Of a DNA stretch of 64,000 bases, positions 1-64,000 are shown piece by piece (the first letter of the stretch is position 1; every line of letters begins with the position of its first letter). Source of the stretch: Sinorhizobium terangae (GTDB lineage: Bacteria; Pseudomonadota; Alphaproteobacteria; Rhizobiales; Rhizobiaceae); contig NZ_WITC01000126.1 in assembly GCF_009601505.1 (NCBI RefSeq), positions 1 to 64,000 of the forward strand, given 5' to 3'. The notes below the pieces were generated by a model. It saw only the letters and a program-made list of their open reading frames with translations, had not been told where the DNA came from and ran no database searches. The position numbers and the translations under genes were made by a program.

Positions 1-151
1 GGTACGGATAGTCAGAAGGTGCTTGACCTCACCACGCCGAATAGAGAAGCCATCGGCGGCTAGGCACGCAGGTTAGCGACCGCGAGACGTAATCTGGGCG
101 CGGTGGAGAAGGTCGGCCCGGCCGCTATCAGCCAGGCTTTCCTCTGGACGG

Positions 152-1495
152 TTATCCTTTCGTTTTCTTGAGGGGCGGTCCGACGACCATCACAGTGGGA
201 TCGGCGGACAGCAGCCGTTTCGCGACTGCCCGGACGTCCTCCATCGTGACGGCCTGGATCAGTCGTTTGCGGCGCTCGATATAGTCGATGCCGCGATCTT
301 CCAGCTGGATTTCGACCAAAGTGCCGGCGATCGCAGTTGATGAGTTCAGATTATGGATTGCATAACCGCCGATGAGGTTTTTCTTCGCCGCGTTGAGTTC
401 GTCTTCACTGACGCCCTCCTCCGACATTCGCCTGACTTCGGTGCGGATGAGGGAGAGCGTCTCTTCGGCCAGATCTGGGCGGGTCCCCGTACTAATGATG
501 AGCGCCGAAGCATGGTCGCTGTTCACGAGTGAAGTGCGAATGTCGTAAGCGAGGCCTCGCTTCTCGCGCACCTCATTCCAGAGCCTCGACGTGTACGTGC
601 CTCCGCCGAGGATTTGGTTCATGAGACGGGCTGCGAAGAAATGCGGGTCTTTGCGGGTGATTCCCGGGTAGGCCAGGCTCAGCCGTTCCTGAGGTAAGTC
701 ATACGGGATTTGAATTGCCTGCCCGAGCTTAGGTACTATATCAGCAACCGGCATTAAGGAGGGGTCAGTAGGCAATCCGCCAAATATCCGATCTAGATCG
801 CGCTTGAGTGTGCCGGGATCGATCGCTCCCACCGCAGCGATGGTAAGATTGCCACGCGCGAAAATGCGCTTATGAAGCGCCTTCAGATCGGAGGTTGTGA
901 CAGCGGCGAGTGTTCGCTCGGTACCTTCCTGCCGCCGCGAATAGGGATGATCGCCATAGACTGCCTTCAACCATGCGACCTGTGCGGTCGTCCCTGGATC
1001 CTTGGCTGCCGCCACGATGCCGGAGACGATTTGGGCACGAACGCGGTCCACGGGCGCTTGGTCAAAGCGAGGCTGCTCGACGGCTAGCCGAAGAAGTTCG
1101 AACGCATCATCCTTCCGATCGGCAAGCACTCGCATATAGCCGTAAACCGCATCGGCGCCGCCCTCGAAAAACATCTCGGCGCCAACATCGTCCAGCCGCT
1201 CCTGAAATGCATCGCTGTCAAGGTCGCCTGCCCCTTCATCGAACAAGCCCGTCATCAGATTCACAAGGCCTTCCTTCCCGGACGGATCCTGCGTGCTGCC
1301 GCCCCGGAATGCGAAACGAATGGTGACGATCGGTAGCGAATAATCCTCCACCAGCCATGCCTTTATCCCGCTGGATGTTTTAACCTCCTCGATGGACATG
1401 CCCGCGAGAGCTGGCCACACGGCAAGGCCCATCAATAGGTATGCCACCACTATTAGTGGCTTGGCCCCGATTGTCCGTCGCTTGAAGATTATCAT
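152..1495 (-). CDS. M16 family peptidase-like subunit, non-catalytic partner
   Basis: This 447-residue protein has an N-terminal hydrophobic signal or anchor (about residues 13-31) and the two-lobed M16 (pitrilysin/processing peptidase) fold. The first lobe shows [11 protein letters not shown] where catalytic members have HxxEH, so the zinc site is missing. The second lobe keeps the [21 protein letters not shown] region typical of the substrate-binding half. Non-catalytic M16 proteins normally pair with a catalytic one. Its ATG overlaps the stop of the upstream catalytic gene by four bases (ATGA), so the two are translationally coupled in one operon. The family degrades or processes peptides, probably in the periplasm here. 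The natural substrate is unknown. It resembles the y4wA/y4wB pair of pNGR234a (from memory). Confidence 0.88.
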
Positions 1496-3021
1496 CGGTT
1501 TTTATCTCCTGACGTAGCGCTCTCGCGGGGCAGCAGATATGCTGCCACCGACCGGTCCGGATTAAGGTATTTCCTCGCAGCCGCCTGTACCTGTGCCGCC
1601 GTTACGGCGCGGATCCTCAACGGCCGTGCGTCCACGTCATAGGCAGTATTGCCTGTCGCTAGCGTCGCCCCGTAAGTGTTCGCCATTCCCCACGGGCTGT
1701 CACGTTCGAAGATCATCGAGCGTACGAAACGGTTTTTGGCCTTGTCGAGCTCGGCATCCGTAACGCCGGACTCCATGATTTTGCGAACTTCAGCGTCGAT
1801 CGCATCCTCCACCGCCTCGATCTTCGTTTCGGCCCGCGGCGATCCATAAACCGTGAAGCTCGACGGATCGAACGACCTTCCGTTGAAATAGGCGCCGCCC
1901 GAGGAGGCTATTCCCTGTTTAACCACCAATTCCTGGTAGATTCGGCTGCGTGTTCCCCCGCCGAGAATCTCCGACAGGATGTCCAAGGCTTCCGCTTCGC
2001 CTGGGTCTGCCACACCATAGGACGTCGTCACCCAGGACTTTTGAAAGCTCGGAACGGTCACGCGCGGGTCGGTGAGCACGACGGTCCGTTTAGTGTTCTG
2101 CTCCGGCTCCTGCGGCCTCACCCGCTCCAGAACGTCCGGCCCGCGCGGCAGGGCCCCGAAGGTCTCGTCCGCTAGCCGCCACACCGTCCCGGCGTCCACG
2201 TCGCCTGCCACGACCAGTATGGCGTTGTTGGGGGCATAGTAGCGATCGTAGAACGCTAGGGCGTCCTCGCAATCAAGCTGTTCCATTTCGTGCATCCAGC
2301 CGATGGTCGGGATGCGGTAAGGGTGGTTCTGATACAAGGTCGCCTGCATCTCCTCCTCGAGAAGCCGCTCCGGGTCGTTCTCGATGCGCCAACGCCGCTC
2401 CTCAAGAATGACGTCGCGCTCGGACGCGATTACCGCGTCGGTGAGTTCGAGATGGCGCATCCGGTCAGCTTCGAATTCCATCATTGTCCCGAGCGCCTCC
2501 GGCGGGACCGTCTGATAGTAGGCGGTGTAGTCGGAAGACGTGAAGGCGTTCTCCTCACCGCCGATTTCTGCGACCTTTGCGCCAAACTCGCCGGCCGGAT
2601 GCTCCTTTGTTCCCTTGAACATCAGGTGCTCCAGGAAATGAGCGATGCCGGATTTGCCGGGTGGCTCGTCGGCATTGCCGGCCTTGTACCAAACCATCTG
2701 CGTGACGATCGGCGCCCTGTGATCGGGTATGACGACCACCTCGAGGCCGTTGCTCAGCATGAAATTTGCAATCTCTGCTTCATGAGGCAGCGCCTCCGCA
2801 GCTGCCACTCCTGAGGTCATCAGAGATTGCAGCGCGACCATACTCAAGGCAAATGCATGGATACGCGAAAACACTCCAGCATGGCTCGTCGGCCACCAGG
2901 GAAAAAGCGCCGGTGCAGTCCTGGCTCGACTATTTCTTCGCCTTCTTCTCCATCTGGAAGGTTCTGCGTTGGGATCCCCGGGAGCAGACCCCGGCCCGGC
3001 TAAAGAACCTTGTTCTGACAT
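1492..3021 (-). CDS. M16 family zinc metallopeptidase, catalytic subunit
   Basis: The zinc motif HFLEH lies in [18 protein letters not shown], with the downstream glutamate expected in the [13 protein letters not shown] stretch. A hydrophobic segment ([20 protein letters not shown]) follows an Arg-rich N-terminus and looks like a signal or anchor. The open frame continues to an ATG at 3084, but that ATG lies inside the sigma-54 promoter at 3068-3083. The translated start is therefore taken as ATG 3021 (MSEQGSLAG), which has GGAG nine bases upstream; this gives 509 residues. It is the first gene of a two-gene operon with the non-catalytic partner. A full NifA activator site at 3146-3161 implies expression in nitrogen-fixing bacteroids. 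The substrate is not evident. A broken copy of the first part of this gene lies at 57.5 kb. Confidence 0.92.
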
Positions 3022-3067
3022 TTCGACATTCTCCGTGCGATTATCGTCGTTGATGACGCGTCTGCAG

Positions 3068-3083
3068 AGCAACGTGCGTGCCA
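3068..3083 (-). promoter_or_regulatory. sigma-54 promoter of the M16 peptidase operon
   Basis: On the minus strand the sequence is TGGCACGCACGTTGCT, a full match to TGGCAC-N5-TTGCW. It lies about 47 bases upstream of the chosen ATG (3021) and overlaps the more distal ATG at 3084, which rules that one out as a start. Confidence 0.9.
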
Positions 3084-3145
3084 AACGGAAAACTGTCTAA
3101 AATCCAGGAATATCGATCGAACCAGCCACGTCAGCGTTCCAACAT

Positions 3146-3161
3146 TGTCGTACATCGGACA
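3146..3161. promoter_or_regulatory. NifA upstream activator site
   Basis: TGTCGTACATCGGACA is an exact TGT-N10-ACA site. It lies about 63 bases upstream of the -24 element of the M16 operon, a usual spacing for NifA with sigma-54. Confidence 0.85.
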
Positions 3162-3864
3162 AATGCCAGCTACATTGACCTGTTGCACGTCTCGTAGCCA
3201 AAAGCAGGACCATCTTCCAATCAGCAACGGCTTGGTCCAGACTGTCGATCCAGGTTCTTGGATTTAGCCGCGATCGCTGCGCTTGCGTTAGAATGCCCGA
3301 AGTCACCAACAGGGGCGGCGTTGTTTTGCCCGCCCAGATTTGCGACTAGAGAGCATCAACAATACCCCGCTTGAGGAGCCGCACTATCCCCACCGGGCGG
3401 GTGACACCGCAAGCTGTTATTGCTATTGAAAAGGCCGAGTCAGGGACTTCTGCTTAACGAAGGACAAGCGCGTCCATGCGTAGCTGGGGAAGATCCTGAA
3501 ACACCAAGTAGATGTCTGGGAGGATTAGGCTCCCCGATCTGACGTGACTCAGCGCGAGGCTCCTCGGTATTGGCTTTTTCCGCTCAAATGATCTGGGTCA
3601 ATGACCCGGGCGTATGGACGCGGAATCGTTGTCGTGTCAATGCGTTGTGGTAGTTGCTGGGACCATGTCCACGCCACATTCCCGTGAGAATCCATTGAAC
3701 CGTCGTGAAGCGATGGCCCTGTCGCCGTTACGCTCATCATCGTACAGGACGACTGGTGAGGCGCTCACAGGTATAAACGGACCTCAACTGACACGGACGC
3801 CTTGGAAAGGACTACAGCGCGTTTTGACGAATGCAGGAGATGATGTCACTTAAGGAGCTTCTTG
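3162..3864. other. intergenic stretch, no gene recognised
   Basis: About 700 bases between the M16 operon control region and the divergent P450 gene. Short open frames exist on both strands, but none has a recognisable domain or a good ribosome site. I found no TGGCAC-type promoter or TGT-N10-ACA site facing the P450. Confidence 0.5.
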
Positions 3865-5232
3865 ATGGATGCGAGCATCGATTTGGGGTCCCCGCTTCCC
3901 GTGACGAAGCATTCGACCGCCAAGGCGTTCTTGGCGATGATCAAGAATCCGCTAGACGCATTGCCTGCGGCCGTGTTCAAGGGGCAGCCCATTGTCTTTA
4001 CCAGGCAGATGGGCAATCTGCAGGTGTATCTGACCGACCCAGTGCTCATCCATGAGGCGCTCGTGGACAATGCGGACCGCCTTAGCAAGGGCGAGCATGT
4101 TAGGCGTATGTTGGGGCCTGCGTTGGGCCGGGGTTTGCTAACTGCTGACGGTGCGCACTGGAAATGGCAGCGACAGTCCGTGGCCGCCGCTTTCGGGCAT
4201 GAAAGGCTTCTTGAACTCCGGCCTGCGATGATCGCCGCCGCGGAAGAAACGAAGGCGCGCTGGCTTTCGCAGCACCGCACGGTTGTGGACGTGGGCCAAG
4301 AGATGATGCGCACGACCTTCGACATCATTGTCGAAACGATGATGTCGGGCGGCCACGGTATCGATGTCGCTCGCGTCGAGCGCAGTGTAACCGACTTTCT
4401 TGAGCCGAGTGGTTGGACCTTCGCTTTTGGGATGATCGGAGCACCTGAGTGGCTGCCGTACCCCGGCCGCACGAGAGCACGCGCTGCCGTCGCCTTTCTC
4501 CGGGCGAGCCTAGCGGCGGTGATCGCGAAGCGCCGACAGCAACCGAATGAAAGGCACGACCTCGTCTCCATGATGTTGAGGGCGTCTGACCCGGAATCCG
4601 GCCGCACTATGAGCGACGAGGAGATCATTGATAACCTGATGACCTTCATCACGGCGGGCCATGAGACGACGGCGCTCGGCTTGGCTTGGATACTTCACCT
4701 TCTCGCCCGGCATCCGGAAGACGAGGCGAACGTCGTGCGGGAGATTTCGCACGTTACGGGAGGCGGCCCAGTGCTTCCCGAACATCTGGCGCACCTCGTC
4801 TATACGAAGCGGGTGTTTTCGGAGGCAATGCGCCTCTTTCCCCCGGTGCCGATCATCACCCGCACAGTAAGCGAAGATTTCCAGCTTGGCCGGTACCTGA
4901 TCCCAGCGGGCACTGTCGTTTTCATTCCCATCTATGCAATGCACCGTAAACCCGACCTATGGCGGGATCCAGAAAGCTTCGATCCCACGAGGTTCGAGCC
5001 GGAAAACGTTCGCGCCCGCCACCGTTATGCATATATGCCCTTTGGTGCGGGGCCACGCGTTTGCATTGGCAACGCGTTCGCGCTTATGGAAGCCGTCGCC
5101 GTGCTTGCTGTCCTGCTTCAGTCCTTCAAGTTGACTAACTCCACCGAGACCCCGCCGCGGCGTGTGATGAAGGTCACGTTGCGGCCTCATCCAAATATAT
5201 TGATGTCGGTTCACCGACGAAGGCATCAATAA
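3865..5232 (+). CDS. cytochrome P450
   Basis: A 455-residue soluble P450. The I-helix motif is AGHETTA, the K-helix ExxR is in EAMRLFPP, and the heme-binding loop is FGAGPRVCIG with the cysteine thiolate ligand. The Thr pair in the I-helix is that of a normal oxygen-activating monooxygenase. The start is ATG 3865, seven bases after AAGGAG; the frame is open for one more codon (TTG). No redox partner is adjacent, although the divergent gene downstream encodes a protein with its own ferredoxin-reductase module. The overall style (FGAGPRVCIGNAFA end) is closer to fatty-acid or terpenoid hydroxylases than to the second P450 at 48.3 kb. The substrate is unknown. Confidence 0.93.
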   Translation: MDASIDLGSPLPVTKHSTAKAFLAMIKNPLDALPAAVFKGQPIVFTRQMGNLQVYLTDPVLIHEALVDNADRLSKGEHVRRMLGPALGRGLLTADGAHWKWQRQSVAAAFGHERLLELRPAMIAAAEETKARWLSQHRTVVDVGQEMMRTTFDIIVETMMSGGHGIDVARVERSVTDFLEPSGWTFAFGMIGAPEWLPYPGRTRARAAVAFLRASLAAVIAKRRQQPNERHDLVSMMLRASDPESGRTMSDEEIIDNLMTFITAGHETTALGLAWILHLLARHPEDEANVVREISHVTGGGPVLPEHLAHLVYTKRVFSEAMRLFPPVPIITRTVSEDFQLGRYLIPAGTVVFIPIYAMHRKPDLWRDPESFDPTRFEPENVRARHRYAYMPFGAGPRVCIGNAFALMEAVAVLAVLLQSFKLTNSTETPPRRVMKVTLRPHPNILMSVHRRRHQ

Positions 5233-5579
5233 GTCAAACGTGTGATACGGCTGCAAGAGCCTTCGCTTTGGACTTTCGATTCGAATGCCCCGGGGCCTTG
5301 ATTGGATTTAGAGAGGATGAAACAAGGCGTCGAGTGCGATCTCATGGGCGAACGTAGACTTCCCAGGTGTGCAAGGCGATCAGTGTTGGCTAAGCTCAAA
5401 GAAACGCGCGGTCGTTTCCATGCTTCTCGTTCACCGCAACATTTCGACTGCCAACCGGCTGCGGCGAGCCGATCCAGCGGTAGGAGCGCCGCAAGCTCAG
5501 TCGCGATCAGCGTGATCGGGTCTTCTTTGACATGGATGTTCCCCTTGCTTAGCCAGCTGTAAATTGCAGGCGACACCGG
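5233..5579. other. gap between convergent genes; possible small minus-strand ORF
   Basis: The P450 ends here and the oxidoreductase transcribed toward it ends at 5580. A minus-strand frame starting with GTG at 5576 runs on for about 116 codons into the P450 3' end. It has no recognised domain or convincing ribosome site, so I do not call it a gene. Confidence 0.35.
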
Positions 5580-8500
5580 TCAGGCGTCGAGCACCAGATC
5601 GCTGGTCGGTACGGCCTGACAAATCAGGCAGATCGCAGGATCTTCCGGCTCGGAGCCATGCAAGTGGCGAACGGTGCCTGAGACGATTCGGACAGCGCAG
5701 CTTTCGCATTGCCCGACACGGCAGCCGCTCGGCAGTTTGAGGCCAAGCTTGTCGGCGAAATCCAAGAGTGGTCCTTGCGTTGCCGACCATTCATCCGAGG
5801 TTTGGCTGGACTGCGAAAACCGAACCGCGTATGTCCGCCCGTCATTGATGAGAGGGCCGGGCGGAGATCGGAAGACTTCGCTGAAAATGTCGAAACGCGG
5901 CACACCGCGGGAAATAAGCCCGTCGGCAAAGGCCTTCATCATGCCGGGAGGGCCGCACATGTAAACTCGTGGTCGACTCTCGATCAGGCTGTCCGGCACG
6001 ACCTCAGCGCTGATGCGCTTACGGCTGGTGAAGTCGCGTCCCTCCACGTCTTCGGGCAACGGCGCGTCATAGTGGTCGAAGACCTGCAGGCCTGGCAGGC
6101 GCTTGCAGTGATCGGCAATACGATCACGAAAGGCATGGGTTCGGCTGTCGAGATTACCGTAGAACAGCCAGATCTCCGTTTTGTCATCGCTCGGCAGCGA
6201 TTCGAGCAGGCTGATAAACGGCGTAATGCCAATCCCGCCAGCGAGCAGGATCAGCGGTTGCGGTGAGTTGCGTGGCAGGATGAAATTGCCAGACGGTGCT
6301 TTCAGCTCGACGACATCGCCGAGCATCATGCTTCGATTGATGTGGCTCGACATCCGCCCTTCGAAGGCGCAACCGTCCTCGGCAATGCCTTTCTGGTGAC
6401 GCACGGCGATGCTGTAGCTGCGGCGATCCTTTACGCGGGCGGGGCCGGTCAGAGAATAGGCGCGGCTCGTACGTCCTTCGTCGTTCAGGCGGATCTGGAT
6501 ATGCTGACCGGGCCGGAAATCCGGCAGCGGCCTGCCATCCACGGCCTCGAACGTGATGCCGCGCACACCTTCCGCTTCCGTGGTGATCGCGGCGACGCGA
6601 AACGGACTGTAGCCAGACCAGGCCCGCTGTCGCCGTTCGGTCAGCGGATCAAGCTCGACGTTGCAACGGAAGGAGCGGTGCGGGATCGATCCGCTGACGG
6701 GGTCGATGGCATCTCCCGATATCAGGCTGTTGGCGTTGCTGCTTTCCGCCCCCTGGATGGCCAAGGCCTCGCGGTCGAGTTCCGGACACGCCTGCCACCA
6801 GCCGAATTCGGCCACGACGACATCATCCGCGAGGCCAGGTACGATACGGGCAACGAAGCGGGCCGCGCCGTTACGCGTCGAGATCCGGATCCAATCGCCA
6901 TCGTGTATGTCGCGCTCGCGAGCGAGCCCCTGGCCGATTTCAGCAATCGGTTCCGGAGCCCGCCTTCTTAAGGAAGCCAGCCCGCGATGCTGGCTGTGAC
7001 AGTAGTAGCCATTCTTGGCCGTACTCAGTACCAGCGGGAAATGACGGGAGAGCCCCTTTCGTCTCGTGATTTCGTCTTCGGCAGGAGGCACAAAGGTCGG
7101 GACCGCTGGCTGTCCATTGCGATGCAGGAGTTCGGAATAGAGTTCGATGCGGCGGGTCTGCGTATCGAAGCCGCGGACCCTGCCCGAATTGTCGGGGTGT
7201 GGCAGCTGGTATTTGCGTTCGCGCGAATCGATCCTGCATTTGACGCCACGCGGATTGGCGCGTAACGCCTCCACGGACAGGCCGAGCGGCTCCAGCATAT
7301 GGTCCCAACCCGTCTCCAGACTGCCGCCGAAGAATTCCTCGCTCATGCCGAGCCGGCAGGCGAGATCAAAGAGGATGTCGTTGTCGGAACGCGATTCGCC
7401 CTGGGGCGTTGCCATGCGCGGGCGAAACTGCACGTGGGACGCAGCATCGTCGCTGATCTCGAAACCGAAACGGATGCCTTCGTGCTCCCAGGGCGTATTG
7501 ACCGGCAGGAATATGTCGGCATAGCGGGCGGTAGGGGTCTCGAAGAGATCGCAATGGACATGGAATTCCAGTTGCGCCAGAGCGGCTTCTGCAAGGCCGG
7601 TATCGGCCTGGGAGACGGTCAGATTTGCTCCGAACGTCATAAGGCCTCGAATTCTGTAAGGATATCCCTCGGTGATCGCGCGATACATGTCACGCGCAGT
7701 GATCCAGCCCATGGACGGCGGACCGATCGGCCTTTCGGTGGCACCCAGCGCCTTTGAGAGCTGCTCTTTCGACAACTGGCCGAGAGCATTGACGGGACGA
7801 TAGAACGGGCCGCGGCGAACGCGGTTGGCTCCGACAAGATCATAGCTGCCGGAAAGGGCATAAAGACATGCGACGGCACGTTCTGTCTGGGTCGCGTTAC
7901 TGTGCTGGCCGATGCCGGTCCAGGAGTGGTAGGCGATCCGCCGTCCGCCGCAGAGAAGTCTCGTTGCTGCTGCGAGCGCGTCCGGACTGACGCCCGTGAT
8001 GCGTTCGACAGCTTCTGGATTGAAGGGGGCTGCGGCCCGTATCAGGAACTCAAAGGCGGGCGAGCAATTGACATGCTTGCCGCCTTCACCGCCAAGGGCG
8101 ACAGAAATCTCACCGCGCAGGCGCAGTTGCGAACCGTCACCAGCCTGGGGAGGCTGGTCCAGATCGATTACGGCAGGGCACTCCTCGCTGTCGTTCCAGA
8201 CCAGGTATCTGTTCTGCTCGGCATCCGGCCACAGCATTTGCTCGCGCAGAAAGAGGCCTTCGTCCTGCCGGACGAGCAAAGGCGCGTTCGTCCAGTTCGC
8301 TACGAAGCTTTCGTCATGGAGGTTTTCCGCCAGCATTATCCGGATCATGCCAAGCGCCAAAGCGCCATCGGTGCCTGGGCGAACCGGCAACCAGACATCC
8401 GCCTGCTTGGCGAGCGCGGTTGGCCGGGGATCAATCACAACAAGTTTCGCGCCGGCGGCGCGTCCTTTCGAGATCGCGTTCGCCTGGGCAAGCCAGGTAT

Positions 8501-9032
8501 TGGTGGGATTATGGCCCCAAAGAAGGATCGTCGCGGCATTTTCGTAATCTGCCGTGGGGATGCCATGGCCGAAGGTGAAGGCGTGTGCGTTGTCCTTGTG
8601 CCAGTTGCAGATTTCCGTGCCATAGCAGGTGTTCGGGCTGCCGAAATGGCGGATGAAGCGCTCGATCCAGTCGATGCTGTCGGAGAGCGGCGTACCGCTC
8701 GGGGTGGTAACGGAAAAGGCTACTGCCTCCGCTCCGCTCTCGGCCTTGATCGCCGCCAGTTTTTCGGCGGTCTCGACCAGGGCCTCTTCCCAGCTGATGC
8801 GAACCCAGCCGGGATTGGCGGCACCCTTAGGCGCGGTTCGGCGCATGGGATAGAGTTGTCTGTGCGGACTGTGGACGAGTTCTGGTGCGGCCCGTCCCTT
8901 CGTGCACATTGCCTGGCCAGTCGGGTGGGACGGATCCGGGCGCACGGAAACGAGTTGCCCGTTTTCCACGGTATTGAGCGTACCGCACCGCGATCGGCAA
9001 AGTGTGCAATATCCTGCGATCTCTGTCGTCAC
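5580..9032 (-). CDS. molybdopterin oxidoreductase fused to flavin reductase and 2Fe-2S ferredoxin domains
   Basis: A single 1150-residue frame with a GTG start and GAGGT a few bases upstream. The N-terminal ~760 residues are a molybdopterin-bis-MGD oxidoreductase of the DMSO-reductase superfamily. Cys9, 12, 16 and 43 form a 4Fe-4S site, and Cys142 in EICNWH is the probable Mo ligand. Residues ~800-1045 form a ferredoxin-NADP-reductase-like module: FRPGQHIQIRL and RAYSLTGP for FAD, GGIGITPFISLLE and YMCGPPGMM for NAD(P)H. The last ~90 residues are a plant-type 2Fe-2S domain (CRVGQCESC plus a later Cys). The enzyme thus seems able to pass NAD(P)H electrons to or from the Mo site by itself. It is not an obvious nitrate reductase. 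The substrate is unknown and no maturation chaperone is adjacent. Confidence 0.9.
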   Translation of the reverse strand: MTTEIAGYCTLCRSRCGTLNTVENGQLVSVRPDPSHPTGQAMCTKGRAAPELVHSPHRQLYPMRRTAPKGAANPGWVRISWEEALVETAEKLAAIKAESGAEAVAFSVTTPSGTPLSDSIDWIERFIRHFGSPNTCYGTEICNWHKDNAHAFTFGHGIPTADYENAATILLWGHNPTNTWLAQANAISKGRAAGAKLVVIDPRPTALAKQADVWLPVRPGTDGALALGMIRIMLAENLHDESFVANWTNAPLLVRQDEGLFLREQMLWPDAEQNRYLVWNDSEECPAVIDLDQPPQAGDGSQLRLRGEISVALGGEGGKHVNCSPAFEFLIRAAAPFNPEAVERITGVSPDALAAATRLLCGGRRIAYHSWTGIGQHSNATQTERAVACLYALSGSYDLVGANRVRRGPFYRPVNALGQLSKEQLSKALGATERPIGPPSMGWITARDMYRAITEGYPYRIRGLMTFGANLTVSQADTGLAEAALAQLEFHVHCDLFETPTARYADIFLPVNTPWEHEGIRFGFEISDDAASHVQFRPRMATPQGESRSDNDILFDLACRLGMSEEFFGGSLETGWDHMLEPLGLSVEALRANPRGVKCRIDSRERKYQLPHPDNSGRVRGFDTQTRRIELYSELLHRNGQPAVPTFVPPAEDEITRRKGLSRHFPLVLSTAKNGYYCHSQHRGLASLRRRAPEPIAEIGQGLARERDIHDGDWIRISTRNGAARFVARIVPGLADDVVVAEFGWWQACPELDREALAIQGAESSNANSLISGDAIDPVSGSIPHRSFRCNVELDPLTERRQRAWSGYSPFRVAAITTEAEGVRGITFEAVDGRPLPDFRPGQHIQIRLNDEGRTSRAYSLTGPARVKDRRSYSIAVRHQKGIAEDGCAFEGRMSSHINRSMMLGDVVELKAPSGNFILPRNSPQPLILLAGGIGITPFISLLESLPSDDKTEIWLFYGNLDSRTHAFRDRIADHCKRLPGLQVFDHYDAPLPEDVEGRDFTSRKRISAEVVPDSLIESRPRVYMCGPPGMMKAFADGLISRGVPRFDIFSEVFRSPPGPLINDGRTYAVRFSQSSQTSDEWSATQGPLLDFADKLGLKLPSGCRVGQCESCAVRIVSGTVRHLHGSEPEDPAICLICQAVPTSDLVLDA

Positions 9033-9056
9033 ACCTGACCTCGTGCAACGTGGTCA

Positions 9057-9292
9057 AAATCCCAGCTTCGAGCCGACAGGGCCAACACCGCGCTTATTCT
9101 TGAACATTGGGACGATCTTCTGCGCCTGGACGCCTCGATCACGACGCGCACCGTTGCGCCGTCAACGATCCTCAAAAGGTTCTCCGGCTCATCGAAATCC
9201 AGCGATCTCGCCAAAGCCTTGCGCGAACTCGGCCGCATCGAGCGCACCTGTTCATGATCGAGTGGTATTCCAGCCCGGCGCTGCCCTTCTGA
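9057..9292 (+). pseudogene. Tn3-family transposase fragment
   Basis: The frame reads [24 protein letters not shown] and [11 protein letters not shown], then after a +1 shift [12 protein letters not shown]. These match the conserved C-terminal part of Tn3-family transposases ([30 protein letters not shown]). Only about 80 codons remain, with one frameshift, and no inverted ends are visible. The remaining bases up to 9581 hold no recognisable gene. Confidence 0.75.
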
Positions 9293-9581
9293 TCAGCCCG
9301 GTTCTCGGTTGAAAGCACCACCGCCGCGAACGTACCATGGCCGGTCTTCGCGCGCGCCAGGGGCGAAAAGGTGGCCTGCTCCCAAGACTGACGTCCGATC
9401 AGCGCTCCGAAACCATTGGCAAACTTAACGAACGTCGACCGGGCGGCCGACATCGTTCGCCTACCCGGCTCTGTCTGAATTGGAGGGCGGCGAATGCGGT
9501 CTCGATTCTGGCAGTTGTTCCTGTACTTGGATAACCGCATCGGCCCCCGCTGCGTTTGTCTGAGACCGTCGCAACGCAGCG

Positions 9582-10595
9582 TCAGCCTTCGCGAAACGTG
9601 TAGCTATAGCCATTGATGGCTGGCGCGCCACCGAGGTGCGCGTAAAGAACCCGCGATCCTTCTGGGAAGAAGCCTTTCTTGATCAGATCGACCATCCCCT
9701 GCATTGATTTACCCTCGTAGACCGGATCAGTAATCATCCCTTCAAGCCGCGCGCACAGACGAATAGCCTCCTTCGTTTGCTCGGACGGGATCCCGTAACA
9801 CGGGTATGCATACTCCTCGAGCAAGACCACATCGTCCTCAACGATTTCCAACCCTAAGTCGATCAGTTTTGCTGTGTGCCGGGCAATGTCTAATACTTGT
9901 GCCTTAGTTTGGGCGGGAGTAGCCGAAGCGTCGATACCTATCACGTTGCGTTGCCGGCCGTCCCTGCAGAATCCGACGAGCATGCCGGCATGCGTCGACC
10001 CAGTGACCGTGCATACTACAACATAGTCGAAGGCAAACCCGAGTTGCTTCTCTTGAGCGCGCACCTCCTCCGCGAAGCCTACGTAGCCGAGGCCGCCATA
10101 TTTGTGAACGGAAGCCCCGGCCGGGATGGCGTAGGGCGTGCCACCTCTTGATTTCACGTCGGCTAGCGCCTGTTCCCAACTGCGTCGGATACCAATGTCA
10201 AAGCCTTCGTCGACGATATGCACCTCCGCGCCCATGATGCGGCTCAACAGAATGTTGCCGACGCGATCATATACGGCGTCCTCATGCGGCACCCAGCTCT
10301 CTTGCACCAGGAGACATTTCATGCCGATCTTGGCGGCGACGGCGGCAACCATCCGCGTATGGTTCGACTGTACGCCGCCAATCGAAACGAGGGTGTCTGC
10401 CTTGGAGGCGATCGCCTCTGGAATGATATATTCGAGCTTGCGAAGCTTGTTCCCACCAAATGCAAGGCCTGAGTTGCAGTCCTCGCGCTTGGCGTAGATT
10501 TCGACTTTACCTCCAAGGTGTTTGCCGAGGCGATCAAGCTTCTCAATAGGGGTCGGTCCAAAGGTGAGCGGGTAACGCTCAAATTTTTCTAGCAT
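9582..10595 (-). CDS. acdS: 1-aminocyclopropane-1-carboxylate (ACC) deaminase
   Basis: A 337-residue PLP enzyme that splits ACC, the ethylene precursor, into 2-oxobutyrate and ammonia. Rhizobia use it to lower plant ethylene during nodulation. Diagnostic stretches are the [20 protein letters not shown] start, the PLP-lysine region [19 protein letters not shown], and the conserved Tyr and Glu of the family in [12 protein letters not shown]. The start is ATG 10595 with GGAGAG six bases upstream; the longer open frame has no family homology. It is the last gene of a probable lysR-orf-acdS operon. No sigma-54 or NifA site lies directly upstream, unlike the NifA-dependent acdS described for Mesorhizobium loti, so control may come from the LysR protein. 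Confidence 0.96.
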
Positions 10596-10688
10596 GTTCT
10601 CTCCAGGAATAGGTGATGAAACCGAACCCTGTTTACAGCCCCCTGCCCGTCGCAGCGACTTTACCTTAGCGTCTTTCGCCACTTCGGC

Positions 10689-10958
10689 TCAAACTGCTTT
10701 CTTGTCGCAGTGTGCCCACTTGAAGAAGCCTCTTAAGGGCTCGACTGCGTGCGGCACGTCACGCGCATCGAAGCAATAGAACATTCCGCGTTGTGGCTGA
10801 ATGCGGAACTCTTCTCCATTTTTATTGAACACAAGAGCGCCTCCCTCGTTTTCACCCAATGTCTCGGCGAACAGAAGGCCAGTCACAGGATTGGTATCTA
10901 GCTGAATGTATCCATTAGCAATGGGTGCGCCCGCCGCCGAGGCACGCACCTCGATCAT
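10689..10958 (-). CDS. small hypothetical protein, possible partial 2OG-Fe(II)/cupin-like domain
   Basis: 89 residues. Its ATG overlaps the stop of the upstream lysR gene (ATGA), and it is followed 93 bases later by acdS, so it sits inside an operon. The end reads RGMFYCFDARDVPHAVEPLRG, which resembles the distal His and Arg part of prolyl-4-hydroxylase-type oxygenases or a cupin strand. The first metal-binding HxD is absent, so it may be the C-terminal piece of a larger gene or a small stand-alone protein. The function is unknown; the tie to ACC metabolism is only by position. Confidence 0.55.
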   Translation of the reverse strand: MIEVRASAAGAPIANGYIQLDTNPVTGLLFAETLGENEGGALVFNKNGEEFRIQPQRGMFYCFDARDVPHAVEPLRGFFKWAHCDKKAV

Positions 10959-11968
10959 TCAGTCTCGGCCCCTTTTGATTTCGTATTCGGCCCGCTCGGG
11001 CCGGGCCGCGCTGCCGCAGCGATTTCGTGGCGGAGCCAACGATGTTCCCGGTCGCGATGGGAACGCTCGTGCCAGATCAACGCAACCTCGTAGGGCGCCA
11101 AGTCCACGGGGGGATCGACAATCGCGAGCGGCAGCATGGCGGCGATCCGAGTCGCAACGCGATGCGGGACGACTAGTATTAAGTCAGTTGCCGCGATCAC
11201 TACAGCCGCCGTCAGCACATTGGAGACCACTATTGGATGGCGATCCGACAGCCCCAGCTTGACCAGACCGTCATAGACCTGACCGAATCGCTCATTGGAG
11301 TGGGAGACGATGGAGGCATGGCGCAACGCAGCAAAAGTCCGGATATTCCATTCTTGCTCCAGGGCTGGGTGGTCGTGGCGTAGCAGGCAAGCGAATCGGT
11401 CGTCGTAGAGCTTGCGCCGCAAGAAGCCGGCCGGTGCGGCATCGATCTGCCCGACGGCTAAATCGATGTCACCGTGTTCCAGCCGGCGCAGTGTACCTTC
11501 CAAGAGTGGATGGGTAACAATGTCGAGATGAGGCGCACACTCGCGCAGGCGCGGCAATAGACGCGGCAGCACTACCAACCCTTGGTGATCGGAAATCGCG
11601 ATTGTTGCCTTCCAGCGCATGTCTCTTGGCTCAAAGCTGCGATTTACCATCTCGCGGATCGCCTTCAACACCGACGGCAGCATTTTGGCCAAGCGTTCGG
11701 CCTGTGGCGTGCGGATCAGGCCGCCCGAGCCGCGAACCAGAAGATCATCATCAAACATGCCACGCAGCCTTGACAAGGCTCGGCTCATTGCCGGTTGACT
11801 TCGGCCCATGTGTTGGGCCGCATGCGTTACGTTGCGGTACTGCAGTAGCGCTTCGAGCTCCACCAGCAGGTTCAGGTCGATTGACGCAAGGTTCGGCATC
11901 TGCCGTTGCTGTTCGGCATCACTCTCACCGACGATCGCATGTGATTCCATCCTGGCGGGTTGATCCAT
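10955..11968 (-). CDS. LysR-family transcriptional regulator
   Basis: 337 residues. The winged helix-turn-helix is at about residues 30-88 (LNLLVELEALLQYRNVTHAA, then GRSQPAMSRALSRLR), followed by the periplasmic-binding-like effector domain (IAISDHQGLVVLPRLLPRLR onward). About 25 extra residues precede the usual LysR start, so the true start may be internal, near MPNLASIDLN. The gene overlaps the next frame by four bases and lies upstream of acdS, so it probably regulates ACC deaminase. The effector is not known. It is not NodD: the inducer-domain motifs differ. Confidence 0.9.
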   Translation of the reverse strand: MDQPARMESHAIVGESDAEQQRQMPNLASIDLNLLVELEALLQYRNVTHAAQHMGRSQPAMSRALSRLRGMFDDDLLVRGSGGLIRTPQAERLAKMLPSVLKAIREMVNRSFEPRDMRWKATIAISDHQGLVVLPRLLPRLRECAPHLDIVTHPLLEGTLRRLEHGDIDLAVGQIDAAPAGFLRRKLYDDRFACLLRHDHPALEQEWNIRTFAALRHASIVSHSNERFGQVYDGLVKLGLSDRHPIVVSNVLTAAVVIAATDLILVVPHRVATRIAAMLPLAIVDPPVDLAPYEVALIWHERSHRDREHRWLRHEIAAAARPGPSGPNTKSKGAETE

Positions 11969-13481
11969 GATTTCTTCTCCTCGGAGACTGATGTTCTCGG
12001 GCTAAATCCTCGGGGCCATCGTGAGAGGGATTAAAGAACCTTGTCTCGCGTAAGGATAACGAGCTGCGACCTGGTGAGACGCGCTTTGGCAATGACTTGC
12101 TGGAAGCGCCCGGCGCCGCCTCACCATTGCACGGGCGGCCAACACCTGATTGCGGCGGCGTCGCCGCAGTTGCCTTATCGATTTCGACGGCGCCTTCAAG
12201 ATGTTCATCCGGCTATGTCGGGTGCACGATCCTTTAGTCGGGCGCTGATATCTTGGGCGAGATTTGCTCGGCTTCGCGCTGCATGACAAACGAGGATCGT
12301 CGTGCCGGCCGCTGGTAGACGCCTCGAGATGCTTCGACTGTACCTTAGCCTTCACAAAGGGCTTGACTGCCAGTGCGGTCAAAGGCCGCGTCCGACGCAA
12401 GCGCAGGCGCTTCACGGCGTGCCGACTGAATTCATCCGCACGATAGCATGTCGTCTGCTCGCACTCCCATGACCTGCCCTGCAGATGGCGCTCATCGGCA
12501 CCATGATCGCGGTACAGTGGATGAGTGGCAAAACAGTATGCCCGAAAGATGCTCCTGTTAAACTCGATCATGAAGCCTGCCTGAGTTGACGTGAGGCCCG
12601 GATTGCCGATTATGTTCTCTGTGCAACAGTGCCTTTTGGGGCTGGCTCACCTGAATTTCCACTTATGCCTCCTGTATTTACCAACGCTTTCTAGTTGAAA
12701 TCCCCAAGAGTGGGAAAATGACTTTTCGCATGGCTGTCATCCATGCCATGGATACATCCGTGTTAATGCTCTAGCGATCCAATCGGCTCATTCGCTCGGC
12801 TGCAGACAACCAGGCGCAAAGGCCTCACCTTTGATGCTGAGGGGTTTGCATCGTCGCCACCCGCTCCTTGGCTGTCAGCAATTCGGCTCTGCTGACCACA
12901 GAGCGGGCACCGTTTCGTTACGCTTCCGCTAGAAAGAGTTCCCCGACCATATCTGAAGTGCATGATTGGATGTGCAGTTTGCATGGGGCGTGGAGGGCGG
13001 CGCGCAGTAGTGTTTTCCTTACCTTCCATCTACCGGAGAGATGCCATTGATGTATTCTGGAAAGTCTCAGCGCGCGCCACGTCCAAGCAAGATGATCCCA
13101 CCGGAACGGCGCGCTGGCGACGCCAAGGTGACGGCGGCGTCAGCGCACTCTGCCGACGAAGCGTGGATGCTTAGTACGCTGTGGCTTGGTTGCACTTCTA
13201 CCGGTGAAATGGTCGACGGCGATCGGCTGCACGCAAAGTGGTGCGGTCACGTCGCAGTCGATGCTCTACAGAACGCAGGGAACCTGACACGATGTGAACG
13301 TCTGTGCGTCTCTGCATGCCGCGGTATAGGAACGAGCTCGGTCGCGCAATGATGTCTATAGTTGTGCACCATCGTCACTGCCTTAGCAAAGGCAAGCGAC
13401 CCAGCTGCTGCTCTCCCTTGTCGTTGCATAGGCTGGCGCAGAAAAACGCCGAGTCCTATCCGGCGATAGAGTTTACTGTTT
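11969..13481. other. 1.5 kb with no recognisable gene
   Basis: Several open frames of 60-190 codons occur on both strands, the longest on the minus strand at 12002-12571. They are rich in Arg, Ser and His, lack family motifs, and have no good ribosome sites. The stretch looks like decayed accessory DNA between the acdS operon and nodD. I saw no nod box consensus here. Confidence 0.5.
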
Positions 13482-13496
13482 GGATGTCAAACATCC
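13482..13496. promoter_or_regulatory. palindrome in front of nodD, possible LysR-type operator
   Basis: GGATGT-CAA-ACATCC is a perfect 6-3-6 inverted repeat ending 21 bases before the nodD ATG. It contains the GATG and CATC half-site elements seen in nod boxes, but it is not a full nod box. Autoregulation is an inference. Confidence 0.4.
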
Positions 13497-13517
13497 CCAC
13501 TGCGGATACACCAGAGC

Positions 13518-14468
13518 ATGCGTTTTAAGGGCCTTGATCTCAATCTCCTTGTCGCGCTCGACGCTCTGATGACCGAACGAAGCGTCACAGTAGCGGCACG
13601 CAGCGTCAAGCTCAGTCAACCGGCCATGAGCTCTGCTCTCGCCCGGCTACGCACCTATTTCGGCGACGAGCTGTTTACAATGCAGGGCCGCGAACTCATC
13701 CCAACACCACGTGCTGAAGCCCTTGCTCCCGCAGTCCGCGACGCCCTGCAGCACATCCAGTTTTCCATCATTTCCTGGGACATGTTCAACCCGGCCGCGT
13801 CGCAGCGCCGTTTCAGGATCATCCTGTCCGATTTCATGCTGCTTGTGTTCTTTGAGAAGGTTGTAAAGCGTGTGGCGCGGGAAGCTCCCGGTGTCGGTTT
13901 CGAGCTGCTATTTCTCGATGGCGATCCCAATGAACTGCTGCGACGCGGTGAACTCGATTTTCTGATCATGCCGGAACTGTATATGTCGAACGAGCATCCC
14001 AAAGCGGAACTGTTCGATGAGACACTCGTCTGCGTGGGCTGCCCCGAGAACCAGCAGCTAACGCGACAGCTTTCCTTGGAAGGCTATGTGTCGATGGGGC
14101 ATGTTGCAGGCACGTTCGGATGGACGCTGAAGCCACCCATCGAAGAATCGTTATTGCTCGAGCATCGTCTCCAGAGACGCATCGAGGTGGCCGCGCCCGG
14201 GTTTAGCTCGCTACCGTCGTTGCTGTCAGGCACCGATCGTATAGCCACCATACCCTTTCGGCTCGCCCGTTATTTTGCAAAGACAATGCCCCTACAGATC
14301 GTCGAGCTTCCGCTGCAAATTCCAGCATTCACCATGGCTGTCCAGTGGCCCGCCCTCCACAATAAGGATCAGGCAAGCATCTGGATGCGCGAGATTCTGT
14401 TACAAGAGGCTGCCCCCACGGCTGCTCCGAATAGCACCGCCGGAAGTCTTGAGCCCAAACAGACTTGA
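13518..14468 (+). CDS. nodD: NodD-type LysR regulator of nodulation genes
   Basis: 316 residues. The start [20 protein letters not shown] and the helix-turn-helix ([20 protein letters not shown]) are those of NodD. So are the later stretches [33 protein letters not shown] and the C-terminal [20 protein letters not shown]. NodD binds nod boxes and activates Nod-factor genes in response to plant flavonoids. No nodABC genes or nod box lie next to it in this window, so it is a detached copy such as nodD2. Some residues differ from the commonest NodD consensus, for example [10 protein letters not shown]; whether it responds to flavonoids or acts as a repressor cannot be told. Confidence 0.93.
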
Positions 14469-15081
14469 GGAACGCACTTTCATCGTATCGAGCGCTAACC
14501 GCGTGCGCATTCGGTCTGTAAAGTTGAGTTACGCCATGGAAAGGCACCTAATGGGTGCTTCGATTGACCAGACCTTGAACGGTTCTAGACTCTCATGGTG
14601 CGCTAGATGTCACCGCCGATGGCGAGTCTTACCTTGATTGCGCGTAATGCAGCCATCCAACGCTGTCGGATTGTCGACGTCATTCCCTTCACTAAGTCGA
14701 GGTAGGCCCGGGTCTCACTGTATCCCTACGGTGACGGTCGCCTTACTGAGATGGCCTGAAGGCTGCAAGTCCTAGCGCAAGCACTTCTCTATGCGGCGGT
14801 TGTGGTCAAGTGCTTTCGAGCTTGCGTTCCGGCCGGCTTGGATGTTCTTCGCGGGGTCTTGCTTCTCTTCGGGATCGGCACCTTGGCCCTCCCACCATGG
14901 GATCGGAAGAATGAAGCGGTCCAATCTAGGAGACGTCCTGACCGCAACTGCTGCGACCGGCACAGTGCTTGCAACGAACTCACCTCATCCATCGCCCCGC
15001 GAAGGACATCCACACCACCGGGGGCGGAATATCATCACCTCCTCTGTTCGGTCTCGAGACGCCAGGCTCGGCGCGGAGCCC
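14469..15081. other. intergenic stretch after nodD
   Basis: No convincing coding frame. Open frames at 14.8-15.2 kb overlap each other on both strands and have no motif. They probably represent decayed insertion-sequence DNA adjoining the IS110 remnant. Confidence 0.45.
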
Positions 15082-15430
15082 TCAATCAGCGCAGCGTTGA
15101 GCCGGGCCAGGACCGTCTTTTCTGCTCCAGCAAAACTCCGTTTCGTCACTCCACATGCGATGCATGATTACCGTCAGTCGGCGGCCAAGCGCGACGACCG
15201 CTCTCTTGAGGCCACGTCTCCTAGCGACATTCATCGCCCAGGCCTTTAGCCACGACCATTTCTTTACGCGCGTCAACAGCACCTGCGCTGCTTCATAGAC
15301 CAAAGTGCGCAGCATCGCGTCGCCGGCAAGCGAAACATGACCGATGCGACAGCTCTCCCCCGACTGGTTGAGCACCGGCGTCAGCCCTAGAGCCGGGCCC
15401 ACTGCCTTGAAATGCTTGAAAGCACAGCGT
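15082..15430 (-). pseudogene. IS110-family transposase, C-terminal remnant
   Basis: The minus-strand reading contains VGPALGLTPVLNQSGES, then RIGHVSLAGDAMLRTLVYEA, and ends near MHRMWSDETEFCWS. This is the Transposase_20 domain of IS110/IS116/IS902 transposases. The N-terminal DEDD domain is missing and upstream sequence passes into another frame, so it is a truncated remnant. Confidence 0.8.
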
Positions 15431-15533
15431 CATGTTGACAAAGTCACTCACGGTCGGCCGGTTAAATGGTGACGAGCCCATCAGATCTGAAAATATTTGA
15501 TTCTTCTGTTGCCTTCACGTGTTGCTAGCGTGT

Positions 15534-16901
15534 TCAGTCCGCCGCAGTCAGGCGATTCTTGATGGGAAGTACGTCAGGCAGTGGACCGGGTTTCAGAATC
15601 ATTGCCTTCAGCGCCTCGCACGAGATCTCGTCTAGCACTGTGGTGACAAGCTCGTCGAACTTAGCGATAAGTTCGGCGTCGGTCAGCGGATCGTTGGGGT
15701 CGCCCTTTCGGGTTTCCTGATGATGCTCCAGCACCATTCCATCATTCAACTCCACCCGAAGTCGGGCTTGGCGACGGCGGGGGTAGAGCGCGGCGATTTC
15801 AGGGTCTTCGATCACCATCACTCGGGGCATGAAGGCACGGATCTCTTGGTTAACCAGCACCTCCGGGGTGAAGGCGGCTCGCCGCACACCGCCAAGCATC
15901 AGCAGGGCTGCGGAGCAGTACTGCAGACTAAACCGCGCGTCGCGAGCACTTTCCACATGCAGTCGATCGCAGATCGACTTGGTGGGACCATAGCCGCGCA
16001 CCGTGATACTTTTCACATCTTGACGGGAAAAGCCATGCTGGCCCTGCATCACGATCAGGCCATCAAGCGTCGGGAATATATGGCCGCAACAGCCGTGGTT
16101 CTTGAAGGTCATGCGCGTGATAGGCGTCCAGTCGCCTAGCCCCTCCAGCCCTACGTCCCAATTTCCGGTGCAGTCACTGGTAGCGGCGGCATAGCCATGG
16201 GGCGCGTGCAGGCTGTTGAGCGATCCCGTGATCCCCGCCGCGGCCGCCAATCCTGCCAATACCCCTGCATCAGCTGCATGGCCCGAATGCATGGGCTTGG
16301 TCACCCCTTCGCCCTGCAGATTCTCCTGATGGCCTCCGGCGAAGCTCGTGGCAATGGCGATCGCGTGGGCGATGGTCTCGGCAGTACCACCCATGAGCAT
16401 TGCGGTGGAAACGGCAGCGCTGATAGTCCCCACTGTCGCGGTGATGTGCCAATTGCGGTAATGGCTAGGTTGCAACGCCATGGCGATGCGACAGCCCACC
16501 TCAAAGCCGCCTATAACAGCGCGTAGGAACTGTTCCTGTGTAGCGCCCACATCCTGAGCGACAGCCAGTGCGGCGGAAATGGTCGGACTGCCTGGATGAT
16601 AGCCACCATCGCGGAAGATGTCGTCAAACTCGGCCGTGTGACTGGCCGTGCCGTTGAGCATGGCGGCATGACGCGGAGCTCCTGTACCACCGTCAACGTA
16701 GGAGACAGCGCAGCCCTTGCCGCGTTCCGATGCCATCGCTGCGGCTAACATCAGCGCTGGGCCATTTGCGCAGCCCGGAATCAAAGCGGCGAACCAGTCA
16801 AGCACGGAGCGGCGGGCGTGATGCTCCACCTCCGCAGTTAAGGGACAGGTGGTCCAGTCCACTGCCGCAGCGGCGAGAATAGTGAGAGGGTTCGCAATCA
16901 T
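15534..16901 (-). CDS. MmgE/PrpD family protein
   Basis: 455 residues matching the MmgE/PrpD (2-methylcitrate dehydratase / cis-aconitate decarboxylase) fold across the full usual length. Features include LNGTASHTAEFDD near residue 80, GGFEVGCRIAMAL, LQGEGVTKPMHSGHAADAGV, the MTFKNHGCCGHIFPTLDG region, and the C-terminal lid domain with LTDAELIAKF. The family includes dehydratases, decarboxylases and epimerases acting on small carboxylic acids, so the reaction cannot be named. It stands alone, without prpB or prpC neighbours, next to the nif tail. No NifA or sigma-54 site was found upstream. Confidence 0.88.
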   Translation of the reverse strand: MIANPLTILAAAAVDWTTCPLTAEVEHHARRSVLDWFAALIPGCANGPALMLAAAMASERGKGCAVSYVDGGTGAPRHAAMLNGTASHTAEFDDIFRDGGYHPGSPTISAALAVAQDVGATQEQFLRAVIGGFEVGCRIAMALQPSHYRNWHITATVGTISAAVSTAMLMGGTAETIAHAIAIATSFAGGHQENLQGEGVTKPMHSGHAADAGVLAGLAAAAGITGSLNSLHAPHGYAAATSDCTGNWDVGLEGLGDWTPITRMTFKNHGCCGHIFPTLDGLIVMQGQHGFSRQDVKSITVRGYGPTKSICDRLHVESARDARFSLQYCSAALLMLGGVRRAAFTPEVLVNQEIRAFMPRVMVIEDPEIAALYPRRRQARLRVELNDGMVLEHHQETRKGDPNDPLTDAELIAKFDELVTTVLDEISCEALKAMILKPGPLPDVLPIKNRLTAAD

Positions 16902-17198
16902 TCTTCAGTTCCTTATTGTACCGCATGCCGGAAGGCGCTTCCGAACGGGCTGCAACAAAGGCCAAAGGTTTGGAGCAGTGACACCCGCGGTCCTCACCGG
17001 ACGGATACGTCTCACTTTGCCGTTCCCTCGAGCTCTGTGGGTCAAGTTCAGCAAATTGGGGCGGCAGCCGCGGCAGCGGCAAGACGGTGAGCGTCTGCTC
17101 GACGGTTTCGTAGAACCCTCAGCACACTATCCCAGGCATTGCATCCCTGATCCAGGAGGACCGGCGCGCGTGATACCTTTTTTTGAACGCATTTTCCG

Positions 17199-17480
17199 TC
17201 AACCTTGTCCGCGCGGGCTGGCCTCGCCAAATGCCAAGCCTTGGTTTTCTTTAGTTGCGCGAGTTGAAAAGACCCAAATGCTCAGTCCTTTGGACATCTT
17301 TGCGACCGCAGCGAGACAGACTAGAAGGAAGACGCTTCCGATATAAGCTACCTGAAGAAGCAGCGAATAAGCGAGTGTCGTAACAAACAAGCTGCGAGCG
17401 GGATGCGAGACAACATACATAGCAAGTGCATTGGTGCACAGGAGCAAGCAAAAGATGGGAGGAAAGGTTCTGAAGGGCAC
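17199..17480 (-). CDS. SyrA/ExoX-like exopolysaccharide repressor, copy 2
   Basis: 93 residues with a GTG start, preceded by AGGAGAACCAC. Two hydrophobic segments (PIFCLLLCTNALAMYVV and the SLLLQVAYIGSVFLLVCLAA stretch) match the SyrA family of small membrane proteins that modulate exopolysaccharide synthesis in rhizobia. It resembles the copy at 18305-18535 in sequence, start codon and ribosome site. The C-terminal tail after residue 60 is unrelated to that copy. It lies downstream of the second DUF269 gene and a decayed DUF683 gene. Confidence 0.6.
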   Translation of the reverse strand: MPFRTFPPIFCLLLCTNALAMYVVSHPARSLFVTTLAYSLLLQVAYIGSVFLLVCLAAVAKMSKGLSIWVFSTRATKENQGLAFGEASPRGQG

Positions 17481-17539
17481 CGTGGTTCTCCTGGTTCTTC
17501 TGCTGAATGGTCCCCTCAGCAGCGTCTAACTGAGTAAGG

Positions 17540-17697
17540 CCCAATGTTTTTTCGGGCGATGGCCACGCTCCAGTCGGTTGCAAAACCCTAGGCAAGGTCG
17601 TGCCAATCCAGCTTGCAGTTCCAGCACGCGACTGCAGCTTTCGAACCGTCTTCTTGGTGTCTTCAGGCTCTGGCGTCTCCTCGAACATAGGCTTCAT
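17540..17697 (-). pseudogene. decayed DUF683 (CCE_0567-type) nif-associated gene
   Basis: The ATG overlaps the stop of the DUF269 gene (ATGA), the usual nif arrangement. The frame reads EDTKKTVRKLQSRAGTA. After a frameshift it continues as KLDWHDLA, a stop codon, then GFATDWS, matching the KMDLHDLAEGLPTDWE core of DUF683 proteins. A frameshift and a stop within 50 codons make it non-functional. A longer 148-codon frame from the same ATG is open only by chance. Confidence 0.6.
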
Positions 17698-18182
17698 AAC
17701 GCCCGTGCTACGTCCGGATAAGCTTCGATGACTCGGGCCGCATCGTTGACCAGCTTCGCGCCTGCATTGGCGAGTTTGCGCAGAGTACTGAAGCCAAACC
17801 GGTGAACATCACGCAGCGTTTTCGACAGAATGACCAGCCGTCTGGTTGTAAAAAGCACGCGCCCGAAGCCCTCCTGGTTGATTTCCATGGTCCGCAATAC
17901 CAGCAGACCGGAGCGCTCCTCGATAGCGACACCGACGGCACGGTAAAAAACGTCGAGCCTCCACAGAACGCCCGGATCGGGATCGCCAATGACTGGAATC
18001 GCACAGCGGGTTTCTTCAGGGACGGTAAAGTCGGCGAGCAGTTCAGTGTCGCACTTTTCCTTCCACGACCCATAGGAATCCTGGGCGCGAATCAACCGCA
18101 CCAGGCACCTTATGAAAGGATTGGCAACGGCCTTGTTGTCGCCAAGAACCGGGATAACAGTGGGATCCGTTAGTGTTGCCAT
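17694..18182 (-). CDS. NifX-associated nitrogen fixation protein (DUF269), copy 2
   Basis: 162 residues, full length for the DUF269 family that follows nifX in most nif operons. It is clearly paralogous to the copy at 20776-21264 (shared LVRLIRAQDSYG, IPVIGDPDPGVLWR, EGFGRVLFTTRRLV, RDVHRFGFSTLRKLA). The role is accessory to FeMo-cofactor assembly; the biochemical activity is undefined. Just upstream, 18183-18220 keeps a relic of the nifX 3' end (KDED-stop, same TGAACGATG junction), so this copy arose by duplication of a nifX-DUF269 segment. The residues differ considerably from copy 1, which argues for an old duplication or import from a related plasmid. Confidence 0.88.
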   Translation of the reverse strand: MATLTDPTVIPVLGDNKAVANPFIRCLVRLIRAQDSYGSWKEKCDTELLADFTVPEETRCAIPVIGDPDPGVLWRLDVFYRAVGVAIEERSGLLVLRTMEINQEGFGRVLFTTRRLVILSKTLRDVHRFGFSTLRKLANAGAKLVNDAARVIEAYPDVARAL

Positions 18183-18304
18183 CGTTCAGTCCTCATCCTT
18201 CACGCACCTTTGCTCTTCTATCGATGTGGGCATAGGGCACCGTTCGATGCTAATGCGAGCTCACCGCCGCTCCACCATGCAAAATGTGCTTCCAGCCATG
18301 CGCA

Positions 18305-18535
18305 CTAGGAATAGTCAGAGCCACGCCTTCTTTGGCTGGTCCCTTCGACAGCTCTCCTGTTGCACCAAGCCCGCCAAACCAGCAAAAGTACGCTTGCGAA
18401 GTAGGCAACTTGCAGAAGCAGCGCAGTGCCCAATGTCGCAATTATTACCCTGCGGATCGAATGTGAGATGAGGTAGACCCGTAGAGCGTTGGCGCATAGG
18501 ACCAATTGCAGAACGCGACGAAAAATTCTGAAAGG
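18305..18535 (-). CDS. SyrA/ExoX-like exopolysaccharide repressor, copy 1
   Basis: 76 residues from a GTG start with GGGAG ahead of it; the frame is open to a TTG at 18568 but the paralog at 17.2-17.5 kb supports the GTG. The VLCANALRVYLISHSIRR, ATLGTALLLQVAYFASVLL and VWRAW segments are typical of SyrA-type small membrane proteins. It lies 29 bases after fdxB and so is probably cotranscribed with the nif tail. This would link exopolysaccharide control to nitrogen fixation, an inference from position. Confidence 0.65.
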   Translation of the reverse strand, partial: PFRIFRRVLQLVLCANALRVYLISHSIRRVIIATLGTALLLQVAYFASVLLLVWRAWCNRRAVEGTSQRRRGSDYS

Positions 18536-18564
18536 CACCGCCGTTCTCCCGGTTCGTCCATCAG

Positions 18565-18882
18565 TCAAGCAACAATCGTGTCAGCCGCGACATGGGTTTG
18601 GCAGTTCTTCGGGCAGACGCGCGCGCAGGCTCCGCAGCCGATGCAGCGGCCGGCGTGGTCGACAACCATGATCATGCGACTGAGCTCGCCATCGAAGTCA
18701 TCGTCCTCGCCATCGCAGATACCGAGAATTTCACCCGATTCGTCGATGCCGTGCAGGTGCATGACCTCGCGCGAGCAGACCTTGAAGCAGCGGCCGCAAC
18801 CAATGCAGGTCTTGCCATCGATTGTCGTCAGATATTCCGGTATCCATGTCGAGCCGTCGCGGGTAACGAAATGACTTGCCAT
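18565..18882 (-). CDS. fdxB: nif-specific ferredoxin III
   Basis: 105 residues with two cluster-binding motifs, CIGCGRCFKVC and CIGCGACARVC, separated by an acidic insert (CDGEDDDFDGE) typical of FdxB (2x[4Fe-4S]) proteins of nif regions. ATG 18882 is preceded by GGAG. It is a likely electron carrier for nitrogenase or cofactor assembly. It follows a scar in which a nifH leader and a DUF269 3' end have been joined (19.2-19.3 kb), so its transcription may come from the degenerate sigma-54 promoter at 19300-19315. Confidence 0.92.
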   Translation of the reverse strand: MASHFVTRDGSTWIPEYLTTIDGKTCIGCGRCFKVCSREVMHLHGIDESGEILGICDGEDDDFDGELSRMIMVVDHAGRCIGCGACARVCPKNCQTHVAADTIVA

Positions 18883-19086
18883 TGTTAACTCTCCTGCGCA
18901 GCGGCCACCCGCAAAAAGCCTGGAATGTCTTGCAAGATCGGATATGACTTCATCCATCGAAAACGGTGCCGTCCGCTGTGGCTCCAATCTTGTTGTCCAG
19001 CTTGTCGGGGGTGGTCTGCTGATCATCGGCGGCCTATTGCAATAACTTACCAAGGCATTTTCGAGATTCAACGTTTGGAAGGTCGC

Positions 19087-19127
19087 GGCAGCGGGACCGG
19101 GGGATGGGGAGGAGTGGTCCCGCTGCC
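19087..19127. repeat. strong inverted repeat upstream of fdxB
   Basis: GGCAGCGGGACC and GGTCCCGCTGCC form 12-base arms around a 17-base loop. A shorter version of the same stem lies at 20678-20719 behind the first DUF269 gene. There is no T-run, so a simple intrinsic terminator is unlikely. Confidence 0.6.
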
Positions 19128-19189
19128 TGACGTCGGCTCCCCGTGGGGAACGGGAGCGCCGGCGGTTCGTCATCGCATGGTCGACCATC

Positions 19190-19237
19190 AGCCGCGTCAC
19201 TTCTGGATCCGCACACGATCTGATCTAGACCTGCCAT
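19190..19237 (-). pseudogene. nifH leader and first codons joined to a DUF269 3' end
   Basis: GAAAGCAACATGGCAGGTCT and the following DQI codons repeat the nifH start (27951-28841) nearly exactly. After eight codons the sequence passes into a relic of the DUF269 3' end (similar to 20776 and beyond). Essentially the whole nifHDKENX body is missing. This is the scar of a deletion inside a second nif copy. Confidence 0.65.
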
Positions 19238-19299
19238 GTTGCTTTCCTTCATTGGTACCCTACCGATCGCCAGCTATCGTCGCCTCTCAATGGAATGCC

Positions 19300-19315
19300 T
19301 TCAAGACTCATGCCA
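19300..19315 (-). promoter_or_regulatory. degenerate sigma-54 promoter of the truncated nifH copy
   Basis: TGGCATGAGTCTTGAA on the minus strand keeps GG and TTG at the right spacing. It closely resembles the promoters at 33706 and 60663. No exact TGT-N10-ACA site was found above it. Confidence 0.5.
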
Positions 19316-19797
19316 GTTGACTGCGTGAAACGGAAATTGCTGCGTCGGTGAAGGGGGAAGGACCGTGTCCCAGCGGCCCAAAGTCAGTCACGGCCCCATT
19401 TGCCACCTCTGTGCCGTCTGGCAACGAGGGGATGTTCGTGCCACCTGCCCGAGAAGAGCCTCAGAAGACCAATTGCGAGTCTTATCCAGTCATTTAGGCA
19501 GCAGCAGGTCGTCGAACACGCCGTGTCGCGGACGCGACAAACCCGACAGGGCCGCGTCCTCCCGTGTCGAATGCGATCGTCTTGAGCGGAGTTGTTGGCG
19601 AATTGGGCGAGCACGTCGCGCCAGGCAAATCTGGCCGGCAACCGGGAGATGTTTGAGCAACCCTTCACTATACCATGGTTGGCATAGTGCTTGCTGTGGA
19701 TCCGGGGCAGGCAAGCGGCAGGACCTTCGTCAGGGTGCTTGCCGCGATAACGGATATCTACAGGCTGGAGCGGAGCCCAGATGAGGAGCAGCAAGGA
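19316..19797. other. intergenic stretch, no gene recognised
   Basis: About 480 bases between the truncated nifH copy and the Ntn-hydrolase remnant. Frames are open on both strands (for example 19384-19794 minus), but they are Arg/Cys-rich and carry no motif. Confidence 0.4.
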
Positions 19798-20342
19798 ATG
19801 ACGTGTATTGTCGGTCTAATCAGCAACGGGTCAGTTCACATCGGAGGCGATAGCGCTGGTGTAGCCGGCCTCTCGCTTACCGTCCGTGCCGATCGCAAAG
19901 TCTTCCGTAATCGAGACTTCATCTTCGGATTTACGAGTTCGTTCAGAATGGGCCAGCTGTTGGCGCACACCTTCAAGCCGCCAAAGAGGCATCCGGAAAA
20001 GGATGTCTACGCTTTCATGGTGACGGAGTTCGTCGACGCGCTCCGCCAGTGCCTAAAAGCTGGGGCTACGCGCAGCGCCACTACGAAGGCGAGCGCGGTG
20101 GCACCTTCCTTGTCGGCTATGCCGGACGCCTGTTCAAGATCGACTCGGACTACCAGGTCGCGGAGCCGGTCGACGGCTTCGGCGCCTGTGGATGCGGGGA
20201 GCAGATAGCGCTGGGTGCGCTCTTCGCATCCTCAGATGCTCCGGCTCGCGAAAGATTGGAGATCGCTCTCAATGCGGCCGAGCGTTTTTGTGCCGGGGTG
20301 CGCGGGCCATTTCACTTCGAGACACTTGCGTCACCGGAGTGA
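19798..20342 (+). pseudogene. Ntn-hydrolase (proteasome beta-like) protein, frameshifted
   Basis: The first frame reads MTCIVGLISNGSVHIGGDSA, with the N-terminal Thr and GGDSAG style of Ntn-hydrolases, and continues through TSSFRMGQLL to RQCLKAG. The match then continues in another frame as GYAQRHYEGERGGTFLVGY to GACGCGEQIALGALFA. A single missing G near 20060 (GCTGGGGCTAC) explains the shift. Restored, it would be about 181 residues. Such proteins occur in phages and scattered bacteria with unknown substrates. Confidence 0.75.
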
Positions 20343-20348
20343 AGGAGG

Positions 20349-20498
20349 TCAATTGCCGCGAGCCTTGCGGCAGTCTGTTAGGGCAATTGTGCAATAGCGG
20401 TCGTAGCCGCAATCGACGCAGGTCGTGCCAGAGATGGCGGTCAGATATCTCGGTATCCATTTAGCATCTTCGCAAGGCAAGCAATAAACCGGTCTCAT
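20349..20498 (-). CDS. 49-residue Cys-rich protein related to the FdxB N-terminus
   Basis: Begins MRPVYCLPCEDAK and continues WIPRYLTAISGTTCVDCGYD, then RYCTIALTDC. The segment WIPRYLTAISGTTCVDCG aligns with WIPEYLTTIDGKTCIGCG of FdxB (18565-18882). The second cluster motif is absent. Six cysteines remain, in CxxC and CxxCxxxxC spacing. It lies in the place where fdxB would follow the first DUF269 gene. It is either a truncated ferredoxin relic or a small metal-binding protein. No strong ribosome site is at the usual distance (GGAG is 19 bases away). Confidence 0.45.
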   Translation of the reverse strand: MRPVYCLPCEDAKWIPRYLTAISGTTCVDCGYDRYCTIALTDCRKARGN

Positions 20499-20677
20499 CC
20501 GTTGTCGTACGCAAGCGCTCCTTCCGCAGCGGCCAGCAAAAGCATCGACCGTTTTTCAAGATGCAGCAGGACGTTATCCGGCAAGACCGGCAGTCCCAAT
20601 GTTTGTTGTACAGCTTATCCGCAGCGGTCTTTTAATCATCGGTGGCGCATCGCAGCACCGGGTTTCGGGGCAATGAT

Positions 20678-20751
20678 GGCAGCGGGACTGGGAGTAATGG
20701 AGAGATCAGCCCCGCTGCCCACGTCGGCCCCCGGAGGGCGTGAGGGCCGAC
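20678..20751. repeat. pair of stem-loops between DUF269 and the ferredoxin-like ORF
   Basis: GGCAGCGGG (20678-20686) pairs with CCCGCTGCC (20711-20719). GTCGGCCC (20723-20730) pairs with GGGCCGAC (20744-20751). The same two-stem layout recurs, with base changes, at 19087-19165. A 41-codon frame (20761 downward, MMNRRPSRPPGADV) crosses it and has a diverged partner in the other copy, so a tiny peptide cannot be excluded. Confidence 0.45.
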
Positions 20752-20775
20752 GATTCATCATTGCCGGATCGATCG

Positions 20776-21264
20776 TCAGGCCCGCGCCACTTCGGGATAG
20801 GCTTCGATGGCGGCGATCGCATCGTCCACTAGCTTTGTACCGGCCTCCGCGAGCTTGCTGAGTGTCGCGAAACCGAATCGGTGGACGTCGCGCACTGTTT
20901 TCGAAAATACGACCAGCCGCCCGGTCGTTAGAAGCACTCGCCCGAAGCCCTCATGGCTAATCATCGTAATCGGCGACGCCACCAAATGGGTGCGCGCTTC
21001 GATTGAAAGCCCGACGGCGGTGTAAAAGATATTGAACCTCCACATCACGTCCGCATCGGGATCGCCGATGATCGGGATTTCACGGCGCTGTTCCTTCGTC
21101 ACGATGAAGTCGCCGAGCAGGTCGGCGTCGGATTTATTCTCCCACATTCCGTAGGTGTCCTGTGCGCGGATCAGGCGTATGAGGCATTTGAGAAAAGGAG
21201 CAGCGAGGGCCTTCTCGTCCGCGTCAATGGCAGGGATGACCGGGGGCTTTGACGGTGTAGTCAT
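20776..21264 (-). CDS. NifX-associated nitrogen fixation protein (DUF269), copy 1
   Basis: 162 residues with the DUF269 hallmarks LIRLIRAQDTYGMW, IPIIGDPDADVMWR, EGFGRVLLTTGRLVVFSKT and RDVHRFGFATL. It starts three bases after the nifX stop (TGAACGATG), so it is the next gene of the nifHDKENX operon. DUF269 proteins accompany NifX and are thought to help in FeMo-cofactor trafficking. A diverged second copy is at 17694-18182. Confidence 0.93.
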   Translation of the reverse strand: MTTPSKPPVIPAIDADEKALAAPFLKCLIRLIRAQDTYGMWENKSDADLLGDFIVTKEQRREIPIIGDPDADVMWRFNIFYTAVGLSIEARTHLVASPITMISHEGFGRVLLTTGRLVVFSKTVRDVHRFGFATLSKLAEAGTKLVDDAIAAIEAYPEVARA

Positions 21265-21267
21265 CGT

Positions 21268-21750
21268 TCAGTTCTCGTCCTCGAACGGTTTCTTTTCGGC
21301 GACGCCTGCTTGCGCCAGCACCTTGCGCAACCACGGCGGAGGAGCCGTCTGGAGCATTTTCTGGGTTCGCGAAAGTACGTCTTGAATGGGTTCGGGGTGC
21401 CCCACTTTTATCGGATGAATTTTCGCCGCAATGACCTTGGCTGCGGAGGGTCCGCCGATAGCCCGACAAAAAAGGAGATGACAGCCTCTCAAGGCGTTCA
21501 CCTTCGGGGTGATGCGGTCATCGCCCTCGATCCGATGCTTCCCGGTCTCGTCGGAAACGTCATCGAAGCTCACTGCTTCCACGAAATCCCAGCCATCGAG
21601 CGTCACGTCGTAGACTGCAAAGTGCTTGGCCGATCCGAAATGGGCGTTAAGCGATCTCATGTCCTGCGTCGCGATAGCTATGCGCAATGCGCCGGAATGC
21701 CTTGGGTGAATCTCGTCAGCGACGAGCGAGAGGCGACGAATGGAAGTCAT
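21268..21750 (-). CDS. nifX: nitrogen fixation protein NifX
   Basis: 160 residues of the NifX/NifB-C-terminal/VnfX fold. RIAIATQDMRSLNAHFGSAK is the conserved opening with the HFG motif, followed by VNALRGCHLLFCRAIGGPSA and HPIKV. NifX binds NifB-co or VK-cluster and passes it to NifEN during FeMo-co synthesis. Its ATG overlaps the nifN stop (ATGA), which indicates translational coupling. About 20 residues before the HFG domain are an ordinary N-terminal extension. The end (FEDEN-TGAACG) is echoed upstream of the second DUF269 gene. Confidence 0.95.
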   Translation of the reverse strand: MTSIRRLSLVADEIHPRHSGALRIAIATQDMRSLNAHFGSAKHFAVYDVTLDGWDFVEAVSFDDVSDETGKHRIEGDDRITPKVNALRGCHLLFCRAIGGPSAAKVIAAKIHPIKVGHPEPIQDVLSRTQKMLQTAPPPWLRKVLAQAGVAEKKPFEDEN

Positions 21751-23156
21751 CCGGCATTTCTCCGCATGTGCAAGGCATCAAGCTTCTCAGGCGACGGCGT
21801 GCGCCGGTTGGCCTGGAAAATATTGGCCGCTTCGAAGATCAGGTCGCGCGTCCCCCGATACAGAACTGTGAGCTTGTGCTGACTGCCGAGACGGTCGAAT
21901 ACCGGGAAGCCGACGCGCAGGAGAGGAATGCCGAGGCGCTCCGCCGCCTGGCGTCCGTGCGAATGGGTAACGAGAAGATCAGCGCCGCCGGCTAGATTTT
22001 CGAAATCGCCAAGATCGCCGATCTGGATCGATTCGGCTGGCACTTTCTCGAGAATTTCTGACGCACCGGTAGCGGTAACGGCTGTGATGATCTCCGCACC
22101 AAGCCCGATGAAGAAAGTGGAGAGCTGGTACAGCTGGTCCGGCTCGGCGGCGATCGCGATCTTCTTGCCGGCGAAATGGAAGTGTCCGTCGAGCAGCGCG
22201 TCCTGCAGCTGTGCACGGTAACGATGGATTTTTGCCGGCGCCGGCACGCCCGAGATCTCGGAAAGAAGCGAGACGAACCGGTCGGCGTTCTTCAATCCCG
22301 TTAGCGACTCGAACGAGATGTAAGGCACACCCGTCAACTTCTGCAGCAGCTCAGCCGGGCGCCGCATATGCTCTCCGACGCTGATGCATTGCACCGCCGT
22401 GCCCAACTCCTGAATGTCTTCAACGCTGGTGCCGCCATAGGTGGTGGGCATCCAGCGATCGGGCACCGTACCGTCGAGCGAACCGGAAACGTCAGGAAGG
22501 ATCACCGGGTTGAGCCCGAAACTTTCCACCACCTCGCGCAAATGCTCGATGTCGGCGACCGTGAGATGCCAGCCGGGGAGGATCGCGACCTTCCGCCGCT
22601 TCGGCTGCTGCTCGCCGGGCTTTCTAATCCTCTCGATCATTGTTGCCTTTTTTGAGCGACGTGCCTGCTGGCCCCGCCGTGTGATCCGTTGGATCATCGC
22701 GGTGATAGCCTTGGCCCAGCCCTCTTCGAGGGCGCCGTCGAAATCCGGCGTGTTTGCCAGTACGATCTCCGTGCCTGCAAGTTCCTCCGCTCGCATCATT
22801 TTTATCTCGGAGATTTGCCTTGCGAAGTCTTCAGAACGGGTTTCCGCTAGTGCCGTTGTGCAGATCCCGATCAGCCTGGGGTTGGCGCGTTTCTTCAAGT
22901 TAAGGATCGCCTCTTCCAGATGGCCCGGCCCACCCAGAACAGTTGCCAACTCGTCCATCGCCGTGGTCTGCAGGGGGACCGTTTCCTTGAAATGGCGTAC
23001 GCATAGCACTAGCGCGAAGCTGGTACAGCCTTGGCTGCCGTGGAAAAGCGGTATCGCACCCTCCACACCGAGGAAGGCTAACGCGGCACCCAGCGGCTGG
23101 GACGACTTGAGCGGATTGACTGCCGCTGATTTGGTTTGTGGATGGATGTGGACCAT
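21747..23156 (-). CDS. nifN: nitrogenase FeMo-cofactor scaffold, beta-like subunit
   Basis: 469 residues of the nitrogenase component 1 family. NPLKSSQPLGAALAFLGVEG and HGSQGCTSFALVLCVRHFKE correspond to the P-cluster region of NifK. They are followed by TTAMDELATVLGG and, around residue 240, the SLDGTVPDRW region. NifN forms the NifE2N2 scaffold on which FeMo-cofactor is completed. It lies nine bases after nifE and overlaps nifX. Length and motifs are normal, with no sign of decay. Confidence 0.96.
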   Translation of the reverse strand: MVHIHPQTKSAAVNPLKSSQPLGAALAFLGVEGAIPLFHGSQGCTSFALVLCVRHFKETVPLQTTAMDELATVLGGPGHLEEAILNLKKRANPRLIGICTTALAETRSEDFARQISEIKMMRAEELAGTEIVLANTPDFDGALEEGWAKAITAMIQRITRRGQQARRSKKATMIERIRKPGEQQPKRRKVAILPGWHLTVADIEHLREVVESFGLNPVILPDVSGSLDGTVPDRWMPTTYGGTSVEDIQELGTAVQCISVGEHMRRPAELLQKLTGVPYISFESLTGLKNADRFVSLLSEISGVPAPAKIHRYRAQLQDALLDGHFHFAGKKIAIAAEPDQLYQLSTFFIGLGAEIITAVTATGASEILEKVPAESIQIGDLGDFENLAGGADLLVTHSHGRQAAERLGIPLLRVGFPVFDRLGSQHKLTVLYRGTRDLIFEAANIFQANRRTPSPEKLDALHMRRNAG

Positions 23157-23165
23157 TGGCTTTCC

Positions 23166-24653
23166 TCAGCACTCAGCGAAGTCACCGGCGTCGTGCCAGA
23201 GAGCATTTAAGGGTGCGACCTGCGCCGTCTCGTTGTGTGTGCGCGGTAGTCGTTCCCCGACACAAGGATCGTCTTCCCACGGTGCCGGCTCCCGCACTTC
23301 AGACCAGACAGGATTGTGAATGGCGAGGTCGATCTGGTGAACGAGTTCCACCATGCCGTCATAGCCGGCATAGGGATGGTGTCGCTCCTGGTTGATATCG
23401 AGCCAAGGTGTCTTGGCCTTCAACGCGATGAACTGGGTGCGTCCGCCCGACAGCATGATGTCGGCTTTATGTTCTGACAGCATGGCGTACAGCTCTCTGG
23501 GCGCCATCGACTCGAACATGTGTTGTTCGTCCTTCAGCACCTGCTTAATGCGCTCCTTGTCTTCGACCGTCGATTTCTTGACCGAGGTGCCAACGATCTC
23601 CATGCCGATCTCCATCAGCGCATGAACAAGCGACCAGGACTTCACGCCGCCGCTGTTGATGAGCACCCGCTTGCCTTCAAGCCGCGGGCGGTATGTCTCA
23701 AGTCTTTTCCACGCAATCGCCTCCTCCTTTGCAATGAGTGTCTCGGTGCGCTTGAGGATCTCTTCATCGGCACCCTTCTTAACGAGCAGTTCAGCAATCC
23801 CCCGGAGTGCTTCCGAGGTGGCGGTGATGCCGTAGAAGGACCCCTCGAAGAAGGGGATTTGCCAGCGCTCCTCCATTTTTCGGGCAAGATTGATGAGTGC
23901 CGTCGAGCACACCAACATGGCCGCCTGTGCGCGGTGAGCGGAGGCAACATCTCTGTAGCGCGCATCACCGGGAATGCAGGCGCGAACACGAATGCCAAGC
24001 CTGTCCAAGAGTGGCTTTACCAACCAGAACTCGCCAGACAGGTTGAACTCTCCAAGGATATTGATGTCGTAAGGGCCGACGTCATCAGGCTCCACCGTGC
24101 CGATGACATGATCGAGCAATGCCTCGCCAGCTAACTTGTTGCCGAGGTTCTTTGAGCCGACGAAGCCCGGCGCATTGATCGGCACGACCGGCAAGCCTAA
24201 TTTTTCCGCCGCATGCTTGCAGACGGCCTCGATGTCGTCTCCGATGAGTGCGGTCACGCAAGTTGCATAGACAAAGATCGCCGACGGCGCGTACGCTTCC
24301 TTGATCTGGCGGAGCGCCTGGAACAGCTTCCGCTCGCTCAGCCCCATAATGATGTCGAGCTCGGTTAGATCGGTGGTGAAGCTGGTGCGCCACAGCGTGG
24401 CACCGGATGACGCCGCACCTCGGTTGTCCCAGGAATTGCCTTCGCAGGCGAGTGGTGCATGAACGAGATGCGCGACGTCGGTGATCGGCTGCAGCACTAT
24501 CTTGGCGCCATCGAAAGCGCAGCCGCCGGCTGCCGCACCGGGGGTCGGCGGTTTCGAACAGCCCTTTTTGCGGGTGTCGGCATCCTTCCTGCGATTTCTC
24601 TCGCAGGCTGGTTCGACAAAGGTCTCCTGGATTTTGGCAGCGAGCAAGGACAT
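23166..24653 (-). CDS. nifE: nitrogenase FeMo-cofactor scaffold, alpha-like subunit
   Basis: 495 residues from ATG 24653 (MSLLAAKIQETFVEPAC), with GGAGG eight bases upstream. The frame is open six codons further, but that ATG lacks a ribosome site. Hallmarks are CAFDGAKIVLQPITDVAHLV, HAPLACEGNSWDNRGA, VYATCVTALIGDD and the C-terminal INQERHHPYAGYDGMVEL. The C-terminal His/Tyr-rich stretch corresponds to the cofactor region of NifD. Together with NifN it forms the cofactor assembly scaffold. It is the fourth gene of the nifHDKENX operon. Confidence 0.97.
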   Translation of the reverse strand: MSLLAAKIQETFVEPACERNRRKDADTRKKGCSKPPTPGAAAGGCAFDGAKIVLQPITDVAHLVHAPLACEGNSWDNRGAASSGATLWRTSFTTDLTELDIIMGLSERKLFQALRQIKEAYAPSAIFVYATCVTALIGDDIEAVCKHAAEKLGLPVVPINAPGFVGSKNLGNKLAGEALLDHVIGTVEPDDVGPYDINILGEFNLSGEFWLVKPLLDRLGIRVRACIPGDARYRDVASAHRAQAAMLVCSTALINLARKMEERWQIPFFEGSFYGITATSEALRGIAELLVKKGADEEILKRTETLIAKEEAIAWKRLETYRPRLEGKRVLINSGGVKSWSLVHALMEIGMEIVGTSVKKSTVEDKERIKQVLKDEQHMFESMAPRELYAMLSEHKADIMLSGGRTQFIALKAKTPWLDINQERHHPYAGYDGMVELVHQIDLAIHNPVWSEVREPAPWEDDPCVGERLPRTHNETAQVAPLNALWHDAGDFAEC

Positions 24654-24705
24654 TTCGTTGACCTCCAACATTTACAGGCGGGCCGGTCTTTGCCGACAGC
24701 GGCAT

Positions 24706-26247
24706 TCAACGCGTGAGGTCATAAGAATAATCCGTTACACCAAGCTGCATCGACTCGCGATCGAGTTTGTCGAAGATCTTGTCGAGGATCGTTGTTAGGA
24801 CACGCAGCCCGCCCCGGTAGCCCATGAGCGCAAAACGATGGTGATGGTGTCTGTCGAAGATCGGAAACATCAGCCGAACGAGCGGTGTGCCGGTATCTCG
24901 CTCGAGATACTTGCCATAGGAATTGCCGATCAGCAGGTCCACCGGCTCGGTGAAGAGCAGCGAGCGCATTGCCCACAGATCCTTTCCGGCCCAGACTTGG
25001 CCATCCTTGCCGAAGGGAGACGATGCAAGCAGCGCCTTCATCTCGGCTTCCCAGGCCGGCGTGCCGTTGGTGGCGAGGCAGTGGATCGGCTCGCCGCCAG
25101 TTTCCATGATGAAGCGGGCCACGGCGTAGACGAAGTCAGGATCGCCGTAAATTGCATATTTTTTGCCGTGCAGCCAGGATTGGCTGTCCGCCATGGCATC
25201 GATCAGTCGGCCGCGTTCCAGGCGTATCGCTTCGGGGATTTCCTTGCCGGAAATCGCCGACACCTTCATCAGGAAGTCGTCAGTTGCCTTGACCCCGAGC
25301 GGGTAGTGGAAAGAGGCGGTAGCCTGGTCGAACTCCTGGCAATATTCGAGCGTCTTGCGGGTATTATAGTGCTGCAGCGACAGTGTCGCCTCCGCATTGA
25401 GTGCCGCCCTGACATCTTTGATCTTCGTGCCTCCGTCATACATGCGGTATTCGCCATCGGACGGCGTATCGAACTGGTCGGAGGCATCCTGGATGAAGGT
25501 GTAGGACACACCCATAAGGTCGAGCAGGCGCTTGAGTTCGCGATTGTTCCCAACGCAAAAGCCATCGAAACCCGGGATGATGTTAATCGTGCCGGCGGCT
25601 TTCGTACGCTCCTTGCCTTTCCAGAAGTGCTCCAGGATGCCTTTGACCATGCTGTCATAGCCGTCAACGTGGCTGCCGACGAAGGCGGGCGTGTGAGCGA
25701 ATGGCACGTCGAACTCGGGAGGGACTGAGCCTTCGCTCTTGGCGTTCTCAATGAAACCATGCAGATCGTCGCCAATGACCTCAGCCATACAGGTGGTAGA
25801 GACGGCAATCATCTTCGGATCGTACAGCGCGTAAGTATTGGCGAGCCCGTCGACCATGTTCTTCAGGCCGCCGAACACTGCCGCATCCTCCGTCATTGAG
25901 GATGACACCGCCGACGAGGGCTCTTTGAAATGCCGCGACAGGTGTGAACGATAATAGGCAACGCAGCCCTGACTGCCGTGGACGAAGGACATGGTCCTTT
26001 CGAACCCCGCTGCCGCAAACACGGCGCCGAGCGGCTGGCAGGCTTTGGCGGGGTTCACCACGAGCGCTTCGCGGGCAAGGTTTTTATCGCGATATTCCCA
26101 GGTCTTGGTGTATTCACCTTGCTCGGTAACGACCTGGTCGGGATGGGGGCATTCGAAATTCAGCTTCTTGTCTGCTAGCATCCGCCTGTATTCCGGCTCA
26201 CGGAACAGGGGAGCATGGTCAAGGATTTTTTCGGCCGATTGCGGCAT
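24706..26247 (-). CDS. nifK: nitrogenase molybdenum-iron protein beta chain
   Basis: 513 residues from ATG 26247 ([20 protein letters not shown]); AAGG is nine bases upstream, and a GTG three codons earlier is less likely. P-cluster ligands lie in [19 protein letters not shown] and [18 protein letters not shown], and [12 protein letters not shown] supplies the third cysteine. The C-terminus [20 protein letters not shown] is standard. With NifD it forms the alpha2-beta2 dinitrogenase. It lies 100 bases downstream of nifD and is intact. Confidence 0.98.
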
Positions 26248-26347
26248 ATTGGTCACCCTTTTTCATCTGGCCTCGTCGAACGGCGGCACAGGAAACGTTC
26301 GAGATGTCGGGTCTTCCGCAGGTTCCTGCCAGCGGAAGACCGCGCTT

Positions 26348-27847
26348 CTATTCGGCTGCAACCGCTGCCTCAGGTACTGTCACTTTCTTCCAGGGCGCGT
26401 CGTAGAGATCCCAGACCGGATTGTTGATGGCCAGGTCCATGTCGCGGGCGAAGATGGCGAAGCCGTCATAGCCGTGGTATGGGCCGGAATAGTCCCATGA
26501 GTGCATCTGGCGGAATGGTATGCCCATCTTCTGCACCGGGTACTTCTCCTTGATGCCGGAGCCGACAAGATCGGGACGAATCCTCTCGATGAACTTATCC
26601 AGTTCGTAACTGGTTGCGTCGTCATAGATCAGCGTGCCCTTCTTCACGTAGTGGCCGGTGCGCTGATAGTCGTCGTTGTGGCCGAATTCGTAGCCGGTGC
26701 CCACGATCTGCATGCCGAGGTCTTCATAGGCGGTGATGACGTGACGGGGGCGCAAACCACCCACGTAAAGCATCACTGTCTTGCCCTCTAGGCGCGGCCA
26801 ATACTTATCAACCACAGCATCGACCAGGGGCTGGTACTTGGCGATGACCCTCTCGGCCCTTTCTTCAATTGTAGGGCCGAAATGCCTGGCTATCTTGAGC
26901 AGGGAAGCTTCGATCTGGGATGGGCCGAAGAAATTATATTCCATCCAGGGGATGCCGTATTTTTCCTCCATGTGCCGGCAGATGTAGTTCATCGATCGGT
27001 AGCAATGAATGAGGTTGAGCTTGGCCTTCGGGGCACGTTCCACTTCCGCAAGCGTGGCATCTCCGGACCAGTTGCCGACTACGCGCAGCCCAATCTCCTC
27101 GAGCAGGATGCGCGAGGCCCAGGCGTCGCCGCCGATGTTATAGTCCCCGACGACGTTAACGTCGTAAGCACCAGTTTCGAACTCGACTTCGTCCTCGCTG
27201 AAGACCCAGTCACGTATGGCATCATTGGCGATGTGGTGGCCGAGCGACTGCGAGACGCCGCGGAAGCCTTCGCAGCGTACCGGCACGATTGTTTTTTCGT
27301 GCTCCTTGGCCTTCTTGCGAGACACCGCCTCGATGTCGTCACCAATGAGGCCGATCGGGCATTCAGACTGGACGGTGATGCCCTTGCTCAGGGGAAACAG
27401 CTCCTCGATCTCATCGATGATCTTTTCCAGCTTACCGTCGCCACCGAAGACGATGTCCTTCTCCTGAAAGTCGGAGGTGAACTGCATCGTCACGAATGTA
27501 TCGATGCCTGTCGTGCCGACATAATAGTTGCGCCGCTGCGACCAGGAATATTGACCGCAACCGACCGGCCCGTGCGAGACATGGACCATGTCCTTGACCG
27601 GGCCCCAGACCACGCCTTTCGAGCCAGCATAGGCGCAGCCGCGGATCGTCATCACGCCTGGAATGGACTTGATGTTCGACTTTACGTCGCATTCCGAGAT
27701 CTGGCCTTCCTCGCCGACCTCCTCGCTGTCGGTTGCGACACTGAGGTGCTTCTGGCGACGCTTCGCCGCTTTGTTCGGGTATCGCGACAGCACTTTCGTG
27801 ATAAGCTCCTCATGGAGAGCACTGTCATTCTCGTAGTCGAGGCTCAT
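26348..27847 (-). CDS. nifD: nitrogenase molybdenum-iron protein alpha chain
   Basis: 499 residues from ATG 27847 ([20 protein letters not shown]), with a GGGGG-type ribosome site. The open frame runs 49 codons further into the nifH-nifD spacer, but that part is not homologous. P-cluster cysteines are in [18 protein letters not shown] and [10 protein letters not shown], with a third in [12 protein letters not shown]. The FeMo-cofactor cysteine is in [20 protein letters not shown], and its histidine is in [18 protein letters not shown]. All key residues are present. Confidence 0.98.
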
Positions 27848-27950
27848 TGGGCCTGCCCCCTTTTCGAGATTCGGATGATGCCTCCAGGAAGAGGCACCGT
27901 TGGTGGAATGTTGGGCCGGGTAAGGTTCCGGCCATTGTCTGAGCCGGCGA

Positions 27951-28994
<1,044 letters not shown>

Positions 28995-29032
28995 TTAGAT
29001 CGAATTGATCACCCGCATCACAAAGGGGTCTT

Positions 29033-29048
29033 TGTCGCAGAACCGACA
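29033..29048. promoter_or_regulatory. NifA upstream activator site of nifH
   Basis: TGTCGCAGAACCGACA, an exact TGT-N10-ACA palindrome 90 bases upstream of the -24 element. A second TGT (29065) has no paired ACA. Confidence 0.88.
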
Positions 29049-29460
29049 ACTGGAACCAGCAATTGTCGTATAGCGCTGTCCATCCGACGTTAGGATCCCG
29101 ACAAAATGATGCTGCCGATCAAGGACTAAGGAACCGGGTTTGGGAACGCTTGTACCGCCGGCTTTGTCAGTTCGAAGTACCAGCCGCCCGATCACGTTTG
29201 CTACAGGTGGGCTTTCCGGCCCTTACCCGACTAAGGTGCGAGTGAATTGGGCCATCGGAGATCAAATGAGTACTGCCCCGAAGCTGCTTGCTCGCCATAT
29301 GAATGTGTATGCGCCCTACGTCGGTTCACGACCGAGTGCTTTGCGAAGAGTTCAGCTGTAATGCATGGCCGACATCTGCGGCGCCGGCTTGCACTTGTCG
29401 AGCACTCCGCTGGCGCCTGAGGGACGTGAGCTGACCTCAAAAGTCAGGCACGAGACAACT
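29049..29460. other. nifH upstream region without a gene
   Basis: About 410 bases between the NifA site and the 3' end of the luciferase-like gene. Small open frames are present without motifs. I see no terminator hairpin with a T-run. Confidence 0.45.
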
Positions 29461-30516
29461 TCAAGCCTCCGGCTGCCCGAGAGATTTCTGGACTGCTGGG
29501 ATGATCCTGTCTCCCCAGAGCTCGATCTGGCGCATCATCGTCTTTTGGTTCAAATCCCCTAATTGGGTCTGAATTGCAATCTGGTCCGGCTTCAAGACCT
29601 CGATCTCTTCGAGAAGGCGATCAATCACGCGATTTACGCTGCCGATCGGCAGGTTCTTGCGCATGGTATCGAACGACAGATCCTGATACGTCGGCATCTC
29701 CTCCAACATGTAGCCGTCCTGGCTCTGTTGGCGACGCTGATGCAGTGCTTCGGAAAGCCGGCGCTGGAAGCGCGCGTTATCGAGATAGCTGTTGATTTCC
29801 GCTGCACCGTCGCTGGCATAGCAGCAGCGCAGCAGCGATACCTTGGCGTCGCTCACCTTCTTGCCCTCGGATGCGGCGGCGGTCTGGATGATGCCGCGCA
29901 ACATACCCAGAGTTTCCAGCCCGTCATGGAAGGCCGTAACAAAAAGGTTGTGTCCCTCACGAAAGGCTCGGGCGACAGTTTTAGGCGACGCGGTAGCAAT
30001 CCAGATCGGCGGGGTCGGCTTTTGAAGAGTGCGCACCGAAATTGCCGTCGGGGGTATCCGCATATAGTGACCGCTGTGGGAGAAGATCTTTTGCTTGAGC
30101 CCCTTGAGCAAGATGTCGAGGTATTCCGAAAAGACGGCCGGCGCCTCATCTACATCGACGCCGAAGCGGTCGAATTCGAACTGCTGGTATCCCGAACCCA
30201 CGCCGAGTTCGAGCCGACCGTTCGCAACGATGTCGACAAAGCCGATCTCCGCCAGCAGGCGCTGTGGTTGGTAGAGCGGCAGCACGCAGACTGCGGTGCC
30301 GAGGCGAATGGTGCTCGTCAACCCGGCACAGTGGGCTACCATCAGCAAAGGCGACGGGACGAGGCTGTAGTTGTTGAAGTGGTGCTCGGCGAACCAGGCT
30401 GTGCTGAAGCCAGCCTGCTCCGAAAGGACGGCCTGTTCTATCGAGTTGCGGATCACGCTATCGGAAGATTGATGATAGCCGCGCTGGGCAGCCAGAATGA
30501 ACGTTGCAAACTCCAT
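29461..30516 (-). CDS. luciferase-like flavin-dependent monooxygenase
   Basis: 351 residues of the bacterial luciferase-like (TIM-barrel, FMN/F420) family. The start is MEFATFILAAQRGYHQ. AEHHFNNYSLVPSPLLM carries the conserved EHH motif. RLGTAVCVLPLYQPQRLLAEIGFVD and GRLELGVGSGYQQFEFDRFG follow. ATG 30516 has AAGGAG upstream. It lies 134 bases after the tandem-SDR gene, same strand, and so belongs to a SnoaL-like/SDR/monooxygenase group facing away from nif. It resembles y4vJ of pNGR234a (from memory). The substrate is unknown; the set suggests oxidative tailoring of a small molecule. Confidence 0.9.
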   Translation of the reverse strand: MEFATFILAAQRGYHQSSDSVIRNSIEQAVLSEQAGFSTAWFAEHHFNNYSLVPSPLLMVAHCAGLTSTIRLGTAVCVLPLYQPQRLLAEIGFVDIVANGRLELGVGSGYQQFEFDRFGVDVDEAPAVFSEYLDILLKGLKQKIFSHSGHYMRIPPTAISVRTLQKPTPPIWIATASPKTVARAFREGHNLFVTAFHDGLETLGMLRGIIQTAAASEGKKVSDAKVSLLRCCYASDGAAEINSYLDNARFQRRLSEALHQRRQQSQDGYMLEEMPTYQDLSFDTMRKNLPIGSVNRVIDRLLEEIEVLKPDQIAIQTQLGDLNQKTMMRQIELWGDRIIPAVQKSLGQPEA

Positions 30517-30650
30517 GGTGTCTCCTTGTTTTCGGATTAGGGATCACGCAAATCGTGATTGGCACGCCTCGATTCACGAGATCGGTTCCAATGATCCTGC
30601 GCATGGTCCTTTTTGCGCTCAGAGCGCCAGAGCTAAAGCGCGTAAATGCT

Positions 30651-32360
30651 TCAGGGAAAGAGAAGCCGTTGCGTCTCTATTAGCCGACGCCATCTACTGT
30701 CCAAAGAAACCGTCCCGTCGATTTCGCTGGCGCCTCCCGCGTCTTTGGACGAGGTCCAGCCTCCGTCCACGTGCAGGGTCGAGCCGTTGATGTAAGAGGC
30801 ATCAGACGAGGCCAGGAAATAGGCAGCTTCGGCGACTTCTTCCGGGGCCCCAGCCCTGCCCAAAGGGATCTCCAGCCGGAGCGATGTCGGGTTCATACCG
30901 GTTACCGTTTCCTCCTGGATGCCGCCAGGCGCGCGGATGTGACCTGGAGCGACTGTGGCTGTGCGGATCCCAAGTGGCCCGAATTCGGCCGCCATGCACC
31001 GGGTAAGCATGTCTATGCCAGCATTGTATGCGCCGTGGGCATGACTGGTCGCCAGGGGCAAGCGGCCGCAACTTGACCCGAGATTCACGATTACGCTGCC
31101 GGGCCGCATCGATACAGCGGCCTCGCGCACGCACGTGAAGGCGCCAGTAAGATTGACGTCCAGTATATGTTTGAGGACTGCCGACGCCCGCTCGAGATCG
31201 GGGCCAAGCGTGTCATTCATGCCAGGACCATTGACGAAGACGTCGATGTGGCCGAAGCGCTCCCGCAATTCTTTGAACAGTGCCACGACCTCGGGCTCGA
31301 CGGTCCTGTCCACGCGTCTTGCCAGGTGCTTGTTTCCGAGCAAGCCGGCGAGCTTTGTCGCTGCATCGCCGTCTCCGTCAGCGATCACAACCGTGTCGCC
31401 GTTTGCGGCAAAGCGGCGAGCGATGGCCGCGCCAATGCCATTGGCGCCACCCATGACAACCACTGTTCGCGCATCGGTGTTCTCGACCGGGCGTAAGAGT
31501 TCTGCACTGGGCGTACTGTCCTGACCCGGGTGCGCTCCACCCGGCTGGTTGAATGACATCCAACCACCATCGACCAAAAGCGTCGACCCGGTTATGTAAC
31601 TCGCCTGCGCGCTGGCCAGGAAGTGCACGACCCGCGCGATCTCGTCGGGACGAGCCAATCGGCCGATCGGTACGCGGCGCCTTATTGCGCTGACATCGAG
31701 CTTACCCGCGCGTTCCAATTTGGCAATCATAGGCGTGCGCACGTAGCCCGGCGCTACCGCCGTCACGCGGATGCCGCGCGAAGCCCAACCGCACGCCAGC
31801 GATTTCGTAATTGAGATCAGAGCAGCCTTCGAAGCGGCGTAGCCATTGCGCTTCGGATTGCCGAGCAGGCCAGCCAGCGAAGCGACGTTGACGATGGCGC
31901 CGCCAGGTTTCATCAGCTTCGCGGTTTCGCACGCCAACGAATACGGGCCCATAAGGTTCACCGCGAAAGTGCGTTGAAAATCTGCGACAGGAGTGTCGAC
32001 GGTCGCAGCCATGGTTGGCCCTATCCCCGCATTATTGACAAGCACTCCAATCTGCGAGAACTGTTTCTCCAGAAGTGTACGGCAGGCGACGACATCGTCC
32101 TCTCGCGACACGTCGAATTCGAGGCCGAGGTGGGGCGGGCCGAGATTGCGGCCAAGTTCAATTACGCCGCTGTCCGGAAGGTCCACCGCGACAACAATAT
32201 CCCGATTCGCGGCAAAGGTTTCGACTAGCGCACGGCCAATACCCCCTGCGGCACCTGTGATGATGACGACCCGCCCTGGCTGAACCGGGCTAGCGCCTAG
32301 GCGTGCACTCACTGCACGGGCGCTGGCGGCAGGAAAGGCTCGGTGGCGCAATCGTATCAT
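30651..32360 (-). CDS. tandem short-chain dehydrogenase/reductase (two SDR domains)
   Basis: 569 residues made of two SDR units. Unit 1 (about 30-275) has TGAAGGIG for NAD(P), NNAG, and the catalytic YAASK. Unit 2 (about 295-545) has GGANGIG. Its active-site stretch reads [10 protein letters not shown], so Lys of YxxxK is replaced by Ile and this half is probably inactive or structural. Both end with the SDR signature [14 protein letters not shown] / [14 protein letters not shown]. The ATG overlaps the stop of the SnoaL-like gene. It resembles y4vI of pNGR234a (from memory). It likely oxidises or reduces a hydroxyl or keto group on an unidentified substrate. Confidence 0.92.
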
Positions 32361-32938
32361 TGTTCTTCTTCTCCACTACCAATCCGGTCCTCTGGATACT
32401 TTGTCGAAAGAGCCCGCCGCTTCGAAAGTTCGTATACGGGATCATTTGGATACGGTGCCCCAATCGGCTGACGAGGACCGAACCGCTCTGTTTCCGAGGA
32501 CGTGGGAGGTCTCTGCTCCTCGACCCAATCATAGACCACTGTCCGCTCCGCGATGCGCCACTCTCCTTCCCTTTTTTGAAACAGATCACAGTAGCGTCCG
32601 CACAGGAGCACCTGCTTTATTTCGCCTGCCTCGTCGGGGCCGCGCTGCAGCGCGGTGAAATAGCTCTCGACGGCGGCCTCTGCCGGCCCCAAGAACTCTA
32701 TCATTGTGTTTGCAAGCTGATGGATGTTGCGCGGCTGGGTCTTGAAGACGCTGAGTGCAAACTGGATGAACCCCGCGGCAGAGCCGGAGTAACTTCCGTG
32801 ATTGTCACATGCATCGGGCCAATAACAGCTGCGCAAAGCGGCCTCGTCTGCCCGGTCGATCCCTCGACAGTAGCGATGGAGACAGTCGCGGATTGCTTCT
32901 CGGTCGAAGAGTTCGTTTATGCTTGGTTGCTTCATCAT
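32357..32938 (-). CDS. SnoaL-like / NTF2-fold protein
   Basis: 193 residues. [38 protein letters not shown] and the C-terminal [19 protein letters not shown] are typical of SnoaL_4-type cone-shaped proteins related to ring-hydroxylating dioxygenase beta subunits and small cyclases or dehydratases. The last ~40 residues are extra. It is the first gene of a coupled set with the tandem SDR (ATGA overlap) and the luciferase-like monooxygenase. No sigma-54 or NifA site was found in front. The exact reaction is unknown. Confidence 0.82.
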
Positions 32939-33184
32939 CTATAGAGCTTCTGAAGATCCGGAGCGTTTCCACTTCACGGCTGATGCGGTAAGGACCTGTA
33001 GTTGTCCGTGCGCACCTAGCCAGACTAAGGGTGCGGCCCTGTTAACCAAGACAGCCACGCCAAGGCGCGATTGAGAAGAAACGGCACGGACCCAAGCGGC
33101 CACTGCCGTTTTGCCCACGAAGGTTGAGGTAAGCACTTTTTGGGCGTGCAGAACTAGCTCGGGCGGAACACTGTTTCCGTTTCG

Positions 33185-33577
33185 TCACGCCGCCTTGGAT
33201 TCCGCAAGGAACTGTTTGAAAAAGTCTTTGAACGAGTTTGAGACGTCGACGAGCACCTTCGAGGTAAGCGCCTGGGATTCTCTGATCTGATCGACACTTG
33301 CATCCACGCGCTTGCGCACGAATGCCGACTGCAGTTCGACAACCTGGGACGGCGAGTCAGCCTCAAGCAACGCTTGAAGCTGTGAGAAATTGGCTTCGGC
33401 GTTGGCCTGCAGCGCAGTAATTGTCTTCAGTGTCAATTCGATCCCTGCCGTAGTCGTGGATTCGAAGATCGAATCAACCAGTTTCTGCGCCTCAAAAGCG
33501 TGTGGGTTGATGGCCTTGGAATGACTAAAGAAAGGGTTTTCAAGAGGTTCAAGGGATTTTTCCGCGTTTTTGGTCAT
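33185..33577 (-). CDS. phasin family protein (polyhydroxybutyrate granule)
   Basis: 130 residues, mostly amphipathic helix, with the Phasin_2-type stretches NPHAFEAQKLVDSIFESTTTA, LKTITALQANAEANFSQLQA and LVDVSNSFKDFFKQFLAES. Phasins coat carbon-storage granules. ATG 33577 follows GGAAG. The upstream region carries a sigma-54 promoter (33706) and a perfect NifA palindrome (33810), so it should be made in nodules, where PHB competes with nitrogenase for reductant. It stands alone in its transcript. Confidence 0.85.
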   Translation of the reverse strand: MTKNAEKSLEPLENPFFSHSKAINPHAFEAQKLVDSIFESTTTAGIELTLKTITALQANAEANFSQLQALLEADSPSQVVELQSAFVRKRVDASVDQIRESQALTSKVLVDVSNSFKDFFKQFLAESKAA

Positions 33578-33705
33578 ATGACTTCCTTCCGGTTACGCTA
33601 GTCTGGTTTCCCGCTCTGGAGGTGGCACCATGGATCGAGGTCTCGTTCACTCGAGGCTGTGGTGGGGGGGTCTACTCAGCGGTCACCTGCTCTCAAATGG
33701 AGGCA

Positions 33706-33721
33706 TTCAACGTTCATGCCA
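33706..33721 (-). promoter_or_regulatory. sigma-54 promoter of the phasin gene
   Basis: TGGCATGAACGTTGAA on the minus strand; GG/TTG spacing is right, although -24 ends in T and -12 in A. It is nearly identical to the element at 60663 (TGGCATGAACCTTGAA) and similar to the one at 19300. Confidence 0.75.
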
Positions 33722-33809
33722 GTTCCACACGGAGCTCTCCTGATGAACTTTAGGATTCATTTTCAGTTACTTAGGTGCAGGTGTGCAGGAAGTGCTTCAG
33801 AAATGCCTT

Positions 33810-33825
33810 TGTCGTTAATTCGACA
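33810..33825. promoter_or_regulatory. NifA upstream activator site of the phasin gene
   Basis: TGTCGTTAATTCGACA inside the longer palindrome CTTTGTCG...CGACAAAG, an exact TGT-N10-ACA site about 90 bases above the -24 element. Confidence 0.88.
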
Positions 33826-33867
33826 AAGCCGACAGGATGTTCCGGATGGCCCGCCTACTGCATGGTT

Positions 33868-33961
33868 CCTCAAATCGTAGCCGATTTGAGGATAAAAACC
33901 TGCAGCGATTCAAAGTGCTACAGCGTCCTTTGCGCGTCTGATTAGACGCGCGGCGCTGTAG
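33868..33961. repeat. two-hairpin dispersed element, copy A
   Basis: Hairpin 1 is CCTCAAATCG-TAGC-CGATTTGAGG. Hairpin 2 (33918-33961) has outer arms CTACAGCG/CGCTGTAG and inner arms GCGCGTCT/AGACGCGC. The spacer and hairpin 2 are almost identical to copy B at 55785-55878, while hairpin 1 differs with compensating changes. It resembles the palindromic intergenic repeats common in Sinorhizobium. Confidence 0.8.
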
Positions 33962-34300
33962 TGCGCTGAGTGTGAAGGAAGCGGGATCGTTTCGCCCTCG
34001 TAGTGTAGCAGACGTCACTGGCCGCTGTGCTCTCCGGCATGGCCTGGGATGATTATCGCGCCACCACGGACAGCCTAATGAACGGATCATCAGCTCATAA
34101 GACTGATAGTTTCCAGCGTCCTATATCTGGCGCGCTGGACGGTCCATTCGTCATTGACATCCTGATCGGTGACTTCGACAAGGTGAGTCTGGAAGGTCGG
34201 ATCAGTAGCTGACCGTGACGGGAATGATTGAGAGGAGCTTGGCTCCAAATCAACAGGTATCCGGCAGCGCACCGAGGCGCTGCCGGACCGAGCGTTTGCA

Positions 34301-34945
34301 TCAGGTCGGCTGATGCAGGCGGATGTTGAACAGTGGCCCGCGGCTGTAGCGGGCAAAGGTCTTGGCCGCGGCAAGCACTCCAGATCAATAAGCGGTTCGA
34401 CAAGAATGACGCTCATATAAGCGAGGCCGAAGGAGCCGACCGCCGAGAGATTTTCGACGCTGAAGCCATGGCCATAGAGCGCCCAAAACGCCACCCAGGC
34501 GACGATACCGCCCTGGTAGGCCGTCGAAAGCGCCAGCGCCTGGATGTACCTCGTGTCGACGTATGCGGTCTGAGCCGGGATGATCCGCTGCGCGAGCGCA
34601 CTGATGAGCCAGAGCGAAACCAGCAAAGTCGTGACGTTCATGCCGTATTGCGGCAGATCGTAGAGTGCGAAGAACAGCCCCTGAATAAGAAGACCCGCTG
34701 CAAGACCGATCGCCGCCCTGCGCCGAACATCAGCAGCAAGGTCGATCCAAGGATAAGGTGGACCTCCGAGACACCCACCGGACGGTGCGGCAGCAACTCA
34801 AAGAAGCAGAAGACGAGCGGTGGTCGCCAGACTGCGCATGGCCAAGGCACCGAAGCCGTCATTGTTGCGGACGCTGTCCACCGCCATCTTGGCCGTTAGG
34901 CCGAATGCCCCGGCGGCTGTTGCATAGCTCAGGATGGTTTTGGCG
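34301..34945 (-). pseudogene. CbiM-type cobalt/nickel transporter permease, multiply frameshifted
   Basis: Reading across frames on the minus strand gives LSYATAAGAFGLTAKMAVDS, FGALAMRSLATT, FCFFELLPHRPVGVSEVHLI, GSTLLLMFGAG, QGLFFALYDLPQYGMNVTTL and YGHGFSVENLSAVG. It ends LAAAKTFARYSRGP, with a normal stop at 34301. This is the membrane component of energy-coupling-factor cobalt/nickel importers. At least three frame changes (near 34800, 34720 and 34385) destroy it. No other ECF subunit is nearby. Confidence 0.75.
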
Positions 34946-35286
34946 AGGGGGCGCCGATCGCCTCACGGAACCAAGGCAGTGGCCTATGCCATTCTATGAA
35001 GCTGGCAGAGTGAACTTCTTCGCCGCGATCGCCGATCTGAGGCAGCCCGCCGCCTTCAGGCTTACCGAGTTCCGCCGCCGCGAGTGCTGCGGTTTTCAAC
35101 GGCTCGCCGGCGGTATTCCGGCGCATGCGCGGACACCCGGTCTAAGCAAGCCTGCGCAACCAGCTCGGCCTTTTCCGTCTCGATGTTTCCGCCCGAGCTT
35201 CATTCGGTCGAACCGCCGCGGTACATGACCCGTACTCCCGGTGATGTGGGAGCGGTGCGGCCGCGAAGCGGCCCCTGTCCGATCAC

Positions 35287-35302
35287 TGTCGGATTTCCGA
35301 CA
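35287..35302. promoter_or_regulatory. NifA upstream activator site facing the N-N bond cluster
   Basis: TGTCGGATTTCCGACA, an exact and symmetric TGT-N10-ACA site, 46 bases above the -24 element at 35349. Confidence 0.87.
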
Positions 35303-35348
35303 GCATAGCAAATCCGCTAACCCATTGCTTTGATGAAACTTATTTGTG

Positions 35349-35364
35349 TGGCACGGTTCATGCA
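35349..35364 (+). promoter_or_regulatory. sigma-54 promoter upstream of the N-N bond cluster
   Basis: TGGCACGGTTCATGCA on the plus strand: a perfect -24 and a -12 with the essential TGC. It drives an iscA-like start at 35400 and then the N-hydroxylase gene at 35802. Confidence 0.82.
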
Positions 35365-35399
35365 TCGGATCTCCGAACGCATCAGCGAGAAGTCATCCC

Positions 35400-35777
35400 A
35401 TGATCACCTTCACCCAAAATGCCATCGCCGCCGTGAAAACGGCGCGCTCGGGTGCCGCCAAGCCGGCGGAAGACCCAATACAGGACCTGTACATGGATAG
35501 GGCCGCTTCCGTCGCGGCCATGAAACAGCCATTCCCTGCGGTTTGGGCAGCCAGTAGCCTAATAAGATGCGAAAGAGCTGCGCCACAGCACCACATAGCG
35601 GTCCCGTGGTGGACCGCTCCCGCTGTCGATGGCCGACCGCGGGACCGAGGCCCCGGAGCCGCGCAGGCCTTTGGCTTACTCGAACTCGTTCGCGGCCGCG
35701 GCTCGAGAGAAGGCGCTCGAGGGGCGGAGCCTCAATGGCTTTTGCCGATATTCGCCGCCACCATGCCGCTAACGTAG
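35400..35777 (+). CDS. chimeric ORF with the N-terminus of an IscA-like protein
   Basis: 125 codons. The first ~24 residues (MITFTQNAIAAVKTARSGAA) copy the start of the IscA-like protein at 61324 (MITLTDSAIAAVKFALSQAD). After that the similarity ends and no Cys motif follows. The rest is Pro/Arg-rich without homology I recognise. The promoter-iscA start thus looks like a transplanted 5' end. The stop is 24 bases before the GTG of the N-hydroxylase, so transcription and perhaps translation could run through. It is probably not a functional Fe-S protein. Confidence 0.45.
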   Translation: MITFTQNAIAAVKTARSGAAKPAEDPIQDLYMDRAASVAAMKQPFPAVWAASSLIRCERAAPQHHIAVPWWTAPAVDGRPRDRGPGAAQAFGLLELVRGRGSREGARGAEPQWLLPIFAATMPLT

Positions 35778-35801
35778 TAAACATTAACAGGAGAAAAGCA
35801 G

Positions 35802-37101
35802 GTGGAGTTTTCTTGCATGGGGGTGGGTGCTGGGCCGTCTAATTTGAGTCTTGCGTGTCAGATACACGAAGAAGTTGGACAAGGGGCGCTGTTTCTGGAT
35901 CGGCAGGTCGACTTCCGTTGGCATCCAGGCGTGGCATTCGATTCTTCGGAGCTCCAGGTCAGCCATTTCAAGGATCTGGTCACGTTAGTGAATCCGCGTT
36001 CGGCCTACACCTTCGTGAACTTTCTGTACGAGAACGGCCGTCTGTACCACTTCCTGAACGCACAATTCGAGGCCGTGCTCAGAGCCGAGTTCGAGCAATA
36101 CCTGAACTGGGCCTTTCATAGGAACCCGCTTGTCCGCAGCGGGGAGACGGTGCGCGAAATCTGCTTTGACGGCGAGTTTCGGGTGCGAACGGACACCACT
36201 ATTTTTGGCGCTAGAAACGTCGTGGTCGGGATTGGCAAGCAGGCACAAATACCGCCTCAGTTTCAGGGCTGGACTGGACGCAACCTGTTCCACTCATCTG
36301 TTTTACTGCACATCCATCCTGAGGTGCGGAAGAAGCATGTCTGTGTGGTTGGCGGAGGCCAGTCGGGAGCCGAGGTGCTGTTGCACCTTGTCGGGCTGCC
36401 AAAAAAACAGCGGCCCGCCTCGATCACTTGGGTCTCGCAGCGCGAAAACTACCTCCCTATCGACAACAGCCCCTTTACAAACGAGATGTTCATGCCCTGC
36501 TTTTCGGATCACTTCGCGGCCATGAGCGAGACGCAACGCAAGCAGCTCCTCGGCCGCTTCGTGCTAGCCTCGGACGGCATTTCGGAAACCACGTTGCGCG
36601 CGGTCTATCAGGAGCTGTACCGCCACGCATTTCTCGAGCCAAACCGATGCGACATCACACTGCGGCCGGGTTGCACCGCGCTGCATCAACGCCGGCGCGG
36701 GCCATAGGCTGACCCTGCAGCGCGACATGGACGATATCGAAGAAGTCACGGCCGACATTGTCATCCTGGCCACCGGTTACGAGAACGCGGTGCCGGGCTT
36801 CTTGGAACCCATCGCGGACCGGCTGGAACAGATCGACAACGAGTTGGCTATTCGCGAGGACTTTTCGGTGTGCTGGGACGGACCGCATGACAGGCGCATC
36901 TTCGTGCAGAACGCCAGCCTCGGGCAGCGAGGGCTGGCCGATCCGAATCTTAGCCTGCTGGCCTGGCGGGCGCGGCGGATTCTCGACAGTCTTCTGGGGC
37001 GTGCGTCATACGCGAAACCCGAAAATCCTGGCTTCATCAGTCGCACCTTTGTCGAGAGCTGGCCCGACCCCGTGGCCGTAGAAATGGGCCGGCGGATATG
37101 A
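35802..37101 (+). CDS. lysine/ornithine N-monooxygenase (SidA/IucD/PvdA family), interrupted by a frameshift
   Basis: The GTG start has AGGAG eight bases upstream. Frame 1 (35802-36707) has the FAD motif GVGAGPSNLSLA, the substrate stretch DLVTLVNPRSAYTFVNFL, and NADPH motif VVGGGQSGAEVLLHL. It also has QRENYLPIDNSPFTNEMF. After a shift near 36670 the match continues through DIVILATGYENAVPGFLEP and IFVQNASLGQRGLADPNLSLLAW to 37101. Restored, it is about 430 residues, a normal length. The family hydroxylates the side-chain amine of Lys or Orn. The stop overlaps the next ATG by four bases. The break may be a real mutation or a one-base sequence error. Next to a cupin-MetRS fusion, the likely product is N6-hydroxylysine. 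Confidence 0.82.
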
Positions 37102-38216
37102 CTCGTCGGCTACTCATAATCGGCGGTGGCATCCAAGGAATGATGTCCGCCTCAGCAGCGGCGAAGGTCGGAACCTTCTCCGAAATCATGGTGACTGAAC
37201 AAGGCTTTGGATGCATGGGCGCATCGCATTATTCTGGGGGCGTCCAAATCCCTTACGGTCGTCAAGACCGCACTAGATCGCTAACTCGAAAGAGCGCGAT
37301 GGCCTTGGCGACCATAGCAGGGTCGGATGTCAACGGATGGTACCGGTCTGTAACGATGCGTGTCGCGGCTGGCCCAGAGGAAGCGATTGATCCGGCGCAG
37401 TTTACGGAACCTCTAGAGGCGGCTGAGCCTGACATGGGCAGTCTTGCGCCGAGCTTTTCGGACAGTATTCGTTTTTGGAGCATCGGTGGAGCTCATGTCG
37501 CAGACGTGCCCGCCCTAGTAGTTCAATTACAACGCGACCTTGCAGCAAAGATTCGCATGAAGCAGGGCTTGCGTTGCGTGAGCCTGCGCGAAAGGGACGA
37601 CGCCGCGGAGGCGGAATTCGCTACGGGCGAGATCATCAAGGCGGATGCTGTTATCTTGGCGGTCGGCCCTTGGATCGTCCAGCCCCCATTTCGCGAGCTG
37701 AGCGAGACGTTCTCAATCCGTATCAAGAAAGTCGTGGCGCTGCATCTCGAGCGGACTTCTACACTGAATGATCCACTTATCTTCATGCCCGGAGTCGATG
37801 CCTTCCTGCTGCCACAGCCACGCGTCAACCGCTGGCTGTTCAGCTATGCTTCGGCCGATTGGGACGTGCGGCCCGAAACGGTGGCCTGCGGCCTGTCGCG
37901 AAGTGATCTGGAGGCCGGCCGTGCGGTGCTGGAGCGGTTCTGCCCTGGTCTAGGCTGGGATTTGACCTCTGGCCGCGTCTTCTGTGACGCCTATAGCCCG
38001 ACTGGCGCCCCCGTAGTCGCCCGCCTGACCGCCCAGAGCCGGATTATCCTGGTGGGCTGCCAACGGGTCTGGCTACCGTTTCTCTCCGCAACTTGCATGG
38101 GAGGCTGTTTCGATGGCTTCCACCGTCTTAACAGCTTAGGTTTGTCATGCGGAAATTTAGGTTTTCTCAAACGGCGCTGTACCGTGCCTTCGGTATCAAC
38201 ATGGCCACACTTGTAA
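37098..38216 (+). CDS. FAD-dependent amino-acid-oxidase-like protein (DAO family)
   Basis: The opening RLLIIGGGIQGMMSASAAAK is a dinucleotide-binding motif. SHYSGGVQIPYGR, ADAVILAVGPWI and VFCDAYSPTGAPVVARL follow, as in D-amino-acid oxidase/glycine oxidase relatives. The last ~45 codons of this frame are not family-like. One frame over, the DNA reads AANGSGYRFSPQLAWEAV and stops at 38139, the expected DAO C-terminus. One extra or missing base near 38057 would explain this. The restored gene ends seven bases before the next ATG. In known hydrazine pathways a flavoprotein acts on the N-N bonded intermediate; a similar role is inferred. Confidence 0.75.
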   Translation: MTRRLLIIGGGIQGMMSASAAAKVGTFSEIMVTEQGFGCMGASHYSGGVQIPYGRQDRTRSLTRKSAMALATIAGSDVNGWYRSVTMRVAAGPEEAIDPAQFTEPLEAAEPDMGSLAPSFSDSIRFWSIGGAHVADVPALVVQLQRDLAAKIRMKQGLRCVSLRERDDAAEAEFATGEIIKADAVILAVGPWIVQPPFRELSETFSIRIKKVVALHLERTSTLNDPLIFMPGVDAFLLPQPRVNRWLFSYASADWDVRPETVACGLSRSDLEAGRAVLERFCPGLGWDLTSGRVFCDAYSPTGAPVVARLTAQSRIILVGCQRVWLPFLSATCMGGCFDGFHRLNSLGLSCGNLGFLKRRCTVPSVSTWPHL

Positions 38217-40111
38217 CGGGAAGCGCCGGCATGGGTTTTTCGTTCGGTACGGTGCCACCGGGCGTCACATCCGACCCCCATCGGCACGACGAAATCGAGG
38301 CCTTCGTGATCCTGTCAGGATCGGGCAAGACGAGGACCGACCTTGGGGAAGTCTCGGTCGAGGCGGGCGATGTCATTCTGCTCGATCCTTTCGAAGCACA
38401 TGTGCTTGGAAACGACGGGAACGAAAACCTGAATTTTGTCGATGTCTACTGGCGCGACGGCGAGGCGGCCCTTGATGTCGCTGCACGCGACGCAGCTCCA
38501 CGCGGGCCGATTTTCGTCTTCTCGACGCCGCCGACGCCAAACGGCGATCTGCATTTGGGGCATATCTCAGGCCCCTATTTGGGCGCCGACGTTTACACGC
38601 GTTTCCTGCGCATGAAAGGGGTCGAAGCATATCACCTGACTGGAAGCGACGATTACCAGAGCTACGTCGCCACACGCGCCGATGCCGACCAATCGACGCC
38701 CGCAAAGGTGGCGCGCCACTATGCTGACGAGATTCGCGCCACGTTTGCACTTCTTGACTGTGAGGTCCACAGCTTCTTGTCCACGATGCGCGATGACGCC
38801 TATGCGGAGTTTCAAGCCACGTGTTTTCGTAGTCTTCTGAGCAGCACGGCGGTCGAACTGCGCGAAAGCGCCGCGCTTTTCGATGCGGTGACAGGCCAGT
38901 ACCTTTACGAACCGGACGTTAGCGGCCGCTGCCCCGATTGCGGCGAGCCCGCCGGTGGGAACATTTGCGAAGAATGCGGCGCGCCCAACCTATGCCACGA
39001 CTTGGGTGCAGCCCGGTCACGACAGTCGGCCGAGGGGCCGGTGGTCGGCTCTGTCCGCCGCGCGGAACTTGCGCTGGACCGGCACTACGACAATATCGAC
39101 AGGCATCTAAGGGCCTCGGGCGCCCCGGCAAGGATCATGGACCTCTTCGCGCGTCTACGCCAGCGCGGCGACTTTTCAGTGCCGATTACCCACCCCTCAG
39201 ACTGGGGCCTCCCGGCCGAGGGGATCCCAGGGCAGGTGATCTGGGCCTCGCCGGAGATGGCCTTCAGTTTTCTTTACAATATTCAGACGTTAGCTCGCTC
39301 GCAAGGTCGCGACTGGAATGCGGCCATACCCAGCAACGACTGGCAGATTGTCCATTTCTTCGGCTTCGACAATTCGTTCTCCCTCGCGCTACTTTGTCCC
39401 GCGCTTTATGCCGAGGTCTTCTCCCAGTGGAGGCCGAGCATCCGCTATCATGTCAACGAGTTTTACCTGCTGGACGGGGAGAAGTTTTCGACCAGCCGCG
39501 GCCATGCGATCTGGGGCAAGGAGGTTCTGAACCCAAAGATGGTCGATGTCGTGCGCCTCCATTTGGGTTTGACTCGCCCGGAAGGTGAGCGGGCGAACTT
39601 CACGCTGAACGCGCTGCGCCGCACCGAGCACGACGTGTTTCGAGGGATTTGGCTGAACTGGCTTGACGCTTTGGGCCAGGAAATCGCGCAGCTTTTCAAC
39701 GGCCGTGTGCCCGACGCAGGTGACTGGAGTCCGGCCGACCGAGCCTTCTTCGCCCGAATTGAGACCTACCGCGCGGCGATGGAGCGCACCTATTCGGACG
39801 ATGGCTTCTCGGTCCGACGCGCCGCTGCACAGGCCTGCGACTTTGTGCGCGAATGCGTGAGCTACCGTCAAGCGCAAGACTATGCGGCGGCGCGACGTCT
39901 TTATCCCGCCCGCAACCGTACTTCGCTCGCCCTTCAGACGACGGCCGCTGCGATCCTCGCGCAGACACTCGCGCCGCTGATGCCCCGGTTCGCCAGCACA
40001 CTGGCGCGAGCAATCGGCGGCGTCTCAACCGAAACATGGCCCCAGTCCGTCCAGCGCCTTGCCCCCGACACGACATTTGATCTCAGACCCCTGCTGGTGT
40101 TCTACGCCTGA
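38147..40111 (+). CDS. cupin / methionyl-tRNA synthetase-like fusion, putative hydrazine synthetase
   Basis: 654 residues, intact. Residues 1-~115 are a cupin with metal ligands in HRHDEIEAF and EAHVLG. Residues ~120-640 are a class I aminoacyl-tRNA-synthetase domain of MetRS type: NGDLHLGHISGPYLGADVYT for HIGH, a zinc knuckle CPDCG/CEECG, and KFSTSRG for KMSKS. It lacks a separate anticodon or tRNA-binding extension. Such cupin-MetRS fusions (Spb40 of the s56-p1 pathway is the known example) join N6-hydroxylysine and an amino acid through an N-N bond using ATP. Here it follows an N-hydroxylase and a flavoprotein in one operon, the same enzyme set. The amino acid partner and end product are unknown. 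Confidence 0.85.
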   Translation: MRKFRFSQTALYRAFGINMATLVTGSAGMGFSFGTVPPGVTSDPHRHDEIEAFVILSGSGKTRTDLGEVSVEAGDVILLDPFEAHVLGNDGNENLNFVDVYWRDGEAALDVAARDAAPRGPIFVFSTPPTPNGDLHLGHISGPYLGADVYTRFLRMKGVEAYHLTGSDDYQSYVATRADADQSTPAKVARHYADEIRATFALLDCEVHSFLSTMRDDAYAEFQATCFRSLLSSTAVELRESAALFDAVTGQYLYEPDVSGRCPDCGEPAGGNICEECGAPNLCHDLGAARSRQSAEGPVVGSVRRAELALDRHYDNIDRHLRASGAPARIMDLFARLRQRGDFSVPITHPSDWGLPAEGIPGQVIWASPEMAFSFLYNIQTLARSQGRDWNAAIPSNDWQIVHFFGFDNSFSLALLCPALYAEVFSQWRPSIRYHVNEFYLLDGEKFSTSRGHAIWGKEVLNPKMVDVVRLHLGLTRPEGERANFTLNALRRTEHDVFRGIWLNWLDALGQEIAQLFNGRVPDAGDWSPADRAFFARIETYRAAMERTYSDDGFSVRRAAAQACDFVRECVSYRQAQDYAAARRLYPARNRTSLALQTTAAAILAQTLAPLMPRFASTLARAIGGVSTETWPQSVQRLAPDTTFDLRPLLVFYA

Positions 40112-40133
40112 CAGCGTTTTACATTATCTGATT

Positions 40134-41402
40134 TTACATCGTCCATAGAACGGAAAGCGGCGCAGCCTGCAATTTTTCGCTGAACGGCGTCACACGGTCA
40201 TGATCATGCAGGACCAGTCCGCGCATAAAACGGTCGCCGACGGCCTCCTGCAATTGCCGCAGTCCCCTGAACTCCTCAGGTTTGACCGTGGCCGACGCCA
40301 TAACCTCGATGCCGACTATCCGGCCGCGTCGGTCCTCGATCACGACGTCAACTTCATTCTGATCCTTGGTTCGGTAATGGGAGAAGGAAAGGCGACGCTC
40401 GGACCAGGACGCCAGCTTCATCAGCTCGGATATGACGAAGCTCTCGAGCAAGGGGCCGAACCGGGTTTTGTTGTCGCGCAAGGCATCGACTTCGTCCTCA
40501 CGCAATGTCGCGAGCAGGCCCGTGTCGAGAAAGTGCAGTTTGGGCGTTTTTATCAGACGGGTCAGCCGGTTGCTTGACCATGGGACCAGCGTCCTGACGA
40601 GAAACAGTCGCGCGAGAATCGAAACATACCTCTGTGCGGTAACACTCGACAGGCCTAGCGCCGCGCCAAAACTGCTGTGATTCACCAGTTGCCCTGCATG
40701 TTCCGCAAGGACGTCCAGTAGTCGCGGCAGCCGATCCAGCTGATCGATGTTGGCAATATCGCGCACGTCGCGATCGCGGATGAGCGCCACGTAGTCCTCA
40801 AGCCAGGCAATTCGTCTGGCAGGTGTCGCCCTGCGCAAGACCTCCGGATAACCGCCGCGCACGACGGTTTCCAAAAGATCATCGCCAAATACTGCGTCTT
40901 CATCGATCGACGGCTCCTCGCCTGCGAAGAGCCGATTCAGCAACCGACCCGGAGTGGAGCGGATTTCCGATTGAGCGAATGGCAATAGCGGTATCACCGC
41001 CATGCGTCCTGCCAGAGAGTCTGCGATGGCCGGTACAGTCGCGAGATTGGCTGACCCCATTAACAGGAAACGACCCGGCGCATCGTCCCGGTCGACACTT
41101 TCCTTGATGGCCAGTATCAGCTCCGGAGCTCGCTAAACTTCATCGATAATTGCCCGTTTGAGACCGCGAATGAAACCGACCGGATCGGATTTGGCGGCAT
41201 TGAGTGCACCGGCGTCGTCAAGCGTGATGTAAGGACGCTCGGCGCTCGCGAATTGTCGTGCAAGAGTGGTTTTTCCGGCTTGCCGCGGTCCCGCAATGAG
41301 CACGACTCGTGTGTCGGCGAGTGAGGCCTGGACGATCGGACGGGCCTTACGGTGGATGAGCGTTTTCGGATGATGTGTATCATTCATGCGTCCAATCTTC
41401 AT
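40134..41402 (-). pseudogene. AAA-type ATPase with DUF4143, interrupted by an amber stop
   Basis: One continuous frame apart from a TAG at 41133-41135. The first part has the Walker A AGPRQAGKTTLARQ and ends RAIIDEV. The stop stands where relatives have Gln in IIDEVQRAPELIL, and the frame resumes with RAPELILAIKESVDRDD and LLMGSANL. It continues through EDYVALIRDRDVRDIANIDQ and the DUF4143 part (ALGLSSVTAQRYVSILARLF, LHFLDTGLLATL, EVDVVIEDR). A CAG-to-TAG change would account for it. The family is of unknown function, often mobile. Confidence 0.8.
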
Positions 41403-41890
41403 TCAGTTATCGTCTAATTTAAAGCGCTGATGCGTCCAGCTTAAACAATAGACTTGGAGTGACTCCGATAGGCTCATGATGCTCAAGTCGGCTCTCCGTG
41501 ATCTTCGAAGAGTCGATGGCCATCAGTGGCGACAACGCCACTCTTCATGCAAGCGTCCTCAATAGATCAGGTGGCAACGAGCTTTGGGTAAATCCGAGCC
41601 ATTCCCGACCGTTTAGCCTTGCCGATTTTGCTATCCCAGTGCGCCTAAGCAGAAAGTGCAAAACGCCAACAAGCGATATCCGCCGCCTCACGCCCGGCGA
41701 TACGATCTATCCGCTTTCAGTCAGCAACACCTCGTCGCCGCGAGGTGACGATTGCCACCGAGTGTGTTCCGGCCCCCGTTGGTAAACCTTGGAAGGGCAA
41801 GCTGCGGGAGGCGGTCGATCTGTCGCCGATGTGACCGTCGACTGTGCATCCCCTCGCCTTGATCCTATACGAACCCGGACCACCGGAAGG
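41403..41890. other. intergenic stretch, no gene recognised
   Basis: Nearly 490 bases between the ATPase remnant and the PIN toxin. Plus-strand frames of 70-95 codons are present without motifs. Confidence 0.4.
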
Positions 41891-42310
41891 TCATCGGTGG
41901 TCCCAAGGGTTTACTACGATGACTCCTGCCGCTTCGAAGGGGCTGGTGTCGCGCGTAGCTATGATAAATCCCTTGGAGGCGGCAATGGCGGCAATATATC
42001 CGTCGGGCGTCGGGAATCCCTTCCCGGCCGCTCGCGCCGCCACCGCTAGGTCGGCATAATGCCGAGCAGCGCCGATGTCGAAAGGCAGCACGCGATGGCC
42101 AAACAGTTCGAGCACGCCGTCAAGCGTTTCGGTCAGAGCCTTCTTGCGCCGCCCGTCAGGCAACGCACCGATACCAAACAACAGTTCGGCTAGCGTCACA
42201 CTGGACAGATATAGGGTTTCAGCGACCTGCTCGTTCAACCATGAGCGCACAGCCGGATTGGGTTCTGGTTTCATCGCCTCGGAGACGACATTCGTATCCA
42301 AGACGATCAT
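41891..42310 (-). CDS. VapC-like PIN-domain toxin
   Basis: 139 residues. The PIN-domain acidic residues are in MIVLDTNVVSE, VTLAELLFGI and PTPDGYIAAIA, with IIATRDTSPF closing the site. These enzymes are Mg-dependent RNases that cut tRNA or rRNA. The ATG overlaps the stop of the upstream antitoxin gene, and all catalytic residues are present, so the module looks intact. It probably stabilises the plasmid. Confidence 0.92.
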   Translation of the reverse strand: MIVLDTNVVSEAMKPEPNPAVRSWLNEQVAETLYLSSVTLAELLFGIGALPDGRRKKALTETLDGVLELFGHRVLPFDIGAARHYADLAVAARAAGKGFPTPDGYIAAIAASKGFIIATRDTSPFEAAGVIVVNPWDHR

Positions 42311-42561
42311 TCAAACCTCATTGGTTCCGCCGGCGCCCCGTCACGTACCTGGTCAAACACTGCGAAATCATCATTGGTCAGTCCCAGCCGCCGGCCGAGC
42401 TCCGCCAAGGCATCTCCCATACGCACGCGCGGCTCGGGCTTCACTACACTTTCCAAAATCGCACGGACTTCCGCTTCGGTGCTGTGGCCGTGCATCGCCG
42501 CGCGCACGCGCAAAGCGCGATGCACCTCATCGGGCACATTCCGAACTGTCAGGATGGCCAT
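42307..42561 (-). CDS. VapB/FitA-like ribbon-helix-helix antitoxin
   Basis: 84 residues from ATG 42561 (MAILTVRNVPDEVHRALRVR); the frame is open two codons further to a TTG. The N-terminal Arc/MetJ-type ribbon-helix-helix (TVRNVPDEVHRALRVRAAMH, STEAEVRAIL) binds the operator, and the C-terminal tail (LTNDDFAVFDQVRDG) should clamp the toxin. It is translationally coupled to the PIN toxin. Confidence 0.9.
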   Translation of the reverse strand: MAILTVRNVPDEVHRALRVRAAMHGHSTEAEVRAILESVVKPEPRVRMGDALAELGRRLGLTNDDFAVFDQVRDGAPAEPMRFE

Positions 42562-42832
42562 AGTCAAACCCTCGCATTGCCTTCAATGACAGCAATATAA
42601 TCGCTATGCAGTCACCTCGCAAGTTTTCTCCGAGAAACGAGCAGCCCACTACACGGCCGGGAACTCCTCGCCCGGACGTGCGAAGTGGAGTGCCTGGGGA
42701 CGAATGCAGGCAAATGCCGGGCTGCCCTCCGGCAGATCGAGTCGGGCTGGAAAGTCGCCCAGTGCCGTTTCGATCCGGCCAAGGCGATATGTGCCCGTCA
42801 CCCGGTTTCACGTCAATCCACTCGGCAGGTAA
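42562..42832. other. spacer between toxin-antitoxin module and bacterioferritin remnant
   Basis: About 270 bases. A plus-strand frame reads RTCEVECLGTNAGKCRAALR with regular Cys residues, but I cannot match it to a family. It may be the end of a decayed gene. Confidence 0.35.
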
Positions 42833-42848
42833 TTAGAATTATTCTAAA
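42833..42848. promoter_or_regulatory. iron control element (Irr-type box) upstream of bacterioferritin
   Basis: TTAGAATTATTCTAAA matches the rhizobial ICE motif TTAGAA-N3-TTCTAA. It lies about 70 bases before the bacterioferritin ATG, where Irr is known to act on iron-storage genes. Confidence 0.7.
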
Positions 42849-42916
42849 ACAACAAGCGCCTCAGCCTGAGGCTGATGGTCCTACCAACATCCACCCCTGA
42901 TAAATGGATGTGTGCC

Positions 42917-43170
42917 ATGAAAGGTGATCCGAAAGTTATCGAGCGGCTCAACGAAGCGCTCTACCTGGAACTCGCTGTGGTCAACCAGATCTGGCTGAAC
43001 TATCGCCAACTCGAGAACTGGGCTACACCAAGCTCGCCCAGAAGGAGCGCGCCGAATCGATCGACGAAATGCACCATGCCGACAAACTCGTCACACGCAT
43101 CATCTTCCTCGACGGACTTCCGCACCTGCAGAGCCTGGCGCCGCTCAGAGAAGAGGTATCTTATCACTAG
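42917..43170 (+). pseudogene. bacterioferritin, frameshifted and truncated
   Basis: [20 protein letters not shown] and LNYRQLENW match the Bfr N-terminus, with the first ferroxidase Glu in NEALYLEL. A missing G (CTGGGCTAC for CTGGGGCTAC) shifts the frame. The match then resumes as [39 protein letters not shown] and APL. Homology ends at about 43152, where a toxin-antitoxin module begins, so roughly half the gene is gone. The iron box upstream survives. Confidence 0.85.
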
Positions 43171-43187
43171 GTATTACTACGTGATAA
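43161..43187. promoter_or_regulatory. operator of the ribbon-helix-helix/ParE module
   Basis: TTATCAC (43161-43167) and GTGATAA (43181-43187) are 7-base inverted arms 13 bases apart, ending 10 bases before the antitoxin ATG. This is typical placement for autorepression by a toxin-antitoxin pair. Confidence 0.6.
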
Positions 43188-43197
43188 GGTGTCCACT

Positions 43198-43470
43198 ATG
43201 GCAACGTCTCTCAAGATCGACGACACACTGAAAAGTCGCGTCCAGCAGCTCGCCAGCCAGCGCCGCCGCTCGCCTCACTGGATCATGCTCGAAGCGATCC
43301 AACAGTACGTTGAGCGCGAGGAAGCACGCGAGAGCTTCAAGCAGGAGGCCTTGGCGTCCTGGGCCGCGTACAAGGAAACCGGTCGCCACCTGACCGGCGA
43401 AGAAGTCCGCACCTGGTTGACTACCTGGGGCACCGATGACGAAAAGCCGGTGCCAGAGTGCCACAAGTAA
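43198..43470 (+). CDS. CopG/ribbon-helix-helix antitoxin of a ParE-type module
   Basis: 90 residues from ATG 43198 ([20 protein letters not shown]). The ribbon-helix-helix fold covers about the first 45 residues ([20 protein letters not shown]). The C-terminal part ([20 protein letters not shown]) is the usual toxin-binding tail of ParD-like proteins. It overlaps the toxin start by 13 bases. The operator just upstream suggests autoregulation. It has landed within a bacterioferritin gene. Confidence 0.9.
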
Positions 43471-43913
43471 TCGTCACCGAAGGCACTGCGGAAGGCTTGG
43501 AGCGATGCCGACGCTTCCTGGCCACTAAGGCCCCGGAAGCCGCTAGACGGGCCGGCCAGGCCATCGAGCAATTCCTGCTTCTGGAGACGGCGCCTGACAT
43601 TGGCCGGCCGTCCCCCGAAGCGCCTGAGCTGCGCGAGCTGGTGATTGCCTTTGGGGACTCCGGCTATGTGGCCCTGTACCGTCACGAGCCGGCCGACGAT
43701 TCGGTGTATGTTCTGCCTTCCGGCATCAGAAGGAAGCGGGCTACTAACCTAATCGACCATGCCACGCTGCTCGCGGCGGTTGCGCCGGTGGCGTTCGATC
43801 GGCGCAGCGCGAGCCTCCGCGCGTTGTTGGCCCCGTCGGCCCGAAGCTGGTCAAGTGAAGAACGTTGTGGGAACATCGCCGACGCAGTTGACGGCTTGCC
43901 TGAGAAGGAATGA
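43458..43913 (+). CDS. RelE/ParE-family toxin with a C-terminal frameshift
   Basis: GTG start. [38 protein letters not shown] and SGYVALYRHEPADDSVYVL are the ParE/RelE core. Relatives then end with AFRHQKEAGY. Here those residues appear in another frame, closing with TAA at 43747, because one G seems missing (CTGCCTTCC for CTGGCCTTCC). The present frame runs on with about 60 unrelated residues. The catalytic C-terminal strand is therefore lost, and the toxin may be inactive unless the shift is a sequence error. Confidence 0.8.
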   Translation: MPQVIVTEGTAEGLERCRRFLATKAPEAARRAGQAIEQFLLLETAPDIGRPSPEAPELRELVIAFGDSGYVALYRHEPADDSVYVLPSGIRRKRATNLIDHATLLAAVAPVAFDRRSASLRALLAPSARSWSSEERCGNIADAVDGLPEKE

Positions 43914-44444
43914 CGGTCCGGATCTGGCTGATCGCTGGAGTCTGAACGTAGCCCACGTTAGAGAACGAGGGATGCAGGGCGGCGGTAGCGAAGAGGCATT
44001 CCAAGAACTCATAAAATGGATCGCCGGATATCGTCTTCGCGACAATTCAAGCTTTGCTGCCCATTCCCACTTATTTGAGGCATTCGTAGGCCCGAAATTT
44101 TTGCTGAAGAGCCGAATCGAAATCGGCACGCACTTGGATAATGTGTCGCGAAATTCCTGACTTTCGAACGCTGCAAAGGTCAAGATAACTTTGCAGCAGA
44201 AATCGGGATTTTCGCGCCAGCTTGACGAATCGGCACTGGCCCGACAATCTTGTTTTGGCGTGGCCTGCGCCTAATCTCCCTCCCCAGCAAGGTCTTGAAT
44301 GGAGGCAAAGGGACTTCTGTCTCAGGCCGCTGTCTTGGTCCGATCGTAGCAATCAGACGCGTAAAGTAGGGTCCGCGTTCCGTCTCTGTTCTTCACTTGG
44401 CCAAAATCGCGGCTTCGGGCCGACACGGCCTACGTGCTTACCAA
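43914..44444. other. intergenic stretch, no gene recognised
   Basis: About 530 bases between the toxin gene and the prolyl oligopeptidase 3' end. A plus-strand frame at 43972-44160 is open but has no motif or good ribosome site. Confidence 0.4.
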
Positions 44445-46667
44445 TCACTTATTGTCCATGAGTTTTTGAGACATGTAGATGAATTCGAGCGCGTCGCGAC
44501 GGGCGCGTTCCTGCAGGTTGGCGGCGGCGGCGTGACCGCCCTCGATATTTTCATAATAGTAGAAGGGCAGACCCATATCTTCGAACAGGGCGGCCATTTT
44601 GCGCGCGTGCACCGGGCCGACGCGGTCATCCGTGGTCGAAGTTTCGAAGAAAGGTTCCGGATAGGCCACGCCCGCCCTGACGTTGTGATAAGGCGAGATC
44701 GAGCGCAGGAAGGCACCTTCGACCGGATCTTCGGGATTGCCATATTCGCCCTGCCAGGAAGCTCCTGCCGCCATGTGGGTGAAATTGACCATGTCGAGAA
44801 GCGGCACCTGGATCACAACGGCGTTCCACAGATCGGGGCGCTCGGTCAACTGCACGCCCATGAGCAGGCCGCCGTTCGAGCTGCCCATGATCCCGAGATG
44901 CGGTGTCGAGGTGATCTTCCTTGCGATCAGATCCTGCGCCACGGCCTGGAAGTCGTCATAAGCGCGCTGACGATGAGTCTTCAAAGCAGCTTCGTGCCAT
45001 TTCGGTCCGAATTCCCCGCCGCCGCGAATATTGGCCAGCGCGTAGGCACCGCCCTTCTCCAGCCATAGCTTGCCAAGCGCCGGCAAATAGTTGGGCAACA
45101 TTGGAATTCCGAAACCGCCATAGGCGGAGAGAATGGTCGGGCTCGTGCCGTCCAGCTTGACGTCCTTGCGCGCGACGAGGAAATACGGAACCTTCGTGCC
45201 ATCCTTCGAGGTCGCAAGGAACTGCTTCACTTGCAGGCCTTCAGCATCGAAGCGTTCCGGGGCCGACCTGATCTTCTCGACTTTGCCGCTTGCAGCATCG
45301 GCGCGAAACAGGGTCAAAGGTTCGAGGAACCCTTGTGAGAAGGCGAACAGCTGATCACTGTCATTGTCGCGGGACGTCATCGATAGGGTCGAATTTTCCG
45401 GCAGGGCCAACTTGAAAGATGACCAGCCGCCGTTGCTGAAATCGAAGCTGCGTACCTCGCTGATGACATTCGACAGGATCGACAGCACGAGACGGTTCTT
45501 GGTTTGAGTAATACGTTCGACAGACTGGTGCTCGCTTGGCATGAACAGCACAAACGGTTCGACGCTCGCGGGATCGGCGAGCGCCGCCTTGAGATCGAAA
45601 GTGATAATCGCGCCATTGTGGAAGGCGGTGCCCTTGGCCGAGGTCCAGTCCGACTTCAACCGATAGATTGCCTGGCCCTTGTAGTAGCCGCCAAAGGTGG
45701 CCGTGGTCGGGAGGGGCAGGACCACCTTGTGGGTGTCGGTGTGGCCGTTCGGGTAAAAGGCTTGTTCTATGTTGGAGGAATCGAGGCCGCGATGGGAGGT
45801 GTCCATCACGTAATTGCCGTCGATGTCGCGTAGCACGCCGCGCTCAGCCGAGACGTCCTTCTTATCGCCACGGAAAATCTCGACGGCCTGATCCAGGCTC
45901 TGGCCGCGTTTAAGCACCTTGGTGACATAGGCGTAGCCGGAAGCGGTCACGTCGCCCGGCGTCCATTCCCGGGTCACATAGATCGTGTTCTCGTCCACCC
46001 AGCTCACCGACTGCTTGCCTTCCGGCAGGACGAAACCGTCCTTAACGAATTGACCCTTGGTAACGTCGAATTCGCGCACCACATGCGCATCCTTGCCGCC
46101 ATCGGACAGGTGGATCAGACAGAGATTGTTGGCGGGCGGCATGCAGTCCGCGTCTTCGAACACCCAGGTCTTTCCCTCGGCCTTGGACAGCGCATCGATA
46201 TCGAGAATGGTGCGCCATTGCGGGTTGCCGGACATGTACGATTCCCAGGCCGTACGTCGCCACAGGCCTTGCACGTGCGTGCCGTCCTGCCATAAGCTAT
46301 CGAATATGCTGCCATGCATGAAACTGTAGTTATCGAACATGCCGCCATGCATGAAACGGGGCGAAGCAATCCGATCGGTGGCCTGCAGGATCTTCAGGAT
46401 GTCTGCCTGGTATTCTCTGTAGCGCGGATCTTTCGACAGTCTATTGAGGGTCGACAGGTTACGCGCCTTGACCCAGTTCATCGCCTTGTCGCCGTCGATC
46501 TCGTTCAGATAGTCGCGAGGGTCAGCGGCGCCCTTGGGAGTCTTGCTGGGGTTGGAATCGATCGCCTTGGCGACGGTGGTCATCTGGGGCTGGGCGGAAG
46601 CCGTCATGGTGGTCACCGTGGCCAAGGCCATCGCCATCATTAAGCTGTTCAGAAATGTACCGCGCAT
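44445..46667 (-). CDS. prolyl oligopeptidase family serine peptidase (S9A)
   Basis: 740 residues with a signal-type N-terminus (hydrophobic MMAMALATVTTMTASAQ), so probably exported. It has a beta-propeller part and a C-terminal alpha/beta hydrolase part. The nucleophile Ser is in GIMGSSNGGLLMG, the Asp in STTDDRVGPVHA, and the His in IEGGHAAAANL. ILSAYGGFGIPMLPNY and YALANIRGGGEFG are standard S9A motifs. Near residues 110-130 an 8-residue unit is duplicated (FMHGGMFD / FMHGSIFD) where relatives have one. pNGR234a also carries symbiotic S9 peptidases (y4nA, from memory). It cleaves short proline-containing peptides; the role in symbiosis is unknown. Confidence 0.93.
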   Translation of the reverse strand: MRGTFLNSLMMAMALATVTTMTASAQPQMTTVAKAIDSNPSKTPKGAADPRDYLNEIDGDKAMNWVKARNLSTLNRLSKDPRYREYQADILKILQATDRIASPRFMHGGMFDNYSFMHGSIFDSLWQDGTHVQGLWRRTAWESYMSGNPQWRTILDIDALSKAEGKTWVFEDADCMPPANNLCLIHLSDGGKDAHVVREFDVTKGQFVKDGFVLPEGKQSVSWVDENTIYVTREWTPGDVTASGYAYVTKVLKRGQSLDQAVEIFRGDKKDVSAERGVLRDIDGNYVMDTSHRGLDSSNIEQAFYPNGHTDTHKVVLPLPTTATFGGYYKGQAIYRLKSDWTSAKGTAFHNGAIITFDLKAALADPASVEPFVLFMPSEHQSVERITQTKNRLVLSILSNVISEVRSFDFSNGGWSSFKLALPENSTLSMTSRDNDSDQLFAFSQGFLEPLTLFRADAASGKVEKIRSAPERFDAEGLQVKQFLATSKDGTKVPYFLVARKDVKLDGTSPTILSAYGGFGIPMLPNYLPALGKLWLEKGGAYALANIRGGGEFGPKWHEAALKTHRQRAYDDFQAVAQDLIARKITSTPHLGIMGSSNGGLLMGVQLTERPDLWNAVVIQVPLLDMVNFTHMAAGASWQGEYGNPEDPVEGAFLRSISPYHNVRAGVAYPEPFFETSTTDDRVGPVHARKMAALFEDMGLPFYYYENIEGGHAAAANLQERARRDALEFIYMSQKLMDNK

Positions 46668-47414
46668 GGTTTCCCCTTCGAAAGCCTCGATAAACGTATC
46701 CGAACGGTGGAACTAACCGCTTCGCCTCTCCTCTAAGCAAAAGCTGTGCCAGCTAGATAACATTTGAATTCAAAGGGTTGTGTTGGGGCAGTGGGAGGCC
46801 GAGTAGGATAAGTGACACTGTGATGTCGCAACCGCAACACGCTTGTTGCTTCCGGATGGTTCTGAGACGCGGCCCGACAACACAAGGGTGCGGCCATCCT
46901 CCACCTTCCACAACTCCGCCCCGCCAAGTGCGAAAGAACGGGGCCGTTGCCCTTTACAGGGGTGAGTAAAGTTTCTTTGAAACGCACTCCCCGGACGAAT
47001 CCTCGGGGCTGCCCCAGCGATTAACTCAGATTTGGAATCCAAAATTCTGTTTCAGCAATACCCGTGATTAGCACGCGTTACCGGCGATTGCGCATGGAGA
47101 CAGTGGGTTACGCCTTGTGGTTTGGAAACCGGTTCGACGTAAGCATTCGGGGCTTGGATAGCTCCAGCCGGACATCGCGATCATCCGGGAGCTTCTGAGG
47201 ACTTTGCTGAAGGGCCCTTCACCGCGCAATCATCTTCCCCGAGGGCCGGAGCACGGGCCAGGCGCGGACTTACGGTGGTGGCGCTGAACGGCTGGAGCTT
47301 TGGCAACGTGAGCGACCATGGTCCCCTTTCGGTTGATCTGCGCCTTCCGATGCCTTGATGGCCATTTTTCGATCAAGGTCATTACGACCTTGGAATTCAG
47401 GGCCCCGCTTGTCA
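46668..47414. other. intergenic stretch, no gene recognised
   Basis: About 750 bases upstream of the peptidase. A short plus-strand reading (IIFPEGRSTGQARTYGG near 47230) hints at an acyltransferase FPEG motif, but frames around it are broken, so at most it is a very decayed fragment. No NifA or sigma-54 motif is seen. Confidence 0.4.
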
Positions 47415-47874
47415 CTAAGCAGCAAACGCCGCAGCCATCCTGCGCAGCTCGGGCATCATCCGCGGTTCTTCAGGTTCAACGATCTCCGAGGCAATATCCA
47501 TCACAATGGACTTGACCAACGTTGTCTTATTCAACGCACTCTTCCTGAAGAGTTCGTCAAACTCATCGCCCACGCGTGGGTCACTTTCATCGAAAGACGC
47601 TTTGACGGGGGTATCGTGCCAGCTTTTCCACTTCGCTCGATGAACCTCCGCGTTTCTGCGATGCGATCTCGCGAGCAACACGGATCGCTGGCGTCGACTG
47701 CGGCGCGATAGCCACGACGGTACCACACTCGTCGCAGGTGGCCGCCATAATCTGCTTTGCCACGCCGATCCCGCTTTCGAAAGGCACGTCGTGGTAGTCG
47801 AAAGTCGTCGTAACGACTTTCCGGCACTTTTCGCAGAGCGCTTTACTCTTATCTCCAGCATACCAGATTTTCAT
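47415..47874 (-). pseudogene. zinc-ribbon protein, frameshifted
   Basis: Frame 1 starts MKIWYAGDKSKALCEKCRKV and has a second CxxC in AATCDECGTVVAIAPQSTP, so a four-Cys zinc ribbon. It goes off at SEVEKLA. The next frame continues with PVKASFDESDPRVGDEFDEL, LFRKSALNKTTLVKS and ends PELRRMAAAFAA at 47415. A one-base loss near 47635 links them, giving about 150 residues. Its CxxC ribbon followed by a helical tail recalls zinc-ribbon antitoxins such as MqsA. With the small upstream frame it may be a toxin-antitoxin relic (inference). Confidence 0.6.
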
Positions 47875-47938
47875 GTTCGCCTACCTTGATGGATGTACGC
47901 TTATGAAGACCGTGTCCGGGTCAACGATGGAATTTTAT

Positions 47939-48121
47939 CTACCAGTCATCTCGCTTGAGGATGTGGACTTTAACGCCCTTGAAATCATGGTGGTATTCAG
48001 AACTCTCATGATACGTACCATTGCAGCTGTCGATGATCGTTATTAGTTGCTCGGGGGAAATGTCGCCAGTCATCCAGGCATTCTTGTCCTCGATGCTCCC
48101 ACGAACCTGCCTCGTAATCAT
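47939..48121 (-). CDS. small protein upstream of the zinc-ribbon gene, possible toxin partner
   Basis: 60 residues: DISPEQLITIIDSCNGTYHE, then SSEYHHDFKGVKVHILKRDD and a final W, then a stop. The helix plus YHHDFKGVKVHIL strand resembles the N-terminal half of small RNase toxins, but the protein ends early. It has the same strand and lies 64 bases before the zinc-ribbon gene. I do not recognise the family with certainty, and it may be truncated. Confidence 0.4.
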   Translation of the reverse strand: MITRQVRGSIEDKNAWMTGDISPEQLITIIDSCNGTYHESSEYHHDFKGVKVHILKRDDW

Positions 48122-48342
48122 TGTTGAAAGCTCGCAGTGTCGACTTGACGTTCCGATTAGTCATCGTCGGCATGATGACGGCATCTCCGATTAGAAGGGC
48201 CTCGCCTTGTTCGCTGGCATTCCTTCCGTCAGGTTCGCCATCGCCCAGTTACACCACAAGTGGGGACGCGACCGGAAGCGGCGAACGATGAAGACGCATG
48301 GGAGCAATCGTCGCTTCTTTGATAGAGCCTCGCGCGTTCCGA

Positions 48343-49560
48343 TCAGGCCCAGGTCAGAATAAGATTCTTAATTCCGAATACATGACCGCCATGGGTAATC
48401 GGCGCCGTACCTTCCTTGATGCGGAAAGCTGGGATGCGCGCTAGCCATTCACGCAGGCCAATGACGATTTCTCGCCGTGCAAGGTGTGCTCCGAGGCAAA
48501 GGTGTGGACCATAGCCAAAGGCGGTGTGGTGGTTGCCCCGTCGCGCCAGATCGATAGTGTGAGGGCAATTGAATTCAGACGGATCTCGATTAGCAATCAT
48601 CGTCGCACAGGAAACATAATCTCCCTCACGGATAGGCACGCCTTCAAACTCAATATCCTTCGTGGCCACGCGGATCATCTGCACGGTTGAAAAGGCGCGC
48701 AGCAATTCTTCAGCGGCGAGCGCGAGCCGATCCGGTTCGTTTCGCAACAACTCCTGGTCGGTTGGATTGCGTGCAAGATAGGCCATGTCAAAGCCTATGG
48801 CGGTAGCGACCGTGTCAAGTCCCCCGACCAAGAAAAGCACACCGATGCCACGGACTTCCTCTTCTGTTAAGAAGCGGCCCTCGATTTCGGCTTCCACGAC
48901 GAAGGTCATGAAATCGACAGCTGGTGCCTTGCGGCGCTTCGCGGCAACTTCGTCAATGAAGGCCACGATTGACCGGGCTGCTGCCGTTCGCTCGTCTGCG
49001 GTACCGTGGAGCAAATCGCTTACCCAGCCAGCAAGTACTTCGAATCGCCTCTGCGAAAGCCCCAGAAAGCTGAGGAAGACGCTGACCGTGAAGGGCAAGG
49101 CAAAATCCTTCATGACGTCGCAGCTGGTTCTCTCTCGCGCGATGCCGTCGATCAGCGCGCCTGCTTTGACGCGGATAGCAGGCTCCAGTGCCATCACTCG
49201 CCTGGATGAGAACAACGGATCTAGCAGTGCACGAAACACGCCATGGGCCGGGGGGTCAAGTTCGAGCGGGATGACCGGCCAGTGTTCGCCCAGTGCGGAG
49301 GCGAAGATGCTGCGATGGCTGGAAAAGGTCTCTGTATCCTGCAGCACCCGGCGCTGGTCTTTCGCGCGTGTTACCACCCAGGTACCGCGTCCATCACGCG
49401 TGTTGCAAGGAGAGTAAAAGATTGGTGGGCCGTCATGAACGCAAGCCACGGCAGCGTGTGGATCCCCATTAGGCGTTGGCGCCATGCCAGGCGACGTAAA
49501 AAGGCTGAAGTCCCGGACCAGTCCGGGCGGAACATGATCTGGAATGGGGTTGGTCTTCAC
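48343..49560 (-). CDS. cytochrome P450 (resembles CYP127 of rhizobial symbiotic plasmids)
   Basis: 405 residues from a GTG start at 49560, seven bases after AAGGAG; the frame extends eight more codons without a ribosome site. PIPDHVPPGLVRDFSLFTSP opens the protein. The I-helix reads LFLVGGLDTVATAIG (Asp-Thr kept, first Ala replaced by Gly), ExxR is in EELLRAF, and the heme loop is FGYGPHLCLGAHLA. It sits next to dctA and nifQ, the same neighbours as y4vG/CYP127A1 of pNGR234a (from memory). CYP127 enzymes have no firmly known substrate. No ferredoxin partner is adjacent. Confidence 0.92.
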   Translation of the reverse strand: MKTNPIPDHVPPGLVRDFSLFTSPGMAPTPNGDPHAAVACVHDGPPIFYSPCNTRDGRGTWVVTRAKDQRRVLQDTETFSSHRSIFASALGEHWPVIPLELDPPAHGVFRALLDPLFSSRRVMALEPAIRVKAGALIDGIARERTSCDVMKDFALPFTVSVFLSFLGLSQRRFEVLAGWVSDLLHGTADERTAAARSIVAFIDEVAAKRRKAPAVDFMTFVVEAEIEGRFLTEEEVRGIGVLFLVGGLDTVATAIGFDMAYLARNPTDQELLRNEPDRLALAAEELLRAFSTVQMIRVATKDIEFEGVPIREGDYVSCATMIANRDPSEFNCPHTIDLARRGNHHTAFGYGPHLCLGAHLARREIVIGLREWLARIPAFRIKEGTAPITHGGHVFGIKNLILTWA

Positions 49561-49801
49561 TCGCTTTCTCCTTCTGTCAATCACTCATCCGCTGCGCGGG
49601 CTGTTGAAAATCTGGGCGGAGGGAGGAATCCGTCCGGAATCGCGTTTGCCACCTGGGCGACCACGAAGGACGCGAGAGGTGGAATACTGGGGAATACACC
49701 TGCCCCACAGACAGGCAGCCGATGGTCGCGCAACAAGAAACTGGGGGCGATCCGCGAAATAGACCGCCCAAAAGAGCAGTTGCCGTCCGGGTGCAAGGTC
49801 A

Positions 49802-51130
49802 TCACTCCGCTGGCTTGACACCCCCCCGCATGGTGTGGACCGGCGCGTTGCCTGCAAGGGCGGTTGCAAGCTGCGCCCGGGCAAGCTCGCCTTCCCATTT
49901 CGCCACGACAACCGTTGCAACCGCATTGCCTATTAAGTTGGTAATTGCGCGGCACTCCGACATGAAGCGGTCGATGCCGAGGATCAGCGCCATGCCGGCG
50001 ACCGGTACGGAGGGAACGACGGAGAGCGTTGCAGCCAGCGTGATGAAGCCCGCGCCCGTGATGCCGGCAGCCCCCTTCGAGCTCAGCATGGCGACAAGCA
50101 GGAGCAGGATCTGGTCACCGAGCGACAGCGGGATATCGGTCGCCTGCGCGATGAAGAGCGCGGCAAGCGTCATGTAGATGTTGGTGCCGTCGAGGTTGAA
50201 GGAATAGCCGGTCGGGATGACGAGGCCGACCACCGAGCGCTTGCAGCCGGCCTTCTCCATCTTGTTCATCAGGCCCGGCAGCGCCGCCTCCGAGGAAGAC
50301 GTTCCGAGCACCAGCAGCAGTTCTTCCTTGATGTAGCGGATGAGCGCGACGATCGAGAAACCGTTGTAGCGCGCGACCGCGCCAAGCACGATGAAGACGA
50401 AGAGGAAGGAGGTGAGGTAAAAGGTGCCGATGAGCATGGCGAGGTTGGCGATCGACGCCACGCCGTACTTGCCGATGGTGAAGGCCATCGCACCGAAGGC
50501 GCCGATCGGGGCGGCCTTCATCAGGATCGCCACCAGACGGAAAATCGGCAGCGTCAGCGCATGCAGAAAATCGACCACCGGCTGGCCTTTTTCGCCGACC
50601 ATCGCAAGCGCGACGCCGAACAGAACCGAAATGAACAGCACCTGCAGGATGTCGCCCTCGGCGAAAGCACTGACCAACGTCGTCGGAATGATGTTCATGA
50701 GAAAGCCGGTGACCGACGCCTCATGTGCCTTCTCGGTGTAGGTGGTGACCGCCTTCATATCGAGCGAGGCCGGATCGATATGCATGCCGGAGCCAGGCTG
50801 GACCACATTCGCGACGATGAGTCCGACGATGAGCGCGAGCGTGGAAAAGGTCAGAAAGTAGATCATCGCCTTGCCGGCGACGCGCCCGACCTTGGCGAGA
50901 TCGGTCATGCCGGCAATGCCGGTCGCGACCGTCAGGAAGATGACCGGCGCGATGATCATCTTGACGAGCTTGATGAAGGCGTCGCCGAGCGGTTTGAGCT
51001 CGGTGCCGATATCCGGATAGAAATGCCCGAGCAGGATACCCGCAGCGATCGCCGCGAGGACCTGGACATAGAGATGCCGATAAAGTGGTGTCTGGCGGTG
51101 GACCTCCGCGGAATGTTTTGCGATCGACAT
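49802..51130 (-). CDS. dctA: C4-dicarboxylate:proton/sodium symporter DctA
   Basis: 442 residues from ATG 51130 ([20 protein letters not shown]), chosen because GTGGAGG lies just upstream; an ATG seven codons earlier is less likely. It is a typical DAACS carrier with eight membrane helices. [19 protein letters not shown], the serine-rich hairpin [57 protein letters not shown] and [20 protein letters not shown] are all present. It imports succinate, malate and fumarate, the carbon supply of bacteroids. No dctBD genes are adjacent. It lies 111 bases after nifQ and may share its NifA promoter. Confidence 0.95.
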
Positions 51131-51241
51131 GATATCCTCCACGTGGTGCATGCGTGTGTCGTAAAACCGAGCATGCTAATTGGCGGCAAAGCCTTCGCGG
51201 CGGTGTAGAGCCGCCTCGGCGGCGCCTAAACAAGGTCGGTC

Positions 51242-51919
51242 CTAATCGACCCCCAGGGGAACACTCTCGCCCTCCTCAGGGGCAAAGCAGCTCTCCAAGT
51301 CCTTGCATTCCTGGCATGCGGGCGCCGTGCACAGCGAAAAGCCCTCAGCCTCACAGAGCTTGCGATAAAGGTATTTCTTCCACCGCATGTTGTCGGTATT
51401 GCCGGCCGCAAGCGTTGGGAAGTGGGTGGCGAGCAATCGGTTGAGTTCGACCCGATCGAAAAGACCGAGCTCCCTCCAGAGATGGCCGTGGCGCAAGGCA
51501 CGGCGGGCTATGATCTTGGCGAAACGTACGCTCGCCAAATCCCCCGCTCGAGCATGCGCAAGCAGCAGACCGCGCAGAAGTTCCTCCTCGAGCCCGGGCT
51601 CCGTATCGCTTACGTCCACCAAGCGAAAAGCGTGAATAGTTGGTGCGGGGAAACTGCAGTTCAGGATGTCTCGCAGCTCGACTTGCGAAAGGCCGGTTGC
51701 CTCTGTCGCAGTTGCCTCGCCGGCATCGATTTCCTCGAGTGCACGCGAAAGGACACAAGCAAGCACGTACTGATCGAAGTCCATTTCGAGGTCTATAGGC
51801 GGCCAGGGTCCAAGTCCTAGCAATTCGGATAATTGTCGCCAACCGGGCCGATCGGTCATTCTGATTCCAAGTGTTGATCTTACGTTCGACAAAGCGCGGA
51901 CTTGAGCTAGAGTTGACAT
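51242..51919 (-). CDS. nifQ: molybdenum-processing protein NifQ
   Basis: 225 residues from ATG 51919 (MSTLAQVRALSNVRS), with AGGAG seven bases upstream. The C-terminus holds the NifQ metal site C-x4-C-x2-C-x5-C (CTAPACQECKDLESC) after MRWKKYLYRKLCEAEGFSLC. FDQYVLACVLSRALEEI and LATHFP are further family marks. NifQ carries a Mo-Fe-S cluster and delivers molybdenum for FeMo-cofactor. A sigma-54 promoter (52003) and NifA site (52109) lie upstream, and dctA follows. Confidence 0.94.
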   Translation of the reverse strand: MSTLAQVRALSNVRSTLGIRMTDRPGWRQLSELLGLGPWPPIDLEMDFDQYVLACVLSRALEEIDAGEATATEATGLSQVELRDILNCSFPAPTIHAFRLVDVSDTEPGLEEELLRGLLLAHARAGDLASVRFAKIIARRALRHGHLWRELGLFDRVELNRLLATHFPTLAAGNTDNMRWKKYLYRKLCEAEGFSLCTAPACQECKDLESCFAPEEGESVPLGVD

Positions 51920-52002
51920 GTTTGTCTCCTTCCCTTTTCCTTCGACGCACCGCCGCGAGATGCTTCCCTCACGGAAATTCTGCCGCGTCCTGCCGGGCAC
52001 GG

Positions 52003-52018
52003 TTCAAAGCTCGTGCCA
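52003..52018 (-). promoter_or_regulatory. sigma-54 promoter of nifQ
   Basis: TGGCACGAGCTTTGAA on the minus strand, 84 bases before the nifQ ATG; -24 is perfect, -12 has TTGAA. Confidence 0.8.
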
Positions 52019-52108
52019 ATCAAATCTGCTGGGCCGAAGAAGTAACTTTCCGGTTGTCATTCAAGGACTAAATGACGGTTTGACAGGAACACAGGGGGAG
52101 TGCGGCCG

Positions 52109-52124
52109 TGTCAGGAAGACGACA
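52109..52124. promoter_or_regulatory. NifA upstream activator site between nifQ and the peroxiredoxin gene
   Basis: TGTCAGGAAGACGACA is an exact TGT-N10-ACA site 91 bases above the nifQ -24 element. It might also serve the divergent promoter at 52372, for which I found no closer site. Confidence 0.78.
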
Positions 52125-52371
52125 AGGACGACATGAGATGTCGGTTCTCTGCCAAGGACAGCGGCCGGATTCCTTAACGGGAAACGCGGAACCGTAGTTT
52201 TCGGCAAACTCCGGACATATCGGCTTTGCAGGTCGCAGCGTTGCTACCCGCGAGCGGCTGCCAGCCCATGGCGCCGACCGGTTGAGCCTCAAGAAGTCGC
52301 GTGTGCCGGAGTCTGTGCCCCAATTGCCAACACGCGCCACAAAGCAGTGCTGTTGCAGCTTTGATGTCAAG

Positions 52372-52387
52372 TGGCACGGCGCTTGCT
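52372..52387 (+). promoter_or_regulatory. sigma-54 promoter of the peroxiredoxin gene
   Basis: TGGCACGGCGCTTGCT on the plus strand, a full match to TGGCAC-N5-TTGCW, about 100 bases before the ATG. Confidence 0.9.
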
Positions 52388-52485
52388 TTTTGCTCGTTGG
52401 CAGCCGCCAAGCTGCCATCAAGTGACGGTGGTTTCGCAAGAGAGGCAGAGCCGGCGAGTGCGCCAGTTCTTTTGACGAAGGAGTA

Positions 52486-53040
52486 ATGCTGATGCTTATG
52501 AAAAAAAGAATTCCCTTCGTTGCCTTTCGCACCCGCGTACGCGACGAGACGATAGAGGGGCCAAATCCATATCGGTGGGAAGTCAGAACAACCGAGGATT
52601 ACTTCAGTGGCAAGCGCGTCGTTCTGTTTTCGCTCCCCGGTGCGTTCACGCCGACCTGCTCAACTCGGCAACTGCCAGATTTTGAGAAGCTTTATGACGA
52701 ATTCCGGAAGGAAGGAATCGACTCAGTCTACTGCCTGTCAGTCAACGATGCCTTCGCCATGAATGCGTGGGGGAAGGCGTTAGGCGTAGAGAAAGTCGGG
52801 CTTATTCCGGATGGTTCCGGCGAATTCACCCGCAAGATGGGCATGCTGGTCGCAAAGGACAATCTTGGCTTCGGGATGCGCTCTTGGCGCTACGCTGCCG
52901 TGGTCAATGATGGCGTGGTGCAGCAATGGTTCGAAGAGGAGGGTCTCTCGGACAACTGCGAGTCCGATCCCTATGAGGTCTCCTCTCCGCAGAACATTCT
53001 TGAAACGCTGAGGACACACAATACCGCGGCCGCCTCTTGA
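52486..53040 (+). CDS. peroxiredoxin, atypical 2-Cys / PrxII (AhpE-TSA) type
   Basis: 184 residues with GAAGGAG just before the start (three ATGs in the first five codons). The peroxidatic Cys is in FSLPGAFTPTCSTRQLP, the PrxII signature. VYCLSVNDAFAMNAWGKALG, IPDGSGEFTRKMGMLV and GFGMRSWRYAAVV follow. It has an N-terminal extension (PNPYRWEVRTTEDYFSGKRV) relative to the shortest PrxII. It reduces H2O2 and alkyl peroxides, probably with a glutaredoxin or thioredoxin. A consensus sigma-54 promoter suggests expression together with nitrogenase, as reported for related rhizobial PrxS proteins. Confidence 0.93.
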   Translation: MLMLMKKRIPFVAFRTRVRDETIEGPNPYRWEVRTTEDYFSGKRVVLFSLPGAFTPTCSTRQLPDFEKLYDEFRKEGIDSVYCLSVNDAFAMNAWGKALGVEKVGLIPDGSGEFTRKMGMLVAKDNLGFGMRSWRYAAVVNDGVVQQWFEEEGLSDNCESDPYEVSSPQNILETLRTHNTAAAS

Positions 53041-53316
53041 GCGGTCCCCGACAGGATTTTGATGTTTCTGCGAGAGCTTTTCCATATCGCGGAGCCCGGG
53101 CAACTGACGGTGATCCCCGCAGCCGCCGGGCCGCCCTAAACGGCCCTTGTCCACCGCACTCTCATGATTTCCGCGCCGCCAGGCAATCGAGTTCAAGACC
53201 AACTCTGCAGGCCGCCCAAGCTCGCCAGCTCCTGGATGCCCGCAACTGCACGCCGTTATTGAGAGCCCACACCCAGACTACGGTGCTCGATTTAACAAAG
53301 GAAGAGGTCAACATCC

Positions 53317-55650
53317 ATGTACAAGATCGCCGGTTTAACCCTTGCGCTGTGCATTCAAGGGGGAGCGGCGCCCGTTCAAGCGCTCGCGAATGACACTGGC
53401 GTAGTGAGTTCTCGGCTACGGCCGGCCGATTTCGAGCGGGCGCTCACGATCAACGATCGCTACGGCCGGCTCGCTGTCTTCCCCGATGTGCCTTTTTGGG
53501 TAAACGAGGGCGAAGCGTTCGCCTATCGCCGGACCACCCACGGCCGGAACGAATTCATACTGGTCAATGCCGCCACGGGCGAGAAGCGGCCGACCTTCGA
53601 TCCGGTCCGCCTCGCGGCGGCGCTGAACAAAGCGAGCTCCCTGAGCTTTCAGCCCGAGAACCTTCCGTTCGACCGTTTCGTGCTGACCGACAATGGTCGC
53701 ACGCTCAACTTCCATGACACGCGAGCCTGGTGGAGCTGCGACTTGGCAAGCTATGCCTGCACGAACACTAGCTTTGATCCGGGCGCTTCGGACTTTTGGC
53801 AGCTCAGCTACGACTATACGCCGCCGGCGGAGAATGATCCCGACAAGAGGAGCGTGTCGCCCGACGGCAAATGGATCGCCTACATCAAGAACTACAATGT
53901 CTTCCTGCGCAGCAAGGACGGAGCGCAGGATATCCCGCTGAGCTGGGACGGGTCGGAGGGCAATTACTACGTCTTTTCGACGCTGAGCTGGTCCCCGGAC
54001 TCTCGTCACCTCGCCGCTTACCGTATTCGCCCGGGTTACAAGCGGGAGGTCCGCTATGTCAATTCGTCTACGACGGACCAACTCCAACCCGAGTATCCGG
54101 CAATGGTCTATCCCAAGCCCGGTGATGTCCTTTCGCTACCCCAGCCGGTGCTGTTCGACATTGCCGGCCAGCGCCAGATCGCAATTGACAACGCCTTATT
54201 TCCGAACCCTTTCGATCTTTCCTCTCTTAAGTGGTGGGCGGACAGCCGCGGCTTCACCTTCGAATATAACCAACGCGGCCATCAGCTCTATCGGCTGGTC
54301 GAGGTCGACGGTACCACCGGCCGAGCGCGGTCCCTGATAGATGAGGTCAGTAAGACCTTCGTCGATTACGAGCCGCTGGGAAGGGACCAGGAGAATACCG
54401 GGAAAATCTTCCGTTACGATGTCGATGATGGCAAGGAGATCATCTGGGCATCCGAGCGCGACGGGCGCGAGCATCTGTACCTGTTCAATGGGCGAACGGG
54501 CGCGCTCAAGAATCAGATCACCCGAGGTGAGTGGGTGGTCCGGGCCGTCAACTATGTCGATCCGGTCAAGCGCCAGATCTGGTTTGAGGCGAGCGGCATG
54601 AACCCCGGGGAGGATCCCTATTTCGTCCACGCCTACCGCATGGGATTCGACGGCAATGGACTGACTGAGTTGACGCCCGAAGCCGCCAATCACCACATCG
54701 AGTTCTCTCCCGATGGCCGCTATTATATCGATCTCTCGTCACGCATCGATCTGCCACCGAGCCTGGCGCTCTACCGCGCCAGCGACAACGCCAAACTCAT
54801 GCAGGATGACACCGCCGATGTTTACGAACTCGCCGCCGCCGGCTGGCGCCCGCCGGTCAGCTTCCATGCCAAGGGGCGGGACGGCAAGACCGATATCTGG
54901 GGCGTCATTCACCTGCCAGCCAACTTCGATCCGAAGAAGAGATACCCGGTGGTGGAGAAAATCTATGCCGGGCCGCAAGGCTCCTTCGTCCCGAAATCCT
55001 TCTCTCCCCTGGTCGAGCCACTCACGGAATTAGGTTTCATTGTCGTCGAGATCGATGGCATGGGCACCAACAACCGCTCGCGCGCGTTCCATGATGTCGC
55101 CTGGAAAAACCTGAAGGACGCGGGCTTTCCCGATCGTATCCTGTGGCATAAGGCGGCGGCCGCGAAGTTTCCGTGGTACGACATCTCCAAAGTAGGCATT
55201 TTCGGTACGTCCGCCGGCGGCCAAAACGCAGTGGCCGCGCTGCTATTTCATCCTGATTTCTACAAGGTGGCGGTCGCCAACAGCGGTTGCTACGACAACC
55301 GGATGGACAAAATTTGGTGGAACGAACAGTGGATGGGGTGGCCGGTCGGCATTGAATATCAGCAATCCTCCGACGTCGACAATGCCGACAGACTTCAGGG
55401 CAAGCTGATGCTCGTCGTCGGTGAAATGGACCACAATGTCGATCCGTCCTCCACCTTCCAGCTTGCCGATCGGCTCATCAAAGCGGGGAAGGATTTCGAA
55501 ATGGTCTATGTGCCAGGTGCCGACCACGGTGCTCCTGGCGCCTACAGCACGCGAAAACTCCTGGACTTCTTCGTTCGCAACATTCTGGGGCAGAACCCAC
55601 CCAACTGGAACGCCACACCGCTCGAACTGCCGAAGGAATCGTGGCGATGA
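53317..55650 (+). CDS. dipeptidyl peptidase IV family serine peptidase (S9B)
   Basis: 777 residues. A signal peptide is visible (LTLALCIQGGAAPVQALA), so it is periplasmic or exported. An N-terminal eight-bladed propeller contains SVSPDGKWIAYIKNYNVFL and TLSWSPDSRHLAAYR. The C-terminal hydrolase has nucleophile Ser in VGIFGTSAGGQNA, Asp in VGEMDHNVDPSS and His in PGADHGAPG. AGPQGSFVPKSF and GMGTNNRSRAFHD are normal for DPP-IV. It removes N-terminal dipeptides after Pro or Ala. It stands alone after the peroxiredoxin gene. With the S9A and M16 peptidases it adds to a set of symbiotic-plasmid peptidases, perhaps acting on plant peptides (inference). Confidence 0.93.
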   Translation: MYKIAGLTLALCIQGGAAPVQALANDTGVVSSRLRPADFERALTINDRYGRLAVFPDVPFWVNEGEAFAYRRTTHGRNEFILVNAATGEKRPTFDPVRLAAALNKASSLSFQPENLPFDRFVLTDNGRTLNFHDTRAWWSCDLASYACTNTSFDPGASDFWQLSYDYTPPAENDPDKRSVSPDGKWIAYIKNYNVFLRSKDGAQDIPLSWDGSEGNYYVFSTLSWSPDSRHLAAYRIRPGYKREVRYVNSSTTDQLQPEYPAMVYPKPGDVLSLPQPVLFDIAGQRQIAIDNALFPNPFDLSSLKWWADSRGFTFEYNQRGHQLYRLVEVDGTTGRARSLIDEVSKTFVDYEPLGRDQENTGKIFRYDVDDGKEIIWASERDGREHLYLFNGRTGALKNQITRGEWVVRAVNYVDPVKRQIWFEASGMNPGEDPYFVHAYRMGFDGNGLTELTPEAANHHIEFSPDGRYYIDLSSRIDLPPSLALYRASDNAKLMQDDTADVYELAAAGWRPPVSFHAKGRDGKTDIWGVIHLPANFDPKKRYPVVEKIYAGPQGSFVPKSFSPLVEPLTELGFIVVEIDGMGTNNRSRAFHDVAWKNLKDAGFPDRILWHKAAAAKFPWYDISKVGIFGTSAGGQNAVAALLFHPDFYKVAVANSGCYDNRMDKIWWNEQWMGWPVGIEYQQSSDVDNADRLQGKLMLVVGEMDHNVDPSSTFQLADRLIKAGKDFEMVYVPGADHGAPGAYSTRKLLDFFVRNILGQNPPNWNATPLELPKESWR

Positions 55651-55784
55651 TGGCGGCGGCCGCTTCTTCTCGTGTGCGGTTCGCGCCGCGACCAGCCGCC
55701 CTACTCGTAGCGAATAGCGCCGACACCGCCTTGTGGCGTGACCACCTCACCCAGATCGCATATGGCTATTCCTACTGCATGCCG

Positions 55785-55878
55785 CCTTTAATCATAGCCG
55801 ATTAAAGGACAAGAACATGTAGCAATTCAAAGCGCTACAGCGTCCTTTGCGCGTCTGAAAAGACGCCCGGCGCTGTAG
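55785..55878. repeat. two-hairpin dispersed element, copy B
   Basis: Hairpin 1 is CCTTTAATC-ATAGCC-GATTAAAGG. Hairpin 2 (55835-55878) has arms CTACAGCG/CGCTGTAG and inner GCGTCT/AGACGC. The middle part (CAATTCAAAG, then CTACAGCGTCCTTTGCGCG) matches copy A at 33868. It lies between convergent genes and could end transcription. Confidence 0.8.
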
Positions 55879-55980
55879 GACCGAGCCGCAGACGGTCGTG
55901 CCCGAGCACTATTGGTCGAGTGTGCATTTCGGGCGGACTGGAGATGAGATCTGGACGGCGTGCCGACGTGAGCAGTCTGC

Positions 55981-57078
55981 TCACGGAGCCGGCCGGGGGG
56001 TCGTGGGGATGCTCGCCGGTAGCGTCGGATAGGTCACCTGCGGCTGGGCTCCGGTGAGTGTTCGCAAGAAGGCGACAATCTTCGTAACTTCCTCAGCGCC
56101 GAGTTCAGTGCCGAGCTGGGTCGCACCCATCACGGCTACGGCCTGCTTGAGGTCCCACGCATGGCCGCTGTGGAAATAGGGGGAAGTGAGCGTGATGTTC
56201 CTCAAGGTCGGGACCTTGAAGACGTAGGCATCGTCCAACTTCCCTGTTACCTGTAGGCGGCCCTTGTCGTTGGGCGGCAGGAACTCCGAGCCGGGCTTCT
56301 CGACCACGCCAAATGGAGCGTACATGCCGCCGCCCACATTTATTCCGTTGTGGCAGGAGGAGCATCCCTTGTCGACGAAAAGCCTGAGGCCTTCCTTGGC
56401 TTCAGCGGTGAGCGCGTTCTCATCACCCTTGAGGTACTGGTCGAACGGCGCGTCGGGTGTGGTTAGAGTTGCCTCGAAAACGGCGACGGCCTTTTCGATA
56501 TTGTCGTAAGTGAGGGGATCGGCTTCATCCGGGAAGGCTTTGCCGAACGCCTCCACATAGCCGGGAATGCCCTTGAGCTCCTCGACGGCGTGCTCCGGGG
56601 GTGTTCCCATCTCGATCGGGTTGGCGATGGGTCCACCGGCCTGCTCCTTCAGGTCAGCCGCCCGGCCGTCCCAAAACTGAGCAGTACTAAAGACGGAGTT
56701 GAGCACAGTCGGCGCGTTGCGGCCGCCTCGCTGTCCGCTATAGCCTATAGAGGTGGGTCGCCCGTCAGCGCCGCCGCGCCCGATCTGATGGCAGGAGTTA
56801 CAGCTGATGTTGTGCGTTTTCGAAAGTCGCGGTTCGAAATACAGCATCTTGCCCAACTTGAGCTTCTCCGGTGTCGCCGGATTGTGCTCCAGGACCGGCG
56901 GATCCTTGGGAATGGCGCTGAATAACGATCTCGCCTCATCGAGCAGATTGTCTTGCCCCATGGTTGTAGAGGCAAGAAGACAGGATCCGAGTGCAGTAGC
57001 TCGAAAGGTCCACCCCCACGCTGAGTGGAGACGGGTGACAAGACCTGTTTTCGCAAAAGACATAAGAGACATAGACAT
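55981..57078 (-). CDS. di-heme cytochrome c peroxidase (CcpA/MauG family)
   Basis: 365 residues from ATG 57078; the frame is open to 57144, but that start overlaps the sigma-54 promoter. A signal peptide (TFRATALGSCLLASTTMG) directs it to the periplasm. Two heme c sites are CNSCH and CSSCH. Conserved stretches are GKMLYFEPRLSKTHNISC, FWDGRAADLKEQAGGPI, DKGRLQVTGKLDDAYVFK, VPTLRNITLTSPYFHSG and the final ELGAEEVTKIVAFLRTL. It reduces H2O2 with electrons from cytochrome c. The promoter implies expression in microaerobic, nitrogen-fixing cells, beside other peroxide defence. Confidence 0.93.
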   Translation of the reverse strand: MSMSLMSFAKTGLVTRLHSAWGWTFRATALGSCLLASTTMGQDNLLDEARSLFSAIPKDPPVLEHNPATPEKLKLGKMLYFEPRLSKTHNISCNSCHQIGRGGADGRPTSIGYSGQRGGRNAPTVLNSVFSTAQFWDGRAADLKEQAGGPIANPIEMGTPPEHAVEELKGIPGYVEAFGKAFPDEADPLTYDNIEKAVAVFEATLTTPDAPFDQYLKGDENALTAEAKEGLRLFVDKGCSSCHNGINVGGGMYAPFGVVEKPGSEFLPPNDKGRLQVTGKLDDAYVFKVPTLRNITLTSPYFHSGHAWDLKQAVAVMGATQLGTELGAEEVTKIVAFLRTLTGAQPQVTYPTLPASIPTTPRPAP

Positions 57079-57119
57079 GACACCCGCAACTTTGATTCGC
57101 ACTGGTTCGGCGAACGCTG

Positions 57120-57135
57120 AGCAATAAACATGCCA
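57120..57135 (-). promoter_or_regulatory. sigma-54 promoter of the di-heme peroxidase gene
   Basis: TGGCATGTTTATTGCT on the minus strand, with exact -12 and near-perfect -24, 42 bases before ATG 57078. No exact TGT-N10-ACA site was found in the 280 bases above it. Confidence 0.75.
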
Positions 57136-57414
57136 ACGGAGCAATATTCTCCTTGTTCAGATTTTCAAGGTGCTACCACCAGTCCCTCAGCCGTTATCGT
57201 CTCTAGCCTCTCGTGACTAGATTCGGCCCCGGGACCGCGAGGATGGTTTCGTCTCAACGCCACGCGTGATCCATGAAGAGGTTACTGGTCCACACCTGCC
57301 GACGCCTTGTGCAACACGTCAATGTCGCATGGGGTTGTCCGATGTAGGGCGATGTTGGACATGCGAGACAGCCGGTTCGATCGGTTTACGTTGTATTTAA
57401 ACGAGTTTTTCCTT

Positions 57415-57430
57415 TGGCAAGACTATTGCT
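57415..57430 (+). promoter_or_regulatory. sigma-54-like promoter of the M16 pseudogene
   Basis: TGGCAAGACTATTGCT on the plus strand, about 55 bases before the ATG of the broken M16 copy. It is the counterpart of the promoter at 3068 but diverged in its middle bases. Confidence 0.6.
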
Positions 57431-57485
57431 TTGAATCTTTACATACGCGTCACGGACCAACAACAAGCGTGCAGAGAACGTCGAA

Positions 57486-57935
57486 ATGTCGGCACAATGC
57501 TTTATGCCGGGACCAGCGCCCGGCCATCGTACCGCAGGACGCTCCCGATGGGAAAGAAGGAAGAGGCGGAACTCGCGAGGTAATAGTCGAGCCAATACTG
57601 CACCGGCGCTTTTGCCCTGGTGGCCGACGAGCCATGCTGGAGTATTTTCGCGTATCCGTGCATTTGCCCTGAGTATGGTCGCGCTGCAATCTCTGATGAC
57701 CTCGGGAGTGGCGGCCGCGCAGGCACCGCCTCATGAAGCATGAGATTGCAAAATTGATGCTGAGCAACGGCATGGAGGTGGTCGTCATACCCGATACCCG
57801 ATACCCGGGCGCCAAGGCTGGTAGCGCCGACGAACCACCAAATCCGGCATCGCTCATTTCGTGGAGCATCTAATGTTCAAGGGAACGAAGAAGCATCCGG
57901 CCGGCGAGTTTGGCGCAAAGACAGGAGCAATATTC
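57486..57935 (+). pseudogene. 5' part of a second M16 peptidase gene, decayed
   Basis: [20 protein letters not shown] and [17 protein letters not shown] repeat the N-terminus of the intact M16 gene at 1492-3021. After a stop and frame changes the reading continues as EIAKLMLSNGMEVVVIPD, a gap, then [20 protein letters not shown] and AGEFGAK. The zinc motif survives as HFVEH. The rest of the gene is absent. It shows that the M16 locus was duplicated and one copy decayed here. Confidence 0.88.
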
Positions 57936-58143
57936 GTCGACCGACAACAGCCTGTGCGCATCCTGCGCGAAAAGGTCGAAGAGCCGTTTGACTTGGGCCG
58001 CGTGGGCCACGTTACGGCAATCGGCTGATGATGGTGCGTGCATTGGCGGATCTTGCTGTCATGCATGCAACTGCTCATCGCTTTTGCTGAGGACGTCTGG
58101 ACGACCCTCGCGTTGCGCCTGACCAGCCCAAGGCAATTCTTTC

Positions 58144-59552
58144 ATGAACCGCATCGTTTCTATGATTCTTGCCATCGCCCTGTTCATAGAGGAGATGGAT
58201 TCGACCATCATTTCGACATCGCTGCCCGCGATCGCCCGTGACATCGGCGTCGGGCCGATTACGCTGAAGCTGGCGCTGACCTCCTATATGGTGGCGCTCG
58301 CGATCTTCATCCCTTTGAGTGGCTGGATGGCGGACCGCTTCGGCGCCAAGCGCATCTTTCGGGCGGCGATCCTCGTCTTCATGCTCGGTTCGGCGCTCTG
58401 CGCGATCGCCGATAGCCTCGTTGCACTCGTCCTGTCGCGTTTCCTGCAGGGAATGGGCGGCGCCATGATGACGCCGGTTGCACGTCTCGTGCTCGTCCGC
58501 GGCACTCCGCGCAGCGAACTCGTCTCGACCATGGCGATGCTCACGATCCCGGCGCTTGTCGGACCTCTGGCAGGACCGCCGCTCGGTGGCTTCATCACCA
58601 CGTACTTCTCCTGGCACTGGATCTTCCTGATCAACGTGCCGGCCGGCATTGTCGGTTATGTTCTCTCCAGCGTTTACCTACCCAAGATCGAACGGCGAAA
58701 CACACCGCCGATGGATATCCTCGGCTTCCTGCTCGGAGGCATCGCTGCTGCCGGTGTCGTCTTTGGGTTTTCGGTCATCAGCTTGCCGGCCCTGCCGCCT
58801 GCAGTCGGCTTCGCCTCGGCGTCAATCGGAATCGCGGCAGCGCTCCTCTACGTCTTCCACGCGCGCCGCCATCCCGCACCGGTGCTCGACCTTCGCCTCT
58901 TCCGTGACAGCGCCTTTCGGACCGCCTCGATCGGCGGGATGGTTTTCCGCATCTCCGTCGGCGCCGTGCCGTTCCTGATGCCCCAGATGCTGCAGATCGG
59001 CTTCGGGCTCAATCCGTTCCAGTCTGGTCTCATCACCTTCATCGGCGCAGTCGGCGCCATCAGCACCAAGTTCGTTGCCCGGCATGTGCTCGCGTTTACC
59101 GGCTTCCGCATGACTGTGATCGTCGCAGCGGCGATCGCGGCCTTGGCGACCTTCGCGAATAGCTTCCTCACACCGGCAACGCCCTATCTGGTGATGCTCT
59201 GCATTATGCTCGTCCACGGCTTGGCGCGGTCCTTCTTCTTCACCAGTGTCAATACGCTCTCTTTTGCCGATATCGAGGATGCGGACGCGAGCAAGGGACC
59301 TCGATGAGCGCGGCGCTGCAGCAGATCAGTTATGCGCTCGGCGTGGCTGTCGCAGGTGCCATCCTCGAGATCGAGTCGGCAGTCAACGGCGGGCCGCTCG
59401 CTCTTGAGGATTTCCACGTCGCCTTCATGATCATCGCTGTCGGCAACCTGCTGGCGGCGATCCCCTTCGTGACCATGGCGAAGAATGCCGGCGCTTCCGT
59501 TTCCGGGCATGGGCTGGCGATGCATCATGCGGAAACGAAGGCCCGCAGGTAA
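58144..59552 (+). CDS. MFS drug-efflux type transporter (DHA2-like), frameshifted near the C-terminus
   Basis: The first frame (58144-59307, 387 codons) has membrane helices 1-12 or so. ALFIEEMDSTIISTSLPAIA and GWMADRFGAKRIFRAAILVF are the A-motif region. ILGFLLGGIAAAGVVFGFS follows further on. It ends out of register at SKGPR. The next frame (59304-59552) continues MSAALQQISYALGVAVAGAI to the end. GGACC stands where GGCACC (Gly-Thr) is expected, so one base is missing near 59295. Restored length is about 469 residues, normal for the family. It would export hydrophobic compounds with proton exchange. Confidence 0.82.
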
Positions 59553-59623
59553 TGGCTATTTAAGTTGGAGAAGGATATCCGGCTCGCGGATGTAAGCAGC
59601 GAAGAAATACTGGTGGAACGGCC

Positions 59624-60496
59624 TCAAGCCTGACGCACTCCCAAGCGGTATTCTCGCCAAACTGTAAACAGACCGGCTCCGACCACGATTGCCGCGCCGG
59701 CTATCATATTCCACGTCACAGTCTCACCGAAAAAGACCGTCGCAACAACGACGCTCAAGACGAGTTGGAGATACGTGAGGGGTTGAACCTCAACTGCGTT
59801 GAGCAGACCATAAGCCCTGATGAGGAAAAAGTGGCTGAGAGCACCACAAACGCTCAGCGCAGTCATTGCAGGCCAGTCCGCCATATGTACAGGCGTCCAA
59901 TAAAACGGCCCCACAAATGTTAACGCCAGGGCTCCCCCTACTCCGGCATATAAGACACTTGTGACGGCGGAGTCATGTTGGCCGACCGCACGCGTCGCGA
60001 TGCCATACAGCGCGTACAAAAGACTGGCAGCGAGGGGAAGCAGCAACCGGATATCGACATGTGCGTTCTGTGGATTTAGAAGCACCAGAACCCCAGCCAA
60101 ACCGACAGCCACAGCGACACCGCGACGCCAACCGACCTCCTCCCCGAGTAGAGGTACCGACAGAATGGTGACTATCAGTGGTGTCGCTTGGAATATCGCC
60201 TGGCTCAACGCTAGCCCAGCAATCGTGTAAGCGTAGACGATGACAACGATGTTGCTTGATAGAAGAACACCACGGAGCAACTGCAGAATTGGTCTCGGCG
60301 TGAATAAAGCACCTCGCAGGCCTCCCGGAGAGGATGCAGCAAGAACCGTCACGAACGCCGCAAACGCCCAAAAGCGAACCATTGCCACTATAACCGCCGG
60401 ATACCTCTCAGCCAGCAGCCTAGAAAAGCCGTCCTGGCCGGCGAATAGGATCACGGCCAGAAGGACATAAAGATAGCCTGGCCTTTTGTCTTGCAT
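59624..60496 (-). CDS. EamA/DMT-family membrane transporter
   Basis: 290 residues with ten predicted membrane helices in two EamA repeats (RPGYLYVLLAVILFAGQDGF..., and ASLLYALYGIATRAVGQ...). LQLLRGVLLSSNIVVIVYAY and PLLGEEVGWRRGVAVAVGLA are typical. It probably exports a metabolite or amino acid. Upstream is a sigma-54-like promoter (60663) nearly identical to that of the phasin gene, with a degenerate NifA site, so symbiotic expression is likely. Substrate unknown. Confidence 0.88.
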   Translation of the reverse strand: MQDKRPGYLYVLLAVILFAGQDGFSRLLAERYPAVIVAMVRFWAFAAFVTVLAASSPGGLRGALFTPRPILQLLRGVLLSSNIVVIVYAYTIAGLALSQAIFQATPLIVTILSVPLLGEEVGWRRGVAVAVGLAGVLVLLNPQNAHVDIRLLLPLAASLLYALYGIATRAVGQHDSAVTSVLYAGVGGALALTFVGPFYWTPVHMADWPAMTALSVCGALSHFFLIRAYGLLNAVEVQPLTYLQLVLSVVVATVFFGETVTWNMIAGAAIVVGAGLFTVWREYRLGVRQA

Positions 60497-60662
60497 GGGT
60501 TGCGCTTACTCGTTGGCAACGCCGTCGACGTCGGAGCTTCGCACTGCTAGAAGGGACACGGCCACCATAGATCTCCTCGCTGTAGGTTCCGGATCTGCGC
60601 GATCCAGAAGCATTGAAAAAAAGGACTAACGGCACTGGTTTCCGCTGCGTTCAAAGGAAGGC

Positions 60663-60678
60663 TTCAAGGTTCATGCCA
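60663..60678 (-). promoter_or_regulatory. sigma-54 promoter of the EamA gene
   Basis: TGGCATGAACCTTGAA on the minus strand, one base different from the phasin promoter (33706). A TGTCATCAAATCGGCA motif at 60766-60781 is a one-mismatch version of TGT-N10-ACA. Confidence 0.68.
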
Positions 60679-60781
60679 CCTTCGGTGTGGGCAGCAACAA
60701 CTCGTTCCGCGTGGGTTTCTAACTACTTAGGCATGAACATGCAAAAAGCAGATGAAGTAAGGCTGTGTCATCAAATCGGCA

Positions 60782-61202
60782 AAGCCGACATGATTGTCGC
60801 ATGGCGAGATGGCGCCGGCCGTGGACGCCTCCCTTCCCTTGGCGATCGCGTTCTTGGCTTGCTCCCGGAGAAAGGTACCGGGCGTAATTCAGCTGATTTG
60901 GCCGTGACTATCCGGGGACGTGGCCGCTTCGTTTTCGGTCGCCCGCGAGTTCGGCTGTTCTCTTGACATCAGTGCGAGGTGCGCCTCGGCCTCGATGACA
61001 CTTGTGATCTGCCATGAGGGCATGATTTGGAGAAACGCCGGAGCTGTTACCACTAGGGCAACTTCCAGGTTCGGGAGCAAGCCGAGCCGACTACCGCCGC
61101 GTCGCCGATAAAGCAAACACCGAGAATAGACTTCGACCCTCAGGTCGGAGAGAGCCTCACATGAACCGACTTGATCAACTTGCCAATGTCGCAACTGCGA
61201 CT
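60782..61202. other. intergenic region between divergent EamA and iscA-like genes
   Basis: About 420 bases. Minus-strand frames up to 185 codons cross it but contain both promoters and show no domain, so I treat them as chance. Confidence 0.5.
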
Positions 61203-61218
61203 GTGTCGTACACACGAC
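61203..61218. promoter_or_regulatory. NifA upstream activator site of the iscA-nifS-nifW operon
   Basis: TGTCGTACACACGACA is an exact, symmetric TGT-N10-ACA site 47 bases above the -24 element. Confidence 0.88.
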
Positions 61219-61264
61219 ATAGCCGTGTTTGGACATCGCGTTGTTTTGCCACCGTTTTTCCATT

Positions 61265-61280
61265 TGGCACGCCAGGTGCA
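61265..61280 (+). promoter_or_regulatory. sigma-54 promoter of the iscA-nifS-nifW operon
   Basis: TGGCACGCCAGGTGCA: perfect -24 and a -12 with the TGC core, 44 bases before the iscA-like ATG. Confidence 0.82.
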
Positions 61281-61323
61281 TCATCTTTTGCAAGCGCAAC
61301 TCGGAACCAGGAGAAACGGTCCT

Positions 61324-61644
61324 ATGATAACGCTTACCGACAGTGCCATTGCCGCAGTGAAGTTTGCGCTTTCCCAGGCTGACGAGCCGGTAAGTGGCTT
61401 GCGCATCACGGTAGAAGCGGGCGGCTGCTCCGGTTTCAGATACCACCTAGGTTTGGAAAGCGAGTCGCGCGAGGGCGACGCTGTCATCGAGACGAGTGGG
61501 GTTAAGGTATTCGTGGACTCAGACTCTCAACCTCATGTAGGCGGCATGACAGTGGATTTCACAACCGGTGTGAATTCCCCCGGATTCATTTTCGACAATC
61601 CCAACGCGAGAGAGAACTGCACCTGCGGAAAGTCCTTCAGTTGA
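61324..61644 (+). CDS. IscA/HesB-type Fe-S cluster carrier (nif-linked)
   Basis: 106 residues from ATG 61324 (MITLTDSAIAAVKFALSQAD) with AGGAG upstream. The three conserved cysteines are in EAGGCSGFRYHL and ENCTCGKSF. SDSQPHVGGMTVDFTT and NSPGFIFDNPNA are family marks. A-type carriers receive clusters from a scaffold and pass them to nitrogenase proteins. It is the first gene of a NifA-controlled operon with nifS (cysteine desulfurase) and nifW. Its 5' end was copied to 35.4 kb. Confidence 0.94.
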   Translation: MITLTDSAIAAVKFALSQADEPVSGLRITVEAGGCSGFRYHLGLESESREGDAVIETSGVKVFVDSDSQPHVGGMTVDFTTGVNSPGFIFDNPNARENCTCGKSFS

Positions 61645-61746
61645 CGACAAGACGAGGTAATCATGATAAGAATCAAGGGACGCCCTTCAGTGCTAGTGTC
61701 CCGGCGTGCTCCTGACGTCACTTTAATAGGCGGAGGGGCATCCTCG

Positions 61747-62907
61747 GTGTCTATCTATTTCGATAACAACGCAACGACACGGGTCGATTCCGAGGTTGTC
61801 CGGGCAATGCTGCCGTTCTTGACGGATCAGTTTGGCAATCCCTCGTCGATGCATGATGTTGGCGCCGCTGCCGGCGCAGCGATGAAGAGGGCGCGCCAGC
61901 AGTTGCAAGCGCTGATCGGCGCCACGTTCGACCATGAGATCATTTTCACCTCGGGCGGGACTGAAAGCAACAATACTGCGATTCTTTCGGCGCTGGAGGT
62001 GATGCCTGGGCGAACAGAGATCGTCACTTCAGCGGTTGAGCATCCCGCGGTGCTGGCGCTGTGCGGGTACCTTGAGAAGACAAGAGGAATCAAAGTTCAC
62101 CGGATCCCGGTGGATCAACATGGTCGAATCGACATTGATGCCTATCGGACGGCCCTCACCCACCATGTGGCAATCGTCTCGATTATGTGGGCGAACAACG
62201 AGACGGGAACGATCTTCCCCGTGGTCAGGCTTTCTGAGATGGCCAAGAAAGTCGGCGCAATTTTCCACACTGACGCAGTGCAGGCCGTCGGCAAGCTTCC
62301 GATAGACCTGAAATCGACGGCAATCGACATGCTGTCGCTCTCCGGCCATAAGTTCCATGGGCCGAAAGGTGTCGGCGCACTCTTCATAAGGAGCGGCGTG
62401 CCCTTTCATGCGCTCTTCAAAGGCGGGCACCAGCAGCGCGACCGACGCGCGGGCACAGAGAACACGCCCGGGATTGTAGGCTTAGGCAAGGCAGCCGAAC
62501 TTGCCTTGGAGTGCATGGACGAGGAAAACAGGCGGGTGAGATCGCTCCGCGATCATTTGGAGAAAGGACTTCTCGCACGTATCCCCAACACCTTCGTCAA
62601 CGGCGATTTGCTCGCGCGGTTGCCTAACACGACAAATGTGAGCTTCGAGGGCATCGGCGGTGAAGCCGTGCAATTTCTGCTCAATCGCAAGGGCATCGCC
62701 TGCTCTTTTGGCTCCGCCTGTACCTCGGGCTCCTCACTGCAGAGCCATGTTCTAGAGGCGATGAAGATTGCCCCCACTGCGGCACTTGGCGCAGTTCGCT
62801 TCTCCTTTTCACGCTTTAACCGCGAGGAGGATGTCGATCAAGTGCTTCAGGTGATACCTGGAATTGTGAAGAAACTGCAGGACTCGTTTCCAGCAGCTGT
62901 GCGGTAG
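61747..62907 (+). CDS. nifS: cysteine desulfurase NifS
   Basis: 386 residues from a GTG at 61747 (VSIYFDNNATTRVDSEVV), with GGAGG ten bases before; the frame is open 28 codons further to ATG 61663, without homology. The PLP-Lys is in SLSGHKFHGPKGVGALFIR and the His in AVEHPAVLALC. ANNETGTIFPV binds the cofactor, and the catalytic Cys lies in CSFGSACTSGSSLQSHVL. It supplies sulfur for nitrogenase clusters from cysteine. It follows the IscA-like gene and precedes nifW. Confidence 0.95.
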   Translation: MSIYFDNNATTRVDSEVVRAMLPFLTDQFGNPSSMHDVGAAAGAAMKRARQQLQALIGATFDHEIIFTSGGTESNNTAILSALEVMPGRTEIVTSAVEHPAVLALCGYLEKTRGIKVHRIPVDQHGRIDIDAYRTALTHHVAIVSIMWANNETGTIFPVVRLSEMAKKVGAIFHTDAVQAVGKLPIDLKSTAIDMLSLSGHKFHGPKGVGALFIRSGVPFHALFKGGHQQRDRRAGTENTPGIVGLGKAAELALECMDEENRRVRSLRDHLEKGLLARIPNTFVNGDLLARLPNTTNVSFEGIGGEAVQFLLNRKGIACSFGSACTSGSSLQSHVLEAMKIAPTAALGAVRFSFSRFNREEDVDQVLQVIPGIVKKLQDSFPAAVR

Positions 62908-63048
62908 GCGAAATGCCGGAGCATGGCAACTGCGCGGCCGCACCGGACTGATCTTATACGGACGCACCTGGCGAAGGTCGGCTGGCGTTGGCTTCAGCGT
63001 CCAGCGACAGCCGGGGCTGCCCCCTTAGTCCCCCTACAGGAGAATGCG

Positions 63049-63501
63049 ATGATGCATGATGGTGAGGCCCTGTCCAGTGATGCGATTATCGCGCGGCTAA
63101 AGAGATTGTCGGCTGCCGAGGAATTCTTCGAGGCCCTTGGCGTTTCCTATGAGCCGAGGGTGCTCGATGTCTCGCGGCTCCATATCATGAAGCGCATGGG
63201 ACAATACTTGGCCGAACAGGTATCTTCCGATCCCGACGCCGTGGGGGCCGCCGACCGTGCGCGCGACGCTCTCGAACGCGCCTATGCGGACTTTGCAACC
63301 ACGTCGCCGCTATCACATCGCGTCTTTAGAGTGCTTGAGGCGCGTGACCCGACTAAGGCAGCCGCGCCTAGCCGCACCTTTGTATCGTTGGACTCCGTCC
63401 TGAACGGAAGCGACAAATATGGCTCGAATACGACGATTCGATGTCTCGAATCCGACACCATTGTCGCGCCATCGGCGTGCTGTGAACCGAAACGTGCTTG
63501 A
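63049..63501 (+). CDS. nifW: nitrogenase-stabilising protein NifW
   Basis: 150 residues from ATG 63049, with ACAGGAGAA upstream; the frame is open 42 codons earlier without homology. LKRLSAAEEFFEALGVSYEP, VLDVSRLHIMKRMGQYLAEQ, ALERAYADFATTSPLSHRVF and VLEARDP are NifW marks. NifW (NifO) protects the MoFe protein from oxygen. The normal fold ends near residue 125. The last ~25 residues (SNTTIRCLESDTIVAPSACC) are extra and are coded by DNA that also holds the NifA site of fixA. Confidence 0.92.
   Translation: MMHDGEALSSDAIIARLKRLSAAEEFFEALGVSYEPRVLDVSRLHIMKRMGQYLAEQVSSDPDAVGAADRARDALERAYADFATTSPLSHRVFRVLEARDPTKAAAPSRTFVSLDSVLNGSDKYGSNTTIRCLESDTIVAPSACCEPKRA
63442..63457. promoter_or_regulatory. 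NifA upstream activator site of fixA, inside nifW
   Basis: TGTCTCGAATCCGACA is an exact TGT-N10-ACA site within the last codons of nifW, 75 bases above the fixA -24 element. Confidence 0.82.
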
Positions 63502-63531
63502 GTTTCATGGGCTTGTTGAGCCGCAGGTGGT

Positions 63532-63547
63532 TGGCACGATTGGTGCT
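63532..63547 (+). promoter_or_regulatory. sigma-54 promoter of fixA
   Basis: TGGCACGATTGGTGCT: perfect -24 and a -12 with the TGC core, 55 bases before the fixA ATG. Confidence 0.82.
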
Positions 63548-63601
63548 TGGAAGAGAGGCGAAAACGTCATGTTCACATGCGATCGGAGTTAAAGAGACCT
63601 C

Positions 63602-64000
63602 ATGCACATAGTAGTCTGTATCAAGCAGGTACCGGACTCAGCGCAGATACGCGTCCATCCGGTGACGAACACGATCATGCGCCAAGGCGTACCGACAATC
63701 ATCAATCCTTACGACCTGTTTGCCCTCGAAGAGGCACTCCAGGTGCGTGACCACCATGGTGGCGAGGTCACCGTGCTCACCATGGGCCCACCCATGGCGG
63801 AGGAAGCACTGCGCAAGGCGCTCACTTATGGCGCAGACCGCGCGGTACTCCTGACTGACCGCTACTTTGCCGGCTCCGACACGTTGGCCACTTCATTTGC
63901 TCTTTCCCAGGCGATCGCAAAGATTGGCGAGAGCTTTGGTAAGCCTGATATCGTCTTCACAGGCAAGCAGACAATCGACGGCGACACCGCCCAGGTCGGC
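63602..64000 (+). CDS. fixA: electron-transfer flavoprotein beta subunit FixA (partial, runs off the window)
   Basis: The first 133 codons are present, opening MHIVVCIKQVPDSAQIRVHP. NTIMRQGVPTIINPYDLFAL, LTMGPPMAEEALRKALTYGA and FTGKQTIDGDTAQVG are typical FixA/ETF-beta. FixABCX bifurcates electrons from NADH to produce the low-potential reductant for nitrogenase. Its own NifA/sigma-54 promoter lies 55 bases upstream. fixBCX are expected just beyond the window end. Confidence 0.96.
   Translation, partial: MHIVVCIKQVPDSAQIRVHPVTNTIMRQGVPTIINPYDLFALEEALQVRDHHGGEVTVLTMGPPMAEEALRKALTYGADRAVLLTDRYFAGSDTLATSFALSQAIAKIGESFGKPDIVFTGKQTIDGDTAQVG

Follow-up and report, generated by a model that had tools for sequence, protein, structure and literature searches.

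The 64,000-nucleotide stretch of Sinorhizobium terangae DNA analysed here, called the window, very probably carries a decaying rhizobial operon for a hydrazine, made up of an N-monooxygenase (NMO), a DAO-type oxidoreductase (DAO) and a hydrazine synthetase (HS), whose intact kin are driven by NifA and sigma-54 in nodules and have, in most cases, exchanged DAO for PhyH. Hydrazine synthetases are known mostly from antibiotic-type pathways. Promoter and distribution tie their chemistry here to symbiotic nitrogen fixation. The window copy is of interest chiefly as a fossil, since it leads to M. caraganae, where the DAO-type operon is intact.

Organization and setting of the operon

Three genes, all on the forward strand, lie at 35802-40111 in the order NMO, DAO, HS. 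The lysine/ornithine-type NMO (PF13434, 281 bits in a profile search) begins with a 301-aa ORF at 35802-36707, homologous to residue 293, and continues in another frame at 36679-37101 (ORF 36727-37101), where it matches NMO residues 295-434. An ATGA overlap at 37098-37101 joins it to the Spb39-like FAD oxidoreductase DAO (PF01266, 63.7 bits), a 372-aa ORF at 37098-38216 whose frame is broken near 38058; the part that matches the C-terminus of M. caraganae DAO lies in another frame at 38056-38139. HS, at 38147-40111, is a single 654-aa ORF in which a PF07883 cupin (residues 35-101) is fused to a PF09334 domain resembling methionyl-tRNA synthetase (MetRS; 157.6 bits), with a core at residues 127-492 and anticodon-domain-like helices at 521-637. 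Over its full length it is 84% identical to Mesorhizobium HS, a likeness far above chance. The gene types and their order agree with the initial annotation, but as three coupled genes they are not intact, the NMO and DAO frames being broken.

The symbiotic plasmid proposed in that annotation is borne out by nif blocks on both sides of the operon, one holding nifD, K, E and N and the other nifQ. The carrier is a Sinorhizobium-like symbiotic plasmid on which the operon adjoins nif genes. The corresponding site of pNGR234a is contiguous apart from the absence of an insertion of about 15.3 kb (32939-48286) that carries the operon. Genes for assembly or tailoring did not turn up beside the operon in the window.

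The hydrazine synthetase

A sequence search of the PDB puts 9l8v and 9vq4 nearest to HS (E about 3e-60), and true MetRS follow at 3e-30 or weaker. The entry 9l8v, whose title names the C-terminal domain of PyrN with L-glutamyl-sulfamoyl-adenosine, is also the best fold match (E 7.7e-38, TM-score 0.89 by target length), with 29% identity in the structural alignment. HS thus resembles hydrazine synthetases more than it does true MetRS, with PyrN first by sequence and fold. Two trees separate three true MetRS from the MetRS-like HS domains at 100/99 and 100/98; grouping with ordinary MetRS, which the initial annotation had named as one refutation, did not occur, and kinship with the Spb38/39/40 kind is supported. 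On the strength of sequence search, trees and fold match, a MetRS paralogue was set aside. The MetRS-like rows of R. etli and M. amorphae fall with the hydrazine synthetases in one tree and on the MetRS side in the other, where long branches meet, so their placement is unsure.

The catalytic motifs are preserved. HLGH and KFSTS, of the HIGH and KMSKS types, are intact, and the zinc knuckle and KFSTSRG reported from the first reading are present. In an ungapped HMMER alignment, RHS1 residues Asp63, His65, Glu69 and His103 correspond to H45, H47, E51 and H85 of HS, so that the cupin of the window protein has its zinc ligands as well as the invariant Glu. A gapped MAFFT alignment to RHS1 retains E51 and H85 and shifts the first two ligands by one residue, to R46 and D48; the assignment relies on the HMMER alignment and on H47, E51 and H85, which are invariant across 32 relatives.

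The amino-acid pocket is altered in the window by W368S and H413L, the latter at the position that aligns with His301 of E. coli MetRS. Sites 368, 412, 413 and 417 read S, S, L and C, against A, L, R and F in 9vq4. At the 12 pocket sites compared in connection with glycine, the second substrate expected of an Spb38-39-40-type cassette, R7A-type HS is identical to its relatives in S. meliloti SM11 and Streptomyces, whereas the window and M. caraganae depart from them. W368S recurs in M. caraganae, whose operon is intact, and site 368 is Ala in the 9vq4 chain and in the MetRS-like protein that partners RHS1, in print a glutamate enzyme. Pure decay was set aside as the cause of the pocket changes because of the M. 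caraganae substitution, so a specificity change may have preceded decay.

Probable decay of the window copy

In NMO, which has 434 aa when intact, the break falls between the equivalents of residues 293 and 295. The 5' part is 83% identical to Mesorhizobium NMO residues 1-293 and the 3' part, in a different frame, 84% identical to residues 295-434; a separate genome-wide NMO search recovered the same break, and no second NMO was found in this genome. DAO breaks at about residue 321. Residues 1-321 are 80% identical to the intact 350-aa M. caraganae DAO, and the final 26 (321-346, 69% identical) lie in a second frame ending at 38139. A four-member, three-contig protein cluster has as its representative the broken 372-aa DAO ORF (372/372 residues), which suggests that other assemblies share the break, in a cluster row also marked as window-encoded.

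HS ends 12 residues short of its R7A relative (654 against 666 aa). It shows no relaxed selection, with dN/dS of 0.16-0.25 against relatives, so its decay is recent or incomplete; both NMO pieces give 0.12-0.26. Beside HS, an operon of the Spb38-39-40 type has working N-hydroxylase and oxidase genes, and in the window both of these frames are broken. We infer that operon function has been lost in this strain. The statement that this plasmid "makes, or made" a hydrazine therefore fits better in the past tense: NMO and DAO are broken and no spare NMO was found.

Intact relatives and apparent replacement of the oxidase

M. caraganae retains open frames for NMO (434 aa), DAO (350 aa) and HS (667 aa), and its gene order is common to S. 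meliloti SM11, R. rhizogenes and Streptomyces. The search for the same genes in other nodule bacteria, suggested at the outset, succeeded in M. caraganae, where they are intact, and in S. meliloti SM11. At 22 other loci a gene for PhyH, an Fe/2-oxoglutarate enzyme, stands in DAO's place, and at 14 of the 22 it is flanked on either side by remnants of DAO. From this arrangement of the sequences, DAO was apparently replaced inside the operon by an unrelated enzyme. In the R7A-type locus L035, NMO, PhyH and HS are all intact.

Purifying selection acts on HS where it is present (median dN/dS 0.218, 21 loci), and PhyH is lower still (0.13, 19 loci, R. etli included); these sets excluded ORFs below 430 (NMO), 255 (PhyH) or 640 (HS) codons and those with N. 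The predicted structure of PhyH is weak (pLDDT 63.2). Its position in these genomes makes PhyH a candidate for the cleavage enzyme, and the replacement would give it a predicted new reaction.

A NifA-type promoter and the distribution of NMO and HS

Pattern matches on the forward strand place a NifA upstream activator site, TGT-N10-ACA, at 35287-35302, upstream of a sigma-54 -24/-12 promoter-like site, TGGCACGGTTCATGCA, at 35349-35364. This pair precedes NMO at 22 of 25 loci, against 0.02 expected from shuffles, and TGT-N10-ACA itself precedes NMO at 23 of the 25, mostly near -505, with fewer in a second set. That scan left out L036, whose NMO lies on the opposite strand, as well as three loci in which no NMO was found (L032, L039 and L040). 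In the second set, which overlaps the first, the pair occurs at 23 of 43 loci (18 of 23 HS-bearing and 5 of 20 NMO-only), and 14 of the 20 NMO-only loci have the sigma-54 site alone. One M. caraganae-type locus, for example, goes under three handles, L022, L097 and L126. A DAO piece follows NMO at 12 of the 20 NMO-only loci and at 6 of 13 loci without the promoter; promoter and DAO-piece tallies of the second set were compared by hand.

Published work on R7A agrees with a symbiotic switch. Table 1 of PMC3538637 prints the promoter of msi280, the R7A NMO gene, as CTGGCACGTTCGATGCA. According to the same source, expression of msi280 in nodules requires NifA2: in its Table 4, msi280::lacZ gives 371.6 Miller units in R7A nodules and 7.3 in a nifA2 deletion, with 6.4-10.0 for strains without lacZ. 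The source scores symbiosis of an msi280 insertion mutant as "+", the mutant having stayed effective (PMC3538637).

NMO occurs in 85 of 100 nifH-bearing Mesorhizobium genomes and in 0 of 46 others. The figure of 100 comprises 97 genomes above the curated cut-off and G798, G801 and G830, which have fragments below it; G168 was assigned to Mesorhizobium on the grounds that genomes in it match L035 at 100% identity in both HS and NMO. Match lists compared by hand give 31 genomes with NMO and HS, 54 with NMO only and one with HS only, and every genome bearing either gene also has nifH. Of the 32 genomes that bear HS, 27 have it at near full length. Two of the 54 NMO-only genomes hold a second cassette, with NMO, PhyH, a separate cupin and a separate MetRS-like gene. 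The NMO-only loci have a full-length NMO ORF in 20 of 20 cases, at a median dN/dS of 0.23. Since 54 of the 85 NMO-bearing genomes lack HS of this kind, NMO appears to be kept there for something else. The promoter, the exchange of DAO for PhyH and the retention of NMO without HS did not figure in the initial annotation.

Proposed pathway and alternative explanations

An NMO-DAO-HS operon would have been acquired on a symbiotic plasmid next to nif genes and, in intact relatives, would be switched on by NifA and sigma-54 in nitrogen-fixing nodules. NMO would act on lysine, or on a closely related compound, and hydroxylate its side-chain nitrogen. In HS, the MetRS-like half would convert a second amino acid to its adenylate and transfer it to the hydroxylamine oxygen, and the zinc cupin half would rearrange the ester to form the N-N bond. 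DAO would then cut a C-N bond and free a small hydrazino acid, a step that PhyH would take over in most HS-retaining Mesorhizobium loci. These substrates and this product are predictions. With intact copies behind the nitrogen-fixation switch, root nodules may make a hydrazine. A tentative extension is that nitrogen-fixing Mesorhizobium bacteroids make a free hydrazino acid alongside nitrogenase and under direct NifA-sigma-54 control, DAO having been replaced, in most lineages with HS, by a PhyH from a second hydrazine cassette of nodule bacteria. Speculatively, such an acid could trap host pyridoxal-phosphate enzymes, as in ethylene synthesis, or be a nutrient made in the nodule, much like a rhizopine. 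The NifA-regulated acdS lies near the R7A operon. A nodule metabolite with an N-N bond is a concrete, testable prediction in the standard model strain M. loti R7A.

Nodule selection could instead favour N6-hydroxylysine, or something that other genes make from it, rather than a hydrazine, with DAO, PhyH and HS as dispensable passengers of NMO. That NMO tracks nifH, lacks a partner HS in 54 of 85 genomes and stays full length under constraint at all 20 NMO-only loci, 12 of them with a persisting DAO piece, lends weight to this reading. It is nevertheless on the unlikely side, given the constraint on HS (0.218) and PhyH (0.13) and the near full-length HS of 27 of 32 genomes; it can also be argued that, were NMO all that mattered, there would be no easy explanation for an operon that took up a second cleavage-type enzyme. 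An operon that still works in the window, its breaks due to assembly errors or programmed frameshifting and its pocket to a new specificity, would accord with the low dN/dS of HS and both NMO pieces, with intact cupin ligands, HLGH and KFSTS, and with a site 368 that is Ser in the intact M. caraganae operon and Ala in 9vq4 and the RHS1 partner. Two separate frame breaks, the 372/372 match of a cluster representative to the broken DAO (in the row marked window-encoded) and an HS without the His301 equivalent or its last 12 residues make this quite improbable.

In a third alternative the genes are ordinary ones that became neighbours by chance: a hydroxylase of siderophore type, an oxidase for amino acids and a MetRS duplicate fused to a cupin. 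In its favour, Pfam and NCBIfam offer only Lys/Orn oxygenase, DAO, cupin and MetRS-like labels. HS, however, falls with the hydrazine synthetases and apart from MetRS, and the same order recurs from M. caraganae, S. meliloti SM11 and R. rhizogenes to Streptomyces, so this explanation is hardly credible. In Mesorhizobium sp. 131-3-5, whose gene table is incomplete, the features annotated near the operon include none for siderophore assembly, and a siderophore locus was set aside on that account. A decaying hydrazine operon with nodule-expressed kin is the reading preferred here.

Comparison with known systems

Spb38-Spb39-Spb40 of the s56-p1 pathway and NngKLM of N-nitroglycine, described as hydrazinoacetate cassettes, likewise have a neighbouring NMO, DAO-type oxidase and cupin-MetRS HS (PMC11705231, PMC13274452). 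The window differs from both in its NifA-type promoter, its broken NMO and DAO and an HS pocket unlike its relatives, and in that no assembly or tailoring genes were found adjoining it. With PyrN and RHS1, the glutamate-type enzymes in which others showed the HS mechanism, window HS has in common the MetRS-like fold and the invariant cupin Glu; its identity to 9l8v is 29%, and its pocket sites differ from those of 9vq4. The R. etli and M. amorphae cassette carries a PhyH 75-82% identical to that of the Mesorhizobium operon, but its NMO and HS are of different lineages (about 31-36% identical in R. etli) and its HS is split.

The initial annotation knew of no such pathway in nodule bacteria, which is only partly true: a 2024 review, in its Table 2 of identified hydrazine synthetases, has an entry from Mesorhizobium japonicum R7A, Q8KGM6, and further bacteria are listed (PMC11705231). 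The HS of L035 is taken to be Q8KGM6, since L035 comes from strain CJ3sym, which carries the R7A island (PMC4572658), since the PF09334 matches in that genome include a single hydrazine-synthetase-like place, and since gene order matches. Our literature search found no paper joining NifA2-dependent msi280 with the R7A hydrazine synthetase, and terms searched for in an M. loti proteome paper did not occur there. The msi280 operon is among the closest known systems, its NMO and HS being orthologous to those of the window (HS 84% identity); R7A-type loci have PhyH after a DAO remnant rather than an intact DAO, and the R7A operon has its NifA-type promoter at the same position as in the window.

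Gene Content and Identity of the Synthetase

Open reading frame and family scans place a Lys/Orn-type N-monooxygenase (NMO), a DAO-type flavoprotein (DAO) and a cupin-MetRS-like fusion, the putative hydrazine synthetase (HS), at 35802–40111 on the forward strand. The initial annotation read these as a three-gene operon with characteristic motifs. The genes and motifs are present, but the NMO is split, the DAO is frame-broken and the HS is shortened. Residues 1–293 of the NMO lie in one frame and 295–434 in another, with the same break in a repeat comparison; both halves are 83–84% identical to an intact Mesorhizobium enzyme, and a search of the window genome for a second NMO found none. DAO homology runs to residue 321 and then enters another frame, whose stop codon ends at 38139. 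Compared with its R7A relative, the HS is missing 12 residues at the C-terminus; it retains the zinc site, HLGH and KFSTS. Values of dN/dS in the window (NMO pieces 0.12–0.26, HS 0.16–0.25) are in line with those of relatives, whose medians are 0.176 for NMO (24 loci), 0.229 for NMO in NMO-only loci (20 loci), 0.218 for HS (21 loci, window included) and 0.13 for PhyH, an Fe/2-oxoglutarate enzyme discussed below (19 loci, R. etli included). Because the window matches its relatives in this respect, its frame breaks are probably recent. A database cluster (4 members, 3 contigs) has as its representative the frame-broken 372-aa window DAO (372/372 residues), and the HS representative, on a 915,721-base contig, differs by 6 substitutions and a later start; since both rows are flagged as proteins encoded by the window itself, they hint at most that this broken locus recurs in other assemblies.

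The solved proteins nearest to the window HS by sequence are 9l8v and 9vq4 (E about 3e-60), followed by true MetRS from 3e-30, a ranking repeated with the R7A and M. caraganae HS. Its structural model (mean pLDDT 85.8) best matches 9l8v, titled as the PyrN C-terminal domain with L-glutamyl-sulfamoyl-adenosine. PyrN is the hydrazine synthetase whose mechanism was worked out by Zhao et al. 2021 (PMC8664883), and the accession named there, WP_007299751 on a Rhodococcus DK17 plasmid, served as the RHS1 anchor. In two trees of the MetRS part, a branch with support of 100/99 and 100/98 sets three true MetRS to one side. The window HS groups with three Mesorhizobium HS (100/100), adjoining those of S. 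meliloti and actinomycetes; the R. etli-type rows alone switch sides between the trees. Many E. coli plasmids of about 110 kb carry a metG of their own (e.g., hits H162–H172).

Genomic Setting and Probable Origin

The window is contig C31 of a 7.08 Mb genome, and the blocks flanking the operon correspond to nif regions found on symbiotic plasmids of Sinorhizobium: one at 20762–32938 with nifD, K, E, N and neighbours, and one from 48286 onward with P450, nifQ, peroxiredoxin and fixA. In pNGR234a ~22 bases separate these two blocks, where an NTF2-like gene meets a P450 gene; the operon therefore lies inside an insertion of ~15.3 kb. Among 33 genomes searched in the genus, the window genome alone holds HS at E 1e-60 or better and likewise an NMO match at 84%, three others matching at 42%. 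Mesorhizobium has the nearest operon relatives, and near copies also occur in Aminobacter and Bradyrhizobium; the simplest reading would be transfer from a Mesorhizobium-like source. The same insertion encodes a DUF4143 protein, a PIN-domain protein, a ParE-type toxin and a prolyl oligopeptidase (40134–46667); AR10 (locus L015), too, has a prolyl oligopeptidase, at a distance of 2 kb from its NMO. Elsewhere in the window, 5580–9032 (reverse strand) encodes an 1150-aa protein in which molybdopterin oxidoreductase domains precede FAD, NAD and 2Fe-2S reductase domains.

Probable Replacement of DAO and Retention of NMO

M. caraganae has NMO-DAO-HS with every frame open and an ATGA overlap, and the protein database holds two further Mesorhizobium DAO relatives, in M. 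sp. M0244 and M. albiziae (partial). The other Mesorhizobium-type loci with HS and the region on contig (22 loci) have PhyH between NMO and HS. With the M. caraganae DAO as query, 17 of these loci have a DAO piece to the left of PhyH and 18 have one to the right; 14 have both and 1 has none. PhyH therefore stands inside a broken DAO gene. PhyH has invariant H116-x-D118 and H198. It is rare: the database has 27 such proteins, and a sample of 397 genomes from the order yielded it in 2. The closest kin of PhyH outside the operon, 75–82% identical, are in a second, separate cassette present on R. etli pB and in M. amorphae; the remaining R. etli proteins are no more than about 31–36% identical to their operon counterparts. 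In a tree, operon PhyH of Mesorhizobium form one clade (100/98) beside the R. etli/M. amorphae PhyH, the joint group having 89/90. PhyH would have been acquired from a cassette of this type and then have taken over the DAO step.

That second-kind cassette (an unannotated NMO, PhyH, cupin and MetRS-like genes) lies between nodA and nolP/nodD2 in R. etli CIAT 652 pB (L012, 9748–13831), with a zero-mismatch sigma-54 match 187 bases before NMO. M. amorphae pM0123d (L014, L106) carries an orphan first-kind NMO with a DAO stub together with a whole second-kind cassette with aminotransferase genes. On pSmeSM11b of S. meliloti SM11 (L010, 1–25590), NMO-DAO-HS sits within a larger biosynthetic cluster (NRPS, AMP ligase, acyl carrier proteins, GNAT, C45 peptidase, acyl-CoA dehydrogenase) resembling a Streptomyces cluster (L013), and by tblastn six Sinorhizobium plasmids have an HS match at 48% identity. 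On R. rhizogenes pC5.7b (L011, 4287–14016) NMO-DAO-HS stands beside PEP-mutase-family, dapA, TauD and Rieske genes, and perhaps makes another hydrazine product.

Across 146 genomes taken as Mesorhizobium, NMO occurs in 85 (one split), HS in 32 (near full length in 27) and PhyH in 31, two of these being the R. etli-type cassette. All NMO and all HS genomes have nifH; NMO is present in 85/100 nifH-bearing versus 0/46 other genomes (Fisher p 3e-25, shared descent ignored). NMO occurs without HS in 54 genomes, two of which hold the second cassette. All 20 NMO-only loci examined have a full-length NMO frame, and 12 have a recognisable DAO piece after it. This retention of NMO without HS is the strongest argument against hydrazine as the sole use of NMO.

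Probable Control by NifA and Sigma-54

Upstream of the window NMO are TGTCGGATTTCCGACA and TGGCACGGTTCATGCA. A NifA site (TGT-N10-ACA) and a sigma-54 −24/−12 site 30–250 bases apart, within 900 bases upstream of NMO, were counted as a pair. Such pairs occur in 22 of 25 Mesorhizobium-type NMO loci, window counted (dinucleotide shuffles expect 0.02), the counts coming from related loci and not from independent events; L015 and L022 lack an exact NifA site, and L027 lacks a sigma-54 match. In a second, overlapping set (43 NMO loci, 800 bases upstream), the pair is present in 23: 18/23 HS-bearing and 5/20 NMO-only loci. Counted by itself, the sigma-54 site is present in 14/20 NMO-only loci; among the 13 that were fetched as extra stretches, 6 are without either site. 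R. etli L012 has both sites, spaced too widely to count, and no pair was found at five hydrazine operons of other bacteria (L010, L011, L013, L037, L042). At window 35400–35519, an ATG directly 3' of the sigma-54 promoter opens a short frame, MITFTQNAIAAVKTA..., with no match in a Pfam scan. This frame resembles the start of iscN/HesB, and the promoter may be one that was captured from iscN.

In M. loti R7A, msi280 is annotated as L-lysine 6-monooxygenase and has CTGGCACGTTCGATGCA upstream (PMC3538637). The msi280::lacZ fusion yielded 371.6 Miller units in R7A nodules; with nifA1 deleted the value was 268.9, and with nifA2 deleted it was 7.3, strains without lacZ giving 5.0–10.0. The msi280 insertion mutant was scored '+' (PMC3538637). 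Neighbouring msi276–msi273 match the gene order adjoining NMO-PhyH-HS in strain 131-3-5.

Comparison with Known Hydrazine Synthetases

This kind of enzyme, the cupin/MetRS-like hydrazine synthetase, is already known, and R7A protein Q8KGM6 is listed as one in PMC11705231 (Table 2). Within the open-licence literature searched, no paper was found that ties a hydrazine operon to nodules and NifA, describes the in-place swap of DAO for PhyH or reports NMO kept alone. The terms 'methionyl', 'cupin' and 'dioxygenase' are absent from PMC3538637, 'nodul' and 'symbio' from the main text of the review PMC11705231, and 'symbio' and 'rhizobi' from Zhao 2021 (PMC8664883). The product might act as an inhibitor of PLP enzymes or as a nutrient of the rhizopine type, both of these being guesses.

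The amino-acid pocket sets the window apart from its relatives. Of 118 relatives, 117 have Trp at position 368, 116 have Tyr at 412 and 116 have His at 413; at these positions the window carries Ser, Ser and Leu. The corresponding columns of E. coli MetRS are 253, 300 and 301, and residues 253, 301 and 305 of that enzyme line the methionine pocket. Loss of His 413 and Tyr 417 in the window may reflect decay. In the intact M. caraganae operon, HS has Ser, Asn and His at the three positions. They are occupied by Ala, Leu and Arg in the 9vq4 chain, and by Ala, Glu and Arg in the MetRS-like partner of RHS1 (DK17). DAO-type rhizobial HS may therefore accept a larger amino acid than do HS with Trp, Tyr and His at these sites.
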